From positions 1 to 64,000 of the forward strand of contig NZ_QOCG01000011.1 of assembly GCF_003318235.1 (NCBI RefSeq): a DNA stretch of 64,000 nt, written 5' to 3'. Of this stretch, positions 1 through 64,000 are shown piece by piece (the stretch's first letter is position 1; each line of letters begins with the position of its first letter). The translations under genes were made by a program, and so were the position numbers. The DNA comes from Loktanella sp. D2R18 (GTDB taxonomy: Bacteria; Pseudomonadota; Alphaproteobacteria; Rhodobacterales; Rhodobacteraceae). The notes beneath the pieces are model-generated. The model was given only the letters and a program-made list of their open reading frames with translations. It searched no databases and was not told the DNA's origin.

Positions 1-1
1 G

Positions 2-232
2 CTTTGGCGCTTGCCTGTGATCGAGGGTAATTCGATGACCTCTGGCGAATGGCTTGTTGGTGCAATGTATATGGCTGCCAAGCTTTATGACCGTCAGGAA
101 AACGAAATTCTGGCCTCAACGGAACATGGCACCAACTTCATTCAGGGCATGGTGACGGTCAAGTCGACCAAGAGCGTGGCCTTGGCCGTGACGCGCCCTG
201 CGTCTTTGGTGACTGGCGACTTCACCTTCTAA
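2..232 (+). CDS. Phage major capsid protein, HK97 family (C-terminal fragment, cut by window start)
   Basis: The frame is already open at the window edge, so only the last 76 residues are seen. They contain the run LPVIEGNSM, followed by a LYDRQ segment and a final ALAVTRPAS stretch, which is the usual C-terminal end of HK97-fold capsid proteins. The protein builds the icosahedral shell of the phage head. Directly downstream lie head-tail joining genes in the standard order, which supports the call. The N-terminus, and any prohead protease and portal genes, lie to the left of the window. Confidence 0.85.
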   Translation, partial: LWRLPVIEGNSMTSGEWLVGAMYMAAKLYDRQENEILASTEHGTNFIQGMVTVKSTKSVALAVTRPASLVTGDFTF

Positions 233-316
233 GAGGCTTGCGCATTTGATGTGAGGTGGTTGGGCGGCGTGGTGTCGCCCAACCATGAAAGACATTTTCT
301 GAATTGGAATATCCAG

Positions 317-700
317 ATGCTTATCAAAATGAAGCGCAGCCAATCCTGCGGATCGGGCGTTTATCGCGCTGGTTTGATTTATGAGGTTGATGAAAAGAAC
401 GTGCTCCAAAAGCGTGACGTTGATCAAATGATTGCGCGCGGGTTTACCGTCGAGACCAGCAAGAAAGAACTGGCGTCGCTAGAGAAAAAGGCTGCTGCTG
501 AAGCTGCGAAGGTTGCTGCCGACACCGCTGCAGCAGTAAAGTCTGCTGAAGAAAAGGCGATTGCGGACATTGCTGCCGCTGTGAAAGCGGTAGAAGAAAA
601 GGCCGTTGCTGACATGGCTGCTGCCGTGAAAGCTGCCGAAGAAAAGGCTGCCGCCCAAAAGGCTGAAGCAAAAGACAGCGCTGCAAGGGGCGGTAAATAA
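317..700 (+). CDS. Small phage protein with Ala/Lys/Glu-rich repeat tail
   Basis: An ATG at 317 gives 127 residues; an in-frame start at 251 is possible but adds an unconvincing N-terminus. The first 35 residues (GVYRAGLIYEVDE and on) resemble small phage proteins often found between the capsid and head-tail connector genes. From about residue 50 on, the chain is a predicted charged coiled coil built from three near-identical 15-residue units. The function is unknown. Its place between capsid and connector suggests a virion or head-completion accessory role, which is inference. Confidence 0.6.
   Translation: MLIKMKRSQSCGSGVYRAGLIYEVDEKNVLQKRDVDQMIARGFTVETSKKELASLEKKAAAEAAKVAADTAAAVKSAEEKAIADIAAAVKAVEEKAVADMAAAVKAAEEKAAAQKAEAKDSAARGGK
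524..658 (+). repeat. Three tandem 45-bp coding repeats
   Basis: Three successive 15-codon units encode variants of AAAVKxxEEKAxAD. The register is exact and the third base often differs, so the units have diverged at synonymous sites. They extend a helical coiled-coil tail in the small phage protein that contains them. Confidence 0.8.
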
Positions 701-701
701 G

Positions 702-992
702 ATGGCCAGCGCCGTCGACCTTGCCGGGATCAAGGCTCACTTGCGGGTGGATCATGATGACGAAGACACGTTGATTGCAGGCTATCTGTCGGCGGCGCAA
801 GCCCATGTGGTGCGGTATTTGCGGCGCGATCTCGATACGGAGTTTCCAAGCGGGTGGCCATTTGAGGCGGATCAAGCGGTGCGGATGCTGACATGCCATT
901 GGTATGAACACCGCGCACCAACAACGGATGGTGGGGCAGGGATGCTACCTGGTGTGAAAGGTTTACTGTCTGGTCTGCGGTGTCTGTCATGA
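702..992 (+). CDS. Phage head-tail connector, gp6-like
   Basis: The 96-residue product starts with DLAGIKAHLRVDHDDED, the hallmark N-terminus of HK97 gp6-type connectors (helical 'QLRG' family proteins). These form a ring under the portal. It starts one base after the previous stop codon and overlaps the next start by 4 bp, so it is translationally coupled in the head-tail joining cluster. Family length is about 90-110 residues, so it looks intact. Confidence 0.8.
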   Translation: MASAVDLAGIKAHLRVDHDDEDTLIAGYLSAAQAHVVRYLRRDLDTEFPSGWPFEADQAVRMLTCHWYEHRAPTTDGGAGMLPGVKGLLSGLRCLS

Positions 993-1336
993 ATGATCAT
1001 CATGCAGGCAAATTAGATCGCCGCGTGCAGTTTGTGCGTGCTGTGCTGAACGATGATGGGTTCCAGAAAGTAGAGCAGTTTGCGGATCATGGAGATCTGA
1101 TTTGGGCCAGCAAGACGGATGTCTCTGATGGCGAACGCATGAGCGCGGGCGCGGTATCCGCATCGCTCACTGCGCGGTTTGTTGTGTGCTCATCAGCCTT
1201 CACCCGCGATCTGACGGCAAAGGATGCGCTGACCTACAATGGTGTGACCTTTGCGATCTTCGGGATCAAAGAAATCGGGCGGAATTACCGTTTGGAAATC
1301 ACAGCCGGTGCGGAGGTGAGCAATGGCAACGGTTAA
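989..1336 (+). CDS. Phage head closure / head-tail adaptor protein
   Basis: The 115-residue product begins with GKLDRRVQF and ends with a beta-rich segment (YNGVTFAIFGIKEIG...YRLEI), the signature of SPP1 gp16/HK97-type head closure proteins. These plug the connector and dock the tail. The ATG at 989 overlaps the preceding stop as ATGA and is preferred. A GTG nine bases upstream is also in frame. The gene overlaps the next one by 14 bp. Confidence 0.8.
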   Translation: MNDHHAGKLDRRVQFVRAVLNDDGFQKVEQFADHGDLIWASKTDVSDGERMSAGAVSASLTARFVVCSSAFTRDLTAKDALTYNGVTFAIFGIKEIGRNYRLEITAGAEVSNGNG

Positions 1337-1778
1337 GATCGCAGGCCTCAAAGAGCTTGAGCGTGAGTTGGAAAAACTCAGCAAGGCAGCTGGCAAAAGT
1401 GTTTTGCGGCGGTCCTTGAAGAAAGCAGCGACGCCAATGAAGGATCTGATGCAGGACCTCGCGCCGCGTGGTGACACGGCGTCGGATGATTTGGCCGATT
1501 CAATTGCCATTGGCAGCAAGCTGTCAAAGCGTCAGGCGGGATTGCACCGCAAGATGTTCCGCGATGACCGGGCTGCCGTCGAGATGTTTGTGGGGCCGGG
1601 GCCTGATCCAGCCGCATGGAACCAAGAATTTGGCAACGTGCACCACGGCGCGCAGCCGTTCGCGCGCCCAGCATGGGATCAAGAGGCGCAGCCCACATTG
1701 GATCGGCTTGGGCGCCATCTCTGGGATGAATTTGACAAATCCCTACAGCGCGCAAAGCGCAAAGCCGCCAAGGAATAA
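1323..1778 (+). CDS. HK97 gp10-family tail completion protein
   Basis: The 151-residue product has the gp10 layout: a helical start with GLKELERELEKLSK, a basic central helix with KKAATPMKD, and the C-terminal pattern FGNVHHGAQPFARPAWD that closely fits the family's conserved 'G...h.a.PF.RPA' block. Such proteins sit at the head-tail joint or tail terminator region. A GAGGTGAG ribosome-binding site precedes the ATG. The gene sits between the head closure gene and DUF3168, its usual location. Confidence 0.82.
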   Translation: MATVKIAGLKELERELEKLSKAAGKSVLRRSLKKAATPMKDLMQDLAPRGDTASDDLADSIAIGSKLSKRQAGLHRKMFRDDRAAVEMFVGPGPDPAAWNQEFGNVHHGAQPFARPAWDQEAQPTLDRLGRHLWDEFDKSLQRAKRKAAKE

Positions 1779-1783
1779 CCGAT

Positions 1784-2170
1784 ATGGAAGAAGACTTACG
1801 GGCGCTGCTGTTGGCTGACAGCGGGGTGTCCAGTCATGCCGGGGCCCGCGTGAACTTCGGCGCGCACCCGCAAGGCCAGCCATTCCCAGCCGTCGTGCTG
1901 AATACCATCAGCGACAACGAAGGCTACACATTGCAAGGCCCAAACGGCATCGCGCAGGCGCGTGTGCAGGTCGATTGCTACGCGGACAGCTACGGTGCTG
2001 CAAAACAATTGTCGCGCGCTGTGCGGTCGCTGTTGAGCGGCTATCAGCACGGCGCGTTCCAAGGCGTCTTTCTCGCGGGATCGCGGGACAGCCGTGAGGG
2101 CGGATCAAATGATGCGGTACGGCCCTACCGCACCTCAATGGACTTTCTGGTCCAGTTCACAACAACTTAG
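1784..2170 (+). CDS. DUF3168 tail terminator protein
   Basis: The 128-residue product shows the DUF3168 pattern: an N-terminal helix with LRALLLADSGV, a central 'P.vvl..i' strand, then a region with QARVQVDCYADSYGAAKQL and a C-terminal beta strand with DFLVQF. The family (gp17/tail terminator) caps the end of the tail tube that meets the head. It lies immediately before the major tail tube gene, as in other siphoviruses and in gene transfer agents. Confidence 0.85.
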   Translation: MEEDLRALLLADSGVSSHAGARVNFGAHPQGQPFPAVVLNTISDNEGYTLQGPNGIAQARVQVDCYADSYGAAKQLSRAVRSLLSGYQHGAFQGVFLAGSRDSREGGSNDAVRPYRTSMDFLVQFTTT

Positions 2171-2179
2171 GAGGCTCTT

Positions 2180-2620
2180 ATGAGCGAACAGATTATTGCA
2201 TATGGTGCGACCGTAGAGCGCGCGACAGACGGCGTTGCATTCACCAAAATCCCTGAATGCAAAGGGCTGGCGATCCCATCGACAGAAACCGATTACAAAG
2301 AAGCGACATCGCTCGACAGTATCGGCGGGTTTAAAGAATACACCAAAGGCCTCAAGGATGCTGGCGTGATCAGCGTGCCGGCGGGTTATACGGCTGCCGG
2401 GTATGAACAGCAGCTTGCGGATCAAACGGCAGAAGGCGCGATTTATTATCGCTGCACGCTCAAACCGCAGCCGTCGCAAACAACGGGCGATGTGTTCACA
2501 TTCCGTGGCTTTCCAACGCCTTCGGTTGAGGGCAATGATGTGGGCGACCTGGTTGGCATGACCGTCAGCATCCGCACGACCGGCAATGTGACTTGGGTCA
2601 AAGGCACGGCGGCACCATGA
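2180..2620 (+). CDS. Major tail tube protein
   Basis: The 146-residue product has the features of the phage major tail protein 2 family: an N-terminal YGATVERATDG strand, a KGLAIPS/ETDYKEATSL segment, and a late GDVFTFRGFPT strand. It polymerises to form the tail tube. It is preceded by a full AGGAGG ribosome-binding site five bases before the ATG, the strongest in this operon, which fits a protein needed in many copies. The stop codon overlaps the chaperone start as ATGA. Confidence 0.8.
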   Translation: MSEQIIAYGATVERATDGVAFTKIPECKGLAIPSTETDYKEATSLDSIGGFKEYTKGLKDAGVISVPAGYTAAGYEQQLADQTAEGAIYYRCTLKPQPSQTTGDVFTFRGFPTPSVEGNDVGDLVGMTVSIRTTGNVTWVKGTAAP

Positions 2621-3006
2621 ACAGCAAACGCGGCGGCGTGACGCTGACGGTTGATGGCGTGGATTATCTCTTTCGGATCACAACCAATGCTTTGATCGCT
2701 TATAAAGATATGATGGGGCAGTCATTCCAAGAGGGTCTCGCGGCGATCCAGGCCAACCAAGATGACTTCCGCACAGCACGCGCGGTAATCTGGACAGCAC
2801 TTGCCCATGACAAAGCCATCACAGTTGAAGATGCGGGCGATGTCATGGACGCGGTTGGGCTGCCGGCGGCACTCGCGGCCTTTACCGAAGCTGTGAGCCT
2901 GGCGTTCCCGCAACCCGAAACTGAGACAGTGGGAAACGGCACAGCGGTGAAAACCGCCAAGCCCCAAACGAAGCCGAAGACCACGCCGAAAAAGCCGACG
3001 ACATAG
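2617..3006 (+). CDS. Tail assembly chaperone, short form (gpG-like)
   Basis: The ATG at 2617 overlaps the tube gene stop (ATGA) and gives 129 residues; a further upstream in-frame codon is not needed. The middle of the protein (tFRITTNALIAYKDMMG, then helices with DDFRTARAVIWTALAH) matches tail assembly chaperones located between tube and tape measure genes. The C-terminal 25 residues are low-complexity Lys/Pro/Thr. By analogy with lambda G/GT, the short form coats the tape measure and a frameshifted long form recruits tube subunits. Confidence 0.75.
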   Translation: MNSKRGGVTLTVDGVDYLFRITTNALIAYKDMMGQSFQEGLAAIQANQDDFRTARAVIWTALAHDKAITVEDAGDVMDAVGLPAALAAFTEAVSLAFPQPETETVGNGTAVKTAKPQTKPKTTPKKPTT

Positions 3007-3305
3007 ATAATCTTCTTGGCGCGTGGATCGATGCGCGCCAGGACTACCGCCTGTTTTGGGATCTCACGCCAGCAGAGATTCTGCGCGTCATCTCAGGCGT
3101 GCGGGCGCGCGATGCTCGCGATCATGAGGCGGCGCGCATCCGGAATTACGAATTGGCCAACCTGCTCACCTTTGCGCAGCATGATCCCAAGAAAATGCCG
3201 GGGTACAAGCCGGTCAGCGCCAAACCGCAGCCTGCGTCCGATGAGCTGCAGCAGGCAAAGGCGCGTGGTGCGATGATATTATGGGCGTTGCAGAATGGGG
3301 CGTGA
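2617..3305 (+). CDS. Tail assembly chaperone, -1 frameshifted long form (gpGT-like)
   Basis: The -1 frame is open from 2925 to the stop at 3303-3305 and carries a protein-like sequence without its own good start: DIDNLLGAWIDARQDYRLFW, then TPAEILRVISG, then a helical tail ending LWALQNGA. A GGGAAAC heptamer at 2931-2937 sits in the correct zero frame (G GGA AAC). A slip there would join 2617-2937 to 2937-3305 and give 229 residues. The arrangement copies lambda G/GT. The frameshift is inferred from sequence. Confidence 0.7.
2931..2937 (+). promoter_or_regulatory. Programmed -1 ribosomal frameshift slippery site GGGAAAC
   Basis: The heptamer fits the X XXY YYZ rule in the zero frame of the chaperone gene (codons GGA and AAC preceded by G). 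Lambda uses GGGAAAG at the same place in its G/GT pair. The -1 frame opens only seven bases upstream of the site (TGA at 2922-2924) and runs to 3305. Confidence 0.75.
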
Positions 3306-3320
3306 GGGGGGGAGCAATCA

Positions 3321-3365
3321 ATGATTTCGAAAGTAGACGTTAGACCTATCCGCTGTCCAAATTAG
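3321..3365 (+). pseudogene. 14-codon stub with strong ribosome-binding site, next to kinase insertion
   Basis: A purine run (AGGGGGGGAG, 3306-3314) precedes an ATG at 3321. The frame ends at 3365, inside the 3' end of the opposite-strand kinase gene. The site is where the next tail gene would be expected after the chaperone, so it may be the original translation start of the tape measure or a small gene cut by the insertion. The product itself has no recognised function. Confidence 0.35.
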
Positions 3366-5568
3366 AATGAGCAGCCAATAGGTCAATGAATTCAGCTTTC
3401 TGGACGGGCTTTGACAAATATCCTGTCATTCCCGCAGCGAGACATTTCTCTCGATCTTCTGCCATGGCATTCGCTGTAAGGGCTATGATCGGGGTTTTCG
3501 GCTTGCCATGTTGTCGCTCTTGTTCTCTGATTGCGCGGGTTGCCGATAGCCCATCTAATACAGGCATCGAAACGTCCATAAATACGATATCTGGCGACCA
3601 TTGATCAATTGATGAAACCGCAATCTGACCATTCTCCCAAAACACGATTTCGTCAACCAAAGGCCCAACCATTTTCTCCATGAGCATGCGGTTAATAACA
3701 TTGTCCTCGGCTACAGCCACGCGAAGTTTAAAATGCTGTGCTGCGTCGATTTCTTTACTTAATAGGTTGCCGGCCTCCGGAGGCGATATTGCGTGCGTAG
3801 TTGCTGTATTAATTGCGTCAACCAGATCGGTTGTTTTGATTGGCTTATTCACTAATATGCTAATTCCCAACTGATCAGCTCTGCCTTTTAGGTCTTCTAG
3901 ATTGCCAGAAGACAGAAATATAATCGGTAGACTTGATGTAGAAGCATCTTTGCGTATTGCCTCTGCCAAATCCACGCCTGAACGGATCGGCATATGATGA
4001 TCTAAAATTGCAATATCGAAAGGCTTGTCGGCAGGTCGTTTCGAAATAATGTCGAGCGCACCACCATATGAATTTGCCGCTTGAGAGGTCATGCCAAGGC
4101 TCTCCAACCGTTCTGTAAGGATGCGCCGATTTACTTCGAGGTCATCAACGACGAGAGCATGCTTGCCCGTAAGATCGACGGTTTCTGTGCACGACTCGGA
4201 AATTGGGGGCTCTATTGCAGCAAGCGGGAGCGAAAAGAAAAACTCAGTGCCAACATCAGGTTCGCTTTCAAATTTGATCTCCCCACCCATCAACGAGATT
4301 AATTTGCGTGTGATTGCAAGCCCAAGGCCGGTACCTTCGATTTCGCGGGTTTCACTGCTTTCGACTTGTTCAAAATCAGCAAATACCTTGTCTACTTTAT
4401 CGGGTGGAATGCCGATGCCAGTGTCCTTGACCGAAAACAGTATGTTGTCTGATCCATCTATCGCCACTTTGATTTCGACATACCCCGACGGTGTGAACTT
4501 TACGGCGTTACCGATAAGGTTCAACAAACACTGCCGCAAGCGGGCGTCGTCTCCTTCAACCCAAATTGGCACGTTGTCACCGATGTCCACGCATAGCTCT
4601 AGGTTCTTTCCTTCTGCAGCTGGAGCCAACAGGACCGCTGCATCCTGAACACAAGTGTGAATGTTGAACGAGTTTTTTGAAATCCTGATATGTCCAGAAT
4701 CTATCTTCGAAAAATCCAAAACATCATTTATTATGACAAGCAAAGCGCGCGCAGATTGAGTGATCGTGTCAGTCAGCGATTTTTGTTCTTTGGTTAAGTC
4801 GGTTTCGCTCAGCAGTGCTGCCATGCCTACAACACCGTTCATAGGTGTGCGGATTTCATGGCTCATATTGGCCAAAAAGCTACTTTTAGCTTTGGCTGCA
4901 CTAGTAGCCGCTAAGCGGGCTTCTTCCAGCCGCAGGTTGGAGAGTTGTAAGTGACGTATAAACCACAAAATTATGGCGATCGGAACCAATGCTGAAAGCA
5001 GTAGAATGAAGACTAAAGACTTCAACAAGGACCTGAACGCGTCGAAGATGGTTTGGTGTGCGTCGGATACATCCACATACACCTCAGCGACCCCAATTAC
5101 AGTTCCGTCATCAATTAGAGGAAAGTACGTTTCAGCGTACCAATTCGGTCTATTCTCAAGTGCCCTGCCATCATTGATCTTAGTCACTTGTATTCCTGTT
5201 TGGATCACATCTAGGGCTGTTTCGTTCGTTTCGTCATCTATGAGAAACGTTGCATTTGCGTCATTCACGTTGTCTGACAATAGGATGAGATAACCTTCAG
5301 CGTCGAAGATTTTGAACCTAAATACGTCTACAAACCTTTGTGCGTCATTCAGTACTCTAACTTGTTCGTCTGTTGCCGCTTCGTTGAGAATTATTTCACT
5401 AAAGCCACCAATTTGAGAAGAAAAATGGCTTACCCAAGTACGTGCACTGGCTTCCGACCTTTCGGTCAATGTGTCATAAGCCATTTTGTCCGTCAGTCGC
5501 GTCGTCATGGCGATGCTCGCGTAGATCGCTGCGGAAACTATAAGTATGATTACTATGTTCTTTTTCAC
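3346..5568 (-). CDS. Membrane hybrid histidine kinase with two receiver domains
   Basis: The GTG at 5568 is chosen because AGGAG lies seven bases upstream; an ATG at 5613 lacks such a site. From that GTG the protein has 740 residues: TM1 about 4-21, a periplasmic sensor of about 160 residues, TM2 about 182-203, HisKA with SHEIRTPMNG (His237), an ATPase with N-box NLIGNAVKF and G-box GTGLGLAI, receiver 1 (Asp523), then receiver 2 (Asp665, Lys720). No HPt domain is present, so an external phosphotransfer partner is expected. It is transcribed against the phage tail operon and is visibly richer in A/T than its neighbours, which suggests later acquisition as a moron-type cassette. Confidence 0.85.
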   Translation of the reverse strand: MKKNIVIILIVSAAIYASIAMTTRLTDKMAYDTLTERSEASARTWVSHFSSQIGGFSEIILNEAATDEQVRVLNDAQRFVDVFRFKIFDAEGYLILLSDNVNDANATFLIDDETNETALDVIQTGIQVTKINDGRALENRPNWYAETYFPLIDDGTVIGVAEVYVDVSDAHQTIFDAFRSLLKSLVFILLLSALVPIAIILWFIRHLQLSNLRLEEARLAATSAAKAKSSFLANMSHEIRTPMNGVVGMAALLSETDLTKEQKSLTDTITQSARALLVIINDVLDFSKIDSGHIRISKNSFNIHTCVQDAAVLLAPAAEGKNLELCVDIGDNVPIWVEGDDARLRQCLLNLIGNAVKFTPSGYVEIKVAIDGSDNILFSVKDTGIGIPPDKVDKVFADFEQVESSETREIEGTGLGLAITRKLISLMGGEIKFESEPDVGTEFFFSLPLAAIEPPISESCTETVDLTGKHALVVDDLEVNRRILTERLESLGMTSQAANSYGGALDIISKRPADKPFDIAILDHHMPIRSGVDLAEAIRKDASTSSLPIIFLSSGNLEDLKGRADQLGISILVNKPIKTTDLVDAINTATTHAISPPEAGNLLSKEIDAAQHFKLRVAVAEDNVINRMLMEKMVGPLVDEIVFWENGQIAVSSIDQWSPDIVFMDVSMPVLDGLSATRAIREQERQHGKPKTPIIALTANAMAEDREKCLAAGMTGYLSKPVQKAEFIDLLAAHSNLDSG

Positions 5569-5968
5569 ACGGAATCTCCTGACTTCTAAACGGCTAGCAC
5601 GGTGTAAGGGCATGGGAGGGGGAATCCCGGCTGTTAAACCACCATATCATTACCAAAGTGTAGTTGATGCAACTAATTGGTGTAAGTTGTTCGGTGTATT
5701 AGTCAGCACTTACGGCAGAGAATATGATATTGGCGCTCGATTTGTCCTAAGGTGCACTGTGAAGGATGCACCGGCGAAACTCTAAAGTAGAGATGAATAA
5801 TTACAGTACGATAGGCGGCGCTGTTAGCTGTGCAGATATGATGCTTATCTCAGTTTTCATATCGGCCAGCAGCATTAGATAACCAAGCCCCATCCTTCCC
5901 ACCCCGCGACGGCCTCCCGCTCGCGCCCATAGCCGTGCGCAGGCCTCATTCAAACTGGAGTTTTTACA
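5569..5968. other. Non-coding gap between kinase and tape measure genes
   Basis: About 400 bases hold no convincing gene. The part next to the kinase (to about 5880) is A/T-rich and should contain the kinase promoter. From about 5890 the composition returns to the GC-richer prophage type, so the insertion boundary may lie near there. A GGAG motif ten bases before 5969 is the tape measure ribosome-binding site. Confidence 0.5.
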
Positions 5969-8900
5969 ATGTCATCATCGGTGATTGGTAGCCTGCGGGT
6001 TAATTTGGGCTTGGATAGCGCGCAGTTTGAGCGTGGTGCCAAGCGCATGGATGCGCCGCTGCGGCAAATGCGCAAGCAGTTCATGGCGATCTCTGCGGTT
6101 GCGGCAACGACGGCGACGGCCCTGGCTGGTCTGACGGTCGGCGTCGCTGCCAACGCGCAAGAAATCGATAACTTCGCCAGAGTGGCCAATACGACGCCAG
6201 AGGTGTTTCAACGCTGGGCGGCCGGCGCGCGCACGGTTGGGATCGAGCAGGACAAGCTGTCGGATATTTTGAAGGATATGAATGACCGGGTGGGGGATTT
6301 TGCCGCGACCGGCGGCGGGCCCATGGCGGATTTCTTTGAGAACATCGCGCCACGGGTTGGGGTCACCGCTGCCTCGTTTCGCGATCTGTCGGGCGCGCAA
6401 GGGCTGCAGCTGTTTGTGAGCAGCTTGGAACAGGCGAACCTGTCCCAAGCGGAGATGACTTTCTACATGGAGGCCATGGCGGGGGATAGCACGCGGCTTT
6501 TACCGCTGCTGCGTGACAATGCGGCTGCGATGGATGGCTTTGGCGAGAGTGCCGCTTCACTGGGCGTTATCTTGGATCAAGACGCGATTGCGTCACTGCG
6601 TAAAACCAGCCTTGCGATTGCCCAAGTGGGCACCGCGTTCACAGGAATGGCAAACCGCATTGCCGTGCAAGTGGCCCCATCCCTTGAAGCGCTGGCCAAT
6701 GGCTTCGTGGCATCAATGCAAGAAGGTGGGCTTTTGCGCGGTGTAACCGATGCGCTCATCAATAACCTCGACCGGCTGGCTGTCTATGCGGGCGTCGCGG
6801 TCACTGCCTTTGGCACCTATTATGTTGGAGCCCTTGTTGCGGCGAAGGTCGTGACCTTTTCCTTCTCCGGTGCGCTAGTGGCGCTGCGCACGGCACTGAT
6901 CCGCACCGGCATTGGCGCATTGATTGTTGTCGCGGGCGAGCTGGTGCTGCGGTTTAGTCGCTTGGTGGAAAGCGTGGGCGGGTTTGGCAATGCCCTGGGG
7001 CTGATGAAGAATGTGGCCGTTGAGGTGTTTGACCGCATCGGCAAAGGGTTCAGTCTCATTCCCCAAGCGGTCCAGGCTGGCGGAGCTGCGATGAATGCGT
7101 GGTTTACACGCGCCATTGGATCGATGGCCTATAGCTTTGTCGAGTTCACCTGGACCGTTGCCGAAGGGCTGAACGATCTGTTTGGCACGAACATCCGCGG
7201 TGCCTCTGGTGTGATTACCCAAGAATTAACCTTGGCGGCCAATGAAGCCCAAGCGCTTGCGGATGCCGCATCCGCGACGATGACCGCCACAAAGGAGGCG
7301 ATGATTGCACCGCTCGCCAGCATCGCGGCAATGCGGGCGGCCACGGTCGCGGCGGGCGAAGCCATTGCCGACACCGGCACAGAGGCGGGTGCTCTCTCAG
7401 AGCGTTTAGAGGATGTTGAAACGGCTGCGGGCGGTGCGGGGTCTGAGGCGGAAAGCCTTGCCGATACGCTGTCAGGGCAGCTGTCATCCGCCTGGGACAG
7501 GGTGGCTGCGGCCTTTGGTGATTTTGTCGCCAATGGATTTAAGGATTTTAAGAGCTTTGCGTCGGGTATCAAAGATACCTTCAAACAGCTGCTGTCGGAT
7601 CTGATCTCAGCTGCAACCAAGAACACCATTATGATTGGCCTCGGGCTTTCGACCAGTGGGAGTGTCGCCAATGCGGCCACGGGCGGTGTGAGCTCTGCTT
7701 TGGGTGGCTCTGGCGGGCTGCTCTCTGGCCTAATGGGCAGCATGGGCGGATCTGGTGGTATCTTAGGCGCGTTTACTGGGGGCAGTGGATTGGCTGCTGG
7801 CTTTAGCGGCCTTGCAGGCGGCAGCGGTTTGCTCGGCGGCCTTGGCAACACATTAGCCGGCACGTTCGGGGCAGGCGGCGGCATTGGCGGTTTGTTCAGC
7901 AGTATTGGTGGCGGTGCGGGTCTGATGTCCAGCATTGGTGCCGCGCTGCCCATCATCGGGATCGCAGCGGCTGCGGTGTCGTTCTTTAAGACCAAAACCA
8001 CATTGCTGGATAGCGGCATCCGCGCGACGATCAACATGGAAGACGCCATGTATGAGAGCTTTGAGAAGATCCAGAAAAGCAAGTTCTGGGGCCTCTCAAA
8101 GAAGACCAGTTATAAGTACAGCGCACTGTCAGCGGCCGAGAGCGATACAATCAATCAGGCGGTGCTTTCGGTACAAGAGGGCGTGGTTGCGGCCACCGCA
8201 GCGCTGGGGATCTCCAGCGATGTGTTTGACGGGTTTACCCATAAGTTCAAGGTCTCGCTCAAAGGCTTAGATGATGCCGCCAAAGAGGCCGCGTTCACCG
8301 AGGCGCTGGAAGGGCTTGGCGATGAGATGGCCGCCATCGTGCTGGGCTGGAATACCCAAGACGAAGCGGAAGCAGTCGGCACCTCACTGATCGATCAGAT
8401 CCGCGACGGTGTGTTCGGGTCTGGGGGTTTGTCTGATCTCGGCACGACGATTGCGGAGAATATCGGTGAGGGCTTTCTTGCCAACCTCAGAAATAGCGTG
8501 GATGAGGTCAGCAACAGCGTTGACGGGGCCTATGATGAATTGATGCGGTTGAGTTCATCGCTGGTCACGGTCAATGATGTGTTCCGCGACTTGGGCTTTA
8601 GCGCCTATGATATCTCAATTGCCGGGGCGCAAGCAGCGACGGAATTCTCTGATCTGTTTGAATCCTTAGAAAACTTCACCACCGCATCTGCAGCCTATTA
8701 CGACCAGTTCTATACCGATGAGGAAAAGCTGGCCAATGCCTCTGCGCGGCTGACCGAGGCACTCGCGGATCTCGGCGTGAACTTTGTGCCTGATACCAAC
8801 GCGGCCTTCCGCGAGATGGTGGAAACGGCGATGCAGGGTGGTGATCTCGATCTTGCCGCGAGCCTGATCCAGCTGGCGCCGGTCTTTGATAGCGTCACGG

Positions 8901-9157
8901 ATGCGGCCAATGCCTTGGAAACTGCCGCCTTGGAAATGCGCGGTGCCTATCAGCTGGATGGATCCGGCTATGCCACCGCCTTTGATGCCAAGATCGCCTA
9001 TGAGGCGGCGAACCAAGGCGCAATCACGCAAGACCTGATTAACACGCAAAACGAAGAACTGCGCAGGCAGTCGGCCTTGTTGGCGGCGATGCAAAAGGAA
9101 CTGGTGAAGCAATCCAATGCCGCCAGCGACAGTAACGTGCAAAGCAGCTTTGGATAA
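5969..9157 (+). CDS. Phage tail tape measure protein
   Basis: This 1062-residue protein starts with VIGSLRVNLGLDSAQFERG, typical of tape measure proteins of alphaproteobacterial siphophages. Long helical and Ala-rich stretches follow, with hydrophobic segments around residues 270-325 and a Gly/Ser-rich low-complexity region around 560-670. It sets tail length and is ejected with the DNA. It is much longer than the tape measure of the Rhodobacterales gene transfer agent, arguing for a true phage. The kinase cassette separates it from the chaperone pair that should assemble on it. Confidence 0.85.
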   Translation: MSSSVIGSLRVNLGLDSAQFERGAKRMDAPLRQMRKQFMAISAVAATTATALAGLTVGVAANAQEIDNFARVANTTPEVFQRWAAGARTVGIEQDKLSDILKDMNDRVGDFAATGGGPMADFFENIAPRVGVTAASFRDLSGAQGLQLFVSSLEQANLSQAEMTFYMEAMAGDSTRLLPLLRDNAAAMDGFGESAASLGVILDQDAIASLRKTSLAIAQVGTAFTGMANRIAVQVAPSLEALANGFVASMQEGGLLRGVTDALINNLDRLAVYAGVAVTAFGTYYVGALVAAKVVTFSFSGALVALRTALIRTGIGALIVVAGELVLRFSRLVESVGGFGNALGLMKNVAVEVFDRIGKGFSLIPQAVQAGGAAMNAWFTRAIGSMAYSFVEFTWTVAEGLNDLFGTNIRGASGVITQELTLAANEAQALADAASATMTATKEAMIAPLASIAAMRAATVAAGEAIADTGTEAGALSERLEDVETAAGGAGSEAESLADTLSGQLSSAWDRVAAAFGDFVANGFKDFKSFASGIKDTFKQLLSDLISAATKNTIMIGLGLSTSGSVANAATGGVSSALGGSGGLLSGLMGSMGGSGGILGAFTGGSGLAAGFSGLAGGSGLLGGLGNTLAGTFGAGGGIGGLFSSIGGGAGLMSSIGAALPIIGIAAAAVSFFKTKTTLLDSGIRATINMEDAMYESFEKIQKSKFWGLSKKTSYKYSALSAAESDTINQAVLSVQEGVVAATAALGISSDVFDGFTHKFKVSLKGLDDAAKEAAFTEALEGLGDEMAAIVLGWNTQDEAEAVGTSLIDQIRDGVFGSGGLSDLGTTIAENIGEGFLANLRNSVDEVSNSVDGAYDELMRLSSSLVTVNDVFRDLGFSAYDISIAGAQAATEFSDLFESLENFTTASAAYYDQFYTDEEKLANASARLTEALADLGVNFVPDTNAAFREMVETAMQGGDLDLAASLIQLAPVFDSVTDAANALETAALEMRGAYQLDGSGYATAFDAKIAYEAANQGAITQDLINTQNEELRRQSALLAAMQKELVKQSNAASDSNVQSSFG

Positions 9158-9161
9158 GTAG

Positions 9162-10052
9162 ATGAACATTATCAAACCCGTAGACTATGCGCTGACCAGT
9201 GTCAGCGAAGCCGAAGACGACGCCGCTGTTTGGGATGCGGCCACGACTTATAACTTCGGCAACCCGGTGATGCAGGATGGTCTGGTCTATGTCTCAGCGA
9301 TTGATGGGAATACAGGGCTTGATCCATCTTTAGAAGAACAAGAGCTGACGGGCGTGCGCTGGGTGCTGCGCGGTGCCACCAACATCCGCAAGTTCATGGA
9401 TGCATCATTGTCGACGCAGACAGTGGGGGAAGGCCCGCTGATCATCGAGGTCACGGCCTCTGAACGCTTTACGGCACTTGCTTTGTTTGGGCTGGAGACG
9501 TCGGAAACAACGGTTGAGATCATCACCGGGGTGACGACCACGACTGCGGCCACGATTGTCACGGGGGCCGAACCCGCAAACAACTGGTGGGATTGGCTGA
9601 ACACAGTCTTTTACGCCAGCACGGATCGCCTTGTTCTGACGGGGCTCTCTGGGTTTGCGGGATCCACGATCCGCCTGACCATCAACGGTGGATCACCAGC
9701 CTTGGGCAGCCTTGTTGTTGGGCGCGTGATCAGCATCGGCACTTCGATCATGGATGGGGCGACCAAGCTGCGCCGGCGCACCTTCACCAAAATCGATACC
9801 AATGATTTTGGGGATGTGACCGTGACCCGCCGCGCGATTGCGCGTGATGTGACCTATGCGATTGTCGCGGATCGCGCGGGCTTCGGGGCCAAAGCGCAGT
9901 TCTTGGACAGTGTTGACGGGGTGCGGGTGGTGACCTTCGCGACGGATGGTTGGGAGCAGTTCATCAATTACGGGTTCATCACCGATTGGGAGCTGCCTGC
10001 CAACATGCCCAATCATTTTATGTTTGAAATCACAACACAGGGGGTCAGCTAA
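9162..10052 (+). CDS. Phage tail tip / carbohydrate-binding-like protein
   Basis: The 296-residue product has a segment near residues 20-55 (VWDAATTYNFGNPVM, then a 'GLVYVSAIDGNTG' strand) that resembles the short W-Y-G-V modules of chitin-type binding domains seen in tail proteins. The rest is mostly beta strands, with a C-terminal GWEQFINYGFITDWELP block. The position right after the tape measure and before a fibre gene fits a distal tail or adhesion component. No enzyme motif is visible and the exact role is unknown. Confidence 0.55.
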   Translation: MNIIKPVDYALTSVSEAEDDAAVWDAATTYNFGNPVMQDGLVYVSAIDGNTGLDPSLEEQELTGVRWVLRGATNIRKFMDASLSTQTVGEGPLIIEVTASERFTALALFGLETSETTVEIITGVTTTTAATIVTGAEPANNWWDWLNTVFYASTDRLVLTGLSGFAGSTIRLTINGGSPALGSLVVGRVISIGTSIMDGATKLRRRTFTKIDTNDFGDVTVTRRAIARDVTYAIVADRAGFGAKAQFLDSVDGVRVVTFATDGWEQFINYGFITDWELPANMPNHFMFEITTQGVS

Positions 10053-10756
10053 TGCCCAGTACAACCATTGCCAACTTTGATGCGGGACGGATCCCGGATG
10101 TCTCTGATGAGGCCAACTTCCACGCCGATGCGACCTATGTGTTTGAGCATATGGCGTCAGATATTATTCCTGGCATCAATGCCAATCTGGAGTGGATGAA
10201 TGCGGCGCTTGCTGGGGCTGAAACACTTGTTGATGCGGTCGCGGATTTGCAGGGCTTGGTTGGGGATACAACGCCTTTTGCGAAGACGTTGCTTGACGAT
10301 CCAGACGCGACAACCGCGCGCGCAACACTTGAAGCGCAAGTCTACAGCGCGAACCTGACAACGGCCTTAGCTGCATACACGTTGCCAGAGATAGCTGGGG
10401 CAGCCGGGCAGTTGCTTTTCAATTCATCGGCAGGGATGGCTGCTTGGTCAGACATCGGCGACCTCATCGCAGGGCAGGACTTCGGGGCAGTCGGAACATA
10501 CGCGTTTCTGACGAACCCTGTCGCGACGGCTGACACCATTGTTGCAGGGTCTACTTACGCAGGTTCGGGGCTGTACCCGGCAGGTATCCGGAATAATAAT
10601 GGCGTAAGCACAGGGTCAGATAATCCTGACACGAACGCTGACGCTGGCATATGCCACGCACTGCCTGCGATGTCTGGCACGTGGCAAGCGATGGGGTCGT
10701 TTACGGAAACGTTGACACGACGTTCTAAAACAACACTGTATTTAAGGATTTTGTGA
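10052..10756 (+). CDS. Putative tail fibre protein
   Basis: The start overlaps the previous stop by one base (TAATG). The 234 residues begin with STTIANFDAGRIPDVSDEANF, a phage-type N-terminus, followed by helical and low-complexity Ala/Thr repeats of the kind seen in fibre shafts. The C-terminal third (GLYPAGIRNNNGVSTGSDN and on) resembles variable fibre tips. It probably contacts the host surface; this rests on position and composition, not on a firm family match. Confidence 0.55.
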   Translation: MPSTTIANFDAGRIPDVSDEANFHADATYVFEHMASDIIPGINANLEWMNAALAGAETLVDAVADLQGLVGDTTPFAKTLLDDPDATTARATLEAQVYSANLTTALAAYTLPEIAGAAGQLLFNSSAGMAAWSDIGDLIAGQDFGAVGTYAFLTNPVATADTIVAGSTYAGSGLYPAGIRNNNGVSTGSDNPDTNADAGICHALPAMSGTWQAMGSFTETLTRRSKTTLYLRIL

Positions 10757-11244
10757 TGGAAGTTCGAAACGCTGCTTACAACGCGCACGGCGGAATTGAC
10801 TGCGAAGTGAACCACCCTAGTTTGGGTTGGGTGCCTTTTACGGCATCCTTATCGGACACGAATGCACACGGAAAAGCGTTGTTCACCGATCTGAGCGTTC
10901 TGGCCACGCCCTACATTGGACCTGTCCCTGATGGGCCTGACGCTATGCTCGCCGCATTGCGCGACGCGACAACGATTACACGTCGTGCCTTATGCATCGC
11001 TTGCCGCGACGCGGGGCTGCTTACAAACACCGAGGCGATTGCAGCTGCGCGCGGCGACTGGCCTGCCTTGGTGATGACCGCACTTGACGGTTTGACCGAT
11101 GATCAAAAAGCGGATGCGCAAATGGAATGGAGCGACGTCACAACAGTCCGCCGGACGGCACCGCTGATCCTGCTGCTGCAAGACCACCTGAATTACACCG
11201 ACGCGCAGGTTGATGCGCTGTTTGGGATTGGTGGGCAGGGCTGA
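10756..11244 (+). CDS. Tail-fibre-associated phage protein
   Basis: The ATG at 10756 overlaps the stop of the fibre gene, with a GTG three bases earlier as an alternative. The 162-residue protein starts with MEVRNAAYNAHGGIDCEVNHP and has a helical C-terminal half with LTDDQKADAQMEW. The N-terminal pattern resembles small proteins that follow fibre genes, such as tail fibre assembly or tip proteins. No known domain can be named with confidence. Confidence 0.5.
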   Translation: MEVRNAAYNAHGGIDCEVNHPSLGWVPFTASLSDTNAHGKALFTDLSVLATPYIGPVPDGPDAMLAALRDATTITRRALCIACRDAGLLTNTEAIAAARGDWPALVMTALDGLTDDQKADAQMEWSDVTTVRRTAPLILLLQDHLNYTDAQVDALFGIGGQG

Positions 11245-11468
11245 TGGATGTTGATCTCAAAGACGTGCTGGCCTGGTGCGCAACGGCGGTCGCGATGGCC
11301 GGTGCGTTCTTCCATCTCAGAGGCCGCGTTTCTGTGATCGAGGCGCTGCAGAAACGTGACCGCGAGGTCGTGAAAGACGGCTTCAAAGAGATTAAAGACG
11401 GGTTCCGCGAGATCAAGGATGGTCTGCAGCGGGTCGAAGACAAGCTTGATAACAAAGCCGACAAATAG
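11244..11468 (+). CDS. Small membrane protein with heptad-repeat tail, lysis cassette
   Basis: This 74-residue product has one N-terminal membrane segment (about 8-25) and then an unusually regular charged coiled coil built of KDGFKEI-like heptads. One transmembrane segment plus a coiled coil resembles XhlA-type holin partners. It overlaps the upstream stop by one base and lies next to a second holin-like gene and the endolysin, so a lysis role is likely. Confidence 0.6.
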   Translation: MDVDLKDVLAWCATAVAMAGAFFHLRGRVSVIEALQKRDREVVKDGFKEIKDGFREIKDGLQRVEDKLDNKADK

Positions 11469-11498
11469 CGCCTTTTACTTAACATTGGAGTGATCGGA

Positions 11499-11714
11499 AT
11501 GATCAATGATTGGAAGGCCACCGCCCTGGGCGCGTGGTCTATGTGGGCGTTATACGCCCTGATTTTACTTGAGGCTGCACCCGAGGTGATCGGTGCCTTG
11601 GCCCCAGACATGCAGCCCAGCGATGGGGTGATGACCGTGCTGTCGATCATCGCGGTTGCCTGCGGTGCGGTTGTACGGTTGCTGGCGCAGCCTAAGCTGG
11701 AGACAGACCAATGA
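11499..11714 (+). CDS. Holin-like membrane protein
   Basis: GGAG lies eight bases before the ATG at 11499, so this start is preferred to the GTG at 11490. The 71-residue product has two hydrophobic segments (about 12-30 and 43-60) joined by a loop with APDMQPSDGV, and a polar C-terminus, as in two-span phage holins. It overlaps the lysozyme start by 4 bp (ATGA). The expected role is to form membrane lesions at the end of the lytic cycle. Confidence 0.7.
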   Translation: MINDWKATALGAWSMWALYALILLEAAPEVIGALAPDMQPSDGVMTVLSIIAVACGAVVRLLAQPKLETDQ

Positions 11715-12202
11715 GCGCCCGTAGCAAGGCTGCCGGCGGCATCGCCGGATCCGCAGCAGCACTGGCGCTGGCCATAAACTTCATCGGCGGCTGGGAGGGC
11801 AGCGAGACCACCGCCTATTGGGATCACTTTGGCCAGGTCTGGACTGTCTGCAGCGGTGAGACGCGCGGCGTGGGGCAGGGCGATCGCTACACCCAAGCGG
11901 AATGCGACGCGATGCTGGCCGATGGGATCTTGGATTTTGAACGCCAGCTGGATGCCTGCCTGACCGATGAAGACAGCATTCCGGTGAATGCCAAGATCGC
12001 CTTTGTCTCTTGGACTTACAACGTCGGCGCGGGGGCTGCGTGTGGATCCACGCTGGTGCGCAAAGCAAACGCGGGAGATCTTGATGGGGCCTGCCGTGAG
12101 CTGCCGCGCTGGAACCGGGCAGGCGGGCAAGTCATTCGCGGGCTATCCAACCGCCGGGGTGCTGAGCGCGTAATGTGCCTTGATGCGTTGGATGCGTCCT
12201 GA
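11711..12202 (+). CDS. Phage endolysin, GH24 lysozyme
   Basis: The 163-residue product has the T4/P21-type muramidase active site: Glu29 in WEG, Asp38 in YWDHFG and Thr45 in WTVCSGETRG. It cleaves the glycan strands of peptidoglycan. A weakly hydrophobic Ala/Gly-rich N-terminus (about 8-27) resembles a signal-arrest-release segment, so export may be holin-independent with later activation. It is translationally coupled to the holin-like gene upstream and the spanin pair downstream. Confidence 0.9.
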   Translation: MSARSKAAGGIAGSAAALALAINFIGGWEGSETTAYWDHFGQVWTVCSGETRGVGQGDRYTQAECDAMLADGILDFERQLDACLTDEDSIPVNAKIAFVSWTYNVGAGAACGSTLVRKANAGDLDGACRELPRWNRAGGQVIRGLSNRRGAERVMCLDALDAS

Positions 12203-12441
12203 TGTTGGGATATCTGACGGGCGGTCTCGCGGCCGTGGCGGTGGCATCACTGGGATATGCAGGCGTTCTGCGCGCTGACCGGGTCGCCCTGCAACAGGAC
12301 GTAGTCAGCCTTCAACTTCAGCTCTCCGCATGCGGCGGGCGGCTGCAAACAATCCTGGATGATAAAGGGTCTGACCATGCCGTTGACCAAATGCCTGATA
12401 CTGATCTTATCGCTGTCCCTGATCACTGGCTGCGCCCCTAA
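12202..12441 (+). CDS. Rz-like inner-membrane spanin (i-spanin)
   Basis: The 79-residue product has an N-terminal membrane anchor (about 3-23) and then a predicted coiled coil (VALQQDVVSLQLQLSACGG), the layout of Rz-type i-spanins. It overlaps the lysozyme stop by one base (TGATG). Another frame inside its 3' end encodes a small lipoprotein, the classic Rz/Rz1 arrangement. The pair links inner and outer membranes and fuses them in the last lysis step. Confidence 0.75.
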   Translation: MLGYLTGGLAAVAVASLGYAGVLRADRVALQQDVVSLQLQLSACGGRLQTILDDKGSDHAVDQMPDTDLIAVPDHWLRP

Positions 12442-12610
12442 ACCGGTCCTGGTGCCAGACGGTGCTGCAGACTTCTGCGACATCGAAGAGCCGCGGCGAT
12501 TTACCCAAGAGGAACTGGATTGGCGGGCTGCAAATGCGCCCTGGAACCTGCGTCGCGATTTCAAAACAAACACCAGTTGGGAGCGCGAGTGCGCGGATCT
12601 TGATGTTTGA
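12377..12610 (+). CDS. Rz1-like outer-membrane lipoprotein spanin (o-spanin)
   Basis: The gene starts inside the i-spanin gene in the +1 frame and shares 65 bp with it. The 77-residue product has a signal peptide with lipobox ITGC (Cys19) followed by APKPV, as in Rz1-type o-spanins. AAAGGG lies about nine bases before the ATG at 12377; an in-frame ATG at 12359 would lengthen the signal peptide. The mature part is longer and less Pro-rich than lambda Rz1, which is common in other phages. Confidence 0.75.
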   Translation: MPLTKCLILILSLSLITGCAPKPVLVPDGAADFCDIEEPRRFTQEELDWRAANAPWNLRRDFKTNTSWERECADLDV

Positions 12611-12776
12611 ATTTCTGTCGTTGCTTGGCCACTGGTTACATCTCGCGATTTGCACGCTTGGCTACATTACATTTGCAGTCATCATGTTGGCGCTGATCGA
12701 TGAATTGCACGCATGGTTGACGCGCGGAATGTCGGCACGACCGCGCCCAAAAGGGCAGGGCGACGTAGCGCGATAG
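12603..12776 (+). CDS. Small membrane protein at end of prophage
   Basis: The ATG at 12603 overlaps the o-spanin stop by 8 bp and gives 57 residues with one strong membrane segment (LHLAICTLGYITFAVIMLAL) and a basic C-terminus. The tight overlap supports translation as the last gene of the lysis operon. The function is unknown; an accessory holin or a superinfection membrane protein is possible. Confidence 0.5.
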   Translation: MFEFLSLLGHWLHLAICTLGYITFAVIMLALIDELHAWLTRGMSARPRPKGQGDVAR

Positions 12777-13394
12777 CGGTTTCATTGATTTGGTGTATAA
12801 CAGCCCTCAACCAAAATGGTGATTGACGTGACCCAAACTCACACTTATGGCGAGCCACTTGATGATGTCGCTGCTTAGGCAACGTCTCGCTTGCTAAAAC
12901 CTCCAGAAAATCGTGGAACGATTGCTTTGGAAAACCCCTGAAAATGCAACGTTACTTAAGTTTCGACGACTTTTCTGAAGCGTCACAAGTGCATCGATAT
13001 TCGTAACATGATCGATGGCTGGAAAACCCTTGGCGCGTGAGTTGCAATCCAATTAGCAGTATGTCATTTAGTAATTACACACTTAGGTTGTGCCTTTGAA
13101 GCGCTACTTGGGTCAAATAAAGTGAGCCAGTTTTCGCAACCAAACGACATATCTTGAGGGAACCCGAAACAGGGTAGTTTGCCATTTAGACACGATCAAC
13201 CTTCTACGGTTAGCATACCTTGTTGGGAGCATACACTTCAACTGGCCAAGCTAGCGTCAGATATCTGTCATGGGCTCTTCTGTCACCGCTGTGGGCCAAT
13301 GATTCTTTAAATATATAGTGTGCAATCCCACGACAAAAACTTTCACGGACCAATTCCATTGCTGCAACTAAAAACAAATAATGTGAGACAGATC
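12777..13394. other. Gene-free region at right edge of prophage
   Basis: About 600 bases show no supported gene. A 20-codon open frame at 12816-12878 (starting MVIDVTQTHTYGEP) may be the stump of a lost gene. Composition becomes A/T-rich towards 13300. No integrase, tRNA or direct repeat that would mark an attachment site is visible here. Confidence 0.5.
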
Positions 13395-15692
13395 ATGAAT
13401 AAAAAAAATACAAAAGGTAACAATCTGATAGTCTCAAAAAATGAAGCAAATAGTCAGATCAAGCTTTCTATAATAGTGCCATTCAGGGATGAAGGCGTCG
13501 CGGAATGGTACTTGCCTCGTTTAGAAGCATTGTGCAGTCAGTTCCCGAAATTGGATGACATGGAATTCATTGTGGTTGATTCTGGCTCGGTCGATGACGC
13601 GCAAGAAAAATGCCGTAATATCTGTCAGAAAACCGGCGTGGCCTACCATTATCATGATACTGCAGGGCAGACGTTTTCTATCGGCGCTGCACGCGATTTT
13701 GGAGCGTGTAAAGCTTCTGGTCGAGCGGTGACCTTTTTTGATATTGATTGGCGCGTCCCAGACGATTTTTGGCCGCGCCTATTATCATTTATGAAAACGT
13801 ACGGTATCTCGGATTACAAAAAGCGGTTCTTTGTCATTCCCGCACTCTATCTGACCGAAACGGGCACGCAAGAATTTCAAGAGACAAATGATGATAATCG
13901 GTTTCAGGAATTTTATCTGCGTTGGTTAATGGGTGATACCGACAGTATCCAAAACATGGCGCCATGCTCTTCCGTAATGGTCGTCGATCGTTATCACTAT
14001 CTCTCGATTGGGGGACACAATCCCGCATTCAAAGGGCATGGATTTGAAGATTTTGAACTTCTTCATCGACTTCTTGAGGAGGAAGGTCGTTTGCCCAAGC
14101 CAGACGTATTTCAGAAGGATGCTAAGACTTGGGATACGGCAACATATAACGGGTTTCGGTCTCGTCTTGCTTTGCTCGGACGGCCAGCCATGCTCAGTAA
14201 TTTATTTGTAGTTCATCTATGGCACCCGCGCCCCAAGACTTTGAGCTTTTATAACACGCAAAAAATGAAAGATGCGAGGGGAATGGGCCCTGAGTTGTTG
14301 AAAGAGTTTGATCGCACAGGAAATCATCCCACGGCATTACTCCCAAGTGAAACGCCGGCAGGAAATGTTTTGATTTTGGCGCAGGTCGGGACAAATGTCG
14401 CACGTTGCGTGCGCGAGATAATACCCAGCCTAGGCAATCCAATCTATATGAGTGAAAGCGACTTTCTTGATACGGAGAAGGACCTAAATCCAAAAAAAGT
14501 TAAAGCTTTCATGGATCATCATTCTATTAAGCGCATTGTTTTTCCAAACCCGTACGGAAACACACTTCGTAAGTCTCTTTATGATTGGTGCCGAGCGACA
14601 GGGTTCCCATATCTATCATTTGAGCGTGGCGCATTGCCTGATAGCTGGTTTTTGGATCCCAATGGGTGCAACGCGGACTCGAGCAGCTATGATCCAGAAC
14701 ACTGGGATCATCCGTTGAGTGAAAGTGAAAAAAAGAACGCGGATACATATATCAACGAAGTTCTTTCATCCGACGCGGCTCTCGAACAACAAGGCATGCG
14801 GATCGGTGCAGAGGCTCTTGCCGAACAGCTCAAGCTTGGCGGAAAGAAAGTTCTTTTTGTACCGTTGCAGAGACCAAGCGACACTGTGACAACCTATATG
14901 GCAGGTGCTGCGGGCAGCTGTACAAAGTTCCTCTCCAAAATCGATGAAGTTTCGGCTATTCTAAAAAGCATGGGGTGGGTTGTCCTTTGTAAAAAGCACC
15001 CGCTTGAAGTCGTGACACCTGAGTTGCACCATGCCCAATATGTCCCTCAGGACACTCACTTTATGGATCTGCTAGAGCTTTGTGATGCGACTGCTTTGAT
15101 TAACTCTGGGGTTGGCCTGTATGCGATGATGATGGAGAAACCATGTTATGTTTTCGGTGATGCATTCTATCAGATTGATGGTGTCAACAAAGCGGTTGGT
15201 GATATTCCTGCGGAGGACGTCAAACGTATAGTTCTTGACGGATATAACGTTGATCGCAATGCGATGTTACGCTTTATATCATACTTGACCGAGACGTTTT
15301 ATAGCTTTGGCCAACCACAGTTGAAAGAATACAGAGAGTTAGATGGCTCTTTGCGCAACCGAACTACAAGCATTGATTTCTATGACTTGAAATTGATGGG
15401 ACGTGAACTGTGTAAATATAAGAAAGAGTATTGGCTGCCTATATCCAAAAGTGCGCCTCTTTTTGAGCGCTATAAGCTTGATATTGTACAAAAAAACAAA
15501 AAACCCGCAACATCGAAACCCGTAGCACAAAAATCGGCGACCGCACAGCTTCCGGAGCGGGCTAAAGTGACGCAGGCTACCACTAATACAAGTCGTCGCT
15601 CAGCGAAATTTGAGAAGCTAAAACGCGATCCAAAAGCTTTTTTCCGTGACAGTAAATCTGTATTTTTGTTGCCGGTAAGAAAGCTGTTATGA
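13395..15692 (+). CDS. Bifunctional glycosyltransferase: GT2-type domain plus capsule (KpsC/S-like) transferase domain
   Basis: The ATG at 13395 gives 765 residues (a GTG at 13320 is also in frame). Residues from about 20 to 300 form a GT-A fold: IIVPFRDEG, then VDSGSVDD, the metal-binding FFDIDW motif and the GHGFEDFELLHR block near the end, as in chondroitin-synthase-like enzymes. The second half carries the GT-B features of capsule transferases: VLFVPLQRPSD, CKKHP, LINSGVGLYAMMMEKP and GDAFY. The last 60 residues are basic and linker-like. It probably adds sugars to a surface polysaccharide. The gene is A/T-richer than the host genes around it, which suggests transfer. Confidence 0.75.
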   Translation: MNKKNTKGNNLIVSKNEANSQIKLSIIVPFRDEGVAEWYLPRLEALCSQFPKLDDMEFIVVDSGSVDDAQEKCRNICQKTGVAYHYHDTAGQTFSIGAARDFGACKASGRAVTFFDIDWRVPDDFWPRLLSFMKTYGISDYKKRFFVIPALYLTETGTQEFQETNDDNRFQEFYLRWLMGDTDSIQNMAPCSSVMVVDRYHYLSIGGHNPAFKGHGFEDFELLHRLLEEEGRLPKPDVFQKDAKTWDTATYNGFRSRLALLGRPAMLSNLFVVHLWHPRPKTLSFYNTQKMKDARGMGPELLKEFDRTGNHPTALLPSETPAGNVLILAQVGTNVARCVREIIPSLGNPIYMSESDFLDTEKDLNPKKVKAFMDHHSIKRIVFPNPYGNTLRKSLYDWCRATGFPYLSFERGALPDSWFLDPNGCNADSSSYDPEHWDHPLSESEKKNADTYINEVLSSDAALEQQGMRIGAEALAEQLKLGGKKVLFVPLQRPSDTVTTYMAGAAGSCTKFLSKIDEVSAILKSMGWVVLCKKHPLEVVTPELHHAQYVPQDTHFMDLLELCDATALINSGVGLYAMMMEKPCYVFGDAFYQIDGVNKAVGDIPAEDVKRIVLDGYNVDRNAMLRFISYLTETFYSFGQPQLKEYRELDGSLRNRTTSIDFYDLKLMGRELCKYKKEYWLPISKSAPLFERYKLDIVQKNKKPATSKPVAQKSATAQLPERAKVTQATTNTSRRSAKFEKLKRDPKAFFRDSKSVFLLPVRKLL

Positions 15693-15860
15693 CGCAGTGA
15701 ATACAAGGTGGGCGTCCAGCTCTTGCGCTTCGAGGCAATCCGCTGGGAGGGTCGTGGGGAGCTGAGGTCGAATTCGAATTATACTTAAGCTCCTTCCTTG
15801 TACTAAATGAAAATCAATGTTGGCTTGTCGTATTTTCCGATAACACAGAGGCGAGGAAGA

Positions 15861-16478
15861 ATGTCTACATCAACTATAGCAAAGTCTGCGGGTCTTAAAT
15901 CTTCCTGTCAGATCGAAGATCCTGTTCACGTAGGACCAGGATGTGTTGTCATGGCGGACATTATTGGTAGATATTGCTTCGTTAATGCAAATACCTGTAT
16001 ATTTGATAACGTTGAAATCGGGCGTTTCGTGACTTTTGCGAGAAATTGTCAAATCGGCGGTGTCGAGCACCCGATTCATCATGTTACAACGAGCTTCTTC
16101 AAAATATCACGGAATTGGTTTCCTGACGATCCATTAGCTCAATCATGCGATTTGATCAAAAACACGAAAGGCCCCTCCCGAAAAAGAGACTCGAAAATAG
16201 TTATCGGCAGTGATGTGTGGTTTGGGGCAAGTGCTATTGTGTTGAAGGGTATTCAGATTGGAACCGGAGCGGTTGTCGCTGCTGGCGCGGTGGTTACGAA
16301 GGATGTTCCCCCATACGCTGTCGTGGCGGGCAACCCTGCGAGGCTTCTTCGTTACAGGTTCGATGATACCATCATAGAAAGACTTTTGGCATCAAAGTGG
16401 TGGGATTTAGACCCTGAGCGAATTTCTCAGTTGCCGCTGGATAACGTCGAGCGTACTTTGGAAATGCTCGAGGAATAA
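15861..16478 (+). CDS. CatB-like hexapeptide-repeat acyltransferase
   Basis: The ATG at 15861 is preceded by GAGGAAGA; an in-frame ATG at 15807 has no such site. The 205 residues form a left-handed beta helix: I-G-x-x-x hexapeptides ([19 protein letters not shown]), the GVEHPIHH loop that should hold the catalytic His, a [15 protein letters not shown] turn series, and the closing [12 protein letters not shown] motif. Such enzymes O- or N-acetylate sugars or small molecules. Next to the fused glycosyltransferase, a role in decorating the same polysaccharide is likely. Confidence 0.8.
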
Positions 16479-17027
16479 GCTAATAGTGGCCACATTTATG
16501 GGTAGACAGGTAGTTTTTTATCTATTTACGATTGCAGGAGGTTTGACAAATGCAGATCTATTGAACTCGTTGTTGTCGCTCTCCTAACGGCGCAAGATCT
16601 CGCCACTATCGTTCTTGTACCGGGTTACGATTTATGCACCTGATTGAATGTATTACAAGATTTTGATAGTAATCCGTTCAAAGAAACAGCCGAGCATCAT
16701 GGTGCGAACGTAGCGTACCCCATTTCGAATAATTTACGAAAACTATAAATATTAGTTTATCTTACATATCGTTAAGATGCCCTCCATCGGCACCAGTATC
16801 AACTTCTTAAACCTTCCGCGTTATACGAATAGGGGCGAAACCCCGACCGTATTGCGGTGCAAAACAGATCAAAAATTGCTCAAATTAAGGTAATTATGCG
16901 TAATGCCTATACTTTTGATGCATTTTGTAGCAAGCCATATTGATTACGCTCTCTGCACAGTGGTATCGGATTTTAGCTTTCGTTCCGGTTTCGAACGGAT
17001 TTGACGAGTAGTACGCAGGACGTTTAA
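16479..17027. other. Gene-free A/T-rich spacer with two small hairpins
   Basis: No convincing gene is seen in about 550 bases. An AGGAGG motif followed by an ATG near 16551 leads only to a four-codon frame, which could be a decayed gene start. At 16832-16858 two adjacent hairpins occur: GGGG-CGAAA-CCCC, then ACCG-TATTG-CGGT. They lie about 170 bases before the Hint gene. Confidence 0.45.
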
Positions 17028-17708
17028 ATGAACATGCCAAATCACGATAATGCGCTGCGAAATGGGTCAGCCGCCAAGCAGTTGCCAAAGCAATCCAAGA
17101 AGGTTGTGCCGTGCTTTACCCCTGGTACAGCCATTGCCACCCCGCGCGGTGAAGTCTTGGTCGAAGACCTGAAGGTTGGCGCGCGCGTCCTGACCCGCGA
17201 TAACGGCATTCAGCACATTAGCTGGGTCGGTCACAAAGACGCCACCGCCGAAGATCTGACAATCACACAAACCATCCGCCCCATCTTTATCAAAGCAGGG
17301 GCCTTGGGACGCGGTCTGCCAGAACGTGATATGCAGGTTTCACCTTTTCACCGGATGTTGATCGTTTCCGAACTGGCGCAGATGTATTTTGAGCAAAACG
17401 AGGTACTGGTCTACGCCAAAGACCTGCTCAAGCTAAAAGGCGTTGGCGTCGCACCGATCCAAAACGTCAAATACATCCACTTTATGTGCGAACATCACGA
17501 AATTGTCCTGTCAAACGGATCATGGACAGAGACATTTCAACCCGGCGACCATTCCCTGCAAGGTGTAGATGGCCCGCAGCGCGAAGAACTGTTTCGGCTC
17601 TTCCCGCAGCTCGCGACAATGGAAGGGCGTAAAAATTACCGCGCTGCACGTAAGACATTGCAGAAAAAAGAAACCAAGCTCTTGGTTACTGAGATGTCCG
17701 CCAACTAG
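17028..17708 (+). CDS. Hint-domain protein (Hedgehog/intein-type, Hint_2)
   Basis: The 226-residue protein has a short basic N-terminus and then a Hint_2 domain: CFTPGTAIATPRGEVLVEDL with the splice-type Cys at its start, a VGARVLTRDNG strand, the QVSPFHRMLI block with conserved His, and an EHHEIVLSNGSWTET strand. Such domains self-cleave in hedgehog and intein proteins. In Roseobacter genomes they are common as stand-alone or C-terminal domains, often on secreted proteins. No passenger domain is present here, so the biological target is unclear. It overlaps the convergent MocA-like gene by 23 bp. Confidence 0.8.
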   Translation: MNMPNHDNALRNGSAAKQLPKQSKKVVPCFTPGTAIATPRGEVLVEDLKVGARVLTRDNGIQHISWVGHKDATAEDLTITQTIRPIFIKAGALGRGLPERDMQVSPFHRMLIVSELAQMYFEQNEVLVYAKDLLKLKGVGVAPIQNVKYIHFMCEHHEIVLSNGSWTETFQPGDHSLQGVDGPQREELFRLFPQLATMEGRKNYRAARKTLQKKETKLLVTEMSAN

Positions 17709-18279
17709 CCCAATCTGCGGGCGTGTCGAGGTCAAGTAAAGCCTGATCCCCAATGGCGACCAAGTGGACGCGATCGCGGTGCGCGGCGATGATCTGCGCC
17801 GCACCTTTATCACCTGTTAGCTGCGCAAACTTTGGACGCAATGACCCATCAAAAATAATGGGATGTCCCGGTTTGCCTGTCTGCGTTGCGCCGCGCCAGA
17901 TCAGCGCAGCGGGATGTGCGTTGCGGGCCTCCAACAACGCGTCCATATCTGGCGCTTGTATGTCGACAAGATCCGCTAGCACCACCATAAAAGCATCCTC
18001 ATCTGGCAGCGCCGCAACACCGTCGCGCAGGCTTGCGCCCAGACCTTCAGTGGCATTGCGGACCACAACGATATGCACATTGAGATCGCTAATCACTTGG
18101 GCGCGCGGGTGGTTAACTGCGGGCAGGGTGACAAATACCTGCTGCCCGGTCGCAAGCGCACGTAATGCCTGCGTGCGGATCAACGCGTGGCCCTCAACCG
18201 GCTCCAGTAGCTTGTCGCGCCCGCCCATGCGGGTCGATTTGCCCGCAGCAAGGATCAGGATCGGGCAGGGCGCGTGCAT
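17686..18279 (-). CDS. MocA/MobA-like nucleotidyltransferase
   Basis: The ATG at 18279 gives 197 residues; an upstream in-frame start would run into the SYLF gene. Residues 8-28 carry the NTP-binding signature LILAAGKSTRMGGRDKLLEP, followed by LGASLRDGV and a VLADLVDI acidic motif that binds metal and nucleotide. PGHPIIFDGSLRPKF matches the family's substrate loop. The closest known activity is molybdenum cofactor cytidylyl- or guanylyltransfer, as for molybdoenzymes of the xanthine dehydrogenase type. It starts 5 bp from the SYLF gene stop, so the two are probably cotranscribed. Confidence 0.78.
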   Translation of the reverse strand: MHAPCPILILAAGKSTRMGGRDKLLEPVEGHALIRTQALRALATGQQVFVTLPAVNHPRAQVISDLNVHIVVVRNATEGLGASLRDGVAALPDEDAFMVVLADLVDIQAPDMDALLEARNAHPAALIWRGATQTGKPGHPIIFDGSLRPKFAQLTGDKGAAQIIAAHRDRVHLVAIGDQALLDLDTPADWASWRTSQ

Positions 18280-18283
18280 CACC

Positions 18284-18841
18284 CTAAGGGATGATACGCG
18301 TATATTTTGTGCCTTCGAGTGTGGCGCCAAGGCGCAGACCAGTTTGCCCGAACACCACGGCGATCACTGGTGAAAGCGATGTGGTGGTCTCTGCGCGGAG
18401 CATTTCGCTCTGGTCGCTGATGGCATATTCAATATCGGCACCTGCAGCCCAACCGGGGGATTGGCGGAACTCCATCAATGCCTCTTGGGTCATGAAAAAC
18501 AGCACGTGACTGTATTGCTGCGCGCCAATTTGCAGCCCGGCACTCCCCGAGGCAGCAGCGTAGTAATCGACAGTCGATTCACCAATCCGCAGCGCACCGC
18601 GTCCAAATGATCCACCGAGCCCAAGCCCGACTTCGGTGATCAGCGGCATGACCAACATTCCGTTGGCACGGCTCGCAAGGTCGCTAACACCAGGGTAGGA
18701 TGCGTAAAGTGCATTCAAGGTCGTATCGACGCGCGCATCAATGGTGCTTGCGCCAGCGCCGCCAATCCCATTGCTACAAGCGCCCAGAGTTGACGTTGCC
18801 ACCGCACCGAGCGCAAAACTGCGCCGTGAAATGAAATCCAT
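18284..18841 (-). CDS. SYLF-domain (Ysc84-like) lipoprotein
   Basis: AAGGTGG lies seven bases before the ATG at 18841, so this start is taken over the GTG at 18850. The 185 residues begin with an RR-containing signal (SRRSFALGA) and a lipobox LGAC (Cys22). The mature part shows the SYLF/Ysc84 pattern: GMLVMPLITEVGLGLGGSFG, then a DYYAAASGSAGLQIGAQ strand and a VLFFMTQEALMEF helix. Family members bind membrane lipid; bacterial roles are poorly defined. Export to the periplasm or outer membrane is predicted. Confidence 0.82.
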   Translation of the reverse strand: MDFISRRSFALGAVATSTLGACSNGIGGAGASTIDARVDTTLNALYASYPGVSDLASRANGMLVMPLITEVGLGLGGSFGRGALRIGESTVDYYAAASGSAGLQIGAQQYSHVLFFMTQEALMEFRQSPGWAAGADIEYAISDQSEMLRAETTTSLSPVIAVVFGQTGLRLGATLEGTKYTRIIP

Positions 18842-19048
18842 GTGATCCACCTTATTTTACCTGTTTTGAGACGTTTTTCCGTCTCTTATAAATCGAACTA
18901 TAGATGAACGGCGTAACACTGTCACCATTTGGTTTTACGCCCCCTAAAACCGACCCATACGCTAAATCTTGCCGCTCAACTAATTCAGCGCTATACACGC
19001 TTAAGGATTGACCCGCTTGGCGATTAGCTCATAAGGTGAAGTGCTGCG

Positions 19049-20212
19049 ATGGCTTTAGACTCTGGAGATCTCTTGTTTGTTGGTTGGGACGCCGACAACG
19101 AAGATATTGCATTCATCGCAACGACAGATATCGCGGCTGGTGAAATCATCTATTTTACCGACGACGAGCGCGACGCGTCAGGCTTTTTTGGCAGTGAACA
19201 ATTGATGGAATGGACGGTTCCAGTAGGTGGTATATCGGCTGGTACAGTCGTGACGATCGATATGGATCCTGTCGCCGATACCGTTACTTTTGATGCTGGT
19301 GGTACTGTCGACTATATCACAGGTGGCTACCAAATCGCGACGCAAAACGAAATGTTTTGGGCGTTTCAGGGTACGCGCGTTGGTGACGACGTAACGGCCA
19401 CAAATTATATCGCCGTGATTGCCAACGAGGCCGATGGCACTGACACGCAGACACCAAATCTAACCGGCACCGGTTTGACGACCAGTAACGGCGCGTTGAT
19501 AATCGATGGTGACGAAGACATTATGGAATGGACGGGCGACGCCAGTTTGCCTGATCCTGTCCAGCAAAGTGACTTGATCGATTCGATCATGGACACGAAC
19601 AACTGGACTACCGCTGATGGCACTGGAAATCAGAACCCGGGCGGCGGCTTCGATATCGATGATCAAAGCGTTGTCTGTTTCGCGCTTGGTACACGGATTG
19701 CGACGCCAAATTGCACGACAAAGATCGAAGATTTTCGCATCGGTGATTTGGTGACGACCGCTTCGGGGGCGGATACACCGATACAGTGGATCGGGCATAT
19801 TCACATTCCCGCAGATCGATTGGCGCAAAATCCGAAACTTCGCCCCATTCGTATTACCGCCGGTGCACTTGGGCACGGATTACCTACACGCGACTTGCTT
19901 GTGTCGCGTCAGCACCGGCTTTTGGTGTCGTCCAAAATTTCTGAGCGGATGTTTGGTGTTTCAGAGGTTCTTGTCGCAGCCATTCGGCTTGTTGGTATTC
20001 CGGGCATCTATATTGACAAAACGGTCACGGAAATCACGTATTTCCACATTCTATGCACCGAACACGTTGTCCTTTTTGCCGAAGGCGCGCCCGCAGAAAG
20101 CCTTTTGCTTGGCGAGCAGGCGCGCGTTGCACTGCCTGCTGCGGCTGTTGAAGAGCTTACAACGCTTTTTCCACACCAATGCAGCGCGGATATATCGCGC
20201 GCAGCGCATTAA
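19049..20212 (+). CDS. Secreted-type protein with C-terminal Hint_2 domain
   Basis: The 387-residue protein has two parts. Residues 1-205 form an acidic beta-rich region that starts DLLFVGWDADNEDIAFIATT and contains a YFTDDERD motif, reminiscent of calcium-rich extracellular domains of Rhodobacteraceae. From about residue 209 a Hint_2 domain follows: VCFALGTRIATPNCTTKIED, a GALGHGLPTRDLLVSRQH block and an FHILCTEHVVLFAEGAPA strand. No classical signal peptide is seen, so type I or other export would be needed. Hint cleavage at Cys would release the acidic N-domain; this is inference from known Hint chemistry. Confidence 0.8.
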   Translation: MALDSGDLLFVGWDADNEDIAFIATTDIAAGEIIYFTDDERDASGFFGSEQLMEWTVPVGGISAGTVVTIDMDPVADTVTFDAGGTVDYITGGYQIATQNEMFWAFQGTRVGDDVTATNYIAVIANEADGTDTQTPNLTGTGLTTSNGALIIDGDEDIMEWTGDASLPDPVQQSDLIDSIMDTNNWTTADGTGNQNPGGGFDIDDQSVVCFALGTRIATPNCTTKIEDFRIGDLVTTASGADTPIQWIGHIHIPADRLAQNPKLRPIRITAGALGHGLPTRDLLVSRQHRLLVSSKISERMFGVSEVLVAAIRLVGIPGIYIDKTVTEITYFHILCTEHVVLFAEGAPAESLLLGEQARVALPAAAVEELTTLFPHQCSADISRAAH

Positions 20213-20315
20213 GAATGACATCCGCACCAAGACAAAACGCGCTGGTGGCGCGGCATCGCAAAAATCAAAAACCGCTTTTGCAAAGTTTCGCGGGAAACCC
20301 GAAAAATACCCTACA

Positions 20316-21314
20316 TTAATGCGCCAACAGCTTTGCGACACGTGGTGCGAAATAGGTCAATACACCGTCACAGCCCGCGCGTTTGAACGCCAATAAGCTT
20401 TCCATCATGACTGCATCGCCATCAAGCCAGCCATTTTGTGCCGCCGCCTGCAACATCGCGTATTCACCGCTGACTTGATAGGCGAATGTCGGCACGCCAA
20501 ACCCGTCTTTGACGCGGCGGCAAATATCCAAATAGGGCATACCGGGTTTGACCATGACCATATCCGCGCCCTCGGACAGATCGCGTTCCACAAGGCGCAG
20601 CGCCTCGTCTGAATTTCCCGGATCCATTTGGTAGGTTTTCTTATCACCAGCGAGCGCCGATGATGCCCCGACCGCATCCCGAAACGGCCCATAAAACGCA
20701 GAGGCGTATTTGGCGGTATAGCTTAGGATTGCGACATTCTGATACCCGGCGGTTTCAAGCCCCGCACGGATCGCGCCAATCCGCCCATCCATCATATCAG
20801 ACGGCCCCAGAATATCGGCCCCGGCTTCCGCTTGTGCCAGCGCCATTTTCACCAGCGCTTCAACTGTGCGGTCATTGACGATTTCGCCGTTTTCGACAAA
20901 CCCGTCGTGGCCGTTGATATTGTAGGGATCAAGCGCGATATCGGTCATCACAGCGATTTCAGGTGCCGCTGATTTGATCGCGCGAATGGCTTGGTTTGTG
21001 AGGTTGTTTGGGTCCCACGCCATGGCGCAATCTTCGGTGCGGGCGTCCATCCCAGTGTATGGAAAGATGCACATCGCACGAATACCAAGCGCTTGCGCCT
21101 CGATCGCGGCTTTGGCGATCCGGTCAACGGTCTTGCGCGTCACCCCGGGCATAGAGGCAATCGGCGTTTCCGTGTCCACGCCATCCATCACAAACACCGG
21201 CCAAATCAAGTCATCCACGCTCAGAGAATTCTGCCGTGTCAGTGCCCGCAAGCTAGCAGATTTACGATTGCGCCGCATTCGGGTGGCCGGAAAAGATGCG
21301 ATGGTAGGTTTCAT
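20316..21314 (-). CDS. hemB: Delta-aminolevulinic acid dehydratase (porphobilinogen synthase)
   Basis: The enzyme condenses two 5-aminolevulinate molecules to porphobilinogen in haem and bacteriochlorophyll synthesis. The ATG at 21314 follows AAGG with a six-base spacer and yields 332 residues, the normal length. The two Schiff-base lysines are Lys202 (TAKYASAF) and Lys256 (VKPGMPYLDI). In the metal loop 125-138 (DIALDPYNINGHDG) Asp/Ala replace the Cys residues of zinc enzymes, as in other alphaproteobacterial HemB. The gene is divergent from the SufBCD-component-like gene. Confidence 0.96.
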   Translation of the reverse strand: MKPTIASFPATRMRRNRKSASLRALTRQNSLSVDDLIWPVFVMDGVDTETPIASMPGVTRKTVDRIAKAAIEAQALGIRAMCIFPYTGMDARTEDCAMAWDPNNLTNQAIRAIKSAAPEIAVMTDIALDPYNINGHDGFVENGEIVNDRTVEALVKMALAQAEAGADILGPSDMMDGRIGAIRAGLETAGYQNVAILSYTAKYASAFYGPFRDAVGASSALAGDKKTYQMDPGNSDEALRLVERDLSEGADMVMVKPGMPYLDICRRVKDGFGVPTFAYQVSGEYAMLQAAAQNGWLDGDAVMMESLLAFKRAGCDGVLTYFAPRVAKLLAH

Positions 21315-21435
21315 GACATGCCTTCTTGTGTGCTTAAGTCTTGGTCGCACGGTTTTTTGCACTTCACAAGTCTGGGCATCGGGCAAACAGGTCGTTAAGC
21401 TAACGAATAAGCGCAAGAAGAATTGGGGCAGTGCT

Positions 21436-21960
21436 TTGGATCTAAACGATGTTTTTTCGCGGATACTCAGCTTTCAGACATTTTCGAACCTTTGGTATTG
21501 GTTGGCTGTGTGCACCTCATGGATGATCGCCTGTTATTGGGTTGTGGGTGTGCCGCTTGATATGATCCACCGGGCCCGACGGCATGGCGGGCAGGCTGCG
21601 CAAGATCTCGAAATACTGGTTGCCGTGAACGTGCGACGTTTGCAGATGTTTACTCAGTGGGACCGGATCGCATCCGTCGGTTTCGCCACATTTATCCTGA
21701 CGTCGGTTACGGTCTCGGCGTTTTTCTATGAGTTTGAAGTCGCCAAGGGTTTGTTCTTCATTCTAATCCCCATCACAATTGCCATGTTGGTGAACATCTA
21801 TGCTGCGGAACATTTGCACGACGCGCCGCGCGAAGGCAGCGCACTTATCAAATATTTGATACTTGTCCGGCTTTGGATACAGGTGGTCGCGATGGTCGCG
21901 ATTTTTATCTCTGTTACCTATGGCATGTTCTTTAACCTGACGCAGCCACTCGGGTACTAG
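21436..21960 (+). CDS. Membrane protein, 'component of SufBCD complex' family
   Basis: The sequence with FSNLWYWLAVCTSWM, GVPLDMIHRARRHGGQA and the DLEILVAVNVRRL helix fits a conserved Rhodobacteraceae membrane protein that is annotated, on thin evidence, as a component of the SufBCD complex. Three or four membrane spans follow. A TTG at 21436 with GGGG upstream gives 174 residues, the family size; the open frame extends far upstream over hemB, but that part has no coding look. The molecular function is not known. Confidence 0.65.
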   Translation: MDLNDVFSRILSFQTFSNLWYWLAVCTSWMIACYWVVGVPLDMIHRARRHGGQAAQDLEILVAVNVRRLQMFTQWDRIASVGFATFILTSVTVSAFFYEFEVAKGLFFILIPITIAMLVNIYAAEHLHDAPREGSALIKYLILVRLWIQVVAMVAIFISVTYGMFFNLTQPLGY

Positions 21961-21999
21961 GCGGTTGACACGCGGCGCGGGCAGGGTAGGTCATCGGCC

Positions 22000-24900
22000 A
22001 TGATAAACAACACGCATATCACCGTTTCTGGCGCGCCCGAAGGGCATGACGCGCGGCTCATTTTGGCCGAATTGTCCAGGGGCGCACCCGTTGTACATAT
22101 CGCGCGCGATGACAAACGACTTGCGGCTATGCAAGCAGCGCTCGCATTTTTTGCACCTGATATCCCGGTATTTACCTTCCCAGCATGGGACTGTTTACCT
22201 TACGACCGGGCATCGCCAAACGCCAATGTTTCTGCTGCACGGATGGCCACGCTTGCGGCGCTGACCCATGGAATGCCAGAAAAGTTCATTCTGCTGACTT
22301 CACTGGCTGCTGCCACACAACGCGTACCCGCACGCAGCATCCTGCGCGAAGCTGCGTTTCAGGCCACCGTTGGGCAGCGTATGGACGAAGCCGCTTTGCG
22401 TAACTTCCTAGTCCGCATGGGCTTTACCCAAAGCCCCACAGTGATGGAACCTGGCGACTATGCCGTGCGCGGCGGAATCATTGATATCTATGCGCCCGGT
22501 CATGCAGGGCCTGTACGGCTTGATCTTTTTGGTGATGTTTTGGACGGCGCGCGCCGCTTTGACCCCGCAACCCAGCGGACAACCGAAAAACTGACTGAAA
22601 TCGAACTGGCACCTGTGTCCGAGGTGATCTTGGATGAGGCAGCAATCACACGGTTTCGCCAAAACTATAGGATCGAATTTGGCGCGGCTGGCACCGATGA
22701 TCCCCTATACGAGGCCGTCAGCGCAGGGCGCAAACACGCCGGCATCGAACATTGGCTCGGGTTCTTTCAGGACGATCTGGAAACCTTGTTCGACTATTTG
22801 CCGCGTACGACAGTGACGCTGGATGACCAGATGGGCCCGATGCGATTGGCCCGTTGGGAGAGCGTCGCCGACCAATATGGCACACGCATGCATGCGTTGA
22901 GCCAAAAGGGCCGTATGGACAGCGTCTATAAACCTGCCCCGCCAGCACTGCTTTACCTTGATGACGCCGCATGGGACGCCGCTGTAGCCAACCACCGTGT
23001 GTTGCAGCTTTCGCCGCTCAAGCAAGCAACAGGCATGGGGGTCATCGATGCAGGCGCACGGATTGGCCGCAACTTTGCGCCGGAACGGCAGCAAGAAGAT
23101 ATCAATCTTTTCAGTGCTCTGGCGACACATGTAAAGGCGCGACTGCTGCATGGACCAGTGGTCATCGCATCCTATTCCGAAGGTGCGCGCGAACGACTTG
23201 AAGGGTTGATCGCTGACGAAGGCATTCCTGAAACCGTCTTAGTCAAAGATTACAGCCGTGTCGGCAAATCAGGTGTGCATTTGGCGGTTTGGCCGTTAGA
23301 TCACGGATTCGAAGCCCCTGATTTGACAGTGATTTCGGAACAAGACGTCTTGGGCGACCGTTTAATCCGGCAAACAAAGCGCAAACGCCGGGCCGAGAAT
23401 TTCCTATCCGAGGCGAACAGTCTAACCCCCGGTGATTTAGTGGTCCATGTAGATCACGGCGTGGGGCGCTTCAAAGGGATGGAGGTCGTCACTGCTTTGG
23501 GCGCGGCCCATGAATGCCTGCTGATTGAATACGCCGAAGATTCAAAGCTATATCTACCCGTTGAAAATATCGAACTGCTGTCAAAATACGGCCATGACAC
23601 CGGGCTGCTGGACAAATTGGGCGGCGGCGCGTGGCAGGCTAAAAAGGCCAAACTGAAAGAACGCATTCGCCAAATTGCTGAACGGTTGATCCGTGTCGCG
23701 GCCGAACGCGAGCTGCGCACAGCGCCCGCGATGGACCCGCCAGATGGGCTTTGGGATCAGTTTTTGGCGCGGTTCCCATATGTTGAAACCGATGACCAAT
23801 TGGCCGCAATTGCCGATGTGCTTGAAGACCTTGCCGCTGGCAAGCCAATGGACCGTCTGATTTGCGGCGATGTGGGTTTTGGTAAGACCGAAGTCGCCAT
23901 TCGCGCGGCTTTTGTCGCGGCGCTTGCTGGGATTCAGGTGGCCATCATTGCCCCCACGACATTGCTTGCCCGTCAACATTATCAAAGCTTTACAGAACGT
24001 TTTCGCGGCTTTCCCGTCAACGTACGGCCCTTGTCGCGGTTTGTGTCCGCGAAGGATGCTGCCCTGACGCGCGACGGGATTACCAAAGGCACAGTCGATA
24101 TTGTCGTTGGCACCCACGCGCTATTGGCGAAAGGCGTGCGGTTCAAAAACCTTGGCATGATCGTCATTGATGAAGAACAGAAATTTGGGGTCCAGCACAA
24201 AGAACGCTTGAAACAATTACGGACAGATGTGCACGTGTTGACGCTGACCGCGACGCCGATTCCACGCACGTTACAGCTGTCGTTGTCGGGTGTGCGCGAT
24301 CTATCGATCATTGGCACGCCGCCGATCGACCGTTTGGCAATCCGTACCTATGTTAGCGAATTTGACAGCGTGACCATACGCGAAGCCTTGCTGCGTGAAC
24401 ATTACCGGGGCGGGCAGTCGTTTATCGTTGTGCCACGCATCGCTGATATGCCCGAGATGGAAGAGTTTCTGAAAACGCAGATGCCGGAAATTAGCTATAT
24501 CACGGCCACGGGTCAGATGGCGGCGGGCGAGCTAGATGACCGGATGAACGCGTTTTATGATGGCAAATACGACGTGCTTTTGGCCACGACGATTGTCGAA
24601 TCTGGGCTTGATATTCCGACGGCCAATACGATGATTGTCTGGCGGTCTGATATGTTCGGCCTGTCACAGCTTTACCAAATTCGCGGACGCGTTGGGCGCT
24701 CAAAAACCCGCGCATATGCGTATTTGACCACAAAACCACGCCAAAAACTGACGGATACAGCGCAAAAACGCCTGCGTGTTTTGGGATCGATTGATAGTCT
24801 TGGCGCGGGCTTTACCCTGGCCAGTCAAGATCTGGACATTCGCGGCGCGGGGAACTTGCTGGGCGAAGAGCAATCAGGCCAAATTCGCGAGGTTGGCTAT

Positions 24901-25449
24901 GAGCTATATCAGCAGATGCTTGAAGACCAAATCGCCGCAATCAAATCAGGTGACGCTGAAGGCATTATTGATGACGGGCAATGGGCACCGCAGATTAACC
25001 TTGGCGTGCCGGTGCTGATCCCCGAAGATTACGTGCCCGATTTGGATGTGCGTTTGGGGCTTTACCGCCGTCTGTCGGAGCTGACTACCAAGGTTGAGCT
25101 TGAAGGTTTTGCCGCTGAAATGATTGATCGCTTTGGAAAATTGCCACGTGAGGTCAATACGTTGATGTTGGTGGTGCGGATCAAGGCGATGTGTAAACGC
25201 GCTGGGATCGCGAAATTGGATGCAGGTCCCAAGGGCGCTACGATCCAATTCCATAACGATAAATTTGCCTCTCCGCAGGGGTTGGTCGAATTCGTGCATG
25301 CCCAAAACGGGCAGGCGAAGGTCAAAGAAAACAAGATTGTTGTGTTGCAGGACTGGTCCAAAGAACGCGATAAAATTCAAGGTGCGTTTAACATTGCCCG
25401 CGCCTTGGCACAAAAACTGACTGATGAGAAAAAGAAAAAGGCCGGGTAA
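22000..25449 (+). CDS. mfd: Transcription-repair coupling factor
   Basis: The 1149-residue protein is a full-length Mfd. The N-terminal UvrB-homology region (DCLPYDRASPN near 70) binds UvrA. A CarD-like RNA polymerase interaction domain lies around 475-540 (GDLVVHVDHGVGRFKGM). The translocase motor has Walker A GDVGFGKTE at about 623-631 and the DEEQKFG box at about 724. The C-terminal part ends in a basic KKKK tail. It removes RNA polymerase stalled at DNA lesions and recruits excision repair. It is followed at once by a strong terminator that overlaps its stop codon. Confidence 0.97.
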   Translation: MINNTHITVSGAPEGHDARLILAELSRGAPVVHIARDDKRLAAMQAALAFFAPDIPVFTFPAWDCLPYDRASPNANVSAARMATLAALTHGMPEKFILLTSLAAATQRVPARSILREAAFQATVGQRMDEAALRNFLVRMGFTQSPTVMEPGDYAVRGGIIDIYAPGHAGPVRLDLFGDVLDGARRFDPATQRTTEKLTEIELAPVSEVILDEAAITRFRQNYRIEFGAAGTDDPLYEAVSAGRKHAGIEHWLGFFQDDLETLFDYLPRTTVTLDDQMGPMRLARWESVADQYGTRMHALSQKGRMDSVYKPAPPALLYLDDAAWDAAVANHRVLQLSPLKQATGMGVIDAGARIGRNFAPERQQEDINLFSALATHVKARLLHGPVVIASYSEGARERLEGLIADEGIPETVLVKDYSRVGKSGVHLAVWPLDHGFEAPDLTVISEQDVLGDRLIRQTKRKRRAENFLSEANSLTPGDLVVHVDHGVGRFKGMEVVTALGAAHECLLIEYAEDSKLYLPVENIELLSKYGHDTGLLDKLGGGAWQAKKAKLKERIRQIAERLIRVAAERELRTAPAMDPPDGLWDQFLARFPYVETDDQLAAIADVLEDLAAGKPMDRLICGDVGFGKTEVAIRAAFVAALAGIQVAIIAPTTLLARQHYQSFTERFRGFPVNVRPLSRFVSAKDAALTRDGITKGTVDIVVGTHALLAKGVRFKNLGMIVIDEEQKFGVQHKERLKQLRTDVHVLTLTATPIPRTLQLSLSGVRDLSIIGTPPIDRLAIRTYVSEFDSVTIREALLREHYRGGQSFIVVPRIADMPEMEEFLKTQMPEISYITATGQMAAGELDDRMNAFYDGKYDVLLATTIVESGLDIPTANTMIVWRSDMFGLSQLYQIRGRVGRSKTRAYAYLTTKPRQKLTDTAQKRLRVLGSIDSLGAGFTLASQDLDIRGAGNLLGEEQSGQIREVGYELYQQMLEDQIAAIKSGDAEGIIDDGQWAPQINLGVPVLIPEDYVPDLDVRLGLYRRLSELTTKVELEGFAAEMIDRFGKLPREVNTLMLVVRIKAMCKRAGIAKLDAGPKGATIQFHNDKFASPQGLVEFVHAQNGQAKVKENKIVVLQDWSKERDKIQGAFNIARALAQKLTDEKKKKAG

Positions 25450-25466
25450 ACCCGGCCTGATTTTTT
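25439..25466 (+). terminator. Rho-independent terminator of mfd
   Basis: An 8-bp perfect stem (AGGCCGGG / CCCGGCCT) with a TAAA loop is followed by GATTTTTT. It overlaps the mfd stop codon, so the loop contains the TAA. Confidence 0.93.
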
Positions 25467-25496
25467 GAGTATTTTTGGCAAGATGATATTGGGGAG

Positions 25497-26693
25497 CTAT
25501 TCCTCGCCCGGGCGTTTGATCATTGTTGTCAGCCAAAGTGCGAGGCTCGCGCAAACCAGCGCGCCATAAGCCATAGGCATCGGCGTGCCATCAAACATCA
25601 GCGCTACCGGGGCCGCGATGATCACCGCGCCAACCGTTGCCACAGCTGCGATCACCGAAGCCGCGAGCCCGGCAATATGCCCCATTTCTTCCATTGCAAG
25701 CGCGTTCAGGTTACCGATTGTCAGTCCGGCCTGAAAGAAGTTCCCAAGGACCCAAATGACATAGGCCCCAAAGCTCAGCCAATACGGGCCATCAAATAGG
25801 GTAACCAAAATCAGCATGAGCGTCAGAAAAATCTGCGCGGTATACATCGTCTTGATGATAGCGCGCATCCCAAGGCGCACCACGAGGCGTGCGTTAACCA
25901 CACTGGCAGTCGAAGCGCAGATCGCGATACCACCGAACCAGAGGTGGAAATGCTCTGCTTGACCAAATGTCTGGTCAAACACCTGCTGCGTCGATGAGAT
26001 TAACGTGAACAACATGCCAAAGGTCAGCGTCTGGACCAAGATCGACAGGCGCGCCGTGCGATGAACGAACATTTCGTGCACTGCCGATCCAATAGATTTC
26101 ATACTAAGTGGGCGTCGCTTTTCGGGGGTCAATGTTTCTGGCTGCCGCAGAAGAAGCCACAGCAATACGGCGGCTGCAAAAACGACAAATGCACCGAATA
26201 TGCCCCGCCAACCAAAGCCGATGATGACATAGTGCCCGATCGTGGGCGCAAGTGCTGGCACAATCGAAAACACAAGCATCACAAATGACATTATCCGTGC
26301 CATTTCCCGTCCGCTGTAAAGATCACGCACCAGTGCCATTGCCACAACACGCGGACCGGCAGCGCCAAGGCCTTGGATCACGCGGGCGAGCAGCATGATC
26401 TCAATGCTTTGTGACTGCCATGCGATCACACAGGCGGTGATATAAATCAACGCCCCACCGACCATCACGGGCTTGCGGCCAAATGCATCGGACAAGGGCC
26501 CGGTGAACAGCGTGCCAATCCCCATACCGAACACAAAGCTGGTGATAATGAGCTGCGCGCGGTTCAGATGCAGCGGCGTGAGTTCCTGTCCAATTTGGGG
26601 CAGTGCGGGTAACATCGCGTCGATTGAAAACGCCACGGTCGCGGCAAGCATTGCCATAAGCGCAATAAATTCAGTTTGGGGCAGTCGTTTCAT
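25497..26693 (-). CDS. Bcr/CflA-family drug efflux transporter (MFS)
   Basis: The 398-residue protein has 12 predicted membrane spans and the MFS loop 2-3 motif GPLSDAFGRKPVM. The N-terminal TEFIALMAMLAATVAFSIDAMLP run with the acidic residue in TM1 is typical of the Bcr/CflA drug:H+ antiporters. Substrates cannot be read from the sequence. It is transcribed towards mfd, with which it converges. Confidence 0.88.
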   Translation of the reverse strand: MKRLPQTEFIALMAMLAATVAFSIDAMLPALPQIGQELTPLHLNRAQLIITSFVFGMGIGTLFTGPLSDAFGRKPVMVGGALIYITACVIAWQSQSIEIMLLARVIQGLGAAGPRVVAMALVRDLYSGREMARIMSFVMLVFSIVPALAPTIGHYVIIGFGWRGIFGAFVVFAAAVLLWLLLRQPETLTPEKRRPLSMKSIGSAVHEMFVHRTARLSILVQTLTFGMLFTLISSTQQVFDQTFGQAEHFHLWFGGIAICASTASVVNARLVVRLGMRAIIKTMYTAQIFLTLMLILVTLFDGPYWLSFGAYVIWVLGNFFQAGLTIGNLNALAMEEMGHIAGLAASVIAAVATVGAVIIAAPVALMFDGTPMPMAYGALVCASLALWLTTMIKRPGEE

Positions 26694-26753
26694 TTTTCAG
26701 GTCCATCAAAAAGCAAAGTAGTGTCGCCACGACAGGCAACGGGTCGCGGTGTT

Positions 26754-26790
26754 TCACCGCATTGCTTATGGGGCCGCCGAAATGCGGTGA
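26754..26790. other. Perfect 10-bp inverted repeat
   Basis: TCACCGCATT (26754-26763) pairs with AATGCGGTGA (26781-26790) around a 17-base loop, in the 130-bp gap between the DsbA-like and MFS genes, both read leftwards. No T-run follows on either strand, so it is not a plain terminator. An operator or mRNA hairpin ahead of the MFS gene is possible. Confidence 0.5.
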
Positions 26791-26824
26791 TGATCATTGG
26801 TGTGCCATGCAGGCTGCGGAGCAG

Positions 26825-27469
26825 TCATGCGCCGTTTTCGAGTTTATCCATGATTTCGGTGATCACGGTTTTCCAGACTTCAGGGGGCTGTGCACCGGGC
26901 ACGGCGTGTTGTTGTGCCACAATAAATGTCGGTACAGAATTGACCCCCATTTCGCGGCTATGTTTGTCGCGCGCACGGATATCGGCGGTGTCGGCATCCG
27001 AGGCCAGCAGCTTGGTCACTGTCGCCGCATCCATTTCGGCGGTATCGGCAATATCGGCAAGGACTTCGTGATTGCTGATATCACGCCCTTCGACGAAATA
27101 GGCTTTGAACAACAGATCGACCACAAAGGTCTGACGCTGTTCAATCCCGGCCCAGTGAATTAATCGATGCGCATCAATCGTATTGGGGGTGATCTTTATC
27201 CCATCAAAATTAATATACGCGCCGGTTTTTTCGGCGTGTTCCACCACGGGGGCATAGGCACGCACGGCGGCTTCTTTGCCGCCAAATTTGGTTTCCAGAT
27301 ATTCGCGGCGATCCATGCCACCCGCAGGCATATCCGGGTTCAATTGAAACGGATGCCATTCCATGACAAACGGATGGTCCGGAAAGTCTAACAAAGCCTT
27401 ATCAAGATTGGTTTTGCCGATGTAGCACCAGGGGCAGATCGGATCGGAAATAATGTCGAGCTTGACCAT
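26825..27469 (-). CDS. DsbA-family oxidoreductase (FrnE-like)
   Basis: AGGAGG five bases before the ATG at 27469 fixes the start. The 214-residue protein is a thioredoxin-fold DsbA family member with the CPWC active site at 12-15 and the cis-Pro segment GVNSVPTFIV near 180. No signal peptide is present, so it acts in the cytoplasm. That is typical of the FrnE/2-hydroxychromene-carboxylate isomerase branch, implicated in thiol chemistry or stress. The exact substrate is unknown. Confidence 0.88.
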   Translation of the reverse strand: MVKLDIISDPICPWCYIGKTNLDKALLDFPDHPFVMEWHPFQLNPDMPAGGMDRREYLETKFGGKEAAVRAYAPVVEHAEKTGAYINFDGIKITPNTIDAHRLIHWAGIEQRQTFVVDLLFKAYFVEGRDISNHEVLADIADTAEMDAATVTKLLASDADTADIRARDKHSREMGVNSVPTFIVAQQHAVPGAQPPEVWKTVITEIMDKLENGA

Positions 27470-27673
27470 CTGGGCCTCCTGCCGTGTCAAATCTTATGGG
27501 TTTACGCGGATAACCTTACAAATTTCATGCAAGCGGGTGCCGCGCGCTGACGCACTGATACCATGTTAGCGCCAAAGAACCAGTGCAATTGCTGTGCAGC
27601 ACAGCACAACATATCCTAAATTTGGTGCGTGTCAGAGTTGCAAGCCTCTGATCGCCTGCATAAAAGAAGCGGT

Positions 27674-28297
27674 ATGAGCGAAAATGACCCAACAAAACTG
27701 ATCCGTGTTGCCCATGAAAATGGCGATAGTACGATTGCACAGCCACTTGATTTAGGTGCCCGCGTGCGCGAATTGCGCAAGGCCCGCAGCTGGACCTTAG
27801 AACAGGCCGCGCAGCAGGCTGGGTTGGCCCGGTCCACCCTGTCAAAGATCGAGAACGGTCAGATGTCGCCGACTTACGATGCGCTCAAGAAGCTAGCCGT
27901 AGGGTTGGAAATATCAGTTCCACAACTGTTTACCCCCCCGTCCAAAGGGCAGGTGAACGGGCGTATGGCTGTTACCCGTAACGGCGATGAGGGCACCAAA
28001 ATCACCACGACGTATGAACATGCTTTGCTGGCCGAAACATTGACCACTAAGAAAATGCTGCCCTACCGCGCCCGCGTGCGTGCCAGATCGATGGATGATT
28101 TTGAGGGCTGGGTGCGCCATGACGGCGAAGAGTTTCTGTATGTTCTGACGGGTCAGGTGCGTCTATTCACAGAATTCTATGAACCCATCGATCTGAGCCG
28201 GGGCGATAACGCCTATTATGATGCATCAATGGGCCATAATGTTGTGTCAATTAGCCAAGACGACGCGAGCATTTTATGGGTCACGTCGCTGACTTAG
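27674..28297 (+). CDS. XRE-family regulator with C-terminal cupin domain
   Basis: The ATG at 27674 follows AAGAAGCGG; an upstream GTG at 27629 is less likely. The 207 residues hold a Cro/C1 helix-turn-helix at about 27-82 (LEQAAQQAGLARSTLSKIEN) and a cupin at about 125-205 with HDGEEFLYVLTGQVRLF. This architecture is common in regulators of amino-acid, polyamine or peptide metabolism, where the cupin senses a small ligand. It converges with the peptide-binding protein gene six bases away. Confidence 0.88.
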   Translation: MSENDPTKLIRVAHENGDSTIAQPLDLGARVRELRKARSWTLEQAAQQAGLARSTLSKIENGQMSPTYDALKKLAVGLEISVPQLFTPPSKGQVNGRMAVTRNGDEGTKITTTYEHALLAETLTTKKMLPYRARVRARSMDDFEGWVRHDGEEFLYVLTGQVRLFTEFYEPIDLSRGDNAYYDASMGHNVVSISQDDASILWVTSLT

Positions 28298-28303
28298 TGT
28301 GAT

Positions 28304-30121
28304 TTAATTTTCTGCGTACCACCAGACGTCTGGCTGCCAACCGGGCCAATCCCCCATGACCGGCATCGTTTCGGGGTGATGCAGGTTTTTGTCATGGGCG
28401 ATGCGCGACACGTTCCATTGGTAGAACGGGATTACATAGCGCCCCGCCGTCAACAGCCGATCCATGGCGCGCACGGAAGCGACAAAATCGTCTTGGTTCG
28501 GTGAATTCAGCATGCGATCGACCATCGCATCCATCGCAGACGATTCCACCCCCATCAGGTTCCGCCCACCGGGCGTATCTACGTTTTCCTGGCCAAAATA
28601 GAGATACAACTCATTGCCAGGCGACAGCGTAACGCCGCGACGATAGTAGGTCATATCAAAATCGTAAGCATCTGTACGTTCTTTATACTGTGGCCCGTCG
28701 GCCTGCGCGATCGTCATGGAAATACCCATAGATTCGAGCGTCTGCGCATACATATCCGCCATTGTCACATGTTCTGAACTGCCTTGTTTGAGCAAAAGTT
28801 CAAATGCAAACGGTTGCCCGGATTCATTCGTCATAACGCCGTCTTGGATGGTCCATCCCGCGGCCTCGAATTGCGCCAGTGCAACGCCCATATCCGCGCG
28901 GTTACGCTGGCTATCGTCACCTGCGGGCAACGCATATCCTTCTAATGTCCCTGGCAGAAGATCATCGGCGAAAGGTGCGAGCAGTTCTACGACGCGCCCG
29001 GTTGCCGGACCGGTTTGCATACCCAGCGGTGAATTCCCCCAATAGGATTCAATGCGCGGCTGCGCCATGCCCGTTGCCGCATCGTTGATGATCTGGAAAT
29101 TGAACGCATGCAACATCGCGTCGCGCACACGCCAATCGTCAAAAAGCGGGTTACGTGTGTTCATTACAAACCCTGTCATTCCCGTTGGACGGCCATGCGC
29201 CAAGACAGATTTCACGACGTCGCCAGCTTGAACGGCAGGGAAATTATAGCGGCTGTCCCAACGTGCAATGCTGAATTCACGGGTGAAATTGACCTCTCCG
29301 GCGGTGAACGCTTCAAAGGCGGGGGTTTCATCACCAAAGAATTCTAACCGAATTTCATCGAGGTTGAATGTACCCCGGCGAAACGGGATATCCGCCCCCC
29401 AGTAATCAGGGTTGCGTTCTAAGGAAATAAACCGACCCGGTTCATAATCAGCGATCACCATGGGCGACGACGTGATCGGCACGATGTCGAGACTGCTTTG
29501 CTCAAAATCTATGCCATCCCATTGTGCCTTTTTCAGGATCGGGCGTAGGCCAGCCAAAAGAGCCAGTTCGCGATCTGCGCTATTAAAGGTGAACCGCACC
29601 GTACCCGGGCGCACCTCTGTGAGGCTTTCTACCTTGTCCCAAAACCCCCGGTAACGTGCGTGCCCTTGGGTCCCCAATGTTTCAAATGACCAGATGACAT
29701 CTTCGACCGTGACCGGGCTACCGTCGCTAAATTCGGCCGCCGGGTTGAGCGTAAATTCAACCCATTCGCGATTCGGTCCAGCCTCAATCGATTCGGCCAA
29801 GACACCGTAAAGTGTGAAAGGTTCATCCAAGCTACGTCCCATCAGGCTTTCGCCGACCAAATAGCGAAGCTGCCAAGGCACGCTTCCTTTGGTGATGTAC
29901 GGGTTTAAACTGTCAAAGCCGCCGACCTCAGCAGTGACCATCCGGCCACCGGTGGGCGCGTCTGGGTTTGCATAGGGCAGGGACACAAAATCATGTGGTA
30001 AGGCCGGATCCCCATACATAGCTATGCCATGCTGGGGTTCGGCGGAGGCAAGTGTGCCCGCTGCGACAAGCGCAATACTTGCACAAAATCCGCGCCAATT
30101 GCGTGTTCGATGTGATGCCAT
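28304..30121 (-). CDS. Peptide ABC transporter substrate-binding protein (SBP family 5)
   Basis: The ATG at 30121 gives 605 residues with a signal peptide (cleavage after ASA, residue 27). The mature protein follows the SBP_bac_5 plan: PLPYANPDAPTGG-like start, TGGRM, EFSDGSPVTVEDVIWSFETL, and a C-terminal domain with MNTRNPLFDDWRVRDAMLHAF. The family binds oligopeptides or related ligands in the periplasm; this variant is nearest the YejA type. No permease or ATPase genes are adjacent, so it is an orphan binding protein or uses a distant transporter. Confidence 0.88.
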   Translation of the reverse strand: MASHRTRNWRGFCASIALVAAGTLASAEPQHGIAMYGDPALPHDFVSLPYANPDAPTGGRMVTAEVGGFDSLNPYITKGSVPWQLRYLVGESLMGRSLDEPFTLYGVLAESIEAGPNREWVEFTLNPAAEFSDGSPVTVEDVIWSFETLGTQGHARYRGFWDKVESLTEVRPGTVRFTFNSADRELALLAGLRPILKKAQWDGIDFEQSSLDIVPITSSPMVIADYEPGRFISLERNPDYWGADIPFRRGTFNLDEIRLEFFGDETPAFEAFTAGEVNFTREFSIARWDSRYNFPAVQAGDVVKSVLAHGRPTGMTGFVMNTRNPLFDDWRVRDAMLHAFNFQIINDAATGMAQPRIESYWGNSPLGMQTGPATGRVVELLAPFADDLLPGTLEGYALPAGDDSQRNRADMGVALAQFEAAGWTIQDGVMTNESGQPFAFELLLKQGSSEHVTMADMYAQTLESMGISMTIAQADGPQYKERTDAYDFDMTYYRRGVTLSPGNELYLYFGQENVDTPGGRNLMGVESSAMDAMVDRMLNSPNQDDFVASVRAMDRLLTAGRYVIPFYQWNVSRIAHDKNLHHPETMPVMGDWPGWQPDVWWYAEN

Positions 30122-30203
30122 AATTGTGATGCCCCATAGTTTTGAATCGATTGCTCTCAAAGACCGTAATGCGGCTTTTGTGTGTTTTCAAACTTTTAGC
30201 TTG

Positions 30204-30310
30204 GACCCCTGTGGCAGATTGCTTATAAAGGGGTCACTGCTCGATAGGTTTCTTGCCTGTATGAAACCTGCCTCAATAACTTCACGCCCGCCTTGTGCGG
30301 GCGTTTTTTT
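30204..30310 (+). ncRNA. Candidate small RNA or riboswitch-like leader with terminator
   Basis: Three perfect hairpins stand in a row on the + strand: GACCCCT/AGGGGTC (30204-30235), AGGTTTC/GAAACCT (30246-30269), and a terminator stem of 8 bp ACGCCCGC/GCGGGCGT (30284-30304) ending in seven T. The block lies between divergent genes, 82 bases before the dehydrogenase start. It could be an independent sRNA of about 110 nt or a transcription attenuator for the downstream operon. No known Rfam family is recognised by eye. Confidence 0.55.
30284..30310 (+). terminator. Rho-independent terminator upstream of bdh
   Basis: An 8-bp G/C stem with a CTTGT loop and a seven-T tract. It is oriented rightwards but no protein gene ends here, which is why a small RNA or attenuator is proposed. 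Confidence 0.88.
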
Positions 30311-30391
30311 ATTGGCGATCCCAATGCACAGTGACCTTTGCAGTTGCAGCATATAGAGTGAGTCGCAAAGCATCATGACGGAGCAAATATC

Positions 30392-31165
30392 ATGTCACTA
30401 ACCGGAAAAACCGCCGTTATTACCGGCTCAAATTCAGGCATCGGGCTGGGTGTCGCGCGCGAATTGGCCAAAGCTGGCGTGAATGTGGTGCTCAATTCCT
30501 ACACTGACAACGCTGAGGATCACGCGTTGGCCGCCGAAATCGCCGCGCAAACCGACGTGACGGCCCGCTATATTCAGGCCGACATGTCCAAAGGCGATGA
30601 CTGTCGACGCCTGATCGCGGACGCAGGGTCCTGTGATATTTTGGTAAACAACGCCGGTATCCAACATGTCGCCCCGGTCGAAGAATTTCCGGGCAGCAAA
30701 TGGGATGCGATCATCGCCATTAACCTGAGTTCGACTTTTCACACCACCGCCGCCGCAATCACAGGCATGCGCGCCAAGGGCTGGGGCCGGATCATCAACA
30801 TTGCCTCGGCGCATGGTCTGACAGCGTCACCCTATAAATCCGCCTATGTCGCGGCCAAACACGGGGTTGTCGGGTTGACCAAAACCATCGGGCTAGAGAC
30901 CGCGCAAGAGCCAATCACCTGTAACGCCATCTGTCCGGGCTATGTGCTGACCCCATTGGTCGAATCGCAAATCCCCGACACGATGAAAGAATACGACATG
31001 ACCCGCGAAGAGGTGATTAAAAATGTCATGTTAAAGCGGCAACCGTCCAAAGCGTTCGCCACGACAGAACAATTAGGCGGCACAGCGCTGTATCTGTGTT
31101 CAGACGCGGCCGCGCAGGTTACAGGCACAACCATTAGCGTCGATGGCGGTTGGACCGCATTGTGA
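30392..31165 (+). CDS. bdhA: 3-hydroxybutyrate dehydrogenase (SDR family)
   Basis: The 257-residue short-chain dehydrogenase has the NAD motif TGSNSGIGLGVA at 11-22, NNAGIQHV at about 90, the active-site Ser in NIASAHGLTAS and the YVAAKHG Tyr-Lys pair. The last two blocks and the C-terminal SVDGGWTAL closely fit the D-3-hydroxybutyrate dehydrogenase branch. It interconverts 3-hydroxybutyrate and acetoacetate, the exit step of polyhydroxybutyrate breakdown. GGAG lies eight bases before the ATG. The stop codon overlaps the start of the patatin gene. Confidence 0.9.
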   Translation: MSLTGKTAVITGSNSGIGLGVARELAKAGVNVVLNSYTDNAEDHALAAEIAAQTDVTARYIQADMSKGDDCRRLIADAGSCDILVNNAGIQHVAPVEEFPGSKWDAIIAINLSSTFHTTAAAITGMRAKGWGRIINIASAHGLTASPYKSAYVAAKHGVVGLTKTIGLETAQEPITCNAICPGYVLTPLVESQIPDTMKEYDMTREEVIKNVMLKRQPSKAFATTEQLGGTALYLCSDAAAQVTGTTISVDGGWTAL

Positions 31166-32193
31166 AACGGATCAATCTGGCACTGCAAGGCGGCGGCGCG
31201 CATGGGGCGTTTACTTGGGGTGTTCTGTCTCGGATTTTGGCTGAAGAAGATATCGAAATTGCCGCGATATCAGGAACATCTGCCGGGGCGCTTAATGCGG
31301 CGGCGCTCAAGTCCGGCTGGGTTGCGGGCGGACGCCAAGGCGCGATTGATAACCTTGATTGGCTTTGGGGGCAGGTCGGGGCCGTCACCGATCCCTATTT
31401 TTCCGCGTGGATGTCGACACTTGGGCCGACTGCCCAACATTGGGCAAAATCGCTGCATTATTCGCCGCTTTATACAGCAGTTGATTTCACGTCGCGGCTT
31501 ATGTCGCCTTATGACTTTGGGATGGCAGGGAAAAATCCGCTCGCGAGCATCGTTGACCAATTTCACTATGATAAAGTCTGTGGCGACGCGGGACCTGAAT
31601 TACATATCTGTGCGACAAATGTGCGATCCGGCAAAATACGCGTCTTTGCAGGTGACGAGATTTCCTCCGATGTGATCTTGGCCTCGGCCTGCCTGCCAAG
31701 CCTGTTTAAAGCGGTGGAATTTATCGACCCGAAAACCGGCGAATCCGAAGCCTTTTGGGACGGGGGCTATACGGGCAACCCGGCGCTTTTTCCCTTGTTT
31801 GAAAAGCACCTGCCAGACGATATTTTGATCGTAAATATCAACCCGCTTTATCGCGATGCGCTGCCCACTGATGTGCAATCGATCCAGAACCGGATTAACG
31901 AGATAAGCTTTAACAGCTCACTTTTACGCGAATTGCGCGCCATCGATTTTGTTAAACGGCTCATCACCGATGGGGCCGTTCCCGCAGGCGCGATGAAAAA
32001 TGTGCTGGTGCATATGATCGCAGATGATGCGCTGATGAATGATCTCAATGTGGCCACGAAAACCATCGCAACGCCCGTTGTCCTCGCACGGTTACGCGCA
32101 GCAGGAGAAGAGGCCGCTGATGCATTTTTGGCTGCACATAAAAAAGACCTAAATCAGCAAAGCACGGTCGATCTGACGGATATGTTTAGCTAA
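31162..32193 (+). CDS. Patatin-like phospholipase
   Basis: The GTG at 31162 overlaps the dehydrogenase stop (GTGA), giving 343 residues and immediate entry into the NLALQGGGAHGAF oxyanion-hole motif. The catalytic serine lies in GTSAG (Ser40) and the Asp in the DGGYTGN motif near residue 200, forming the Ser-Asp dyad of patatins. The enzyme hydrolyses acyl esters of lipids. Tight coupling to bdhA suggests a role in PHB granule or lipid turnover. It converges with the LysE gene with an 8-bp overlap. Confidence 0.9.
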   Translation: MKRINLALQGGGAHGAFTWGVLSRILAEEDIEIAAISGTSAGALNAAALKSGWVAGGRQGAIDNLDWLWGQVGAVTDPYFSAWMSTLGPTAQHWAKSLHYSPLYTAVDFTSRLMSPYDFGMAGKNPLASIVDQFHYDKVCGDAGPELHICATNVRSGKIRVFAGDEISSDVILASACLPSLFKAVEFIDPKTGESEAFWDGGYTGNPALFPLFEKHLPDDILIVNINPLYRDALPTDVQSIQNRINEISFNSSLLRELRAIDFVKRLITDGAVPAGAMKNVLVHMIADDALMNDLNVATKTIATPVVLARLRAAGEEAADAFLAAHKKDLNQQSTVDLTDMFS

Positions 32194-32788
32194 GCAGTTT
32201 AAACGCGAGCGCCCACATCACCAAAGCGATCACCACATCCAATATCTGCCAGGCTTTGGCTGATTGCATCACGGGTGCCAGCAAGCGTGCGCCATATCCT
32301 AACCCAAAGAAAAAGATGAAGGATGATGTGACAGCGCCAATGGTAAAGGCCGTTTTTATTGGCACGGTTGTGAATTGAACCGAAATCGCCCCGATCAGCC
32401 CCAAAGTATCCAGATAGACATGCGGGTTAAGCCATGTCAGGGCAGCACCAGTGGCCAGCGTCGCCCAAAGCCCAGCCGATTGGCCCGCGATTTGCATCGC
32501 ATATTCACCTTTATAGGCGGCCCAAAGCCGCATCGCACCGTAAACGATCAAAAACGCGGCACCGCCCCATGTCATAAACTCTGGTAATTGCGGGTACATT
32601 TCGGTGATCACACCAAACCCCAAAACCCCGGCCACGATCAAGATCGCGTCAGAACCCGCACAGAGTAAACACAAGTAAAATACGTGGCTGCGTGTCAACC
32701 CTTGGCGCAAAACAAACGCGTTTTGCGCGCCAATCGCGAGGATCAGGCTAAAGGCGGTCGCAAATCCCGTCAGTGCAGCGCCAATCAC
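32186..32788 (-). CDS. LysE/ArgO-family amino acid exporter
   Basis: The 200-residue membrane protein has about six spans and the family N-terminus: a LILAIGAQNAFVLRQGL motif near residues 16-32. The ALTWLNPHVYLDTLGLIG block matches ArgO/LysE exporters of basic amino acids. It exports small amino acids such as lysine or arginine; the true substrate is not fixed by sequence. It ends one base before the DUF502 stop. Confidence 0.88.
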   Translation of the reverse strand: MIGAALTGFATAFSLILAIGAQNAFVLRQGLTRSHVFYLCLLCAGSDAILIVAGVLGFGVITEMYPQLPEFMTWGGAAFLIVYGAMRLWAAYKGEYAMQIAGQSAGLWATLATGAALTWLNPHVYLDTLGLIGAISVQFTTVPIKTAFTIGAVTSSFIFFFGLGYGARLLAPVMQSAKAWQILDVVIALVMWALAFKLLS

Positions 32789-33517
32789 CTAAGACGCATC
32801 CGCAATCGCTGTTTCGGCGTTTTGGGGGGGAGGATAAACAAGACCCGCAGAAATCACGAGCTTGGCCGCATCTTCAACCGTCATATCAAGCACTTTGACC
32901 TCGCGCTGCGGCAAAAACAGCAAGAACCCGGATGTTGGGTTCGGCGTGGTCGGCAAAAATACGGTGACAAAGGGTTCACCATCCGAAAGCTTTGCGTCAA
33001 TTTCACCTTTTGCGTTGATAGAAATGAACGCTATCGCCCAAATGCCCTTGCGCGGGTATTCAACCAAACAAGCCCGATCAAACGAGGTGTCGCGCTGCGA
33101 AAACACGGTTTCGGCAAGCTGCTTTGCGGCATTGTAGATCGACCGCACCACGGGCATCCGATCAACATAGCCTTCACCAAAGCGCAAAAATGATCGGCCA
33201 ATCAATCCCTTGCCGATCCAGCCAACCATCATAGTGAAGAACAAAAAGATAAACACGCCAATGCCACGGACGTTGACCGTGATTTTGTCAGCGCCTTCAA
33301 GGCCCAGAATGCGGTTCACCAATTCTTCGGGTTGGTAGGCGTTGGGCACGAACGGCCAAACCCAGCTATCAATCCAACCAACCACGGTCCAAATCAGCCA
33401 AAACGTCAGCCCAATCGGCGCGACGATAATTAACCCCGCAAGGAAATTGCCGCGCAGCCGCGCAAAGATACGCAATTTGCCACGGCGTTTGGTTTCGTCT
33501 GGAGTTGCGTCAATCAT
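32789..33517 (-). CDS. DUF502 family membrane protein
   Basis: The 242-residue protein has two membrane spans (LIIVAPIGLTFWLIWTVVGW near 30-50 and an IGVFIFLFFTMMVGW span near 85-105), then a soluble domain with EYPRKGIWAIAFIS and VFLPTTPNPTSGFLLFLP. These blocks define DUF502. Members are widespread in proteobacteria and also occur in plants, with no firm biochemical role. The neighbours do not clarify its function. Confidence 0.88.
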   Translation of the reverse strand: MIDATPDETKRRGKLRIFARLRGNFLAGLIIVAPIGLTFWLIWTVVGWIDSWVWPFVPNAYQPEELVNRILGLEGADKITVNVRGIGVFIFLFFTMMVGWIGKGLIGRSFLRFGEGYVDRMPVVRSIYNAAKQLAETVFSQRDTSFDRACLVEYPRKGIWAIAFISINAKGEIDAKLSDGEPFVTVFLPTTPNPTSGFLLFLPQREVKVLDMTVEDAAKLVISAGLVYPPPQNAETAIADAS

Positions 33518-33574
33518 ATTGCTGTCTCAAATGGCTTTGCAAACATCTAGGCACTGCGCAGGCGCGCCACAAGC

Positions 33575-34504
33575 TTAGGTCACATCTTGAACGCTTAATT
33601 TCGTCATATTGATTGCAATTTGTGCAGCAAGCCGCGCGTTGTTCCGTACGAGCGCTATATTCGCCGTAAGCGATTGCCCATCTGTTAGCTCAAAAATGCG
33701 CCCTAGCAAAAATGGGGTGACCTGTTTTGCACTGACATTTTGCGCTTCCGCCTCTGACAGTGCTTGGGCGATAATTGGGGCCAAAACATCTGCGGGAATT
33801 TGGTCTTCTTGGGGGATCGGATTTGCAATCAACTGTCCGCCGCTCAGCCCCATGGCGCTGCGCGTGATCTGCGCGCGCGCGATATCAACTGCGCTGTCCA
33901 TCCGCAGCGGGGCGGCCAAACTAGATTGCGCAGACCAGAACGCGGGCAGCGTGTCTTGCCCATAGGCAATAACAGGGACTCCTAGGGTTTCAAGCACTTC
34001 AAACGTCTTTGGCAGATCAAGGATCGCCTTGGCGCCCGCGCCAACAACGGTCACCGGGGTTTGTGCCAATTCTTGAAGGTCTGCAGAGATATCAAAGCTA
34101 AGTTCCGCGCCCCGGTGAACGCCGCCGATGCCACCCGTCGCAAAGACGTGAATACCCGCCAGATTGGCCGCAATCATTGTGGCCGCGACTGTGGTTGCGC
34201 CTGTGCCGCCTGTCGCAATGCAGGCCGCCATATCAGCGCGCGATAGTTTGGCGACGTCTTTGGCCTGCCCCAGCGCGTCAAGTTCGGCGGGTTCCAATCC
34301 AACGTGTAGCAATCCATCAATGACGGCGATCGTTGCCGGGACAGCACCCGCAGTCCGCACATCATCTTCGACCAACCGTGCAGTTTGAACGTTTTGCGGG
34401 AAGGGCATGCCGTGAGTGATGATGGTGCTTTCAAGGGCGACGATCGGCAAGCCTTCGGCGCGGGCATGGGCAACTTCGGTGCTGTAATGAATAGAAATTG
34501 TCAT
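33575..34504 (-). CDS. psuG: Pseudouridine-5'-phosphate glycosidase
   Basis: The 309 residues match the PsuG family over the full length: VALESTIITHGMPFPQN near the N-terminus, VGAGAKAILDLPKTFEVLETLG in the middle, and a GRIFELTDGQSLTANIALV C-terminal block. The enzyme splits the C-C glycosidic bond of pseudouridine 5'-phosphate to uracil and ribose 5-phosphate. It overlaps the upstream kinase stop by 4 bp, forming a two-gene pseudouridine degradation operon. Confidence 0.95.
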   Translation of the reverse strand: MTISIHYSTEVAHARAEGLPIVALESTIITHGMPFPQNVQTARLVEDDVRTAGAVPATIAVIDGLLHVGLEPAELDALGQAKDVAKLSRADMAACIATGGTGATTVAATMIAANLAGIHVFATGGIGGVHRGAELSFDISADLQELAQTPVTVVGAGAKAILDLPKTFEVLETLGVPVIAYGQDTLPAFWSAQSSLAAPLRMDSAVDIARAQITRSAMGLSGGQLIANPIPQEDQIPADVLAPIIAQALSEAEAQNVSAKQVTPFLLGRIFELTDGQSLTANIALVRNNARLAAQIAINMTKLSVQDVT

Positions 34505-35394
34505 AGGGGTGTTTCTCCAGAAACGTAAGTTGCAGCGGCGTTAAGCGCGCGTGTCAGGGCGGCAGGGCGGTCCATGCCCTCTGCCTCAGACGCGATATGC
34601 GCCGCCATGAATGTATCGCCTGCGCCGGTCACACGGGTCACCATAACAGCAGGCGGGGTTTGTGTGATCACGTCACCGCCTGTGCCCTCAGACGCAGATT
34701 TGCCGCCATCGGTGACCAAAACGCGATATGCGCCGCGATCCATCAGCGCAGCGCAAGCGCTGGCGCTGTCGTCAAATACTGTATGACACAGCAACCCGGC
34801 CTCTTCGAGGTTCACATAAAGCGTCGCCGAAGGGTGACCAAGCAGCGCGAGTAAGCGTTCGGCCTTACCGGGCGACGCAGGGGCCACCCGTAAATCAGCC
34901 AATTGGAACAAAGGCGATGCAGCAATCACCTGTAGCAATTCAACCGTCAGGTTCCCGTCTAGCGCCACGGTCCCAGTATAGGGGGTTTCAGCCGTGCCTA
35001 AGGCTCCATCAGCCAAAGGGCGCAAAATTTTGTCGCCCGCAGCTTCTAAAGAGTGGGCATCAGCGATCGCCGCAATCAATCCGTTTGCGCCTTCGATGGC
35101 CATATAGACATCGGTGGGCAGGTCATCTGAGCGGTAGATATAGTCGCAAGCCATACCCATGCGCTTGGCCTCTGCCACCAATTCTTCACCCTCTGCGTCG
35201 CGACCAATGGCGGTAAGCAGGGCAGGGGTCATGCCAAAACGTCGCAATGTCATTGCAATGTTCATTGCCACGCCGCCGGGCAGACGGGTGATACGCCCCG
35301 GCACATCAGACCCCACGCGCATTGAACTGGCGGTGCGTCCGATCACATCCCACAGGACGGATCCAATACAAAGAATATCTGCGTTTTGTGTCAT
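34501..35394 (-). CDS. psuK: PfkB-family sugar kinase, likely pseudouridine kinase
   Basis: The ATG at 35394 (GGGG just upstream) gives 297 residues. The PfkB fold is shown by LPGGVAMNIAMTLRRFGM in the N-terminal part and the VTGAGDTFMAAHI signature with the catalytic Asp near the C-terminus. The overlap with psuG points to phosphorylation of pseudouridine at the 5' position, the first step of the pathway. Other PfkB substrates cannot be excluded by motif alone. Confidence 0.88.
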   Translation of the reverse strand: MTQNADILCIGSVLWDVIGRTASSMRVGSDVPGRITRLPGGVAMNIAMTLRRFGMTPALLTAIGRDAEGEELVAEAKRMGMACDYIYRSDDLPTDVYMAIEGANGLIAAIADAHSLEAAGDKILRPLADGALGTAETPYTGTVALDGNLTVELLQVIAASPLFQLADLRVAPASPGKAERLLALLGHPSATLYVNLEEAGLLCHTVFDDSASACAALMDRGAYRVLVTDGGKSASEGTGGDVITQTPPAVMVTRVTGAGDTFMAAHIASEAEGMDRPAALTRALNAAATYVSGETPL

Positions 35395-35436
35395 AGCCCC
35401 GTTCTGACTTAGCGCTGCCCGATGCACAAGCACCCG

Positions 35437-35655
35437 TCACACGCCATCGCGTGCCATTTGACGAATTTTTACGGCCTTTTCAAAATGATCCAACCTATGG
35501 GTTTCGATCCACCATGTAGCGGCTTGCATTAAAAGTGCAGGATCATCGTTTTTATTGGCAAAGAACGCGTAGAACGACAGGCCGACTTTGTCGCCCTTTT
35601 GCGCGATTTTCTGGTCGCAAACAGCGATGATTTTTTGACGTAGCTGTTCGTTCAC
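35437..35655 (-). CDS. DUF6500 family protein
   Basis: The GTG at 35655 overlaps the stop of the upstream DUF4198 gene (GTGA), giving 72 residues. The conserved run GLSFYAFFANKNDDPALLM and the WWIETHRLDHFEKAVKIR segment are typical of this small Rhodobacteraceae protein. Its function is unknown. Translational coupling to an exported DUF4198 protein, next to a divergent HupE/UreJ gene, suggests a link to metal handling, which is inference. Confidence 0.78.
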   Translation of the reverse strand: MNEQLRQKIIAVCDQKIAQKGDKVGLSFYAFFANKNDDPALLMQAATWWIETHRLDHFEKAVKIRQMARDGV

Positions 35656-36452
35656 TCCGGCACCCCAAAAGTAAGATTGGCCCAAAGTGTTTCCCATACA
35701 GCGCCAGTTTCATCCGCGAGCGCCTCACTTGGTTCGCGCAAAACAACTGCATCCACCATATAGCTATAGCCCGCCTGAACCGGGAATGTCGCGATACCTT
35801 CGGCGTTGGTGCGGAAATAGGTGATCGTCACTTCATCTGCGTTAGATTTTTCAAACACTTCAATCTGCACGTCTGCGCGCACATCGTGCTGGTAATACAA
35901 TTGCACAGAAAACCCATCTGACAGATCATCAGTATAGGGGTTGGTTAAAGCCACCAATTCCGTCTCTAACCCCGTGCGACGGTCGGCACCGACACTATCA
36001 CCCACACCAATCAAGGTTTTAGAATAACGTGAATATACTTCCTCAAATTCAACTTCGGGTAAATCACGGGCTTGGTGTTGGGTCAGGACATCGCCGAAAT
36101 CTTTGTGATCTACAAAACCCTGAAAATCTTCCCATGTTTTATAGCCAACTGTCGCATTGCGCGCCTGATAAGCCACGATATTTAGCCCTTCGGCGACGGG
36201 TGGCAGGTTCAACGCAGGGCGATCCCCCATACGACCCGGCACATTTTGCGCCAGATCACCTGAAATGGCCACAAAGTGTTCAAATCGTTGCGGTAAATAG
36301 ACTTGCGCGGTGCCGCCGAAATCCTGTCCGTTGACAATATCTGCTTGCAGATTAACGTCAGGCGATATCTGATAGGTCGTAGGTTCGATCCAAAATTCAT
36401 GTGCTGACGCGGGCAGCGCCGACACCAACAAGAGAAATGAGACAATGCGCAT
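35652..36452 (-). CDS. Periplasmic DUF4198 protein
   Basis: AAGGA precedes the ATG at 36452 by seven bases. The 266 residues start with a signal peptide (cleaved after ASA, residue 17), and the mature chain begins HEFWIEP, the DUF4198 hallmark. A beta-rich body and a C-terminal transthyretin-like FPVQAGYSYMVDAVVL segment follow. DUF4198 proteins are often found with nickel/cobalt transport genes. The divergent HupE/UreJ gene next to it fits this. Confidence 0.82.
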   Translation of the reverse strand: MRIVSFLLLVSALPASAHEFWIEPTTYQISPDVNLQADIVNGQDFGGTAQVYLPQRFEHFVAISGDLAQNVPGRMGDRPALNLPPVAEGLNIVAYQARNATVGYKTWEDFQGFVDHKDFGDVLTQHQARDLPEVEFEEVYSRYSKTLIGVGDSVGADRRTGLETELVALTNPYTDDLSDGFSVQLYYQHDVRADVQIEVFEKSNADEVTITYFRTNAEGIATFPVQAGYSYMVDAVVLREPSEALADETGAVWETLWANLTFGVPE

Positions 36453-36498
36453 CAATGTTTCCTTATCCAACATCTTAAAGGTTGCTTTTCAGGCCCTG

Positions 36499-37827
36499 AT
36501 GTCAAGCATCATCACGTTGATTGTGATGTCTGCACCGTTACGTGCGCATGAGGTATTGCCCAGCATTTTGAATTTGCGCGCCGACGATGGCATCATCCTC
36601 ATCGAAATTGACGTGAACGCCGAAGCGATCCTAGCGAGCATTGATCTGAGCAGTATTGTCGATACTGACAACGCTGAAAACGCATCAGGATACGATGCCT
36701 TGCGCGCGCTTAGTCCGCAGGAAATAGCCAATAGGTTTGACGCAAATTGGGCGACTTTCATATCTAACTTTACGGTATTGGCTGACGGTGAACCGATCAC
36801 ATTTCGGGACAATGGGACAATCGTTTATCCTGCCGATAATGACGAGGCCGTTCGGATCACGCGGTTAAGCCTCGTTGGTGAATATCCGGTCGATGCGACT
36901 GAATTTCAGGTCGGATGGGCCGGGATTTATGGGACATTGATTGTCCGTCAAAACGACATTGCCAATGCGCCGTTTACCGGCACCGTATCAGGTGGCGAAC
37001 TCACCCCGCCATTTTTGATTAACGGTGGGTCTGCACAGACGGGTTGGCAGGTGTTCGCCAGCTATATCCCCATCGGCTTTGACCATATCGTCCCCAAAGG
37101 CTTGGATCATATCCTGTTTGTGCTGGGCCTGTTTTTCCTTGCTGCGCGGATGAAGCCACTGCTGGTGCAAGTCTCGCTGTTTACTCTTGCCCATACGATC
37201 ACGCTTGCACTGGCCGCGCTGGGGCACACATCGTTTCTTGATGATTTCTTCCTCAATACGTTCAACATTGAATTTATCGCCATTGTTGAGCCGCTCATCG
37301 CCTTATCGATTGCATATGTCGCTGTTGAAAACATTTTCACCAAGGGGTTAAGCCCGTGGCGGCCCTATGTGATTTTTGCCTTTGGGCTGTTGCACGGGCT
37401 TGGGTTTGCATCTGTTTTGGCCGAATTCGGCTTGCCAGAGCACGCGTTTGTTCCGGCACTCATTGGCTTTAACGTCGGGGTCGAAGTTGGGCAGCTTGCG
37501 GTGATCGCGGTGATGTTTGCTTGCGTCTGGCAGGCACTCCGTGTGGATCGCGGTAAAAACGAAGTGATGCAGGGGTTTGTCCTTTATGGCGTGTTTTTTG
37601 TCGCGGCTATTGCGCTCATCGCGCTGAACCCACCAGTGCTGCAAGCGCTGGCCGAAGGGCCTGTGTGGCTGTTTGCAGGACCTCTCGCGCTCGTGTTTGC
37701 GCTTTGCGCACTGTCGATCCATTTTCGCGATCATGTCGCTGCCTACCGCCAAATTGTTGCGATCCCGGCATCCGTCGCGATTGCAGTGATCGGGGCCTAT
37801 TGGTTCATTGAACGCGCATTTCTGTAA
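36499..37827 (+). CDS. HupE/UreJ-family membrane protein
   Basis: The ATG at 36499 gives 442 residues with a signal peptide (cleaved after LRA, residue 16) and a mature start HEVLPS. A periplasmic region of about 170 residues precedes a membrane domain of about seven spans holding the family motif FDHIVPKGLDHILFVLGLF and a HGLGFASVLAEFG span with conserved His. HupE/UreJ proteins move nickel (or cobalt) towards hydrogenases and ureases. No hydrogenase or urease genes are nearby, so the metal is unproven. Confidence 0.85.
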   Translation: MSSIITLIVMSAPLRAHEVLPSILNLRADDGIILIEIDVNAEAILASIDLSSIVDTDNAENASGYDALRALSPQEIANRFDANWATFISNFTVLADGEPITFRDNGTIVYPADNDEAVRITRLSLVGEYPVDATEFQVGWAGIYGTLIVRQNDIANAPFTGTVSGGELTPPFLINGGSAQTGWQVFASYIPIGFDHIVPKGLDHILFVLGLFFLAARMKPLLVQVSLFTLAHTITLALAALGHTSFLDDFFLNTFNIEFIAIVEPLIALSIAYVAVENIFTKGLSPWRPYVIFAFGLLHGLGFASVLAEFGLPEHAFVPALIGFNVGVEVGQLAVIAVMFACVWQALRVDRGKNEVMQGFVLYGVFFVAAIALIALNPPVLQALAEGPVWLFAGPLALVFALCALSIHFRDHVAAYRQIVAIPASVAIAVIGAYWFIERAFL

Positions 37828-37856
37828 GTTTTGACCAAAACCCACCCCAAAAGGGT

Positions 37857-38002
37857 TGCGCCGGGGACAAACCCCGGCTAAAGGGCGGCTACTTAATCCC
37901 GCAGGCGGGGGCGGGTCCAATGGGGAGAAATCCCAAAGGATCCACCGGTTGGGCAATTGCCTAATCCCCCGCTGAGGTTGAAACCGGAAAAGGAAAAAAG
38001 AC
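37857..38002 (+). promoter_or_regulatory. Structured 5' leader of rpsB
   Basis: The 175-base gap before rpsB is unusually G/C-rich and folds locally. A 7-bp stem GCCGGGG/CCCCGGC lies at 37860-37878, a CCCGC/GCGGG stem around 37898-37911, and a GGGCAATTGCCT palindrome near 37951. Ribosomal protein S2 operons are commonly autoregulated through their leader, so this is a plausible S2-responsive region. AAGGAAAAAAGAC provides the ribosome-binding site. Confidence 0.5.
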
Positions 38003-38770
38003 ATGGCTCTTCCTGAGTTCTCCATGCGCCAACTGCTTGAAGCAGGCGTACACTTTGGTCACCAGACCGCACGCTGGAACCCTAAAATGGGTCAGTACAT
38101 CTACGGCTCACGTAACGGCATCCACATCATGGATCTGACACAGACTGTTCCAATGCTGGATCAAGCGCTGAACGTTATCCGTGACACTGTCGCAAAAGGC
38201 GGCCGCGTTCTTTTCGTTGGCACAAAGCGTCAAGCTGCGAAACCAATCATGGAAGCTGCCGAGAAATCCGCACAGTTCTACATGAACCACCGTTGGTTGG
38301 GCGGCACACTCACAAACTGGCAGACTGTTTCTAAGTCGATCAACCGTTTGAAAGCGATTGACGAAGCGTCAGCAGCTGGCTTCGCTGGCCTGACCAAAAA
38401 AGAACGTCTTGGCATGGAACGTGAGCAAGGCAAACTCGAAGCATCATTGGGCGGTATCCGCGAAATGGGCGGCGTGCCTGACCTGATCTTCGTGATCGAC
38501 GTCAACAAAGAAGACCTGGCCATCGCAGAAGCCAAAAAACTGGGCATCCCAGTTGTCGCTGTTGTTGATACGAACTGTTCACCTGACGGCGTTGATTACG
38601 TCATTCCAGGCAACGATGACGCGGCACGCGCAATTGCGCTTTACACCGATTTGGCTGCACGTGCAGCGCTTGACGGTATGTCCGCACAGTTGGGTGCAGC
38701 TGGCGTTGACATGGGTGCCATGGAAGAGTTCGCAGAAGAAGTTGTCGCTGAAGAAGCCGCAGCTGAGTAA
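38003..38770 (+). CDS. rpsB: 30S ribosomal protein S2
   Basis: The 255-residue protein starts [21 protein letters not shown] and contains [12 protein letters not shown] and the [11 protein letters not shown] block, matching S2 across its whole length. It binds the small subunit near S1. The acidic Glu/Ala tail ([11 protein letters not shown]) is typical of alphaproteobacterial S2. tsf follows 74 bp downstream, the usual order. Confidence 0.98.
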
Positions 38771-38844
38771 GCGTCACAAAACAGTGGGGTAGGGGCGGTA
38801 TTCCCTACCTCCAGATATTATGAATTCCGCTAAGGAGAAGTAAC

Positions 38845-39717
38845 ATGGCAATCACCGCTGCAATGGTGAAAGAACTGCGCGACAGCACGGGCGCAGGCAT
38901 GATGGACGCGAAAAAAGCGCTGACAGAAAACAATGGCGACATGGAAGCCTCTGTCGATTGGCTGCGTACCAAAGGTCTTGCAAAGGCTGCGAAAAAATCT
39001 GGCCGCACTGCGGCTGAAGGTCTTGTCGCTGTAGCTGTCAAAGACGGCAAAGGGATCGCTGTTGAAGTGAACTCTGAAACCGACTTTGTTGGTAAAAATG
39101 CTGATTTCCAAAAAATGGTCGCTGGCATTGCTGACGTCGCATTGGGTGTGTCTGACATCGATGCGTTGAAAGCAGCTGACATGGGCGGCAAAACCGTCGA
39201 GCAGACTGTGACAGACGCAGTTGCCGTGATCGGCGAAAATATGTCCGTGCGCCGGATGTCCGCGCTCGAAGGTCAGCAAGTTGTGAACTACGTGCATAAC
39301 GCTGCGGCACCTGGCATGGGTAACATCGGTGTTTTGGTTGCGCTGAACGGCGATAACGAAGCATTCGGCCGTCAGGTTGCGATGCACATTGCTGCTGCAA
39401 ACCCTGCGTCTTTGTCCGAAGCTGATCTTGACCCGGCTGTTGTCGAAAAAGAAAAGCAGGTCCAGATGGACATCGCACGCGAATCTGGCAAGCCAGAAGC
39501 CGTGATCGAAAAAATGATCGTTGGCCGTATGAAAAAATACATGGCCGAAGTGACTTTGCTGAACCAGCAATTCGTTGTGAACCCAGATCTGACCGTTGCG
39601 GCAGCAGCCAAAGAAGCTGGCGTTGAAATCACAGGCTACGCACGCGTGGCGGTTGGTGAAGGCATCGAAAAAGTCGAAGAAGATTTTGCCGCTGAAGTTG
39701 CAAAACTGAACGGCTAA
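38845..39717 (+). CDS. tsf: Elongation factor Ts
   Basis: The 290-residue protein has the N-terminal UBA-like domain ([20 protein letters not shown]), and the [11 protein letters not shown] motif that contacts EF-Tu and promotes GDP release. The C-terminal dimerisation region is also present ([12 protein letters not shown]). AAGGAG lies seven bases before the ATG. A terminator follows 27 bases after the stop codon, closing the rpsB-tsf operon. Confidence 0.98.
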
Positions 39718-39743
39718 TTCGCGGCACAATCGTACGATGATTT

Positions 39744-39775
39744 AGGCCTCGGTGGATTTCCAACGGGGCCTTTTT
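39744..39775 (+). terminator. Rho-independent terminator of rpsB-tsf
   Basis: AGGCC pairs with GGCCT around a partly paired loop (TGG/CCA inside), followed directly by a run of five T. It lies just after the tsf stop. Confidence 0.85.
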
Positions 39776-39783
39776 ACATTTAA

Positions 39784-40060
39784 ACGGTGTCTTGGAAATG
39801 ACGCGACACCGTGCTCGGGAAAAGACACGGTGCCGCTTTGATCTATGTGCGTCCTAATTTCGGGACGAGAACGCACACTATCAATTGTGCTGGTGCGATA
39901 GGCAAACCCATAACACCAGCGTCCGGAAAACCGGCACGAATTGGAGTGCCTTGAAATCACAAGGGGTCCAAACCGCTGTTCCCAGGCCCAAGGCCACCAC
40001 TCACGGAACTTCTATAGTTTGTCAAATAATGGCGGTTCATTAAAGTCAGGGAAACCTGAC
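39784..40060. other. Cluster of five hairpins in tsf-luxR spacer
   Basis: The 377-base spacer holds no gene but has a run of inverted repeats: ACGGTGTC/GACACCGT (39784-39812), TGTGCGT/ACGCACA (39846-39877), GCTGGTG/CACCAGC (39889-39920), CCGG-AAAA-CCGG (39923-39934), and GTCAGG-GAAA-CCTGAC (40045-40060). None has a T-run. Since both flanking genes are convergent, this is not an obvious leader. It may be a structured RNA or an extragenic repeat element. Confidence 0.5.
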
Positions 40061-40152
40061 CTCGCGCATGTTTATAACGTTTCACGCGGCGTCATAAGAA
40101 CGATCGTTACAAAACTGTCAAAACTCGAGCGCCATACGCCGAATCAATGCAC

Positions 40153-40914
40153 TTACAACTCGGCGTCGATCACGAACATCTGGTTATAAAATGCAGCCTT
40201 AAGCACCGCTTGCGCGGTTGTTTCCACGTCTAATGCCTCGCGGGCAAGCCGCAGGTGTTTTTCGACTGTCGCGGGGGTCAGTCCTAGCAAAATCGCGATG
40301 TCTTGGGTTGTCTTACCGTCACCAACCCATTGCAAAACTTCGCGTTGCCGTTTGGTAAGATGGCGTTCGCCAGTATAGGGCAGGGTGAGCAGTTTCAGGT
40401 GCATGACGTTATTCATCACGATGATTTCGTCACCATGCTGCGCCCATACCTGTTCGACGGCATCTTGCGTCATGCCCGGCTTGGCCGTAAGAGCAATCGC
40501 CCCTTTGGTGCGTTCTGAAATTGACCGAAAGCTAACTGTATAGCCAGCGGTCACATTCATTTTGCGGTTAAACTCCATCACACGCGCTTCGCTTTGCGTG
40601 AGGTTGTCGATCCGTTTCATATCCATCATCCAGCGCCAGCTACAGGCACCGTCATTGGCCAAGGCCCATTTCAACATGGGGGCGTGATAATAGTAGGACT
40701 CGTCGAAAAACACCTGCATGTATTCAGGCGTTTGATTTGACAAAAGCACCCAATCTTGCGGGTCCCCAAGCGAACTGGACGTGCGGTAGCGCGTGTAACC
40801 ATACATCACCCGGTCGAACCCATAGGCGTCCATTTGCTCTGTATGCAGGGTCCAAAGGTCTTCGACCGTGCGCGCGTTGGTCAACTTTGACAACTGTTCA
40901 ACAAGTGTTCTCAT
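40153..40914 (-). CDS. LuxR-type regulator with autoinducer-binding domain (LuxR solo)
   Basis: The 253-residue protein has an N-terminal autoinducer-binding domain (about 10-165) and a C-terminal GerE helix-turn-helix (about 185-250: LTKRQREVLQWVGDGKTTQDI). No luxI gene is in the window. In the ligand pocket the usual Tyr-x-x-Asp-Pro block reads YYYHAP, so the Asp that hydrogen-bonds the acyl-homoserine lactone amide appears replaced. It may sense another ligand. It overlaps the aroQ stop (ATGA), so the two are cotranscribed. Confidence 0.85.
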   Translation of the reverse strand: MRTLVEQLSKLTNARTVEDLWTLHTEQMDAYGFDRVMYGYTRYRTSSSLGDPQDWVLLSNQTPEYMQVFFDESYYYHAPMLKWALANDGACSWRWMMDMKRIDNLTQSEARVMEFNRKMNVTAGYTVSFRSISERTKGAIALTAKPGMTQDAVEQVWAQHGDEIIVMNNVMHLKLLTLPYTGERHLTKRQREVLQWVGDGKTTQDIAILLGLTPATVEKHLRLAREALDVETTAQAVLKAAFYNQMFVIDAEL

Positions 40915-41357
40915 AGGGGGTCACCCAAATAGTCAGCTATGGCTTGCATCGCCAGCGGATAGCCCGCCGCGCCAAATCCGCAAATCTGTCCGACGCAAAC
41001 TTTAGAGATATAAGAGGTTTGACGAAACTCTTCGCGCGCGTGAATATTGGACAGGTGCAGCTCAATCACCGGTAACATGATACTTGAAATCGCATCCATG
41101 AGCGCAATCGACGTATGCGTATAAGCGCCTGCATTTAAAATAACGCCGTCATATGTGCCGCGCGCAGCGTGCAGCATGTCGATCATTTCGCCTTCATGAT
41201 TGGTCTGCGCAAACACGACGGTAAGACCAAGCGTATCCGCCTGCGTCAAACAGAGGTTTTCAATGTCTTGTAAGGTCGTCGGCCCGTACACCTCAGGCTG
41301 GCGGGTGCCAAGCAGGTTCAAATTTGGGCCATTCAAGATCAAGATAGAATGCGTCAT
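40911..41357 (-). CDS. aroQ: 3-dehydroquinate dehydratase, type II
   Basis: The ATG at 41357 gives 148 residues, the normal size of a type II subunit. It has the LNGPNLNLLGTRQPEVYG N-terminus with the active-site Tyr24, the NAGAYTHTSIAL loop and the ELHLSNIHAREEFR block with catalytic His and Arg. The enzyme dehydrates 3-dehydroquinate to 3-dehydroshikimate in the shikimate pathway. Coupling to a luxR-type gene is unusual for this housekeeping enzyme. Confidence 0.95.
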   Translation of the reverse strand: MTHSILILNGPNLNLLGTRQPEVYGPTTLQDIENLCLTQADTLGLTVVFAQTNHEGEMIDMLHAARGTYDGVILNAGAYTHTSIALMDAISSIMLPVIELHLSNIHAREEFRQTSYISKVCVGQICGFGAAGYPLAMQAIADYLGDPL

Positions 41358-41412
41358 GGGCACCCCATAGCATCTTTAACTTACTGGTCAAAAGGGAAAA
41401 TGGACGCAGGCG

Positions 41413-42372
41413 CTATTGCTTAAACACCGGGTCCGGTCGGACCATCGTTACGCGTGGATCCTTCGCGAGGCGCAGCAGGTCCTTTTTGTAGAGATTGGTC
41501 AAATGTTCACGTTCCCAATCCGACCAAGGGTCAAAGCCCTTGTTGGTCTTGTCCCGAGGATATCGGTCCTGAATCTCTCGGCGTGCGTCGACAGCTGCCT
41601 GAACCCCATCGGAAAGCATAAGGTTTTGGATTACTTCGACCGCACGATGCGACGCTGTCGGACGTGGGTTCTGGTCCTTTGGCGAACGAAACTTGCCGAC
41701 GTCAATTTCTGGTCCCGCAATATTACTCAAAATTTGGTTTGCCATCATCGGGTTACTACGAAAATCTTCAAACGCCCAAATATAGATTTGCGCTTGGGGA
41801 AAGTAAGTTTTTACACGGTCTATAACTCCGTTCCACATCGGAAACCTCGTAATCACCTTGTCGACCATCGAATGAGTCAAAATTGGAGGGGAGCTGTCTG
41901 CTCGAATTGATCGAAAGTATTCAACGTAGGCTGCAGCGAAAAAATCTGCATAGTTTCTTACGGACAAGTGAACTTCGCGTACTGGAAACGGGATTTCACG
42001 CGCGGAGACCATCATAAAGGCGTCTTTGAAGCGGTATAAACGCCCGAATTTAACACAGTTCCCACAATGGCCCGCCAAGTTTTCGTCGCTTAAAATCAGC
42101 CTATCAGGCGCGCGCTCAACAATAGGCTCAAAGAATTTTAGCGTTATCTCGCGAAGAGTTTCATCATCAATGAATTTTTTACGTGGAAAACCGGTATGTT
42201 GGTGCGCGTTCCGTTGACAGGGCACTGTAAATTGTTCACGCATTTCGCGGTGCGGCACATAGTAAACACCCCGCTTGTCCATAAAGTTCTTATTGCGCTG
42301 CAAGATACGTTGCAGATAAGTGGACGCTGTTTTGTGAAAGCCACCATGTAGCACGACATATGGTTCGTTCAT
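41413..42372 (-). CDS. Sulfotransferase-like P-loop protein
   Basis: The 319-residue protein begins with a 5'-phosphosulfate loop LHGGFHKTASTYLQ (residues 8-21), where the lysine would contact PAPS. The later segment FPVREVHLSVRNYADFFAAAY fits the 3'-phosphate-binding region with conserved Arg and Ser. It is likely to transfer sulfate to a carbohydrate or other acceptor. Its start overlaps the stop of the hydrolase-like gene by 4 bp, and the polysaccharide genes ugd/epimerase are divergent and close. Confidence 0.72.
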   Translation of the reverse strand: MNEPYVVLHGGFHKTASTYLQRILQRNKNFMDKRGVYYVPHREMREQFTVPCQRNAHQHTGFPRKKFIDDETLREITLKFFEPIVERAPDRLILSDENLAGHCGNCVKFGRLYRFKDAFMMVSAREIPFPVREVHLSVRNYADFFAAAYVEYFRSIRADSSPPILTHSMVDKVITRFPMWNGVIDRVKTYFPQAQIYIWAFEDFRSNPMMANQILSNIAGPEIDVGKFRSPKDQNPRPTASHRAVEVIQNLMLSDGVQAAVDARREIQDRYPRDKTNKGFDPWSDWEREHLTNLYKKDLLRLAKDPRVTMVRPDPVFKQ

Positions 42373-43298
42373 TTTTGATTGCCTGCCGCGGATTTTAGTG
42401 CGCGGCGATACTGTCGAAAACTTTTGCGAACCCGCAAGCCCATCTGTTCACGCCCGCTTTCAGTAAAGTAGTTTTGCAAAGCGCCCGCATACCAAGGCAA
42501 CTGCCGTCGCCCCCGGTACAGCTGGTAAAACATCGGTTCAGTGATCTCACCAAACAGCCCGGCATGCATCAGGGGTTTAAGGGCGTCGATCTTACGGAGG
42601 AAAACGGCCGATTTATGATTTGAATACCAACACTTATATGGCGTGACATTTGCACCTGCTATGCGTTCAAAATGCTTATGGTCCGGTGCGAAATAGGGAT
42701 CATAAAACACGCTAACCGGTCCGCATTTATCCAAAATTCCGCGCGCATCGCTTAACGGAAGCGTCCAATCTTGCCGCCGACCGATCCAATAGCGATCTTC
42801 CCACGGGACCAATTCCGGATCGAGGGTCGACTGCGGATTAAACGCCAAAACATGCGCGCCGGGCACCAGCGAGGCAAAGACAAGCGCGGCAAATCCCCCC
42901 ATTGATGTGCCCGCAAAGACGACACGTTCATAGCCGTCGAAAAAACCACTATCGGCGAGCTGTTGCATCCGGTTGATCAACTGCGGATCGCGGTACCATT
43001 GCTTGCCATGCGCCAAGACCCCGAGATGCGACACATGATGATCCAGCGCAAACTTATACGCCCAAGGCACCCGTTCCGGACTCTTGTCGGCGACGTTCGA
43101 AAGATTGTCGAATGTTACCAAAAGAATGGGTCGCAAGCGCCTGAGAAACATCAATGAATGGCGATTTGATTTTTCAATGAATCCGATCCCATCGCCGCCG
43201 GGCGCGAGCTCTGAAAACCACAAAGGGAGCTGGGCGCCTAGCTGCGCAGCTGCACCATCAACATCTTCACTTTCGTCTGAAGGCGGAGTATCTTGCAT
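42369..43298 (-). CDS. Alpha/beta hydrolase-like protein
   Basis: The 309-residue protein carries a nucleophile elbow GTSMGG (Ser132) preceded by a YERVVFA strand, followed by a helix, as in alpha/beta hydrolases. A His candidate lies in the C-terminal third (WYSNHKSAVF). The N-terminus is acidic and unstructured. Family members in Rhodobacteraceae sit near sulfotransferase and capsule genes. A role in polysaccharide assembly is inference. Confidence 0.65.
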   Translation of the reverse strand: MQDTPPSDESEDVDGAAAQLGAQLPLWFSELAPGGDGIGFIEKSNRHSLMFLRRLRPILLVTFDNLSNVADKSPERVPWAYKFALDHHVSHLGVLAHGKQWYRDPQLINRMQQLADSGFFDGYERVVFAGTSMGGFAALVFASLVPGAHVLAFNPQSTLDPELVPWEDRYWIGRRQDWTLPLSDARGILDKCGPVSVFYDPYFAPDHKHFERIAGANVTPYKCWYSNHKSAVFLRKIDALKPLMHAGLFGEITEPMFYQLYRGRRQLPWYAGALQNYFTESGREQMGLRVRKSFRQYRRALKSAAGNQK

Positions 43299-43453
43299 AT
43301 TGGCCCTTTGATCCTATCGCGGCCTAAGCTAAGCGGTTCGGCGCGCTAAGAAAACCAATTAATCTGCGGTACAGCTATGGTTTGGCACCGTTTTAAGCAC
43401 TATACATGTCCCATCAGGCTGCGGCGCGCCGCCAACTAAAGGAACTCACCAGA

Positions 43454-44620
43454 ATGAAAATAGCGGTTGCCGGTCTTGGATATGTCGGGCTTTCGAACGC
43501 GGTGTTGTTGGCGCAGCATCACGATGTGGTCGCAGTTGATGTCGATGAACAGCGTGTTGCATTGGTGAATGATGGTAAATCAGCAATCGAAGACGACGAT
43601 ATTTCGGCTTACTTGGCGCGTGGTGATCTAAAGCTGACCGCAACAACGGATGCCAAATCTGCATTTGCAGATGCCGATTTTATCATCATAGCAACGCCGA
43701 CAAATTACGACCCGCGCACCAATCATTTTGACACATCTACCGTCGAATTTGTCGCGGCCCAAGCGCATGAGATCGCACCAGACGCGGTGATCGTGATCAA
43801 ATCGACGGTACCTGTGAAATTCACGTCCGGGCTGCGCGCGGATATTGGTTATGACCGGATCATTTTCTCGCCAGAGTTTCTGCGCGAGGGCAGGGCGTTA
43901 CACGACAACTTGCACCCCTCGCGCATTGTGGTGGGCGCGCATACCGAAGACGCAAAACGCTTTGCTGACCTTCTTGTTGAAGGCGCGATCAAAAAAGACA
44001 TGCCTGTACTTTTCACTGATACAACAGAAGCGGAAGCTATTAAGCTGTTTTCAAACACATTTTTAGCTATGCGGGTTGCCTATTTCAACGAACTCGATAG
44101 CTATGCGATCGCACATGGGCTTAACACCCGCGAAGTGATCGAAGGTGTCAGCCTCGATCCGCGTGTTGGCAGCCATTATAATAACCCGTCGTTTGGCTAT
44201 GGCGGGTACTGTTTGCCCAAAGATACCAAGCAGTTACTTGCCAACTATAATGCTGTTCCGCAAAATATGATCAGCGCGATTGTGCAGTCAAATCGCACCC
44301 GCAAGGACTTTATCGCAGATCAAATCATCGCAAAAAAACCAACGGCAGTAGGGGTTTACAGGCTGGTGATGAAAGCAGGTTCCAGCAACTTTCGCGACAG
44401 TTCGGTACAAGGTATCATGAAGCGCATCAAAGCTAAGGGAATTCAGTGCATCGTCTATGAACCCGTGCTTGACGACGATCAGTTCTTTAACAGTAAAGTC
44501 ATCTCAGATCTTGCTGAATTTAAACAGAAATCAGACCTTATTCTAGCCAACCGCCTGACCGATGACCTGTCGGATGTGGTCGATAAAGTCTATACTCGCG
44601 ATCTTTTTGAGGTCGACTGA
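43454..44620 (+). CDS. ugd: UDP-glucose 6-dehydrogenase
   Basis: The ATG at 43454 starts directly with [19 protein letters not shown], the NAD-binding motif; an ATG at 43406 gives an unlikely extension. The 388 residues include [22 protein letters not shown] and the catalytic Cys253 in [15 protein letters not shown]. It oxidises UDP-glucose to UDP-glucuronate with NAD+. The stop overlaps the next start (TGATG), so the epimerase follows in the same operon. Confidence 0.95.
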
Positions 44621-45636
44621 TGGCGCAGAAAACCGTTCTTGTGACCGGCGCAGCTGGGTTTATCGGCTTTCATCTGTCACAGCTTTTGATGGCCGAAGGT
44701 TTCCGCGTTGTCGGGCTAGATAGCCATAATGACTATTACGATCCGGCCTTAAAATCCGCACGTGAAGCCCAACTTATTGCCAATGCCGACTATACGTCCG
44801 TAAGGGGCAGGGTTGAAGAGCCTAGTCTTTTAATGGACCTCTTTGCGGCACATCGGTTTGACGCTGTGGTGCATTTAGCCGCGCAAGCTGGCGTACGCTA
44901 TTCCATTGAAAACCCGCGCGCCTATACCGAGGCCAACCTCATGGGCACATTTGAATTGCTTGAAGCCGCACGCGCGTATCCGCCAAAACATCTGCTCTTG
45001 GCGTCGACAAGCTCTGCCTATGGTGCCAACACTAAAATGCCATACCGCGAGACGGATCAAGCGGACCACCAAATGTCCTATTACGCCGCGACGAAAAAGG
45101 CGTCAGAGGCCATGGCCCACAGCTATGCACATCTTTACGATCTGCCGGTCACCATGTTCCGGTTCTTTACTGTTTACGGGCCTTGGGGGCGCCCAGATAT
45201 GGCGCCCAATCTGTTTACCAGCGCAATCATGGCCAACGCGCCGATCAAAGTGTTTAACCACGGCGATATGAAACGCGACTTTACCTATGTTGTCGATCTG
45301 GTTCGTGGAATCCGCTTGTTGGTTGATGCCGTACCAGAACGTCCCGTTGATGGGGTTGTGCCAGAGGGCGATAGCCTGTCACCAGTCGCACCGTGGCGGA
45401 TTGTGAATATTGGGAATGGTGAATGCGTGCCGCTGATGGATTTCATCGGAGCGATTGAGCGCGCGTCGAACCACAAGGCGCACAAACAAATGCTACCGAT
45501 GCAACCCGGTGACGTGCCCGCAACCTGGGCTGACAACAGCTTGCTCAAATCGCTCACGGGCTATGCGCCGGAAACGAGCGTGACTGACGGTATCGCAGAA
45601 TACGTCAAATGGCACAGGGCGTATTACAAAATCTAA
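44620..45636 (+). CDS. UDP-glucuronate 4-epimerase (NAD-dependent)
   Basis: The 338-residue SDR epimerase has TGAAGFIGFHL at the N-terminus, the YYDPALK motif typical of UDP-glucuronate 4-epimerases, and the YAATK catalytic pair (Tyr155, Lys159). With ugd it would supply UDP-galacturonate for surface polysaccharide. Other C4-epimerase specificities are possible, but genetic coupling to ugd favours this one. Confidence 0.88.
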   Translation: MAQKTVLVTGAAGFIGFHLSQLLMAEGFRVVGLDSHNDYYDPALKSAREAQLIANADYTSVRGRVEEPSLLMDLFAAHRFDAVVHLAAQAGVRYSIENPRAYTEANLMGTFELLEAARAYPPKHLLLASTSSAYGANTKMPYRETDQADHQMSYYAATKKASEAMAHSYAHLYDLPVTMFRFFTVYGPWGRPDMAPNLFTSAIMANAPIKVFNHGDMKRDFTYVVDLVRGIRLLVDAVPERPVDGVVPEGDSLSPVAPWRIVNIGNGECVPLMDFIGAIERASNHKAHKQMLPMQPGDVPATWADNSLLKSLTGYAPETSVTDGIAEYVKWHRAYYKI

Positions 45637-47300
45637 GCGTTTGTAATTATGGGCATTTGCCCCGCATAAATTTAACATAATACTGATTATGCGCTTTTTT
45701 TGTGTACGCGCAAAGTTATGTGACATTGGCTTAAATAGCTGATTGGCTTCTTGCCCTGCTTCGTTTAGTGCGATGCTCAGAACGGCAGAGCCAATCGCGC
45801 CAAGTCAAATAGTTTTCGCTCAAATGAGTTGATGATCACATCGAGTGCTTTTCGTCGCTCAACAAGGTGTGCCGCTGCAAATGGTTTCCGTAGGCCACGC
45901 GTGGCGTAACCTAGCTTTCGAGGCACTTTGAAGTACCGATTGTCGAAACAGTCAATCGGACGGAATGGTGATCCTAAGCTCGCATGAAGCAACATATCTG
46001 CGAGCGACTTGATGATCAGGGCCATTTTCCGTTTCTTGCTGTTGCACCGATGTTTCCCGGGTGTGTCTATCAAAAACTGCTCATAACGGATGATGCTGCG
46101 CCAAAGCGATTGGGTCGTCTGGCAAATGAATGCGATCTGGATGCCGTACAATGCACATTCCGGCATATCACAATAGGCAAAACAGCTAGAACACTGCCCG
46201 TTCCAGAAGCAGAAAGTGATCCCCGCCCCCTGCCCGATCTTCTAAAAGGCATTGTGGAAACTAGCTGAGGCGTATCCGATCCGAGAGACTGGTAGTCTTG
46301 TCTGCCGTGTCGTTCACTCCGCCAGTCGCGGTCAAGTCGCTGCGTTCCAGAAACGGCCATTGCGATCTGGCGAACAACTTGCTTATGGCTGACGGTTCCA
46401 ATGTAAATTTTTGCGCAAGTTGTGAAGTAAACACATCCGAACATTCAAGCTACAGGGCGAGGTCAGCGGCTAGGTGCCCTGCCCCGCCAAATGTCGCGTT
46501 GCTCACCGAACAGTGCGTAATTAGTCCACTCGGCGTGCAGCCCAGGATTGCCGCATTGCGCACAATGAACGAGGCAAATATTTCTCGCTTAGCTGGTGCG
46601 CGCGAGATTGGCAGCAGTCAAATCGTAGTCATATTCGGCTCTGCTGAAGCACTCGCTGAACAATCTGTAAGTGATAGATTCCTCCGCAGAGTAGATTGCA
46701 AAAAACCGCGAGGCGGATCAACACATCAATAAGATAGCGCGTGACGCCACCAGTGCGCCGGATGAGTGCCTTACGCAGCGAATGATCACACGGAAGATCG
46801 GATTCGCGACGAAGCGGACACCAGCACGCGAAATCACCAAGAAACCCCTCGAAATCAGTGTCATTCGCCTTGAAGACTAAAATTTCGACGACTTGCGCCC
46901 GTGTGCCCAGTTGGACGTCCTGCCACGGCAGCCAAGCCGTTATGGCTCTTGCGGAAGTCCACTGGATCGCTGCCCACGATGTCCATACGCTCCAAATTGG
47001 GCACCACCAACCTGCCCTAGTCGCCGAGTTTGGCGTCTACATCGCGAGAGGTCTCGCGCGGATCATTACACCCCGCACACAGCTTGAGAGGAACACAAAC
47101 AACGAGTTAGCAAGACCTGCGAGATGGTGGTGCATAAGTCTGCCGCCAAAACCAAGACACCCCGTCGAATCAAATATGTCTTGCTATGCAGGAGCCATCC
47201 ACACGTGATATTCGCTGTAAGCGCAAAAAAGCGCTGGTCATGCTCAAGTAGCCCGCAACAATTCCTGTAGGTTGAACGATGCCTTCATTGCTGGCCAACC
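45637..47300. other. Gene-poor, probably decayed region
   Basis: About 1.66 kb hold only short, weak open frames on both strands, with no ribosome-binding sites or recognisable domains. The best candidate is a 129-residue frame on the minus strand at 45777-46166. The pattern of overlapping mid-size frames is what remains after gene decay or loss of a mobile element. No terminal inverted repeats or transposase motifs could be identified by eye. Confidence 0.5.
45777..46166 (-). pseudogene. Possible C-terminal fragment of an unknown protein
   Basis: A minus-strand frame of 129 codons ends in a basic, helical-looking segment (RYFKVPRKLGYATRGL, then VERRKALDVIINSFERKL) that reads like real protein. 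The N-terminal part does not, and no start is supported. It could be the tail of a lost glycosyltransferase or transposase; neither can be shown. Confidence 0.3.
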
Positions 47301-48308
47301 TTACTTATCTTGGACAATTGCGTTTTCCCATTCACTGATGAATGCGTCTCGTTTCATTTGATCCAGATAGGTCATCAGCGCGGGATTTAGATTGATTGTC
47401 CGTTGCGCAATATTGTCGTCAAAGCCAGACAAAGGCGGCAAAGGAAACGTGAGCGGATCAGCCGCTGTTTGGAGCGCCAAAAGGTGACGAACGAAGCTTT
47501 CCGCGTGTTCAGGGTTTGTCGCATTCGCAGAAACCAAAACTGTTCGCATCATGGTTATTGGGAAATCTGAGGGCAGGATCACCATCAACTCATCTGAAAT
47601 CTCTGCCTGGTTGCGCGCATAACTTCCCAAAACGTTGTAAGCCAACAACAAATCACCCTCTCGCAAATCGTCGATCATCTGCCCCGAGCAACAATAAAGT
47701 TGAGCATCCATGCGCCCCATGACCTCCATTAGGCGCCAATAGGTTTCAGACGCGCGGGCATCTTGTGTTGCGAAAAGATAGCCCAGTCCCGATTGCCTTA
47801 CATCATAGGTTCCGACCCGTCCTTGAAATCGGTGGGGATGCTTACGCATCAATTCAATTAGATCCTGTCGACTACTTGGAGTGGGGAGATCGCTCAGTGC
47901 GTGGCGATTAATGACAATAGCAGCGGGTTCGGAGGTAAAGGCAAACAAGCTATCGCCCCATTGCGCCCAGTCAGGATGCTCGACATCCAAAACAGGGACC
48001 GCGAAACCATCGTTCGTCAGTTTTAGTTGCAGATCCATTGCACTTGAAATCACAACGTCGAACTGTTCAGGTGTCGCGCGAAATATGCGGTCGATGTCGG
48101 CAGTTCCGGTGACAACATACTCGACCGCAATGTTTGAGTATGACGCGATGAAGTCTTCAATAATGGGCGCAAAAAACGACGTGTCAGTGCTGGAGAGGAT
48201 ACGTAGCGGGGCTTGATCGGATGAGCCAAAGGTTTGCTGATCCTCCCATTCTTGGGAGAAGCCAAAAACGGGAAAGAAAAGCGCGATTAGAAGAACAATG
48301 TAACGCAT
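47301..48308 (-). CDS. Periplasmic substrate-binding protein (iron/phosphoglycerate type) linked to TctE-like kinase
   Basis: The 335-residue protein has a signal peptide (MRYIVLLIALFFPVFGFSQ) and the fold of class II binding proteins: LRILSSTDTSFFAPIIEDF, VEYVVTGTADI, FDVVISSAMDLQ, then a YNVLGSYARNQ hinge segment. No permease gene is nearby. It overlaps the 3' end of the sensor kinase gene by 22 bp in the same operon, as in PgtC-type three-component systems where a binding protein feeds the kinase. A sensing role is therefore favoured over transport. Confidence 0.78.
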   Translation of the reverse strand: MRYIVLLIALFFPVFGFSQEWEDQQTFGSSDQAPLRILSSTDTSFFAPIIEDFIASYSNIAVEYVVTGTADIDRIFRATPEQFDVVISSAMDLQLKLTNDGFAVPVLDVEHPDWAQWGDSLFAFTSEPAAIVINRHALSDLPTPSSRQDLIELMRKHPHRFQGRVGTYDVRQSGLGYLFATQDARASETYWRLMEVMGRMDAQLYCCSGQMIDDLREGDLLLAYNVLGSYARNQAEISDELMVILPSDFPITMMRTVLVSANATNPEHAESFVRHLLALQTAADPLTFPLPPLSGFDDNIAQRTINLNPALMTYLDQMKRDAFISEWENAIVQDK

Positions 48309-49654
48309 GCGCCGCCCTCCGGTCTGTTACTCAGGGTCATTTTGCCGCCATGTACGACAGCAACTTCTTGTGCGATGGTCAGCCCCAGTCCGGATCCGAC
48401 CTTGTTACCCATGTTTTTACCGCGTACGAAACGCCCAGAAAGCGTTTCAATTTCATCGGGGGCGAACCCCTGACCATCGTCGTAGACACTGACCGATAAA
48501 GTCGGCGACTTGGATATCTCTACACAGACCCCCGTTTCTGAGGGGGCATATTTCACAGCATTGTCGATCAGGTTGCGCATGGCATTTTGGAGTAGGATCG
48601 GATCGCCATGCAGCGTTGCGGAACTGTCGAGTTTCATAGTGAATGTGATGTCTTTCATCTCGGCCACGGGTGTCATGCTCACAACCAATTCCTGTAACAA
48701 TTCTGTCAAATCGACTCGTGGCATTTCAAGGTTCTCGGCGCGAAACGTCACCATTGCGTGATCCAGCAATTGCCCAGCTGCACGACTGCTTTCATCAATC
48801 GCGCGCACCATCGCTTGCAGTGACTTGCGATTGTCCTCGCGATCGACGCGCTGCAGCGTCGCCTCAGCATGTGAACGCACCGTTGCAAGAGGCGTTCGAA
48901 TACGATGCGCCGCCTCGGCGATGAAATCTTCGGATTGGGTCAGCGTGTGATCTAGTCGCGACATGAATGTATTTAGCGACGCAACCAAGGGCGCCATCTC
49001 AGAGGGGACAGGTTTGGTCACGGGGCTTAGATCCTGCGGACCCCGGCGGGTCACGGATGTTGTAAGACGGTGCATTTGACGGCTGGTGGTCGACGCGGCC
49101 CAAATCGCAAGCGCCGATGACATAAGAAAGAAACCAAGCCCAAGTAACGCAACATTGCGGGAAATCGCATGCAAAGTGCTGGATAAGGCGTCCTGCGTCT
49201 GGGCGATGGAAACAAACACGTTCCGAGGGCCATCAGATCCGATCAGCACCCTTGCTCCTGTAGCGATGCGCAATTGATCACCGTTAAATGTCGTGTTTTC
49301 GAATGCAGTACTTTCTGGCGCCACATTTCGCGGGACAACAAGCCAATCGTAGCCTGAAAGCAGGGTCCCGTCTTCGTAAATGGCATAGAATACGCGGTCA
49401 TCTGCTTGTGTATTCAGCATCGATAACGACGAATAGGGAAAGTCCAGCGTCACGCGCCCATCGCGGATTACGGCGGTATCCAACACGGATGACATCGATG
49501 CATTCAGGATATTATCTTGACCTTGTTGCGCGACCTGCGTGGCAAGCACACGTACGGCCACAAACAATACTACCGCCAACAACGCGGCCCCACCGGTTAG
49601 GATAAGCGCCAAGCGGTTTCGCAACGATCCTGAAACGATCACATTAGCCGTCAT
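48287..49654 (-). CDS. TctE-like sensor histidine kinase
   Basis: The 455-residue kinase has TM1 about 12-36, a periplasmic sensor of about 130 residues (2CSK_N-like), TM2 about 167-187, a HAMP-like linker, HisKA with AHRIRTPLATV (His250), N-box NLIDNAVKYAP and G-boxes DDGQGFAPDE and GSGLGLTIAQ. The TctE family senses tricarboxylates such as citrate. It lies between the binding protein and response regulator genes, and its start overlaps the regulator stop by 11 bp. Confidence 0.9.
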   Translation of the reverse strand: MTANVIVSGSLRNRLALILTGGAALLAVVLFVAVRVLATQVAQQGQDNILNASMSSVLDTAVIRDGRVTLDFPYSSLSMLNTQADDRVFYAIYEDGTLLSGYDWLVVPRNVAPESTAFENTTFNGDQLRIATGARVLIGSDGPRNVFVSIAQTQDALSSTLHAISRNVALLGLGFFLMSSALAIWAASTTSRQMHRLTTSVTRRGPQDLSPVTKPVPSEMAPLVASLNTFMSRLDHTLTQSEDFIAEAAHRIRTPLATVRSHAEATLQRVDREDNRKSLQAMVRAIDESSRAAGQLLDHAMVTFRAENLEMPRVDLTELLQELVVSMTPVAEMKDITFTMKLDSSATLHGDPILLQNAMRNLIDNAVKYAPSETGVCVEISKSPTLSVSVYDDGQGFAPDEIETLSGRFVRGKNMGNKVGSGLGLTIAQEVAVVHGGKMTLSNRPEGGACVTLFF

Positions 49655-50312
49655 GATCTAACCTGTAACCCAACCCACGTAGCGTTACGATCCGCACTTC
49701 TGATCCTTCCAAATGTTTACGCAGACGCCCGATATAGACCTCAATCGCGTTCTCGGATACGTCGTCATCGTATGAAAAAAGTCGATCCACTAGCTTTTGC
49801 TTTGAGAAGACCTGCCCCTTGGTGGCGATAAGGAGTTCAAGCAATCGCAATTCACGATTGCGAAGGTTTATGGTGGTCCCATTGACGCGCAACTGGCCGG
49901 ATACTGCATTGAATTCGACACCTCCGATGGTCTGAACTGATTGCGCAGATCCGGCATTTCGTCGCAAAACAGCACGGCAGCGCGCTTGCAATTCGGCATG
50001 ATCGAACGGCTTGGTTAAGTAGTCATCTGCCCCTAAATCCAGCATACCGATTCGGTCCGATATCTGGCTTCGCGCCGTCAAAACAATAACCGGAGTGAGG
50101 TTTTTGCGGGCACGATGCTGTTTTAGAAAACTCCGCCCATCGCCATCCGGCAACATGATATCTAGTAAGATCAGGTCGTACTCTCCGGTGTCGACAAAGG
50201 CGCATGCCTCAGCGATTTTTGCAGCGTGATCAACCGTGTGCCCATCCAGACGGATGCGCGAGGCAACCGCCTCGGCAAGTTCCAGATTGTCTTCAACAAG
50301 AAGGTATTTCAT
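49644..50312 (-). CDS. TctD-like response regulator (OmpR family)
   Basis: The 222-residue protein has a receiver domain with the acidic pair ED (7-8), phospho-acceptor Asp51 in LILLDIMLPDGDG, and Lys in DDYLTKPF, then a winged-helix DNA-binding domain ending VRIVTLRGLGYRL. It is divergent from the transporter operon. In the characterised Salmonella system TctD activates tctCBA, so the 106-bp gap between 50312 and 50419 should hold its binding site. Confidence 0.92.
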   Translation of the reverse strand: MKYLLVEDNLELAEAVASRIRLDGHTVDHAAKIAEACAFVDTGEYDLILLDIMLPDGDGRSFLKQHRARKNLTPVIVLTARSQISDRIGMLDLGADDYLTKPFDHAELQARCRAVLRRNAGSAQSVQTIGGVEFNAVSGQLRVNGTTINLRNRELRLLELLIATKGQVFSKQKLVDRLFSYDDDVSENAIEVYIGRLRKHLEGSEVRIVTLRGLGYRLDHDG

Positions 50313-50418
50313 CGCTGTAATCTCACTAAATAGACGCGTGACAGGTTTATGTCAGGTTGCCGTGATTATCGTCACGCACGGAGCCGTAGGGAGAACGGCT
50401 ACCAAATGGGAGAGTAAC

Positions 50419-51405
50419 ATGACAACTTTGAAAATGGGCCGTCGTGCCCTGATCGCCGCAACTGCGGCAACACTTGGTTTTGGTACGCCAGTCTTTGCGG
50501 ACGGCCATCAGGTTCTTGACGAAATTCACTTTATCATCCCCGGCGGCGCAGGTGGCGGTTGGGATGGCACCGCGCGCGGCACTGGCGAAGCCTTGACCGA
50601 ATCTGGCCTTGTTGGCAGCGCGTCTTATGAAAACATGTCTGGCGGCGGCGGCGGCGTTGCGATCGGATACATGATCGAAAACGCCGAAAGCCTTGAAGGC
50701 ACATTGATGGTCAACTCGACCCCGATCGTGATCCGGTCATTGACGGGCGTTTTTCCGCACAACTTTCGTGACCTGACACTGGTATCAGGCACAATTGGTG
50801 ACTACGCGGCAATCATTGTAGGCAAAGACAGCCCCGTCAACAACATGGACGACCTGCTGGCAATCTATGATGCTGACCCTGCTGGCACACCAATCGGTGG
50901 CGGTTCGGTTCCGGGCGGTATGGACCACCTTGTTGCTGCCATGGTTATGGAAGCATCGGGTCGTGACGCGCTTGGCGTGAACTACATTCCATACGACGCT
51001 GGCGGTACAGCCATGGCAGCATTGCTGTCCGGTGAAATCGCGGCCCTGTCGACGGGCTTCTCTGAGGCAGTTGACCTTTCCAATGCAGGTGAAGTCAAAA
51101 TCATCGGTGTAACAGCAGCCGAACGCGTTGACGCCGCCCCAGACGCCATGACGATGATGGAACAGGGTATCGACACCACATTCGTCAACTGGCGCGGCTT
51201 CTTTGGCGCACCGGACATGTCTGATGAAAAGCTGGCGCAATACCAGTCAGCGATCGAAGCCATGTACGACACCCCCGAGTGGGAATCCGTGCGCGCGCGC
51301 AACGGTTGGGTCAACATCCACAACTCTGGCGACGAATTCCGCACCTTCCTCGAAGAGCAGGAAGCAGTAATCGGCGATCTGATGACGAAACTAGGTTTTC
51401 TCTAG
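50419..51405 (+). CDS. tctC: Tripartite tricarboxylate transporter, binding protein TctC
   Basis: The ATG at 50419 follows GGGAGAG. The 328 residues have a signal peptide cleaved after VFA (residue 27) and a mature chain with the family's FIIPGGAGGGWDGTARGTGEAL opening, the MSGGGGGVAIGY loop and a NYIPYDAGGTAMAALLSGEI segment. It binds a carboxylate ligand in the periplasm and hands it to TctAB. Unlike the large Bug clan it keeps the Asp-Gly of TctC proteins. Confidence 0.9.
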   Translation: MTTLKMGRRALIAATAATLGFGTPVFADGHQVLDEIHFIIPGGAGGGWDGTARGTGEALTESGLVGSASYENMSGGGGGVAIGYMIENAESLEGTLMVNSTPIVIRSLTGVFPHNFRDLTLVSGTIGDYAAIIVGKDSPVNNMDDLLAIYDADPAGTPIGGGSVPGGMDHLVAAMVMEASGRDALGVNYIPYDAGGTAMAALLSGEIAALSTGFSEAVDLSNAGEVKIIGVTAAERVDAAPDAMTMMEQGIDTTFVNWRGFFGAPDMSDEKLAQYQSAIEAMYDTPEWESVRARNGWVNIHNSGDEFRTFLEEQEAVIGDLMTKLGFL

Positions 51406-51487
51406 ACGTTCGCGTCATTACGAAAACACGACGGTGCGCTCAGGCGCTCCGTCACGTCTACTTTGAATTTCTTTGGGGAATTGTTTC

Positions 51488-51970
51488 ATGGCTTTGGATC
51501 GTTGGATCGCACTTATTCTTTTGGGGATCTGTATCGCTTATGGATACACCGCTTGGTTCGCGATGGATGCCAATCTTGCGCCATTCATGCGCCGCAATCC
51601 CATATGGCCCAGCACATTTCCCAAAGTTCTTTCCGTCTTGGGCGTCGCTGCCTCGCTCATCATTCTAGTTGGGCTTGAGAAAAGCGAAGAAAAGATAGGC
51701 GAAATCGACCATCGCCGTTTGGGGGATTACTTCATCGGGCAAGCGGTTGTTTTGTTGGCCCTAATGGTCGTCTATGCGCTTTGTCTTCGTCCACTCGGTT
51801 TCTTGTTTTCAACATCGGCGTTCCTGATCATCGGGTCGTTCATCTTGGGCGAACGCAAATGGCATGTGATGATCCCCGTTGCTTTCATCGCCACCGGCTC
51901 GGTCTGGTATTTGGTCCAAGAAGTGCTCGGCATTTTCTTGCGCCCCCTGCCAATGTTTATGGGAGTTTGA
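51488..51970 (+). CDS. tctB: Tripartite tricarboxylate transporter, small membrane subunit TctB
   Basis: The ATG at 51488 gives 160 residues with four predicted spans (about 5-25, 46-62, 84-102, 111-140), as is typical of TctB. The RPLGFLFSTSAFLIIGSFIL run and LGERKW motif are conserved in the family. It partners the large subunit TctA, whose gene follows one base after the stop codon. Confidence 0.88.
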   Translation: MALDRWIALILLGICIAYGYTAWFAMDANLAPFMRRNPIWPSTFPKVLSVLGVAASLIILVGLEKSEEKIGEIDHRRLGDYFIGQAVVLLALMVVYALCLRPLGFLFSTSAFLIIGSFILGERKWHVMIPVAFIATGSVWYLVQEVLGIFLRPLPMFMGV

Positions 51971-51971
51971 T

Positions 51972-53453
51972 ATGCTCGAAGGTATCCTGATTGGTCTGCA
52001 AACGGCCCTGTCACTGCAAAATTTGCTCGTCGTCATCGGCGGCTGTCTGATCGGCACGTTCATCGGCATGTTGCCCGGTCTTGGGCCGATGTCGATTATC
52101 GCAATCATGATCCCCGTGGCGATCACGATGGGTGACCCATCCGCCGCTTTGATCCTGCTTGCGGGCGTCTATTACGGCGCGATATTTGGGGGATCAACGT
52201 CCTCAATCTTGCTGAATGCACCCGGAGTCGCCGGAACAGTAGCCTCATCTTTTGATGGCTATCCCATGGCGCGACAAGGCAAGGCTGGCAAGGCCCTGAC
52301 AATCGCCGCCATTGCCAGTTTTGCAGGCGGTACAATCGGCGCAATCTTATTGATGATCTTCGCGCCGATGCTGTCGACCGTCGCGTTATTGTTCCATTCA
52401 CCAGAATACTTTGCACTGATGGTTGTTGGCTTGTCCGCCATTGCGGCTTTCGCAGGGCCCGGCCAGGTGACCAAGGCACTGTTGATGACCATCCTTGGCT
52501 TGGTCATGGCAACCGTGGGCGAAGGCGCATTGTTCAACTTGCCACGATTTACGGGCGGCATCATGGACCTGCAATCGGGCTTTGGCTTCATCACACTGGC
52601 CATGGCAATGTTTGCCCTACCCGAAGCAATATTTCTCGTTCTTAAACCAAAGAACCTTGGCGATGACGGAGGCGAAATCAAAGATTTGCGCATCAGCCGT
52701 GCAGAAGCCCGCGCAATCGCGCCAGTCATTGGCCGCCAATCCATTCAGGGCTTTTTCATCGGGGTCTTACCCGGGGCCGGCGCGACAATCGCTTCGTTCC
52801 TTGGCTATGCAGTGGAACGCAACATCGCCCCGAAACATGAACAAGAGGAATTCGGCAAGGGATCTGTCAAAGGCCTGGCTGCTCCTGAAACGGCCAACAA
52901 CGCGGCCTGCACAGGATCGTTCGTGCCACTGTTGACGCTAGGCATTCCGGGGTCAGGAACCACGGCCATTTTGCTGGGCGCGTTGATTGCATTGAACGTG
53001 ACGCCGGGCCCACGTCTGATGATCGACGAACCACAGATTTTTTGGGCAGTTATCATGTCCATGTTCATCGGCAATCTGGTGCTATTGGTTCTGAACCTAC
53101 CTTTGATCCCATACATCGCGAAATTGCTGGCTATTCCGCGCAATTATCTAATCCCTTTCATCCTATTTTTCACGCTGATGGGGGCCTACATCGGCCAAAA
53201 CAATGCGACAGAATTGCTCATGCTCGTCGGGTTCGGCGTGTGCGGCATCGCGTTGAAATTCGCCAACTATCCGCTGCCACCTCTGCTGATCGGATTTATC
53301 TTGGGCGGCATGATGGAAGATAACTTCTCTCGCTCGATGCAGCTTTATGGCGGTGTTTCGTTTGTTTTGGAGCGGCCTATGACACTTGGTCTGCTGGTGA
53401 TCGCCGCTGGCCTGATCATTGTCCCTGTCTTGCGATCACGCCTCGCCAAGTGA
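51972..53453 (+). CDS. tctA: Tripartite tricarboxylate transporter, large membrane subunit TctA
   Basis: The ATG at 51972 gives 493 residues, close to the usual 500. Two related halves carry the family signatures: GMLPGLGPMSIIAIMIP and YGAIFGGSTSSILLN in the first, and GVLPGAGATIASF and FVPLLTLGIPGSGTTAILLGAL in the second. It has about 12 spans and takes up tri- or dicarboxylates using an ion gradient with TctB and TctC. The operon is closed by the gene-free region after 53453. Confidence 0.95.
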   Translation: MLEGILIGLQTALSLQNLLVVIGGCLIGTFIGMLPGLGPMSIIAIMIPVAITMGDPSAALILLAGVYYGAIFGGSTSSILLNAPGVAGTVASSFDGYPMARQGKAGKALTIAAIASFAGGTIGAILLMIFAPMLSTVALLFHSPEYFALMVVGLSAIAAFAGPGQVTKALLMTILGLVMATVGEGALFNLPRFTGGIMDLQSGFGFITLAMAMFALPEAIFLVLKPKNLGDDGGEIKDLRISRAEARAIAPVIGRQSIQGFFIGVLPGAGATIASFLGYAVERNIAPKHEQEEFGKGSVKGLAAPETANNAACTGSFVPLLTLGIPGSGTTAILLGALIALNVTPGPRLMIDEPQIFWAVIMSMFIGNLVLLVLNLPLIPYIAKLLAIPRNYLIPFILFFTLMGAYIGQNNATELLMLVGFGVCGIALKFANYPLPPLLIGFILGGMMEDNFSRSMQLYGGVSFVLERPMTLGLLVIAAGLIIVPVLRSRLAK

Positions 53454-54378
53454 TTTCAATCGGGCGCGCCACCGAACGGGAACGCAACAAGGATTGTCTG
53501 CAGTAACGCCGAAGTAGCCGTTGATATGAAATTGGCGGAAGTTTGCGCCCTCCGCTTGCCAGCCATCGACGATTGACAAATCGTTGCAACGTCGACCGAA
53601 TGTCTGCTCCAAAGAAGTTGCACCGCAGAGACGCATGTTTTGGTCAATGTCCGCAACGGGCCGACCATGTCGATCAACACAAAGGTCGGAAACGAACTTT
53701 TTCTGCGGATCAAACTAAATTGGGCAACTTGAAGAAAGCGGGCTCCCAAGGTTGCGCCCCTGTTTTTTTCCGATGTGCCAACGCAGCGAACGGCGGTAAT
53801 GGGCCACAGTGTCGATTTTTGTGATGTACAGAATGTCCAATTTTGGGAACCTCACAAGCACTCCCGTTTGATGCCTAAACCCATCTACCAATGTGATTGC
53901 TTCCGCCCACTCATCTATACCTTACCCAGTTCTAACTCCGAATCCGCATTGCAGAGATTGCGGTCATGTTACGCGGGTCATCGGAAAACTAAGACCGGCA
54001 AAGACGAAAATATGTTCCGGAATTTGTGCACTCGTCCGTCTTCGACAGATTCGTCATTGACGGATTTCCCGACCGCACTTCCTTTTGATACCTGTGGCGA
54101 ATTTCATCTTTAAGGTGCAAAGATGAACCTCATTATAAGATATTGATCAGGCTACCACCAAAAAAGAATCGCCCCACATATTTGGAACTGTGCGCAATAA
54201 CACATTGAAACCAAATATATATTGTAATTATCGAAACTATGGCGTTGCCAGATAGCATTGACCTATGCTCTGCTTAACGTAGGGGCAACTATTTATTAAC
54301 CCAATCTTTCACATTCGCCCCTAGGTATGCGCACTAAGCGCGTTCCGCCTTTCGACGACACATAACATAGGGGGCCAC
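53454..54378. other. Gene-free region upstream of the eCIS cluster
   Basis: About 900 bases carry no supported gene. Weak frames up to 112 codons occur but have no family traits or start signals. From about 54110 to 54300 the sequence is strongly A/T-rich, with ATATATATTG-like runs, a likely location for the eCIS promoter. Confidence 0.5.
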
Positions 54379-54450
54379 ATGGTCTCTTCGACTACGCTTT
54401 TTCATGCCCTGCTTGCAGGCCCTAAAGAGATGGGTGAATCTCGTGATTGA
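54379..54450 (+). CDS. Possible 23-codon leader peptide overlapping the first eCIS gene
   Basis: An ATG at 54379 is preceded by AGGGGG at a good distance. Its 23-codon frame ends at 54450, overlapping the GTG start of the DUF4255 gene by 17 bases in a different frame. This would couple translation of the first eCIS gene to the leader. It is a prediction from one sequence only. Confidence 0.4.
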   Translation: MVSSTTLFHALLAGPKEMGESRD

Positions 54451-55033
54451 TGCGGCGCTGTCTCTGACGGTGTCCAAGTTAAACGGGCATCTTTCTGGCC
54501 GCTTTGGTGCGCCCGAAGATATCGCAGTGCTTGCGCCACTGACCGATCCTGATGGAAAAGTCTCTGAATTGACCCGCAATCGTCTTGCGCTTTTCATCAC
54601 CAATATCTCCGAAGACAGCGTGCCCCGCCGTGGTCAGGGTCGCGGCGCGCCGTTGGCCGGGTTCACCGCTGGCGAAGACCCTTTGCATCTGGACGTCTAC
54701 GCGATGCTCGCGGCCTCTTATGATGCAAATATCTACGGCGAAGGGCTCAAGATGCTTTCCGCCGCTTTGATGTATTTTCAAAGCTACCCGATGATGACCC
54801 CGCAAAATACGCCCAATATGCCCAAGGGCATGCAGCAGCTATCGTTTGAGATCAGCAATCTGCGCGTCGAAGAGATGGGACAGATGTGGGGCAATCTGGG
54901 CGGCCGTTACGTGCCTTCGGTCATGTTTAAAATCCGTACAGTCACATTGACCTCTGGCGCGATTACCTCGCTGAAACCGGCAATCCGCAAACCACGCCGC
55001 AGTCTGTTTCCGCTCAGGGAGGCCCAGTCATGA
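54434..55033 (+). CDS. eCIS tail terminator/cap protein, DUF4255 (Pvc16-like)
   Basis: The GTG at 54434 gives 199 residues and starts VNLVIDAALSLTVSKLNGHL, the standard DUF4255 N-terminus, followed by LALFITNISEDSVPRR and a DVYAMLAASYDANIYGEGLKML helix. In Afp/PVC particles this protein caps the end of the sheath-tube tail; in phages the equivalent would face the head. It heads the eCIS operon here, whereas in PVC it comes last. The stop overlaps the next start by 4 bp. Confidence 0.85.
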   Translation: MNLVIDAALSLTVSKLNGHLSGRFGAPEDIAVLAPLTDPDGKVSELTRNRLALFITNISEDSVPRRGQGRGAPLAGFTAGEDPLHLDVYAMLAASYDANIYGEGLKMLSAALMYFQSYPMMTPQNTPNMPKGMQQLSFEISNLRVEEMGQMWGNLGGRYVPSVMFKIRTVTLTSGAITSLKPAIRKPRRSLFPLREAQS

Positions 55034-55767
55034 GCTTCCATATCGCATTGTCATTGCGTTTGACCCACGAGTATTGGGGGGATGAAACCCCGCCGCTGCG
55101 TATCCTGCCAACCGACGTGCACCATTTTACAAGGGCCGGATTTTTGGCAAAGCCAGCCCCTGCCCGATTGGATGTCGTCGCTGAAACCGCACTGTTAACG
55201 ACGCCAACCCTGCTTGATTTTGATGTCTTCAGCACCAGCCCGGATACATATGTACTGACCAAGGGGCTGGCCGCCGAAAAAGTTCCGCTGTTTGATTTGG
55301 GCACCGAAGACGAATTGCAGCTTTCAGATGCGCATCCTGTCCAAGCCCCGGCACGGATGCCCGGTGACCCTTTGCTGCGGCTACGCGTATCGATTGATGT
55401 TTCTGGCACGTACGAAGTGACCTTGCATTTGCAAGCGGTAAGTGCCCTTTGGGCCTATTACTTTACCGGTGAAAATGCTGCCGAACGCCTGCAAATTTTG
55501 GATACTGCGGGCAGCACATCCTTCGAAGATCTTGGTCGCACCGCGATCACGGAGGGCCATTTCGCCCGCGTCCTACGCTCTGACACGCCCATAAAGATGT
55601 CTTACCGATCTGACGCGCGTTTTGCGCTAGAGGCGCGGCAAGACCCGCCCTTTGACCCTATTACCCTGATCCCGGTGCTTCCTGCGGCCGGTGTCAATCT
55701 GCGCCCTACAGATGACCCTGCGGCCGCAGCCCCACTTCAATCCGACATTTTCGTCAGCTTATGGTAA
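55030..55767 (+). CDS. Unknown eCIS-associated protein
   Basis: The 245-residue product begins SFHIALSLRLTHEYWGD, then PLRILPTDVHHFTRAGFLA, and is beta-rich throughout with a terminal DIFVSLW strand. No signal peptide, membrane span or catalytic motif is seen. It is fixed between the cap gene (4-bp overlap) and the sheath gene (13-bp gap), so it is part of the particle operon. A cap adaptor or baseplate accessory is possible, but no homology can be named. Confidence 0.65.
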   Translation: MSFHIALSLRLTHEYWGDETPPLRILPTDVHHFTRAGFLAKPAPARLDVVAETALLTTPTLLDFDVFSTSPDTYVLTKGLAAEKVPLFDLGTEDELQLSDAHPVQAPARMPGDPLLRLRVSIDVSGTYEVTLHLQAVSALWAYYFTGENAAERLQILDTAGSTSFEDLGRTAITEGHFARVLRSDTPIKMSYRSDARFALEARQDPPFDPITLIPVLPAAGVNLRPTDDPAAAAPLQSDIFVSLW

Positions 55768-55780
55768 AGGAGAATTTCCA

Positions 55781-57976
55781 ATGGTCATGAAGACCCCCGG
55801 CGTCTACATCGTCGAAAAAAGCGCCTTCCCGAACTCGGTCGTGCAAGTCGCCACGGCGGTGCCCGCCTTTATCGGCTATACAGAACGCGCCGCAAACGGG
55901 AATGTATCGCTGCTTGATACCCCGTTCCGGATCACGTCATTTTCTGAGTATATGAGCTATTTCGGTGGCCCACCAAAGCCACAATACGAATTGGTCCCTT
56001 ACAAACACTTTGACGGTACATCGCCGCTATCAGCGGATGGGGCCGCCAAGAAAGACGCCCTGCCCCGCGCGGTGTTTTCAGTTGGCGATGCCAAGTTTGA
56101 ATTTGTGCAAAATAACCCGGCCTTCGCCTTATTCGGTGCGATGCGCCTGTTTTTCCAAAACGGCGGCGGCGCTTGCTATGTCACCTCTATCGGTGGCTAT
56201 GAGGTCAAAAACGAAGCTGGAGAAATCGAAGACAATGTTATCGACGCTGATCTGATGCTGGTTGCGATCAACGGGTTGAAAAAAGAACCTGAGCCCACAA
56301 TGCTCGTGATCCCAGAGGCAACCCGCCTTGCCCGTCAAAACGCCGTCAAAGTACAGCAAGCCATGCTGAAACACTGCGGCAACGACATGAAAAACCGTTT
56401 CGCGATTTTGGATATCTTTGCCGGTCACCTTGACCAAAAAGACCCGCTGGGCAACCCGGTTGCGACATTCCGCAATGACGTTGGGATCAACAATCTCGAC
56501 TTTGGCGCGGCCTACTACCCGTGGCTGGATACGTCGATTTTCCAATCGCGTGACTTTAGCTACGAAAACATCGTCGGGGCCAGCCACCCGAAAATGATGT
56601 CGCTCATGCGTCAGGCAATGAAAGCTGGCAAAGAGCTCGCAACAGAGATCAATCGCATCTCGGCCCCAACGGTTTCTGGCGATTTCACAATCTCTGTGCC
56701 TAAAAGCGGCACAGTGAAGGTCACGCCGCATGATCTCACGGCCGAAGACGATGAAAGCGACAAAACCGGTTTGAACTATAAGATCGCCAAGACCGATCTC
56801 ATGGGCGGCACATTTGTGAATGCTGACGGCGCCGAAGTTTGGGAATTCACCCAAGATATGTTGGGCGATGAAGAAACCGCAAGTTCGATTAGCTTTCAGC
56901 ATGATGGTGCCTCTGCCAAGGGTAAGATCGAATTGGTTGTCAGCGACGAGGCCGAAATGGCCACCGATACATTGACCATGAATATGGAAATGATCGGTGC
57001 GATCCTACTGCCTGCCGCGATCAAGGAACAAACGGCAACCGCCGAAATTGACGTCGCCTCTGATCACCCTGACGCGGACGCTGGATCGATTGTCCTGTCC
57101 GATGCCACGTCATCAGATGGCAAGGTTAAGGCTGTCGAAGGTGTTGGGACATGGACGGTCGCGGATGCGGGCAGTGTCAGCTTTGCGCCAGACCCCGCCT
57201 TTGCAGGCCCTGAAGCCAAAGCGACATATACGATCTTTAAAGAGGACGAACTTATCGCAAAACAAGAGCTTCGGGTCTTGGTCGATGGCACCAGCCCTGT
57301 TGTTGCCCAAGGCCCCTCGCCCGCGATGATCGACAAAACATTGCGATCTTTGGTGCCGCTTTACGGCACGATGATGGACACAATTGCTAAGCGTGAAAAT
57401 AGCATGGCACCGGGTGCAGGCATGGCTGGACTTTATACAATGGTCGACAATAGCCGTGGTGTTTGGAAAGCGCCTGCAAACATCTCGATGAACTCTGTGG
57501 TTGGGCCGAAGGTCAATATTAACCACGAAGAACAAGAGAACCTGAACGTCTCAACAACGGGTAAATCGATTAACGCGATCAGACCGTTTGTAGGTGAAGG
57601 TACGCTTGTTTGGGGCGCGCGGACGTTGGACGGCAACAGCCTTGACTGGCGCTACATCAACGTGCGCCGCACGATGATCATGATCGAGGAATCGCTGCGT
57701 TTGGCATCAAAGGCTTATGTCTTTGAACCCAATACCGCCAACACATGGATCACGATGAAATCAATGACCGAAAATTTCCTGACATCTGTCTGGAAACAAG
57801 GCGGTCTTGCAGGCGCTGTGCCGTCAGACGCGTTCAGCGTGCATGTGGGCTTGGGCGATACGATGACACCTGTTGATGTTCTCGAAGGGATTCTTCGGAT
57901 CACGGTTCTGGTCGCTGTCGTGCGTCCGGCAGAATTCATCGAAATCACCTTCCAGCAGCAAATGCAGAAATCTTAA
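55781..57976 (+). CDS. eCIS contractile sheath protein with inserted adhesin-like domains
   Basis: The ATG at 55781 follows AAAGGAGA. The 731 residues show the phage/eCIS sheath plan: KTPGVYIVEKSAFPNSVVQV at the N-terminus, TAVPAFIGYTE, an RLFFQNGGGACYV strand, then a C-terminal core starting near 515 and ending VVAVVRPAEFIEITFQQ. Between about 299 and 502 an extra beta-rich region resembles a CSPG/cadherin-like domain (299-390) and a CshA-type repeat (432-502). Only one sheath gene is seen, against three in PVC. The sheath contracts to drive the tube into the target. Confidence 0.9.
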   Translation: MVMKTPGVYIVEKSAFPNSVVQVATAVPAFIGYTERAANGNVSLLDTPFRITSFSEYMSYFGGPPKPQYELVPYKHFDGTSPLSADGAAKKDALPRAVFSVGDAKFEFVQNNPAFALFGAMRLFFQNGGGACYVTSIGGYEVKNEAGEIEDNVIDADLMLVAINGLKKEPEPTMLVIPEATRLARQNAVKVQQAMLKHCGNDMKNRFAILDIFAGHLDQKDPLGNPVATFRNDVGINNLDFGAAYYPWLDTSIFQSRDFSYENIVGASHPKMMSLMRQAMKAGKELATEINRISAPTVSGDFTISVPKSGTVKVTPHDLTAEDDESDKTGLNYKIAKTDLMGGTFVNADGAEVWEFTQDMLGDEETASSISFQHDGASAKGKIELVVSDEAEMATDTLTMNMEMIGAILLPAAIKEQTATAEIDVASDHPDADAGSIVLSDATSSDGKVKAVEGVGTWTVADAGSVSFAPDPAFAGPEAKATYTIFKEDELIAKQELRVLVDGTSPVVAQGPSPAMIDKTLRSLVPLYGTMMDTIAKRENSMAPGAGMAGLYTMVDNSRGVWKAPANISMNSVVGPKVNINHEEQENLNVSTTGKSINAIRPFVGEGTLVWGARTLDGNSLDWRYINVRRTMIMIEESLRLASKAYVFEPNTANTWITMKSMTENFLTSVWKQGGLAGAVPSDAFSVHVGLGDTMTPVDVLEGILRITVLVAVVRPAEFIEITFQQQMQKS
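56675..57286 (+). other. Adhesin-like insertion in the sheath (domain region)
   Basis: Codons 299-502 of the sheath gene. The first part has the pattern VTPHDLTAEDDESD...FTQDML...ISFQHDG...LVVSD, as in cadherin_3/CSPG repeats of large bacterial adhesins. The second has VEGVGTWTVADAGSVSFAPD...FAG, as in CshA-type fibrillar repeats. The insertion should face outwards from the sheath cylinder. Confidence 0.65.
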
Positions 57977-57999
57977 GAGTTTCAGAAAGGATATAACAC

Positions 58000-58458
58000 A
58001 TGGCAGATGATGGCTCCGCCCAAACGCAGGCGATTTGGCCGCTTCCAAAGTTCCACTTTCAAGTAAAGTGGGACGATACGGAATTGGCATTTCAAGAGGT
58101 CTCAGGCCTCGATATCGAAACCCAGCCGCTTGAATATCGCGCCGGCAATAACCCGGTATTTTCCACGATCAAAATGCCCGGCATGCTGAAGACCGGCAAT
58201 ATCACCATGAAAAAAGGCGTCTTTGTCAAAGACAATGCCATTTGGGATTGGTTTGCTGAAATCAAGATGAACACGATCACCCGTAAGGCGCTGACGATTT
58301 CATTGCTGGACGAAGCAGGTGCCCCGACGATGGTCTGGAAAGTGCAAAACGCCTTCCCGGTCAAAGTCAGCGGCACCGATCTAAAGGCCGAAGGCAATGA
58401 AGTCGCCGTTGAAAGCATCGAAATCGCCCATGAAGGGTTCGTGATCGAGAACGCCTAA
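58000..58458 (+). CDS. eCIS inner tube protein 1 (Pvc1-like, gp19 family)
   Basis: The 152-residue protein has the T4 gp19/Hcp-like tube fold: FHFQVKWDDTELAFQEVSGLDIE at the N-terminus, EYRAGNNPVFS, MPGMLKTGNITMKKGVF and a C-terminal AVESIEIAHEGFVIE strand. Hexameric rings stack into the tube that carries cargo. It is followed after one base by a second, shorter-diverged tube paralogue. Confidence 0.9.
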   Translation: MADDGSAQTQAIWPLPKFHFQVKWDDTELAFQEVSGLDIETQPLEYRAGNNPVFSTIKMPGMLKTGNITMKKGVFVKDNAIWDWFAEIKMNTITRKALTISLLDEAGAPTMVWKVQNAFPVKVSGTDLKAEGNEVAVESIEIAHEGFVIENA

Positions 58459-58459
58459 G

Positions 58460-58915
58460 ATGGACGATTTCAGCGCACCAACAGCGTTTCACTTTGACGT
58501 GGCTTTTCAAGGCAGTGATCCGGATATTTCGGACACTGCCTTCCAAGAGGTCACGGGGTTAGAGGTCGAAATGACGACCGAACCTTTGCAAGAAGGCGGT
58601 GAAAACAGGTTTGTGCATAATCTTCCAAAACAGGTCAAGCACAAGAACCTGTCGCTCAAACGCGCTCTGACGGGGGACGATAGCGGCCTTGTGACATGGT
58701 GCCAAAACACGCTTGAGCAGGGGTTCGGGACGCCAATCAAACCGCAAGATTTGTTGATTTCCCTACTCAACGAAGAGGCCGAACCAGTTGCAAGCTGGTC
58801 AGTGACAAATGCGTTTCCGGTTAAGTGGACGACAGGAAATTTCGACGCGATGAAGAATGAACTGGCAATTGAAACCGTTGAGCTAAGCTACCTGACGCTC
58901 GAGAGGAAAAGCTAA
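58460..58915 (+). CDS. eCIS inner tube protein 2 / baseplate tube initiator (Pvc5-like)
   Basis: The 151-residue paralogue of the main tube keeps the fold (FHFDVAFQG, FQEVTGLEVEM, the HKNLSLKRAL strand, ETVELSYLTLERK) but differs clearly in sequence. In Afp/PVC systems the second tube protein forms the adaptor ring between the tube and the spike-baseplate. Its stop overlaps the DUF5908 start by one base. Confidence 0.88.
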   Translation: MDDFSAPTAFHFDVAFQGSDPDISDTAFQEVTGLEVEMTTEPLQEGGENRFVHNLPKQVKHKNLSLKRALTGDDSGLVTWCQNTLEQGFGTPIKPQDLLISLLNEEAEPVASWSVTNAFPVKWTTGNFDAMKNELAIETVELSYLTLERKS

Positions 58916-59100
58916 TGGCGATCGAAATCGGCAATCTTACTGTACGCGGCACATTTGGCGACAGCCGGACCCCGGAAGGCGGTATATCAGAGGATAAAGT
59001 GCGTGATATAACAGTCGGTATTCGCAAAGAAATGCGTGAACTCATCAAGAAAGAGATCGCCGCCAGTGAACAGCGCATCAAAGAGGGTCTGCTGTCATGA
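58915..59100 (+). CDS. DUF5908 small eCIS protein (Pvc6-like)
   Basis: The 61-residue product starts AIEIGNLTVRGTF and ends in an amphipathic helix (KEMRELIKKEIAASEQRIKE). This short DUF5908 pattern is found at the same position, after the second tube gene, in Afp/PVC operons (Pvc6). Its structural role is unclear. It overlaps the LysM-protein start by 4 bp. Confidence 0.82.
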   Translation: MAIEIGNLTVRGTFGDSRTPEGGISEDKVRDITVGIRKEMRELIKKEIAASEQRIKEGLLS

Positions 59101-59783
59101 CCAAACTCACGATTACGCGCTGCGACACATCTGTTTCGCAAATCACCGCCAAATCGGGCGCAGCGAATGTCTTTACGACCACGATCAACCCATCCGCGTT
59201 TAACCGCAAGTATGCCACGAAGTTTTCGGGTACGGGCGGCGGGTCCGATGACGCCATCGGCAAGGCGGCACCCGTTCCCAAGTTTTCAGCGTCTGAACCC
59301 GAAGAAGTGTCATTCACGCTGACGCTAGATGGCACCGGCGTTGTACCCGATGCGGCAGGTACCACCGTGGCGGCGCAAATCGATAAATTACGCAGTATCG
59401 CCTATGATTATTCTGGCGATGACCATGAACCTGATGCGGTGCAGATCGACTGGGGGACGGAACTAAAAGGGTTTCAAGGGCGTCTGACCAGCCTTGATAT
59501 CGACTACACATTGTTTGACCCAGACGGCGCACCATTACGCGCGACGATGAAGCTCAAGTTCATCGAGGCTTTGACCGATGCCCAAGTTGCGCTGGAAGCC
59601 AACAATCAATCCCCCGACCTGACCCACCTTGTCCGCGTGGTTGAGGGTGACACCCTGCCCCTTTTATGTGAACGCATCTATAAGGACGTCACTAAATACC
59701 TTGAAATCGCACGGTTTAATGATCTCGACGGTTTCGCAAGACTAGAGCCGGATACGCTGCTGCGTTTCCCGCCAATGAGGTAA
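59097..59783 (+). CDS. eCIS baseplate hub protein with LysM domain (Pvc7-like)
   Basis: The 228-residue protein has an N-terminal CIS tube-like domain (ITAKSGAANVFTTTINPSAF, EPEEVSFTLTLDGTGVVP) and a C-terminal LysM-like segment (THLVRVVEGDTLPLLCERIYKD). This matches Pvc7/Afp7, part of the hub joining tube and spike; the LysM part clamps neighbouring subunits, as with T4 gp53. The gene lies in the expected place between DUF5908 and spike. Confidence 0.85.
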   Translation: MTKLTITRCDTSVSQITAKSGAANVFTTTINPSAFNRKYATKFSGTGGGSDDAIGKAAPVPKFSASEPEEVSFTLTLDGTGVVPDAAGTTVAAQIDKLRSIAYDYSGDDHEPDAVQIDWGTELKGFQGRLTSLDIDYTLFDPDGAPLRATMKLKFIEALTDAQVALEANNQSPDLTHLVRVVEGDTLPLLCERIYKDVTKYLEIARFNDLDGFARLEPDTLLRFPPMR

Positions 59784-59786
59784 CCC

Positions 59787-61568
59787 ATGGCCACCTCACC
59801 CGTCGCGAATGTCAGCGGTCCGCTTGGGATCAGTGTAAAAATCAACGGCAGTGCAATTGCGGAAGATATCGCTGTGAACGGGATCACTGTCACACTCGAT
59901 ATCAACCGGGTGCCGCAGGCAACTGTCCGATTGGCGGATGGATCGGTCGCGACCAATGAATTTCCGTTGATTGACGGCACTGATTTTGAGGTCAGCACCC
60001 CGATAGAGATCGCAGCATTCTTCGGCGCTGGCGCCGCGCAAACCCTGTTTAAGGGCATTATCACCGCGACCCGGTTGCGCATTAGCGGTGGTGGCGCGGG
60101 TGAGTTGGAACTTACCTGCCGGGACAAGGCCATTGCCTTAATGGACATTCGCAAAACCACCAGCTTTGCCCAGATGAAAGACAGCGATGCGATGGCAGCC
60201 ATCATTGGTGATGCAGGGCTTTCGGCCGCTGTTAAAGCCACCACTGCCGACCCCAGCGATCTGGTCCAATATGATTGCAGCGATTGGGACTTCCTGCGCC
60301 AGCTAGCCGACCGGAACGGTCAGATTATCATTGTCGACGATGGCAAAGTGACCACGGACGCCCCCGACCCTGCTGTGGCCGCGACGATGGGGCTGACGCT
60401 TGGCATTGATATTTTGGATTTTGACTGCAAGATCGACACGGCCTCATTGATCAAAGATAGTGCCGTAAGCGGCTGGGATCCTGCGTCACAAGCAGTCACG
60501 ACCGAAACCAGCGACAGCGCTGACACGGGGTCATGGGGCAATGCAACCTATGCCGATCTAAGCAAAGTCACAGGCGACCGTAGCCATACAGCCACGACCC
60601 CCTATGCCATTGGTCAGGTCGCGCTCGCGGATGTGGCTAAGGCGCGTGCGATGCGCGCACCGATGAGCGCGATTTCAGGGCGCTGCAAATATCCGGGATC
60701 TGCCTTGGCTGAGATTGGTAAAACCATTGAAATTACGGGCGTTGGCGACCGTTTAGGCGGGACCGCCTATGTTTGCGGCATCACCCATGAAATTTCTGCG
60801 GGCACCTGGGAAACCACTTCGCGGCTTGGCCTGCCAGCCGGCTGGCGATCCGATAGCTTTGGCCTGTCTACGCCCGGCGCTGGCGGGCTGAGCGCGCCGG
60901 TGCAAGGGCTGCATGTGGGCACCGTGCTTGCGATTGTGGACAGCGGCGGTACCAACCCAATGGGCGACGATACGATGATCCAAGTCAGCGTCCCATTGAT
61001 GGGGGAAACCCCTGCTGAACTTTGGGCCCGCTATGCACAGCCCTATGCGACAGGCGGCGCAGGTATTCAGTTTTTACCCGAAACCGGGGATGAAGTCATT
61101 TTGGGCTTTTTATCCGCTGATCCCGGCGCACCTGTCATCTTGGGGTCGATGCATAGCGGCAGCCTTGCCCGCACAAACGAGGCCACCGAAGAAAACGAGC
61201 TTAAGACCATCACAAGCAAGTCAGGTATTCACATCACCTTTGATGACGACAAAGAAATCCTGACCGCCGAGACCCCGGCGGGCCAATCCATCGTGATTGA
61301 CGATGACGCCAGCACAATCACCCTGACCGATGTCACCGGCAACACAATTACGATGTCTGACAGCGGCATGGAAATGGCGGCCCAAGGCACGTTTGACCTG
61401 ACGGCCACAGACACAATCACCATCGCCAGCGATATGGATGTCGAAATCACCGGCATGAATATCAGTGCGACCGCCGATGCGGAAATGACCGCCGAAGGCT
61501 CTGCGAGCGCAAGCTTTAGCTCCTCAGGCCAATGTACGATCGAAGGCTCGATCGTCATGATTAATTAA
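59787..61568 (+). CDS. eCIS spike protein, VgrG/gp27-gp5-like (Pvc8-like)
   Basis: The 593 residues combine a gp27-like barrel region (about 1-330, with a GELELTCRDKAIALMD strand and a DLVQYDCSDWDFLRQLADRNG motif), an OB-fold gp5-like domain (about 375-460: LHVGTVLAIVDSGG...IQFLPETGDEVILGFL, VILGSMHSG) and a repetitive beta-helix (about 480-593). This forms the trimeric needle at the tip. No fused effector domain is visible at the C-terminus. GAGG lies six bases before the ATG. Confidence 0.9.
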   Translation: MATSPVANVSGPLGISVKINGSAIAEDIAVNGITVTLDINRVPQATVRLADGSVATNEFPLIDGTDFEVSTPIEIAAFFGAGAAQTLFKGIITATRLRISGGGAGELELTCRDKAIALMDIRKTTSFAQMKDSDAMAAIIGDAGLSAAVKATTADPSDLVQYDCSDWDFLRQLADRNGQIIIVDDGKVTTDAPDPAVAATMGLTLGIDILDFDCKIDTASLIKDSAVSGWDPASQAVTTETSDSADTGSWGNATYADLSKVTGDRSHTATTPYAIGQVALADVAKARAMRAPMSAISGRCKYPGSALAEIGKTIEITGVGDRLGGTAYVCGITHEISAGTWETTSRLGLPAGWRSDSFGLSTPGAGGLSAPVQGLHVGTVLAIVDSGGTNPMGDDTMIQVSVPLMGETPAELWARYAQPYATGGAGIQFLPETGDEVILGFLSADPGAPVILGSMHSGSLARTNEATEENELKTITSKSGIHITFDDDKEILTAETPAGQSIVIDDDASTITLTDVTGNTITMSDSGMEMAAQGTFDLTATDTITIASDMDVEITGMNISATADAEMTAEGSASASFSSSGQCTIEGSIVMIN

Positions 61569-61582
61569 GAAGGACCATGCTT

Positions 61583-61873
61583 ATGCCACCTGCCGCCCGC
61601 CTGACAGATATGCATGTATGCCCTGCCGCAACCGGCCCTGTGCCTCATGTCGGTGGCCCTATTGTTGGGCCGGGTGAAGCAACGGTTCTGATTGGCAAAC
61701 TTCCCGCGGCGGTCCAAGGCGACAATTGTGTGTGCGTCGGCCCACCAGCGACAATCACAAAAGGCTCTGCCACGGTAATGATCGGCGGCTCACCAGCGGC
61801 ACGCATGGGCGACACAACAGCTCATGGTGGATCGATCGTTGCGGGCTACCCAACCGTGATTATCGGAGGTTAG
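61583..61873 (+). CDS. PAAR-domain tip protein (Pvc10-like)
   Basis: AAGGA precedes the ATG at 61583, which gives 96 residues; an ATG at 61577 is also in frame. The protein is a single PAAR domain: MHVCPAATGPVPHVGGPI, GDNCVCVGPPATITKGS, GGSPAARMGDTTAHGG. It caps and sharpens the spike and usually holds a metal through His/Cys, seen here. In PVC the gp25 gene comes before the PAAR gene; here the order is reversed. Confidence 0.92.
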   Translation: MPPAARLTDMHVCPAATGPVPHVGGPIVGPGEATVLIGKLPAAVQGDNCVCVGPPATITKGSATVMIGGSPAARMGDTTAHGGSIVAGYPTVIIGG

Positions 61874-61875
61874 CC

Positions 61876-62313
61876 ATGGCAAGCGATGATCCGGGTTTTT
61901 TGGGACGTGGCTGGGCGTTTCCGCCACAATTTGATCCGTTTTCCGGCGAGGCAAAATTGGTCACCGCCGATGAAGATATATACCAAAGCCTGCGCATTCT
62001 TTTTGAAACCCGCCCCGGCGAACGCGTCATGCATCCAACGTATGGGTGTCGGATCTATGACTATATTTTCGACCCGCTCAACGCCGCAACCCTGCGCAAA
62101 ATGGAGGCCGCAATCGCGCGCGCAATCTTGTTTTTTGAACCACGCATTGATGTTGATCAGACCAAAGTATCCGTGGCGGACGCGGCCGAAGGAAAGCTGC
62201 TGATCGATCTATACTATCGTGTTCGGCAAACCAATTCGCGCGCCAATGTGGTCTTTCCCTTCTATATTCGCGAAGGCACCTTGGTCACTGACACGCCCGT
62301 GGTCGAAGGGTAG
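61876..62313 (+). CDS. gp25-like baseplate wedge protein (Pvc9-like)
   Basis: GGAGG lies six bases before the ATG at 61876. The 145-residue protein has the gp25/TssE core: LVTADEDIYQSLRILFETRPGE, the invariant EPR-type motif (here FFEPRID) and a beta strand with KLLIDLYYRVRQ. It forms the baseplate wedge that initiates sheath assembly by sharing strands with the first sheath ring. The stop codon is followed after three bases by the lipoprotein gene. Confidence 0.9.
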   Translation: MASDDPGFLGRGWAFPPQFDPFSGEAKLVTADEDIYQSLRILFETRPGERVMHPTYGCRIYDYIFDPLNAATLRKMEAAIARAILFFEPRIDVDQTKVSVADAAEGKLLIDLYYRVRQTNSRANVVFPFYIREGTLVTDTPVVEG

Positions 62314-62316
62314 CTG

Positions 62317-63261
62317 ATGCACGCAAGGCGCCTCATATCACTTGTCACCTGTGCGGGTCTGTTGGGCGGTTGCGATGCTGTCCAAGGGGCCGTCAATGCC
62401 GTCCGCGATACAACCGCCGCCGAAGTCATTGGGCTCGGCCCCGATTTGCCCTGCGACGTGGACCGGTTCGAAGCCAAGCGTATGGCGGGTACTTATTTGC
62501 GCACAGCAAATGGTACGCCGGGCGGCACAATCATCGCGGTGTCAGGCCGCACACACGGTGGAAGCGCACCGCTCCCGCGCAATTTAGCTGTGGATGATCG
62601 CAAAATTCGCGGGCTTGATGCGTCAGCGTTGGGAGATCTGAGCGGACGCAAACATTCCACCGCAGTCCCCATCGCCGCGCTCAACACACGCGCAACACTG
62701 CCACTGGCCTATCAGCTTCGCTATCAGGCCGATGGCGTTGACTACAGCGGCCCTTTGGTCGTCGGTATCCCGCCGTTGCAAGACGACATACCACTTTTGG
62801 GGCAATCATTGCGCATGGGGGCCGTGGCCATCACCTACACAGCCGTCTCAAACGACGGCGCGGTCGAAACCACACAAGCCACCGGCGATTTTGCGATACG
62901 TCTTGGGTTTGGATCGCAGCGCGCCACGTTTTCGATCAGCAATCTTAGGATTGAAAGCGGCCCAGCATTGCCCTTTGCCCGGCTGCGCTGGACCCGACTG
63001 GGGCTTTGCGGTGCGCGGGTTGTCAGTTCTGGGCAGGGGGTGGTCAGCATGTATGACCATGACGACGGGCGCATCCCGACCTTTGGCCCAGACGCCGACC
63101 CAAGCGAAGGTGTGCTGGTATTTCAAGCCACCCAATTTGCAGCCGATCCTACCACTCCGGGCCCAAGTGACCTTGGCGGGGTCTTTGCCATTCAAGGTGA
63201 TGCATCCAGCCTAACGGCAGTCTTTCTTTCGCGTGGCGGCTCAGCCGCAGCAATCCCCTAA
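62317..63261 (+). CDS. Lipoprotein inside eCIS operon, transferrin-binding-like barrel
   Basis: The 314 residues have a type II signal with lipobox LGGC (Cys19). The body is beta-rich; the C-terminal third (IRLGFGSQRATFSISNL..., then GVFAIQGDASSLTAVFLSRG) resembles the 8-strand barrel of surface lipoproteins of the TbpB/Slam-substrate kind. It sits between the gp25 gene and the next baseplate gene with gaps of 3 and 14 bp. A lipoprotein here is not part of the Afp/PVC set. Anchoring of the particle or cell-surface recognition is inference. Confidence 0.65.
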   Translation: MHARRLISLVTCAGLLGGCDAVQGAVNAVRDTTAAEVIGLGPDLPCDVDRFEAKRMAGTYLRTANGTPGGTIIAVSGRTHGGSAPLPRNLAVDDRKIRGLDASALGDLSGRKHSTAVPIAALNTRATLPLAYQLRYQADGVDYSGPLVVGIPPLQDDIPLLGQSLRMGAVAITYTAVSNDGAVETTQATGDFAIRLGFGSQRATFSISNLRIESGPALPFARLRWTRLGLCGARVVSSGQGVVSMYDHDDGRIPTFGPDADPSEGVLVFQATQFAADPTTPGPSDLGGVFAIQGDASSLTAVFLSRGGSAAAIP

Positions 63262-63275
63262 CCCCTTCTCAAACG

Positions 63276-64000
63276 ATGAAAAAACAATTGCAGAAAGCAA
63301 CAGTGTCACACAATTGGTCAGATATCCGCGTCACGCAGGGTTCGCTCGAAGACGCGCGCTTGCCAACGCCATTGCGTTGCAGTGATCCGCATATCAGACC
63401 CGGCAATTTGGCGGATAACTTTGTACGCCTCGCAGCCAATGCCCCTGCCCCATGGGATAAAATGCTCCGGTCTGAGCCATTGCTGGTTGCCGCCCAAATC
63501 GTCGCTTTTCGCATTGATGACGAACTTACGCGCTTTGATCTGGCCCTTGAGCAGGGGGCGGACACCGCCGCACGTGAAATCCGCAACCTTGCACAGCAGC
63601 TTGACGATTGGATTATCCGGCTGCGGGCACAATGGCCGGGTGAATTTGCCGCCGTCTTGCAAGGCTTGGATCAGCAAATGAATCTCAGCGACCGTGCCCA
63701 TGCACTTGCACGGGCGTCGGGCGCGCGGATGATTGCTGTGATGCAAAACAAAGGGTTTATTCCCGCGGCGACAGGCGACAACATCGTTCAAGCCCGTGCG
63801 TGCCAAGCCGGGTTAAGCGCGGCACATCGCCAACTGGTTCACGCGATCGCATCCTTAAAACCGGTGGCGCAACTTGGGTTTGATCGCAGGTTAAAATCAG
63901 GGCTGATTGACCCAGCAATTGGCCTGATGATCGCAGAACTCTCAGCGGCGCAGCAAGTTGATGCGCGCTTGAACCGGTTCACGGAACGCCACAGCGATTT
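63276..64000 (+). CDS. eCIS baseplate-region protein, cut by window end (Pvc11-like?)
   Basis: An ATG at 63276 opens a frame that stays open to the window edge (241 codons visible). The visible part starts MKKQLQKATVSHNWSDIRV and is mainly helical, with a SDRAHALARASGARMIAV helix. Its position after gp25 fits a Pvc11-type wedge protein. No motif diagnostic of gpJ/Pvc11 is visible in this N-terminal piece, so the family call is tentative. Confidence 0.5.
   Translation, partial: MKKQLQKATVSHNWSDIRVTQGSLEDARLPTPLRCSDPHIRPGNLADNFVRLAANAPAPWDKMLRSEPLLVAAQIVAFRIDDELTRFDLALEQGADTAAREIRNLAQQLDDWIIRLRAQWPGEFAAVLQGLDQQMNLSDRAHALARASGARMIAVMQNKGFIPAATGDNIVQARACQAGLSAAHRQLVHAIASLKPVAQLGFDRRLKSGLIDPAIGLMIAELSAAQQVDARLNRFTERHSD

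Follow-up and report, generated by a model that had tools for sequence, protein, structure and literature searches.

The closest well described relative of the system reported here is AlgoCIS of Algoriphagus machipongonensis, whose sheath protein Alg2 (PDB 7adz, 7ae0 and 7aek) carries outward extra domains. In the accessible text of the AlgoCIS paper, domains I and II of Alg2 form the wall, domains III and IV reach outward with a variable hinge angle for domain IV, and the particle has 23 sheath layers. Loops 288–320 and 430–446 are assigned there to a domain printed 'VI', which is taken here to be domain IV. In type 2 and type 3 phage sheaths too, as the accessible part of PMC9230969 describes them, the N- and C-terminal parts together build the core, and further domains, often Ig-like, are placed away from the tube. 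Such extra domains set most phage sheaths apart from non-phage ones, and adhesion has been proposed for them (PMC9230969, same part).

Extra outward or Ig-like sheath domains are therefore already known, and with the phage and AlgoCIS sheaths published, the idea of a decorated sheath is less new than the original prediction for this locus implied. Unlike the phage examples, the extra domains of the present sheath belong to a bacterial contractile injection system (CIS) and come from adhesin repeat families, which is a new variant. No report of cadherin/CSPG or CshA domains in a sheath was found among the matches listed, which covered sources other than bioRxiv and subscription text. The accessible parts of PMC12923769 and PMC10598620 do not name such sheath domains, and those of PMC13314943, PMC11566945 and PMC8213781 contain nothing on the insert. 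PMC12923769, a catalogue of eCIS receptor-binding domains, does tie Ig-like and cadherin-type domains to eCIS attachment in its accessible text, but it covers tail fibres, and the word 'sheath' never appears in its main text.

A sheath gene in an AlgoCIS-like cluster

The window is the whole stretch of DNA analysed, 64,000 nucleotides, which its relatives place in Rhodobacterales. The sheath gene (55781..57976, + strand, stop codon included; last coding base 57973) encodes a 731-aa protein with a sheath core fold and is the only sheath-matching gene in the genome. Its start at 55781 was picked by alignment at KTPGVYIVE; an alternative GTG upstream, at 55691, would add 30 aa. The N-terminal core (residues 1–267, 55781..56581) aligns to PDB 9r9h_T and AlgoCIS 7adz and is 41–95% identical to that of 80 aligned relatives. 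A helical linker (residues 268–298, 56582..56674; predicted helices 266–279 and 284–291), whose counterpart is present in insert-less relatives, leads into two inserted beta-rich domains, domain A of the Cadherin_3/CSPG type (residues 299–405, 56675..56995) and domain B of the CshA-repeat type (residues 406–502, 56996..57286). The C-terminal core follows (residues 503–731, 57287..57973), all on the + strand; in it, a Pfam scan of the whole protein finds Phage_sheath_1C at residues 622–725 (42.2 bits vs. a cut-off of 26.9), with Phage_sheath_1 below threshold (22.4 vs. 31.4). The original prediction had proposed an insertion at 56675–57286 between recognisable N- and C-terminal cores. These positions are exactly residues 299–502, and both cores are intact in alignments to PDB sheaths and in an alignment of 81 sheaths. 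The closest named relative among the best 80 of 494 is from Yoonia tamlensis (95% identity over the best segment). A phage or plasmid origin of the entire sheath was rejected, as a place covering 80% of the protein was found in none of 64 matched phage records and none of 121 matched plasmid records.

The cluster starts, on the same strand, with a cap protein (Pvc16_N, DUF4255; 54404..55033; Pfam E = 1.5e-25) and an adjoining 245-aa protein (55030..55767), which has no significant Pfam family, has homologues in related clusters and by its position is possibly a cap adaptor. Downstream of the sheath, again on the + strand, are two inner tube proteins of the Phage_T4_gp19 family (58000..58458, Pfam E = 1.6e-48; 58460..58915, Pfam E = 1.2e-42), an Afp7-like CIS_tube protein (59097..59783, Pfam E = 1.7e-42), an Afp8/VgrG-like spike/hub protein (59787..61568, Phage_base_V E = 7.8e-15), a PAAR tip protein (61577..61873, Pfam E = 1.1e-23) and a gp25-like baseplate protein (61726..62313, Pfam GPW_gp25 at residues 81–170, E = 1.6e-25). 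The listed gp25-like reading frame opens at a TTG within the PAAR gene, and its true start is probably further in. A putative lipoprotein of 314 aa (62317..63261, + strand) precedes a 1295-aa baseplate protein, also on the + strand, which begins at 63276, runs to the end of the window at 64000 and continues to contig position 67163 (baseplate J-like, PDB 9rce_A, E = 8.5e-71). Farther along the contig are a conserved 270-aa protein (67160–67972, between the Afp11-like and Afp12-like genes), an Afp12-like frame recognised by eye, a tape measure protein, an AAA ATPase and a 1050-aa protein. Upstream, the seven frames scanned (43406–53453) belong to sugar-nucleotide, solute-binding, two-component and tricarboxylate-transport genes. 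The proteins encoded here include a cap, tube, CIS_tube, spike, PAAR, gp25, baseplate, tape measure and AAA ATPase, so the cluster is that of a contractile injection system; it is AlgoCIS-like and has this gene as its one sheath gene.

Identity of the inserted domains

Both domains pass Pfam gathering cut-offs: Cadherin_3 (PF16184) at residues 303–395 (31.0 bits, cut-off 25.5, E = 2.6e-7) and CshA_repeat (PF19076) at residues 416–485 (33.5 bits, cut-off 27, E = 6.8e-8), with Big_9 also matching residues 418–487 (29.1 bits, cut-off 23.6). Among 29 inserts, namely the present one and those of 28 homologues, Cadherin_3 is matched by 26 and CshA_repeat by 24 at E ≤ 1e-3. Because these inserts are divergent (94 and 91% identical to the present one in two homologues, 20–63% in the other 26), the matches, judged at the level of sequence, are not due to chance. 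A profile of the insert searched against PDB sequences returned a CshA chain first (6szc, E = 4.2e-5) and CSPG4 second (7ml7, E = 0.0065), so that the by-eye assignment of the original prediction, a cadherin_3/CSPG-like domain followed by a CshA-type one, holds for both. The NCBIfam CshA model TIGR04225 matches at E = 1e-8, although its 35.9 bits lie below the whole-protein cut-off of 60; this could be expected of a single copy, as the model is of type 'repeat'.

The predicted model, fold matches and alignment agree on beta-rich, Ig-like domains between the N and C parts of the sheath, and domain A has a predicted CSPG-repeat-like fold. The fold of the insert is predicted confidently and that of the C core less surely (blocks within residues 551–731 at 50–92); an initial model from five sequences was discarded (pLDDT 44). 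The insert is acidic, with a pI of 4.1 and 19.1% D+E, vs. 10.9% in the N core. In the sheaths of L032, L065–L068, L072 and L078, domain B contains an extra Ala/Asp/Lys-rich stretch of about 45 aa.

Alignment places the insert in the slot of the outward Alg2 domains

The closest solved sheath by sequence is that of PDB 9r9h/9r9i/9r9n/9rce (519 aa, E = 7.6e-172), to which both cores align; it differs in that the insert is absent, with about 54 residues (244–298) between the aligned cores. A full-text literature search for the code 9r9h found no paper. In the alignment to AlgoCIS, conserved stretches stop at chain residue 243 and restart at 488, corresponding to 254 and 527 in the present sheath. 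The two domains form an arm set into a loop that connects two core helices, and the alignment puts them in the same slot as domains III and IV of Alg2. Since those domains reach outward, the arms very probably do so too, exposed away from the tube, and the outward position that the original prediction had given them thus gains support from homology. With six-fold rings along the whole sheath, and AlgoCIS having 23 layers, such a particle would carry at least 100 arm pairs. Alg2 was absent at E ≤ 1 from the matches of the Rhodobacterales insert profile among PDB sequences, so its extra domains are not recognisably of the same families. They were accordingly set aside as relatives of the insert, although absence from such a search is no proof.

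Arms in this position could also cement the sheath, with neighbouring arms touching each other or the next subunit, steadying the extended state and tuning stability or contraction. We consider this unlikely. It draws on the accessible text of the AlgoCIS paper, in which domain IV of the distal layer has its tip near a neighbour's domain II, and on the accessible part of PMC9230969, in which cementing is an alternative; domain II of phage 812 has been suggested to stabilise the sheath disk.

Presence and absence among relatives

Relatives were sampled as the best 80 of 494, found in 78 loci, so the following counts favour sheaths like the query. The aligned set of 81 comprises the present sheath, 75 of those 78 loci and five others (L032, L035–L038); left out were fragments (L075, L087, L096, L050), duplicates (L031, L033, L034) and more distant sheaths (L039–L049). 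A row set termed A4 holds 75 of 85 prepared rows, with near-duplicates, L113 and L123 omitted. Two domains are present in 25 of the 81 sheaths, one in four and none in 52.

Comparison of sheath lengths and inserts among relatives, which the original prediction had suggested, revealed a variable middle part (241–306 aa in 25 sheaths, 133–161 aa in four and 39–99 aa in 52) and a constant 216 aa after residue 516 in all 81. The insert is thus an optional module that, as far as aligned sequences tell, is gained and lost while the C core stays free of indels. Its absence from 52 sheaths with alignable cores means that it is neither the ordinary domain of all eCIS sheaths, the outcome that would have overturned the original prediction, nor needed for such sheaths in general, which speaks against cementing.

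Both domains were recovered in all 24 two-domain relatives when 4024 ORFs of loci L031–L128 were searched with profiles of A and B made from 22 two-domain sheaths. These profiles and Pfam agree that Roseovarius lutimaris and R. marisflavi have A but lack B and that L073 has B but lacks A; in L074 our profile gives a weak B, and Pfam scores CshA at 26.8 against the cut-off of 27. By these searches the domains are lost singly, a second point against cementing. R. gaetbuli has neither domain and keeps a shortened remnant around EINKIGAP. It is nested with R. marisflavi in the careful tree (100/100), and the remnant and the nesting together indicate a clean loss.

All two-domain sheaths are from Paracoccaceae or Roseobacteraceae records or from the family of the present strain (L032); four insert-less sheaths from that family (L035–L038) are more distant. 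In a quick tree of 50 of the 81 rows the two-domain sheaths make up one side of a branch (SH-aLRT 83). In the careful tree, of 38 of the 81 rows, their grouping is weak (65/64, 67% of 200 bootstrap trees), and without a well-supported two-domain clade the history of gain and loss is unsure.

Three Roseovarius sheath genes, one each in R. marisflavi (L076), R. lutimaris (L080) and R. gaetbuli (L091), are orphans that share a non-CIS neighbourhood, and no gp19-family tube was found anywhere in the three genomes. Their cores have dN/dS of about 0.2–0.3, looser than CIS-linked pairs; they are either leftovers or sheaths with a new job. The sheath of L077 (10001–11629), from a Paracoccaceae metagenome-assembled genome, has no homologues of the present CIS genes within 10 kb, and tube genes are on other contigs.

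Divergence and origin of the inserts

Median identity to the present sheath over the 24 two-domain relatives is 76% for the N core, 45% for A, 46% for B and 85% for the C core, and in all 24 both inserted domains are less identical than both cores. This is unlike a conserved subunit interface, as cementing would require. Nei–Gojobori dN/dS, calculated for 12 hand-picked pairs (in several, dS approaches or exceeds 1, a range in which the estimate is crude), is 0.02–0.13 for A (10 pairs with finite dS), 0.02–0.24 for B (11) and 0.01–0.07 for the C core (12). By these estimates the inserts are fast-evolving yet under purifying selection, mostly looser than that on the core, and the domain-wide averages of the 12 pairs give no sign of positive selection. 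The fast evolution also fits plain exposure without a receptor.

Repeats of giant bacterial adhesins form long tandem arrays. The insert belongs to the same Pfam families as the CshA fibril and the CSPG/Cadherin_3 repeats of such adhesins, with one copy of each per sheath subunit vs. tandem arrays in the one example that was read. Searched over 385 genomes of the class, the insert profile matched 10 others at E ≤ 1e-8, the open frames concerned being 455 to 10,025 aa long; these frames may include a sheath. The large-frame protein that was read is a repeat protein with the FTQ..DG..F.HDGG signature of the insert, and the motif FTQ..(I/L)..G.(V/I).F.HDG is common to the insert and the repeat protein with the 10,025-aa frame. 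A second protein in the strain's own genome, with a signal-like start by eye, is matched in the domain B part of the profile. From these matches the A+B module looks like adhesin repeats captured by the sheath, a direction that we infer.

Captured repeats might simply be tolerated on an exposed loop, serving at most as a spacer or as a shield against proteases or antibodies. Modules gained and lost without C-core indels, with only a scar in R. gaetbuli, are what such passive decoration would leave, but we think it very unlikely given the purifying selection on both A and B in pairs with measurable dS and the persistence of the two Pfam signatures across long divergence.

Addition of beta-rich modules to sheaths appears to recur. 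A carboxypeptidase-regulatory-like domain (CarboxypepD_reg) precedes the C-terminal sheath domains in three of nine sheath paralogues scanned in the present strain's family, all from other CIS (L042:5022-7649, + strand; L045:7265-9475, − strand; L049:5106-7439, + strand; one above and two below the Pfam cut-off). At a different site, the N core of the Janthinobacterium fluminis sheath (L123:9998-11989, + strand) is longer by over 100 Ala/Glu-rich residues, with an N part of 392 aa vs. 267 in the present sheath.

A fibre candidate and putative membrane-associated proteins

No long fibre gene was recognised among the cluster reading frames scanned. The 270-aa protein has no family match and has homologues also in insert-less outgroup clusters; it is a candidate mini-fibre, with an LDVNG motif that we take to be shaft-like. 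Its presence makes uncertain the contrast drawn in the original prediction with particles decorated on tail fibres alone. Short eBAP2 mini-fibres are the most abundant group in the accessible text of PMC12923769.

Two further proteins bear on the possibility that the particle stays in or on the producer cell, its arms fastening the sheath to the envelope, an internal membrane or some other cellular structure. One is the 1050-aa protein at the cluster end (contig 73509–76661; L133:3509-6661), which has no Pfam family, a signal-like start and C-terminal membrane-like segments by eye, and homologues in 26 of 31 genomes examined, with none in the three orphan-sheath genomes. The other is the 314-aa putative lipoprotein, which has a lipobox-like LLGGCD by eye and no family match; in a set of 394 genomes it has matches in seven others, and for two of these E is no better than 6e-4 to 7e-4. 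A thylakoid-anchored contractile system has been described (PMC8894136, accessible part), the third closest solved sheath sequence is that of a cyanobacterial system (7b5h, Anabaena), and a locus that has no fibre gene candidate might function inside the cell (PMC12923769, accessible part). Tethering nevertheless appears quite unlikely: AlgoCIS, with arms in the same slot, is extracellular, the cluster does hold a mini-fibre candidate, and the 1050-aa protein also occurs in genomes with insert-less sheaths (e.g. those of L079 and L082), so that it leaves the insert unexplained. Within 10-kb flanks the lipoprotein occurs only in two-domain loci, but a tie to two-domain sheaths was dropped when whole genomes were searched, since distant homologues also turned up where the sheath has one domain or no insert (G146, G130).

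Possible function of the arms

We tentatively favour a role in adhesion. Each sheath subunit would bear a two-domain beta-rich arm, a CSPG/Cadherin_3-type A followed by a CshA-type B, directed, by homology with Alg2, outward from the tube and arranged in six-fold rings over the length of the sheath. Through many weak contacts, the arms would engage polysaccharide or protein on target cells, neighbours or the biofilm matrix, and such polyvalent contacts would raise the residence of the particle near a surface; baseplate fibres would still give specific triggering, and the sheath cores would contract as usual. In giant adhesins, CSPG and CshA repeats often serve as the stalk and not as the binding tip, so stalk-type arms may bind nothing. 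An adhesive function is thus plausible and putative: granted exposure, we infer a binding role at slightly better than even chances, and the reading as a whole, exposed CSPG/CshA arms on an AlgoCIS-like sheath that give weak polyvalent adhesion, we put just short of even. A bolder version, improbable on present evidence, would make the sheath itself the receptor-binding surface, with at least 100 CSPG/CshA arm pairs capturing cells or matrix polyvalently, capture uncoupled from the baseplate fibres responsible for triggering, and a change of target achieved in a lineage by exchange or loss of arms at one constant slot.

Environmental Rhodobacterales, named isolates included, offer a matched natural series on closely aligning cores (A and B, A only, B only, and neither with a scar), which makes the role of the arms testable by comparison and clean removal. 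Should the arms prove to bind surfaces, catalogues of eCIS target recognition would need to list sheath domains beside tail fibres; PMC12923769, in its accessible text, considers fibres.
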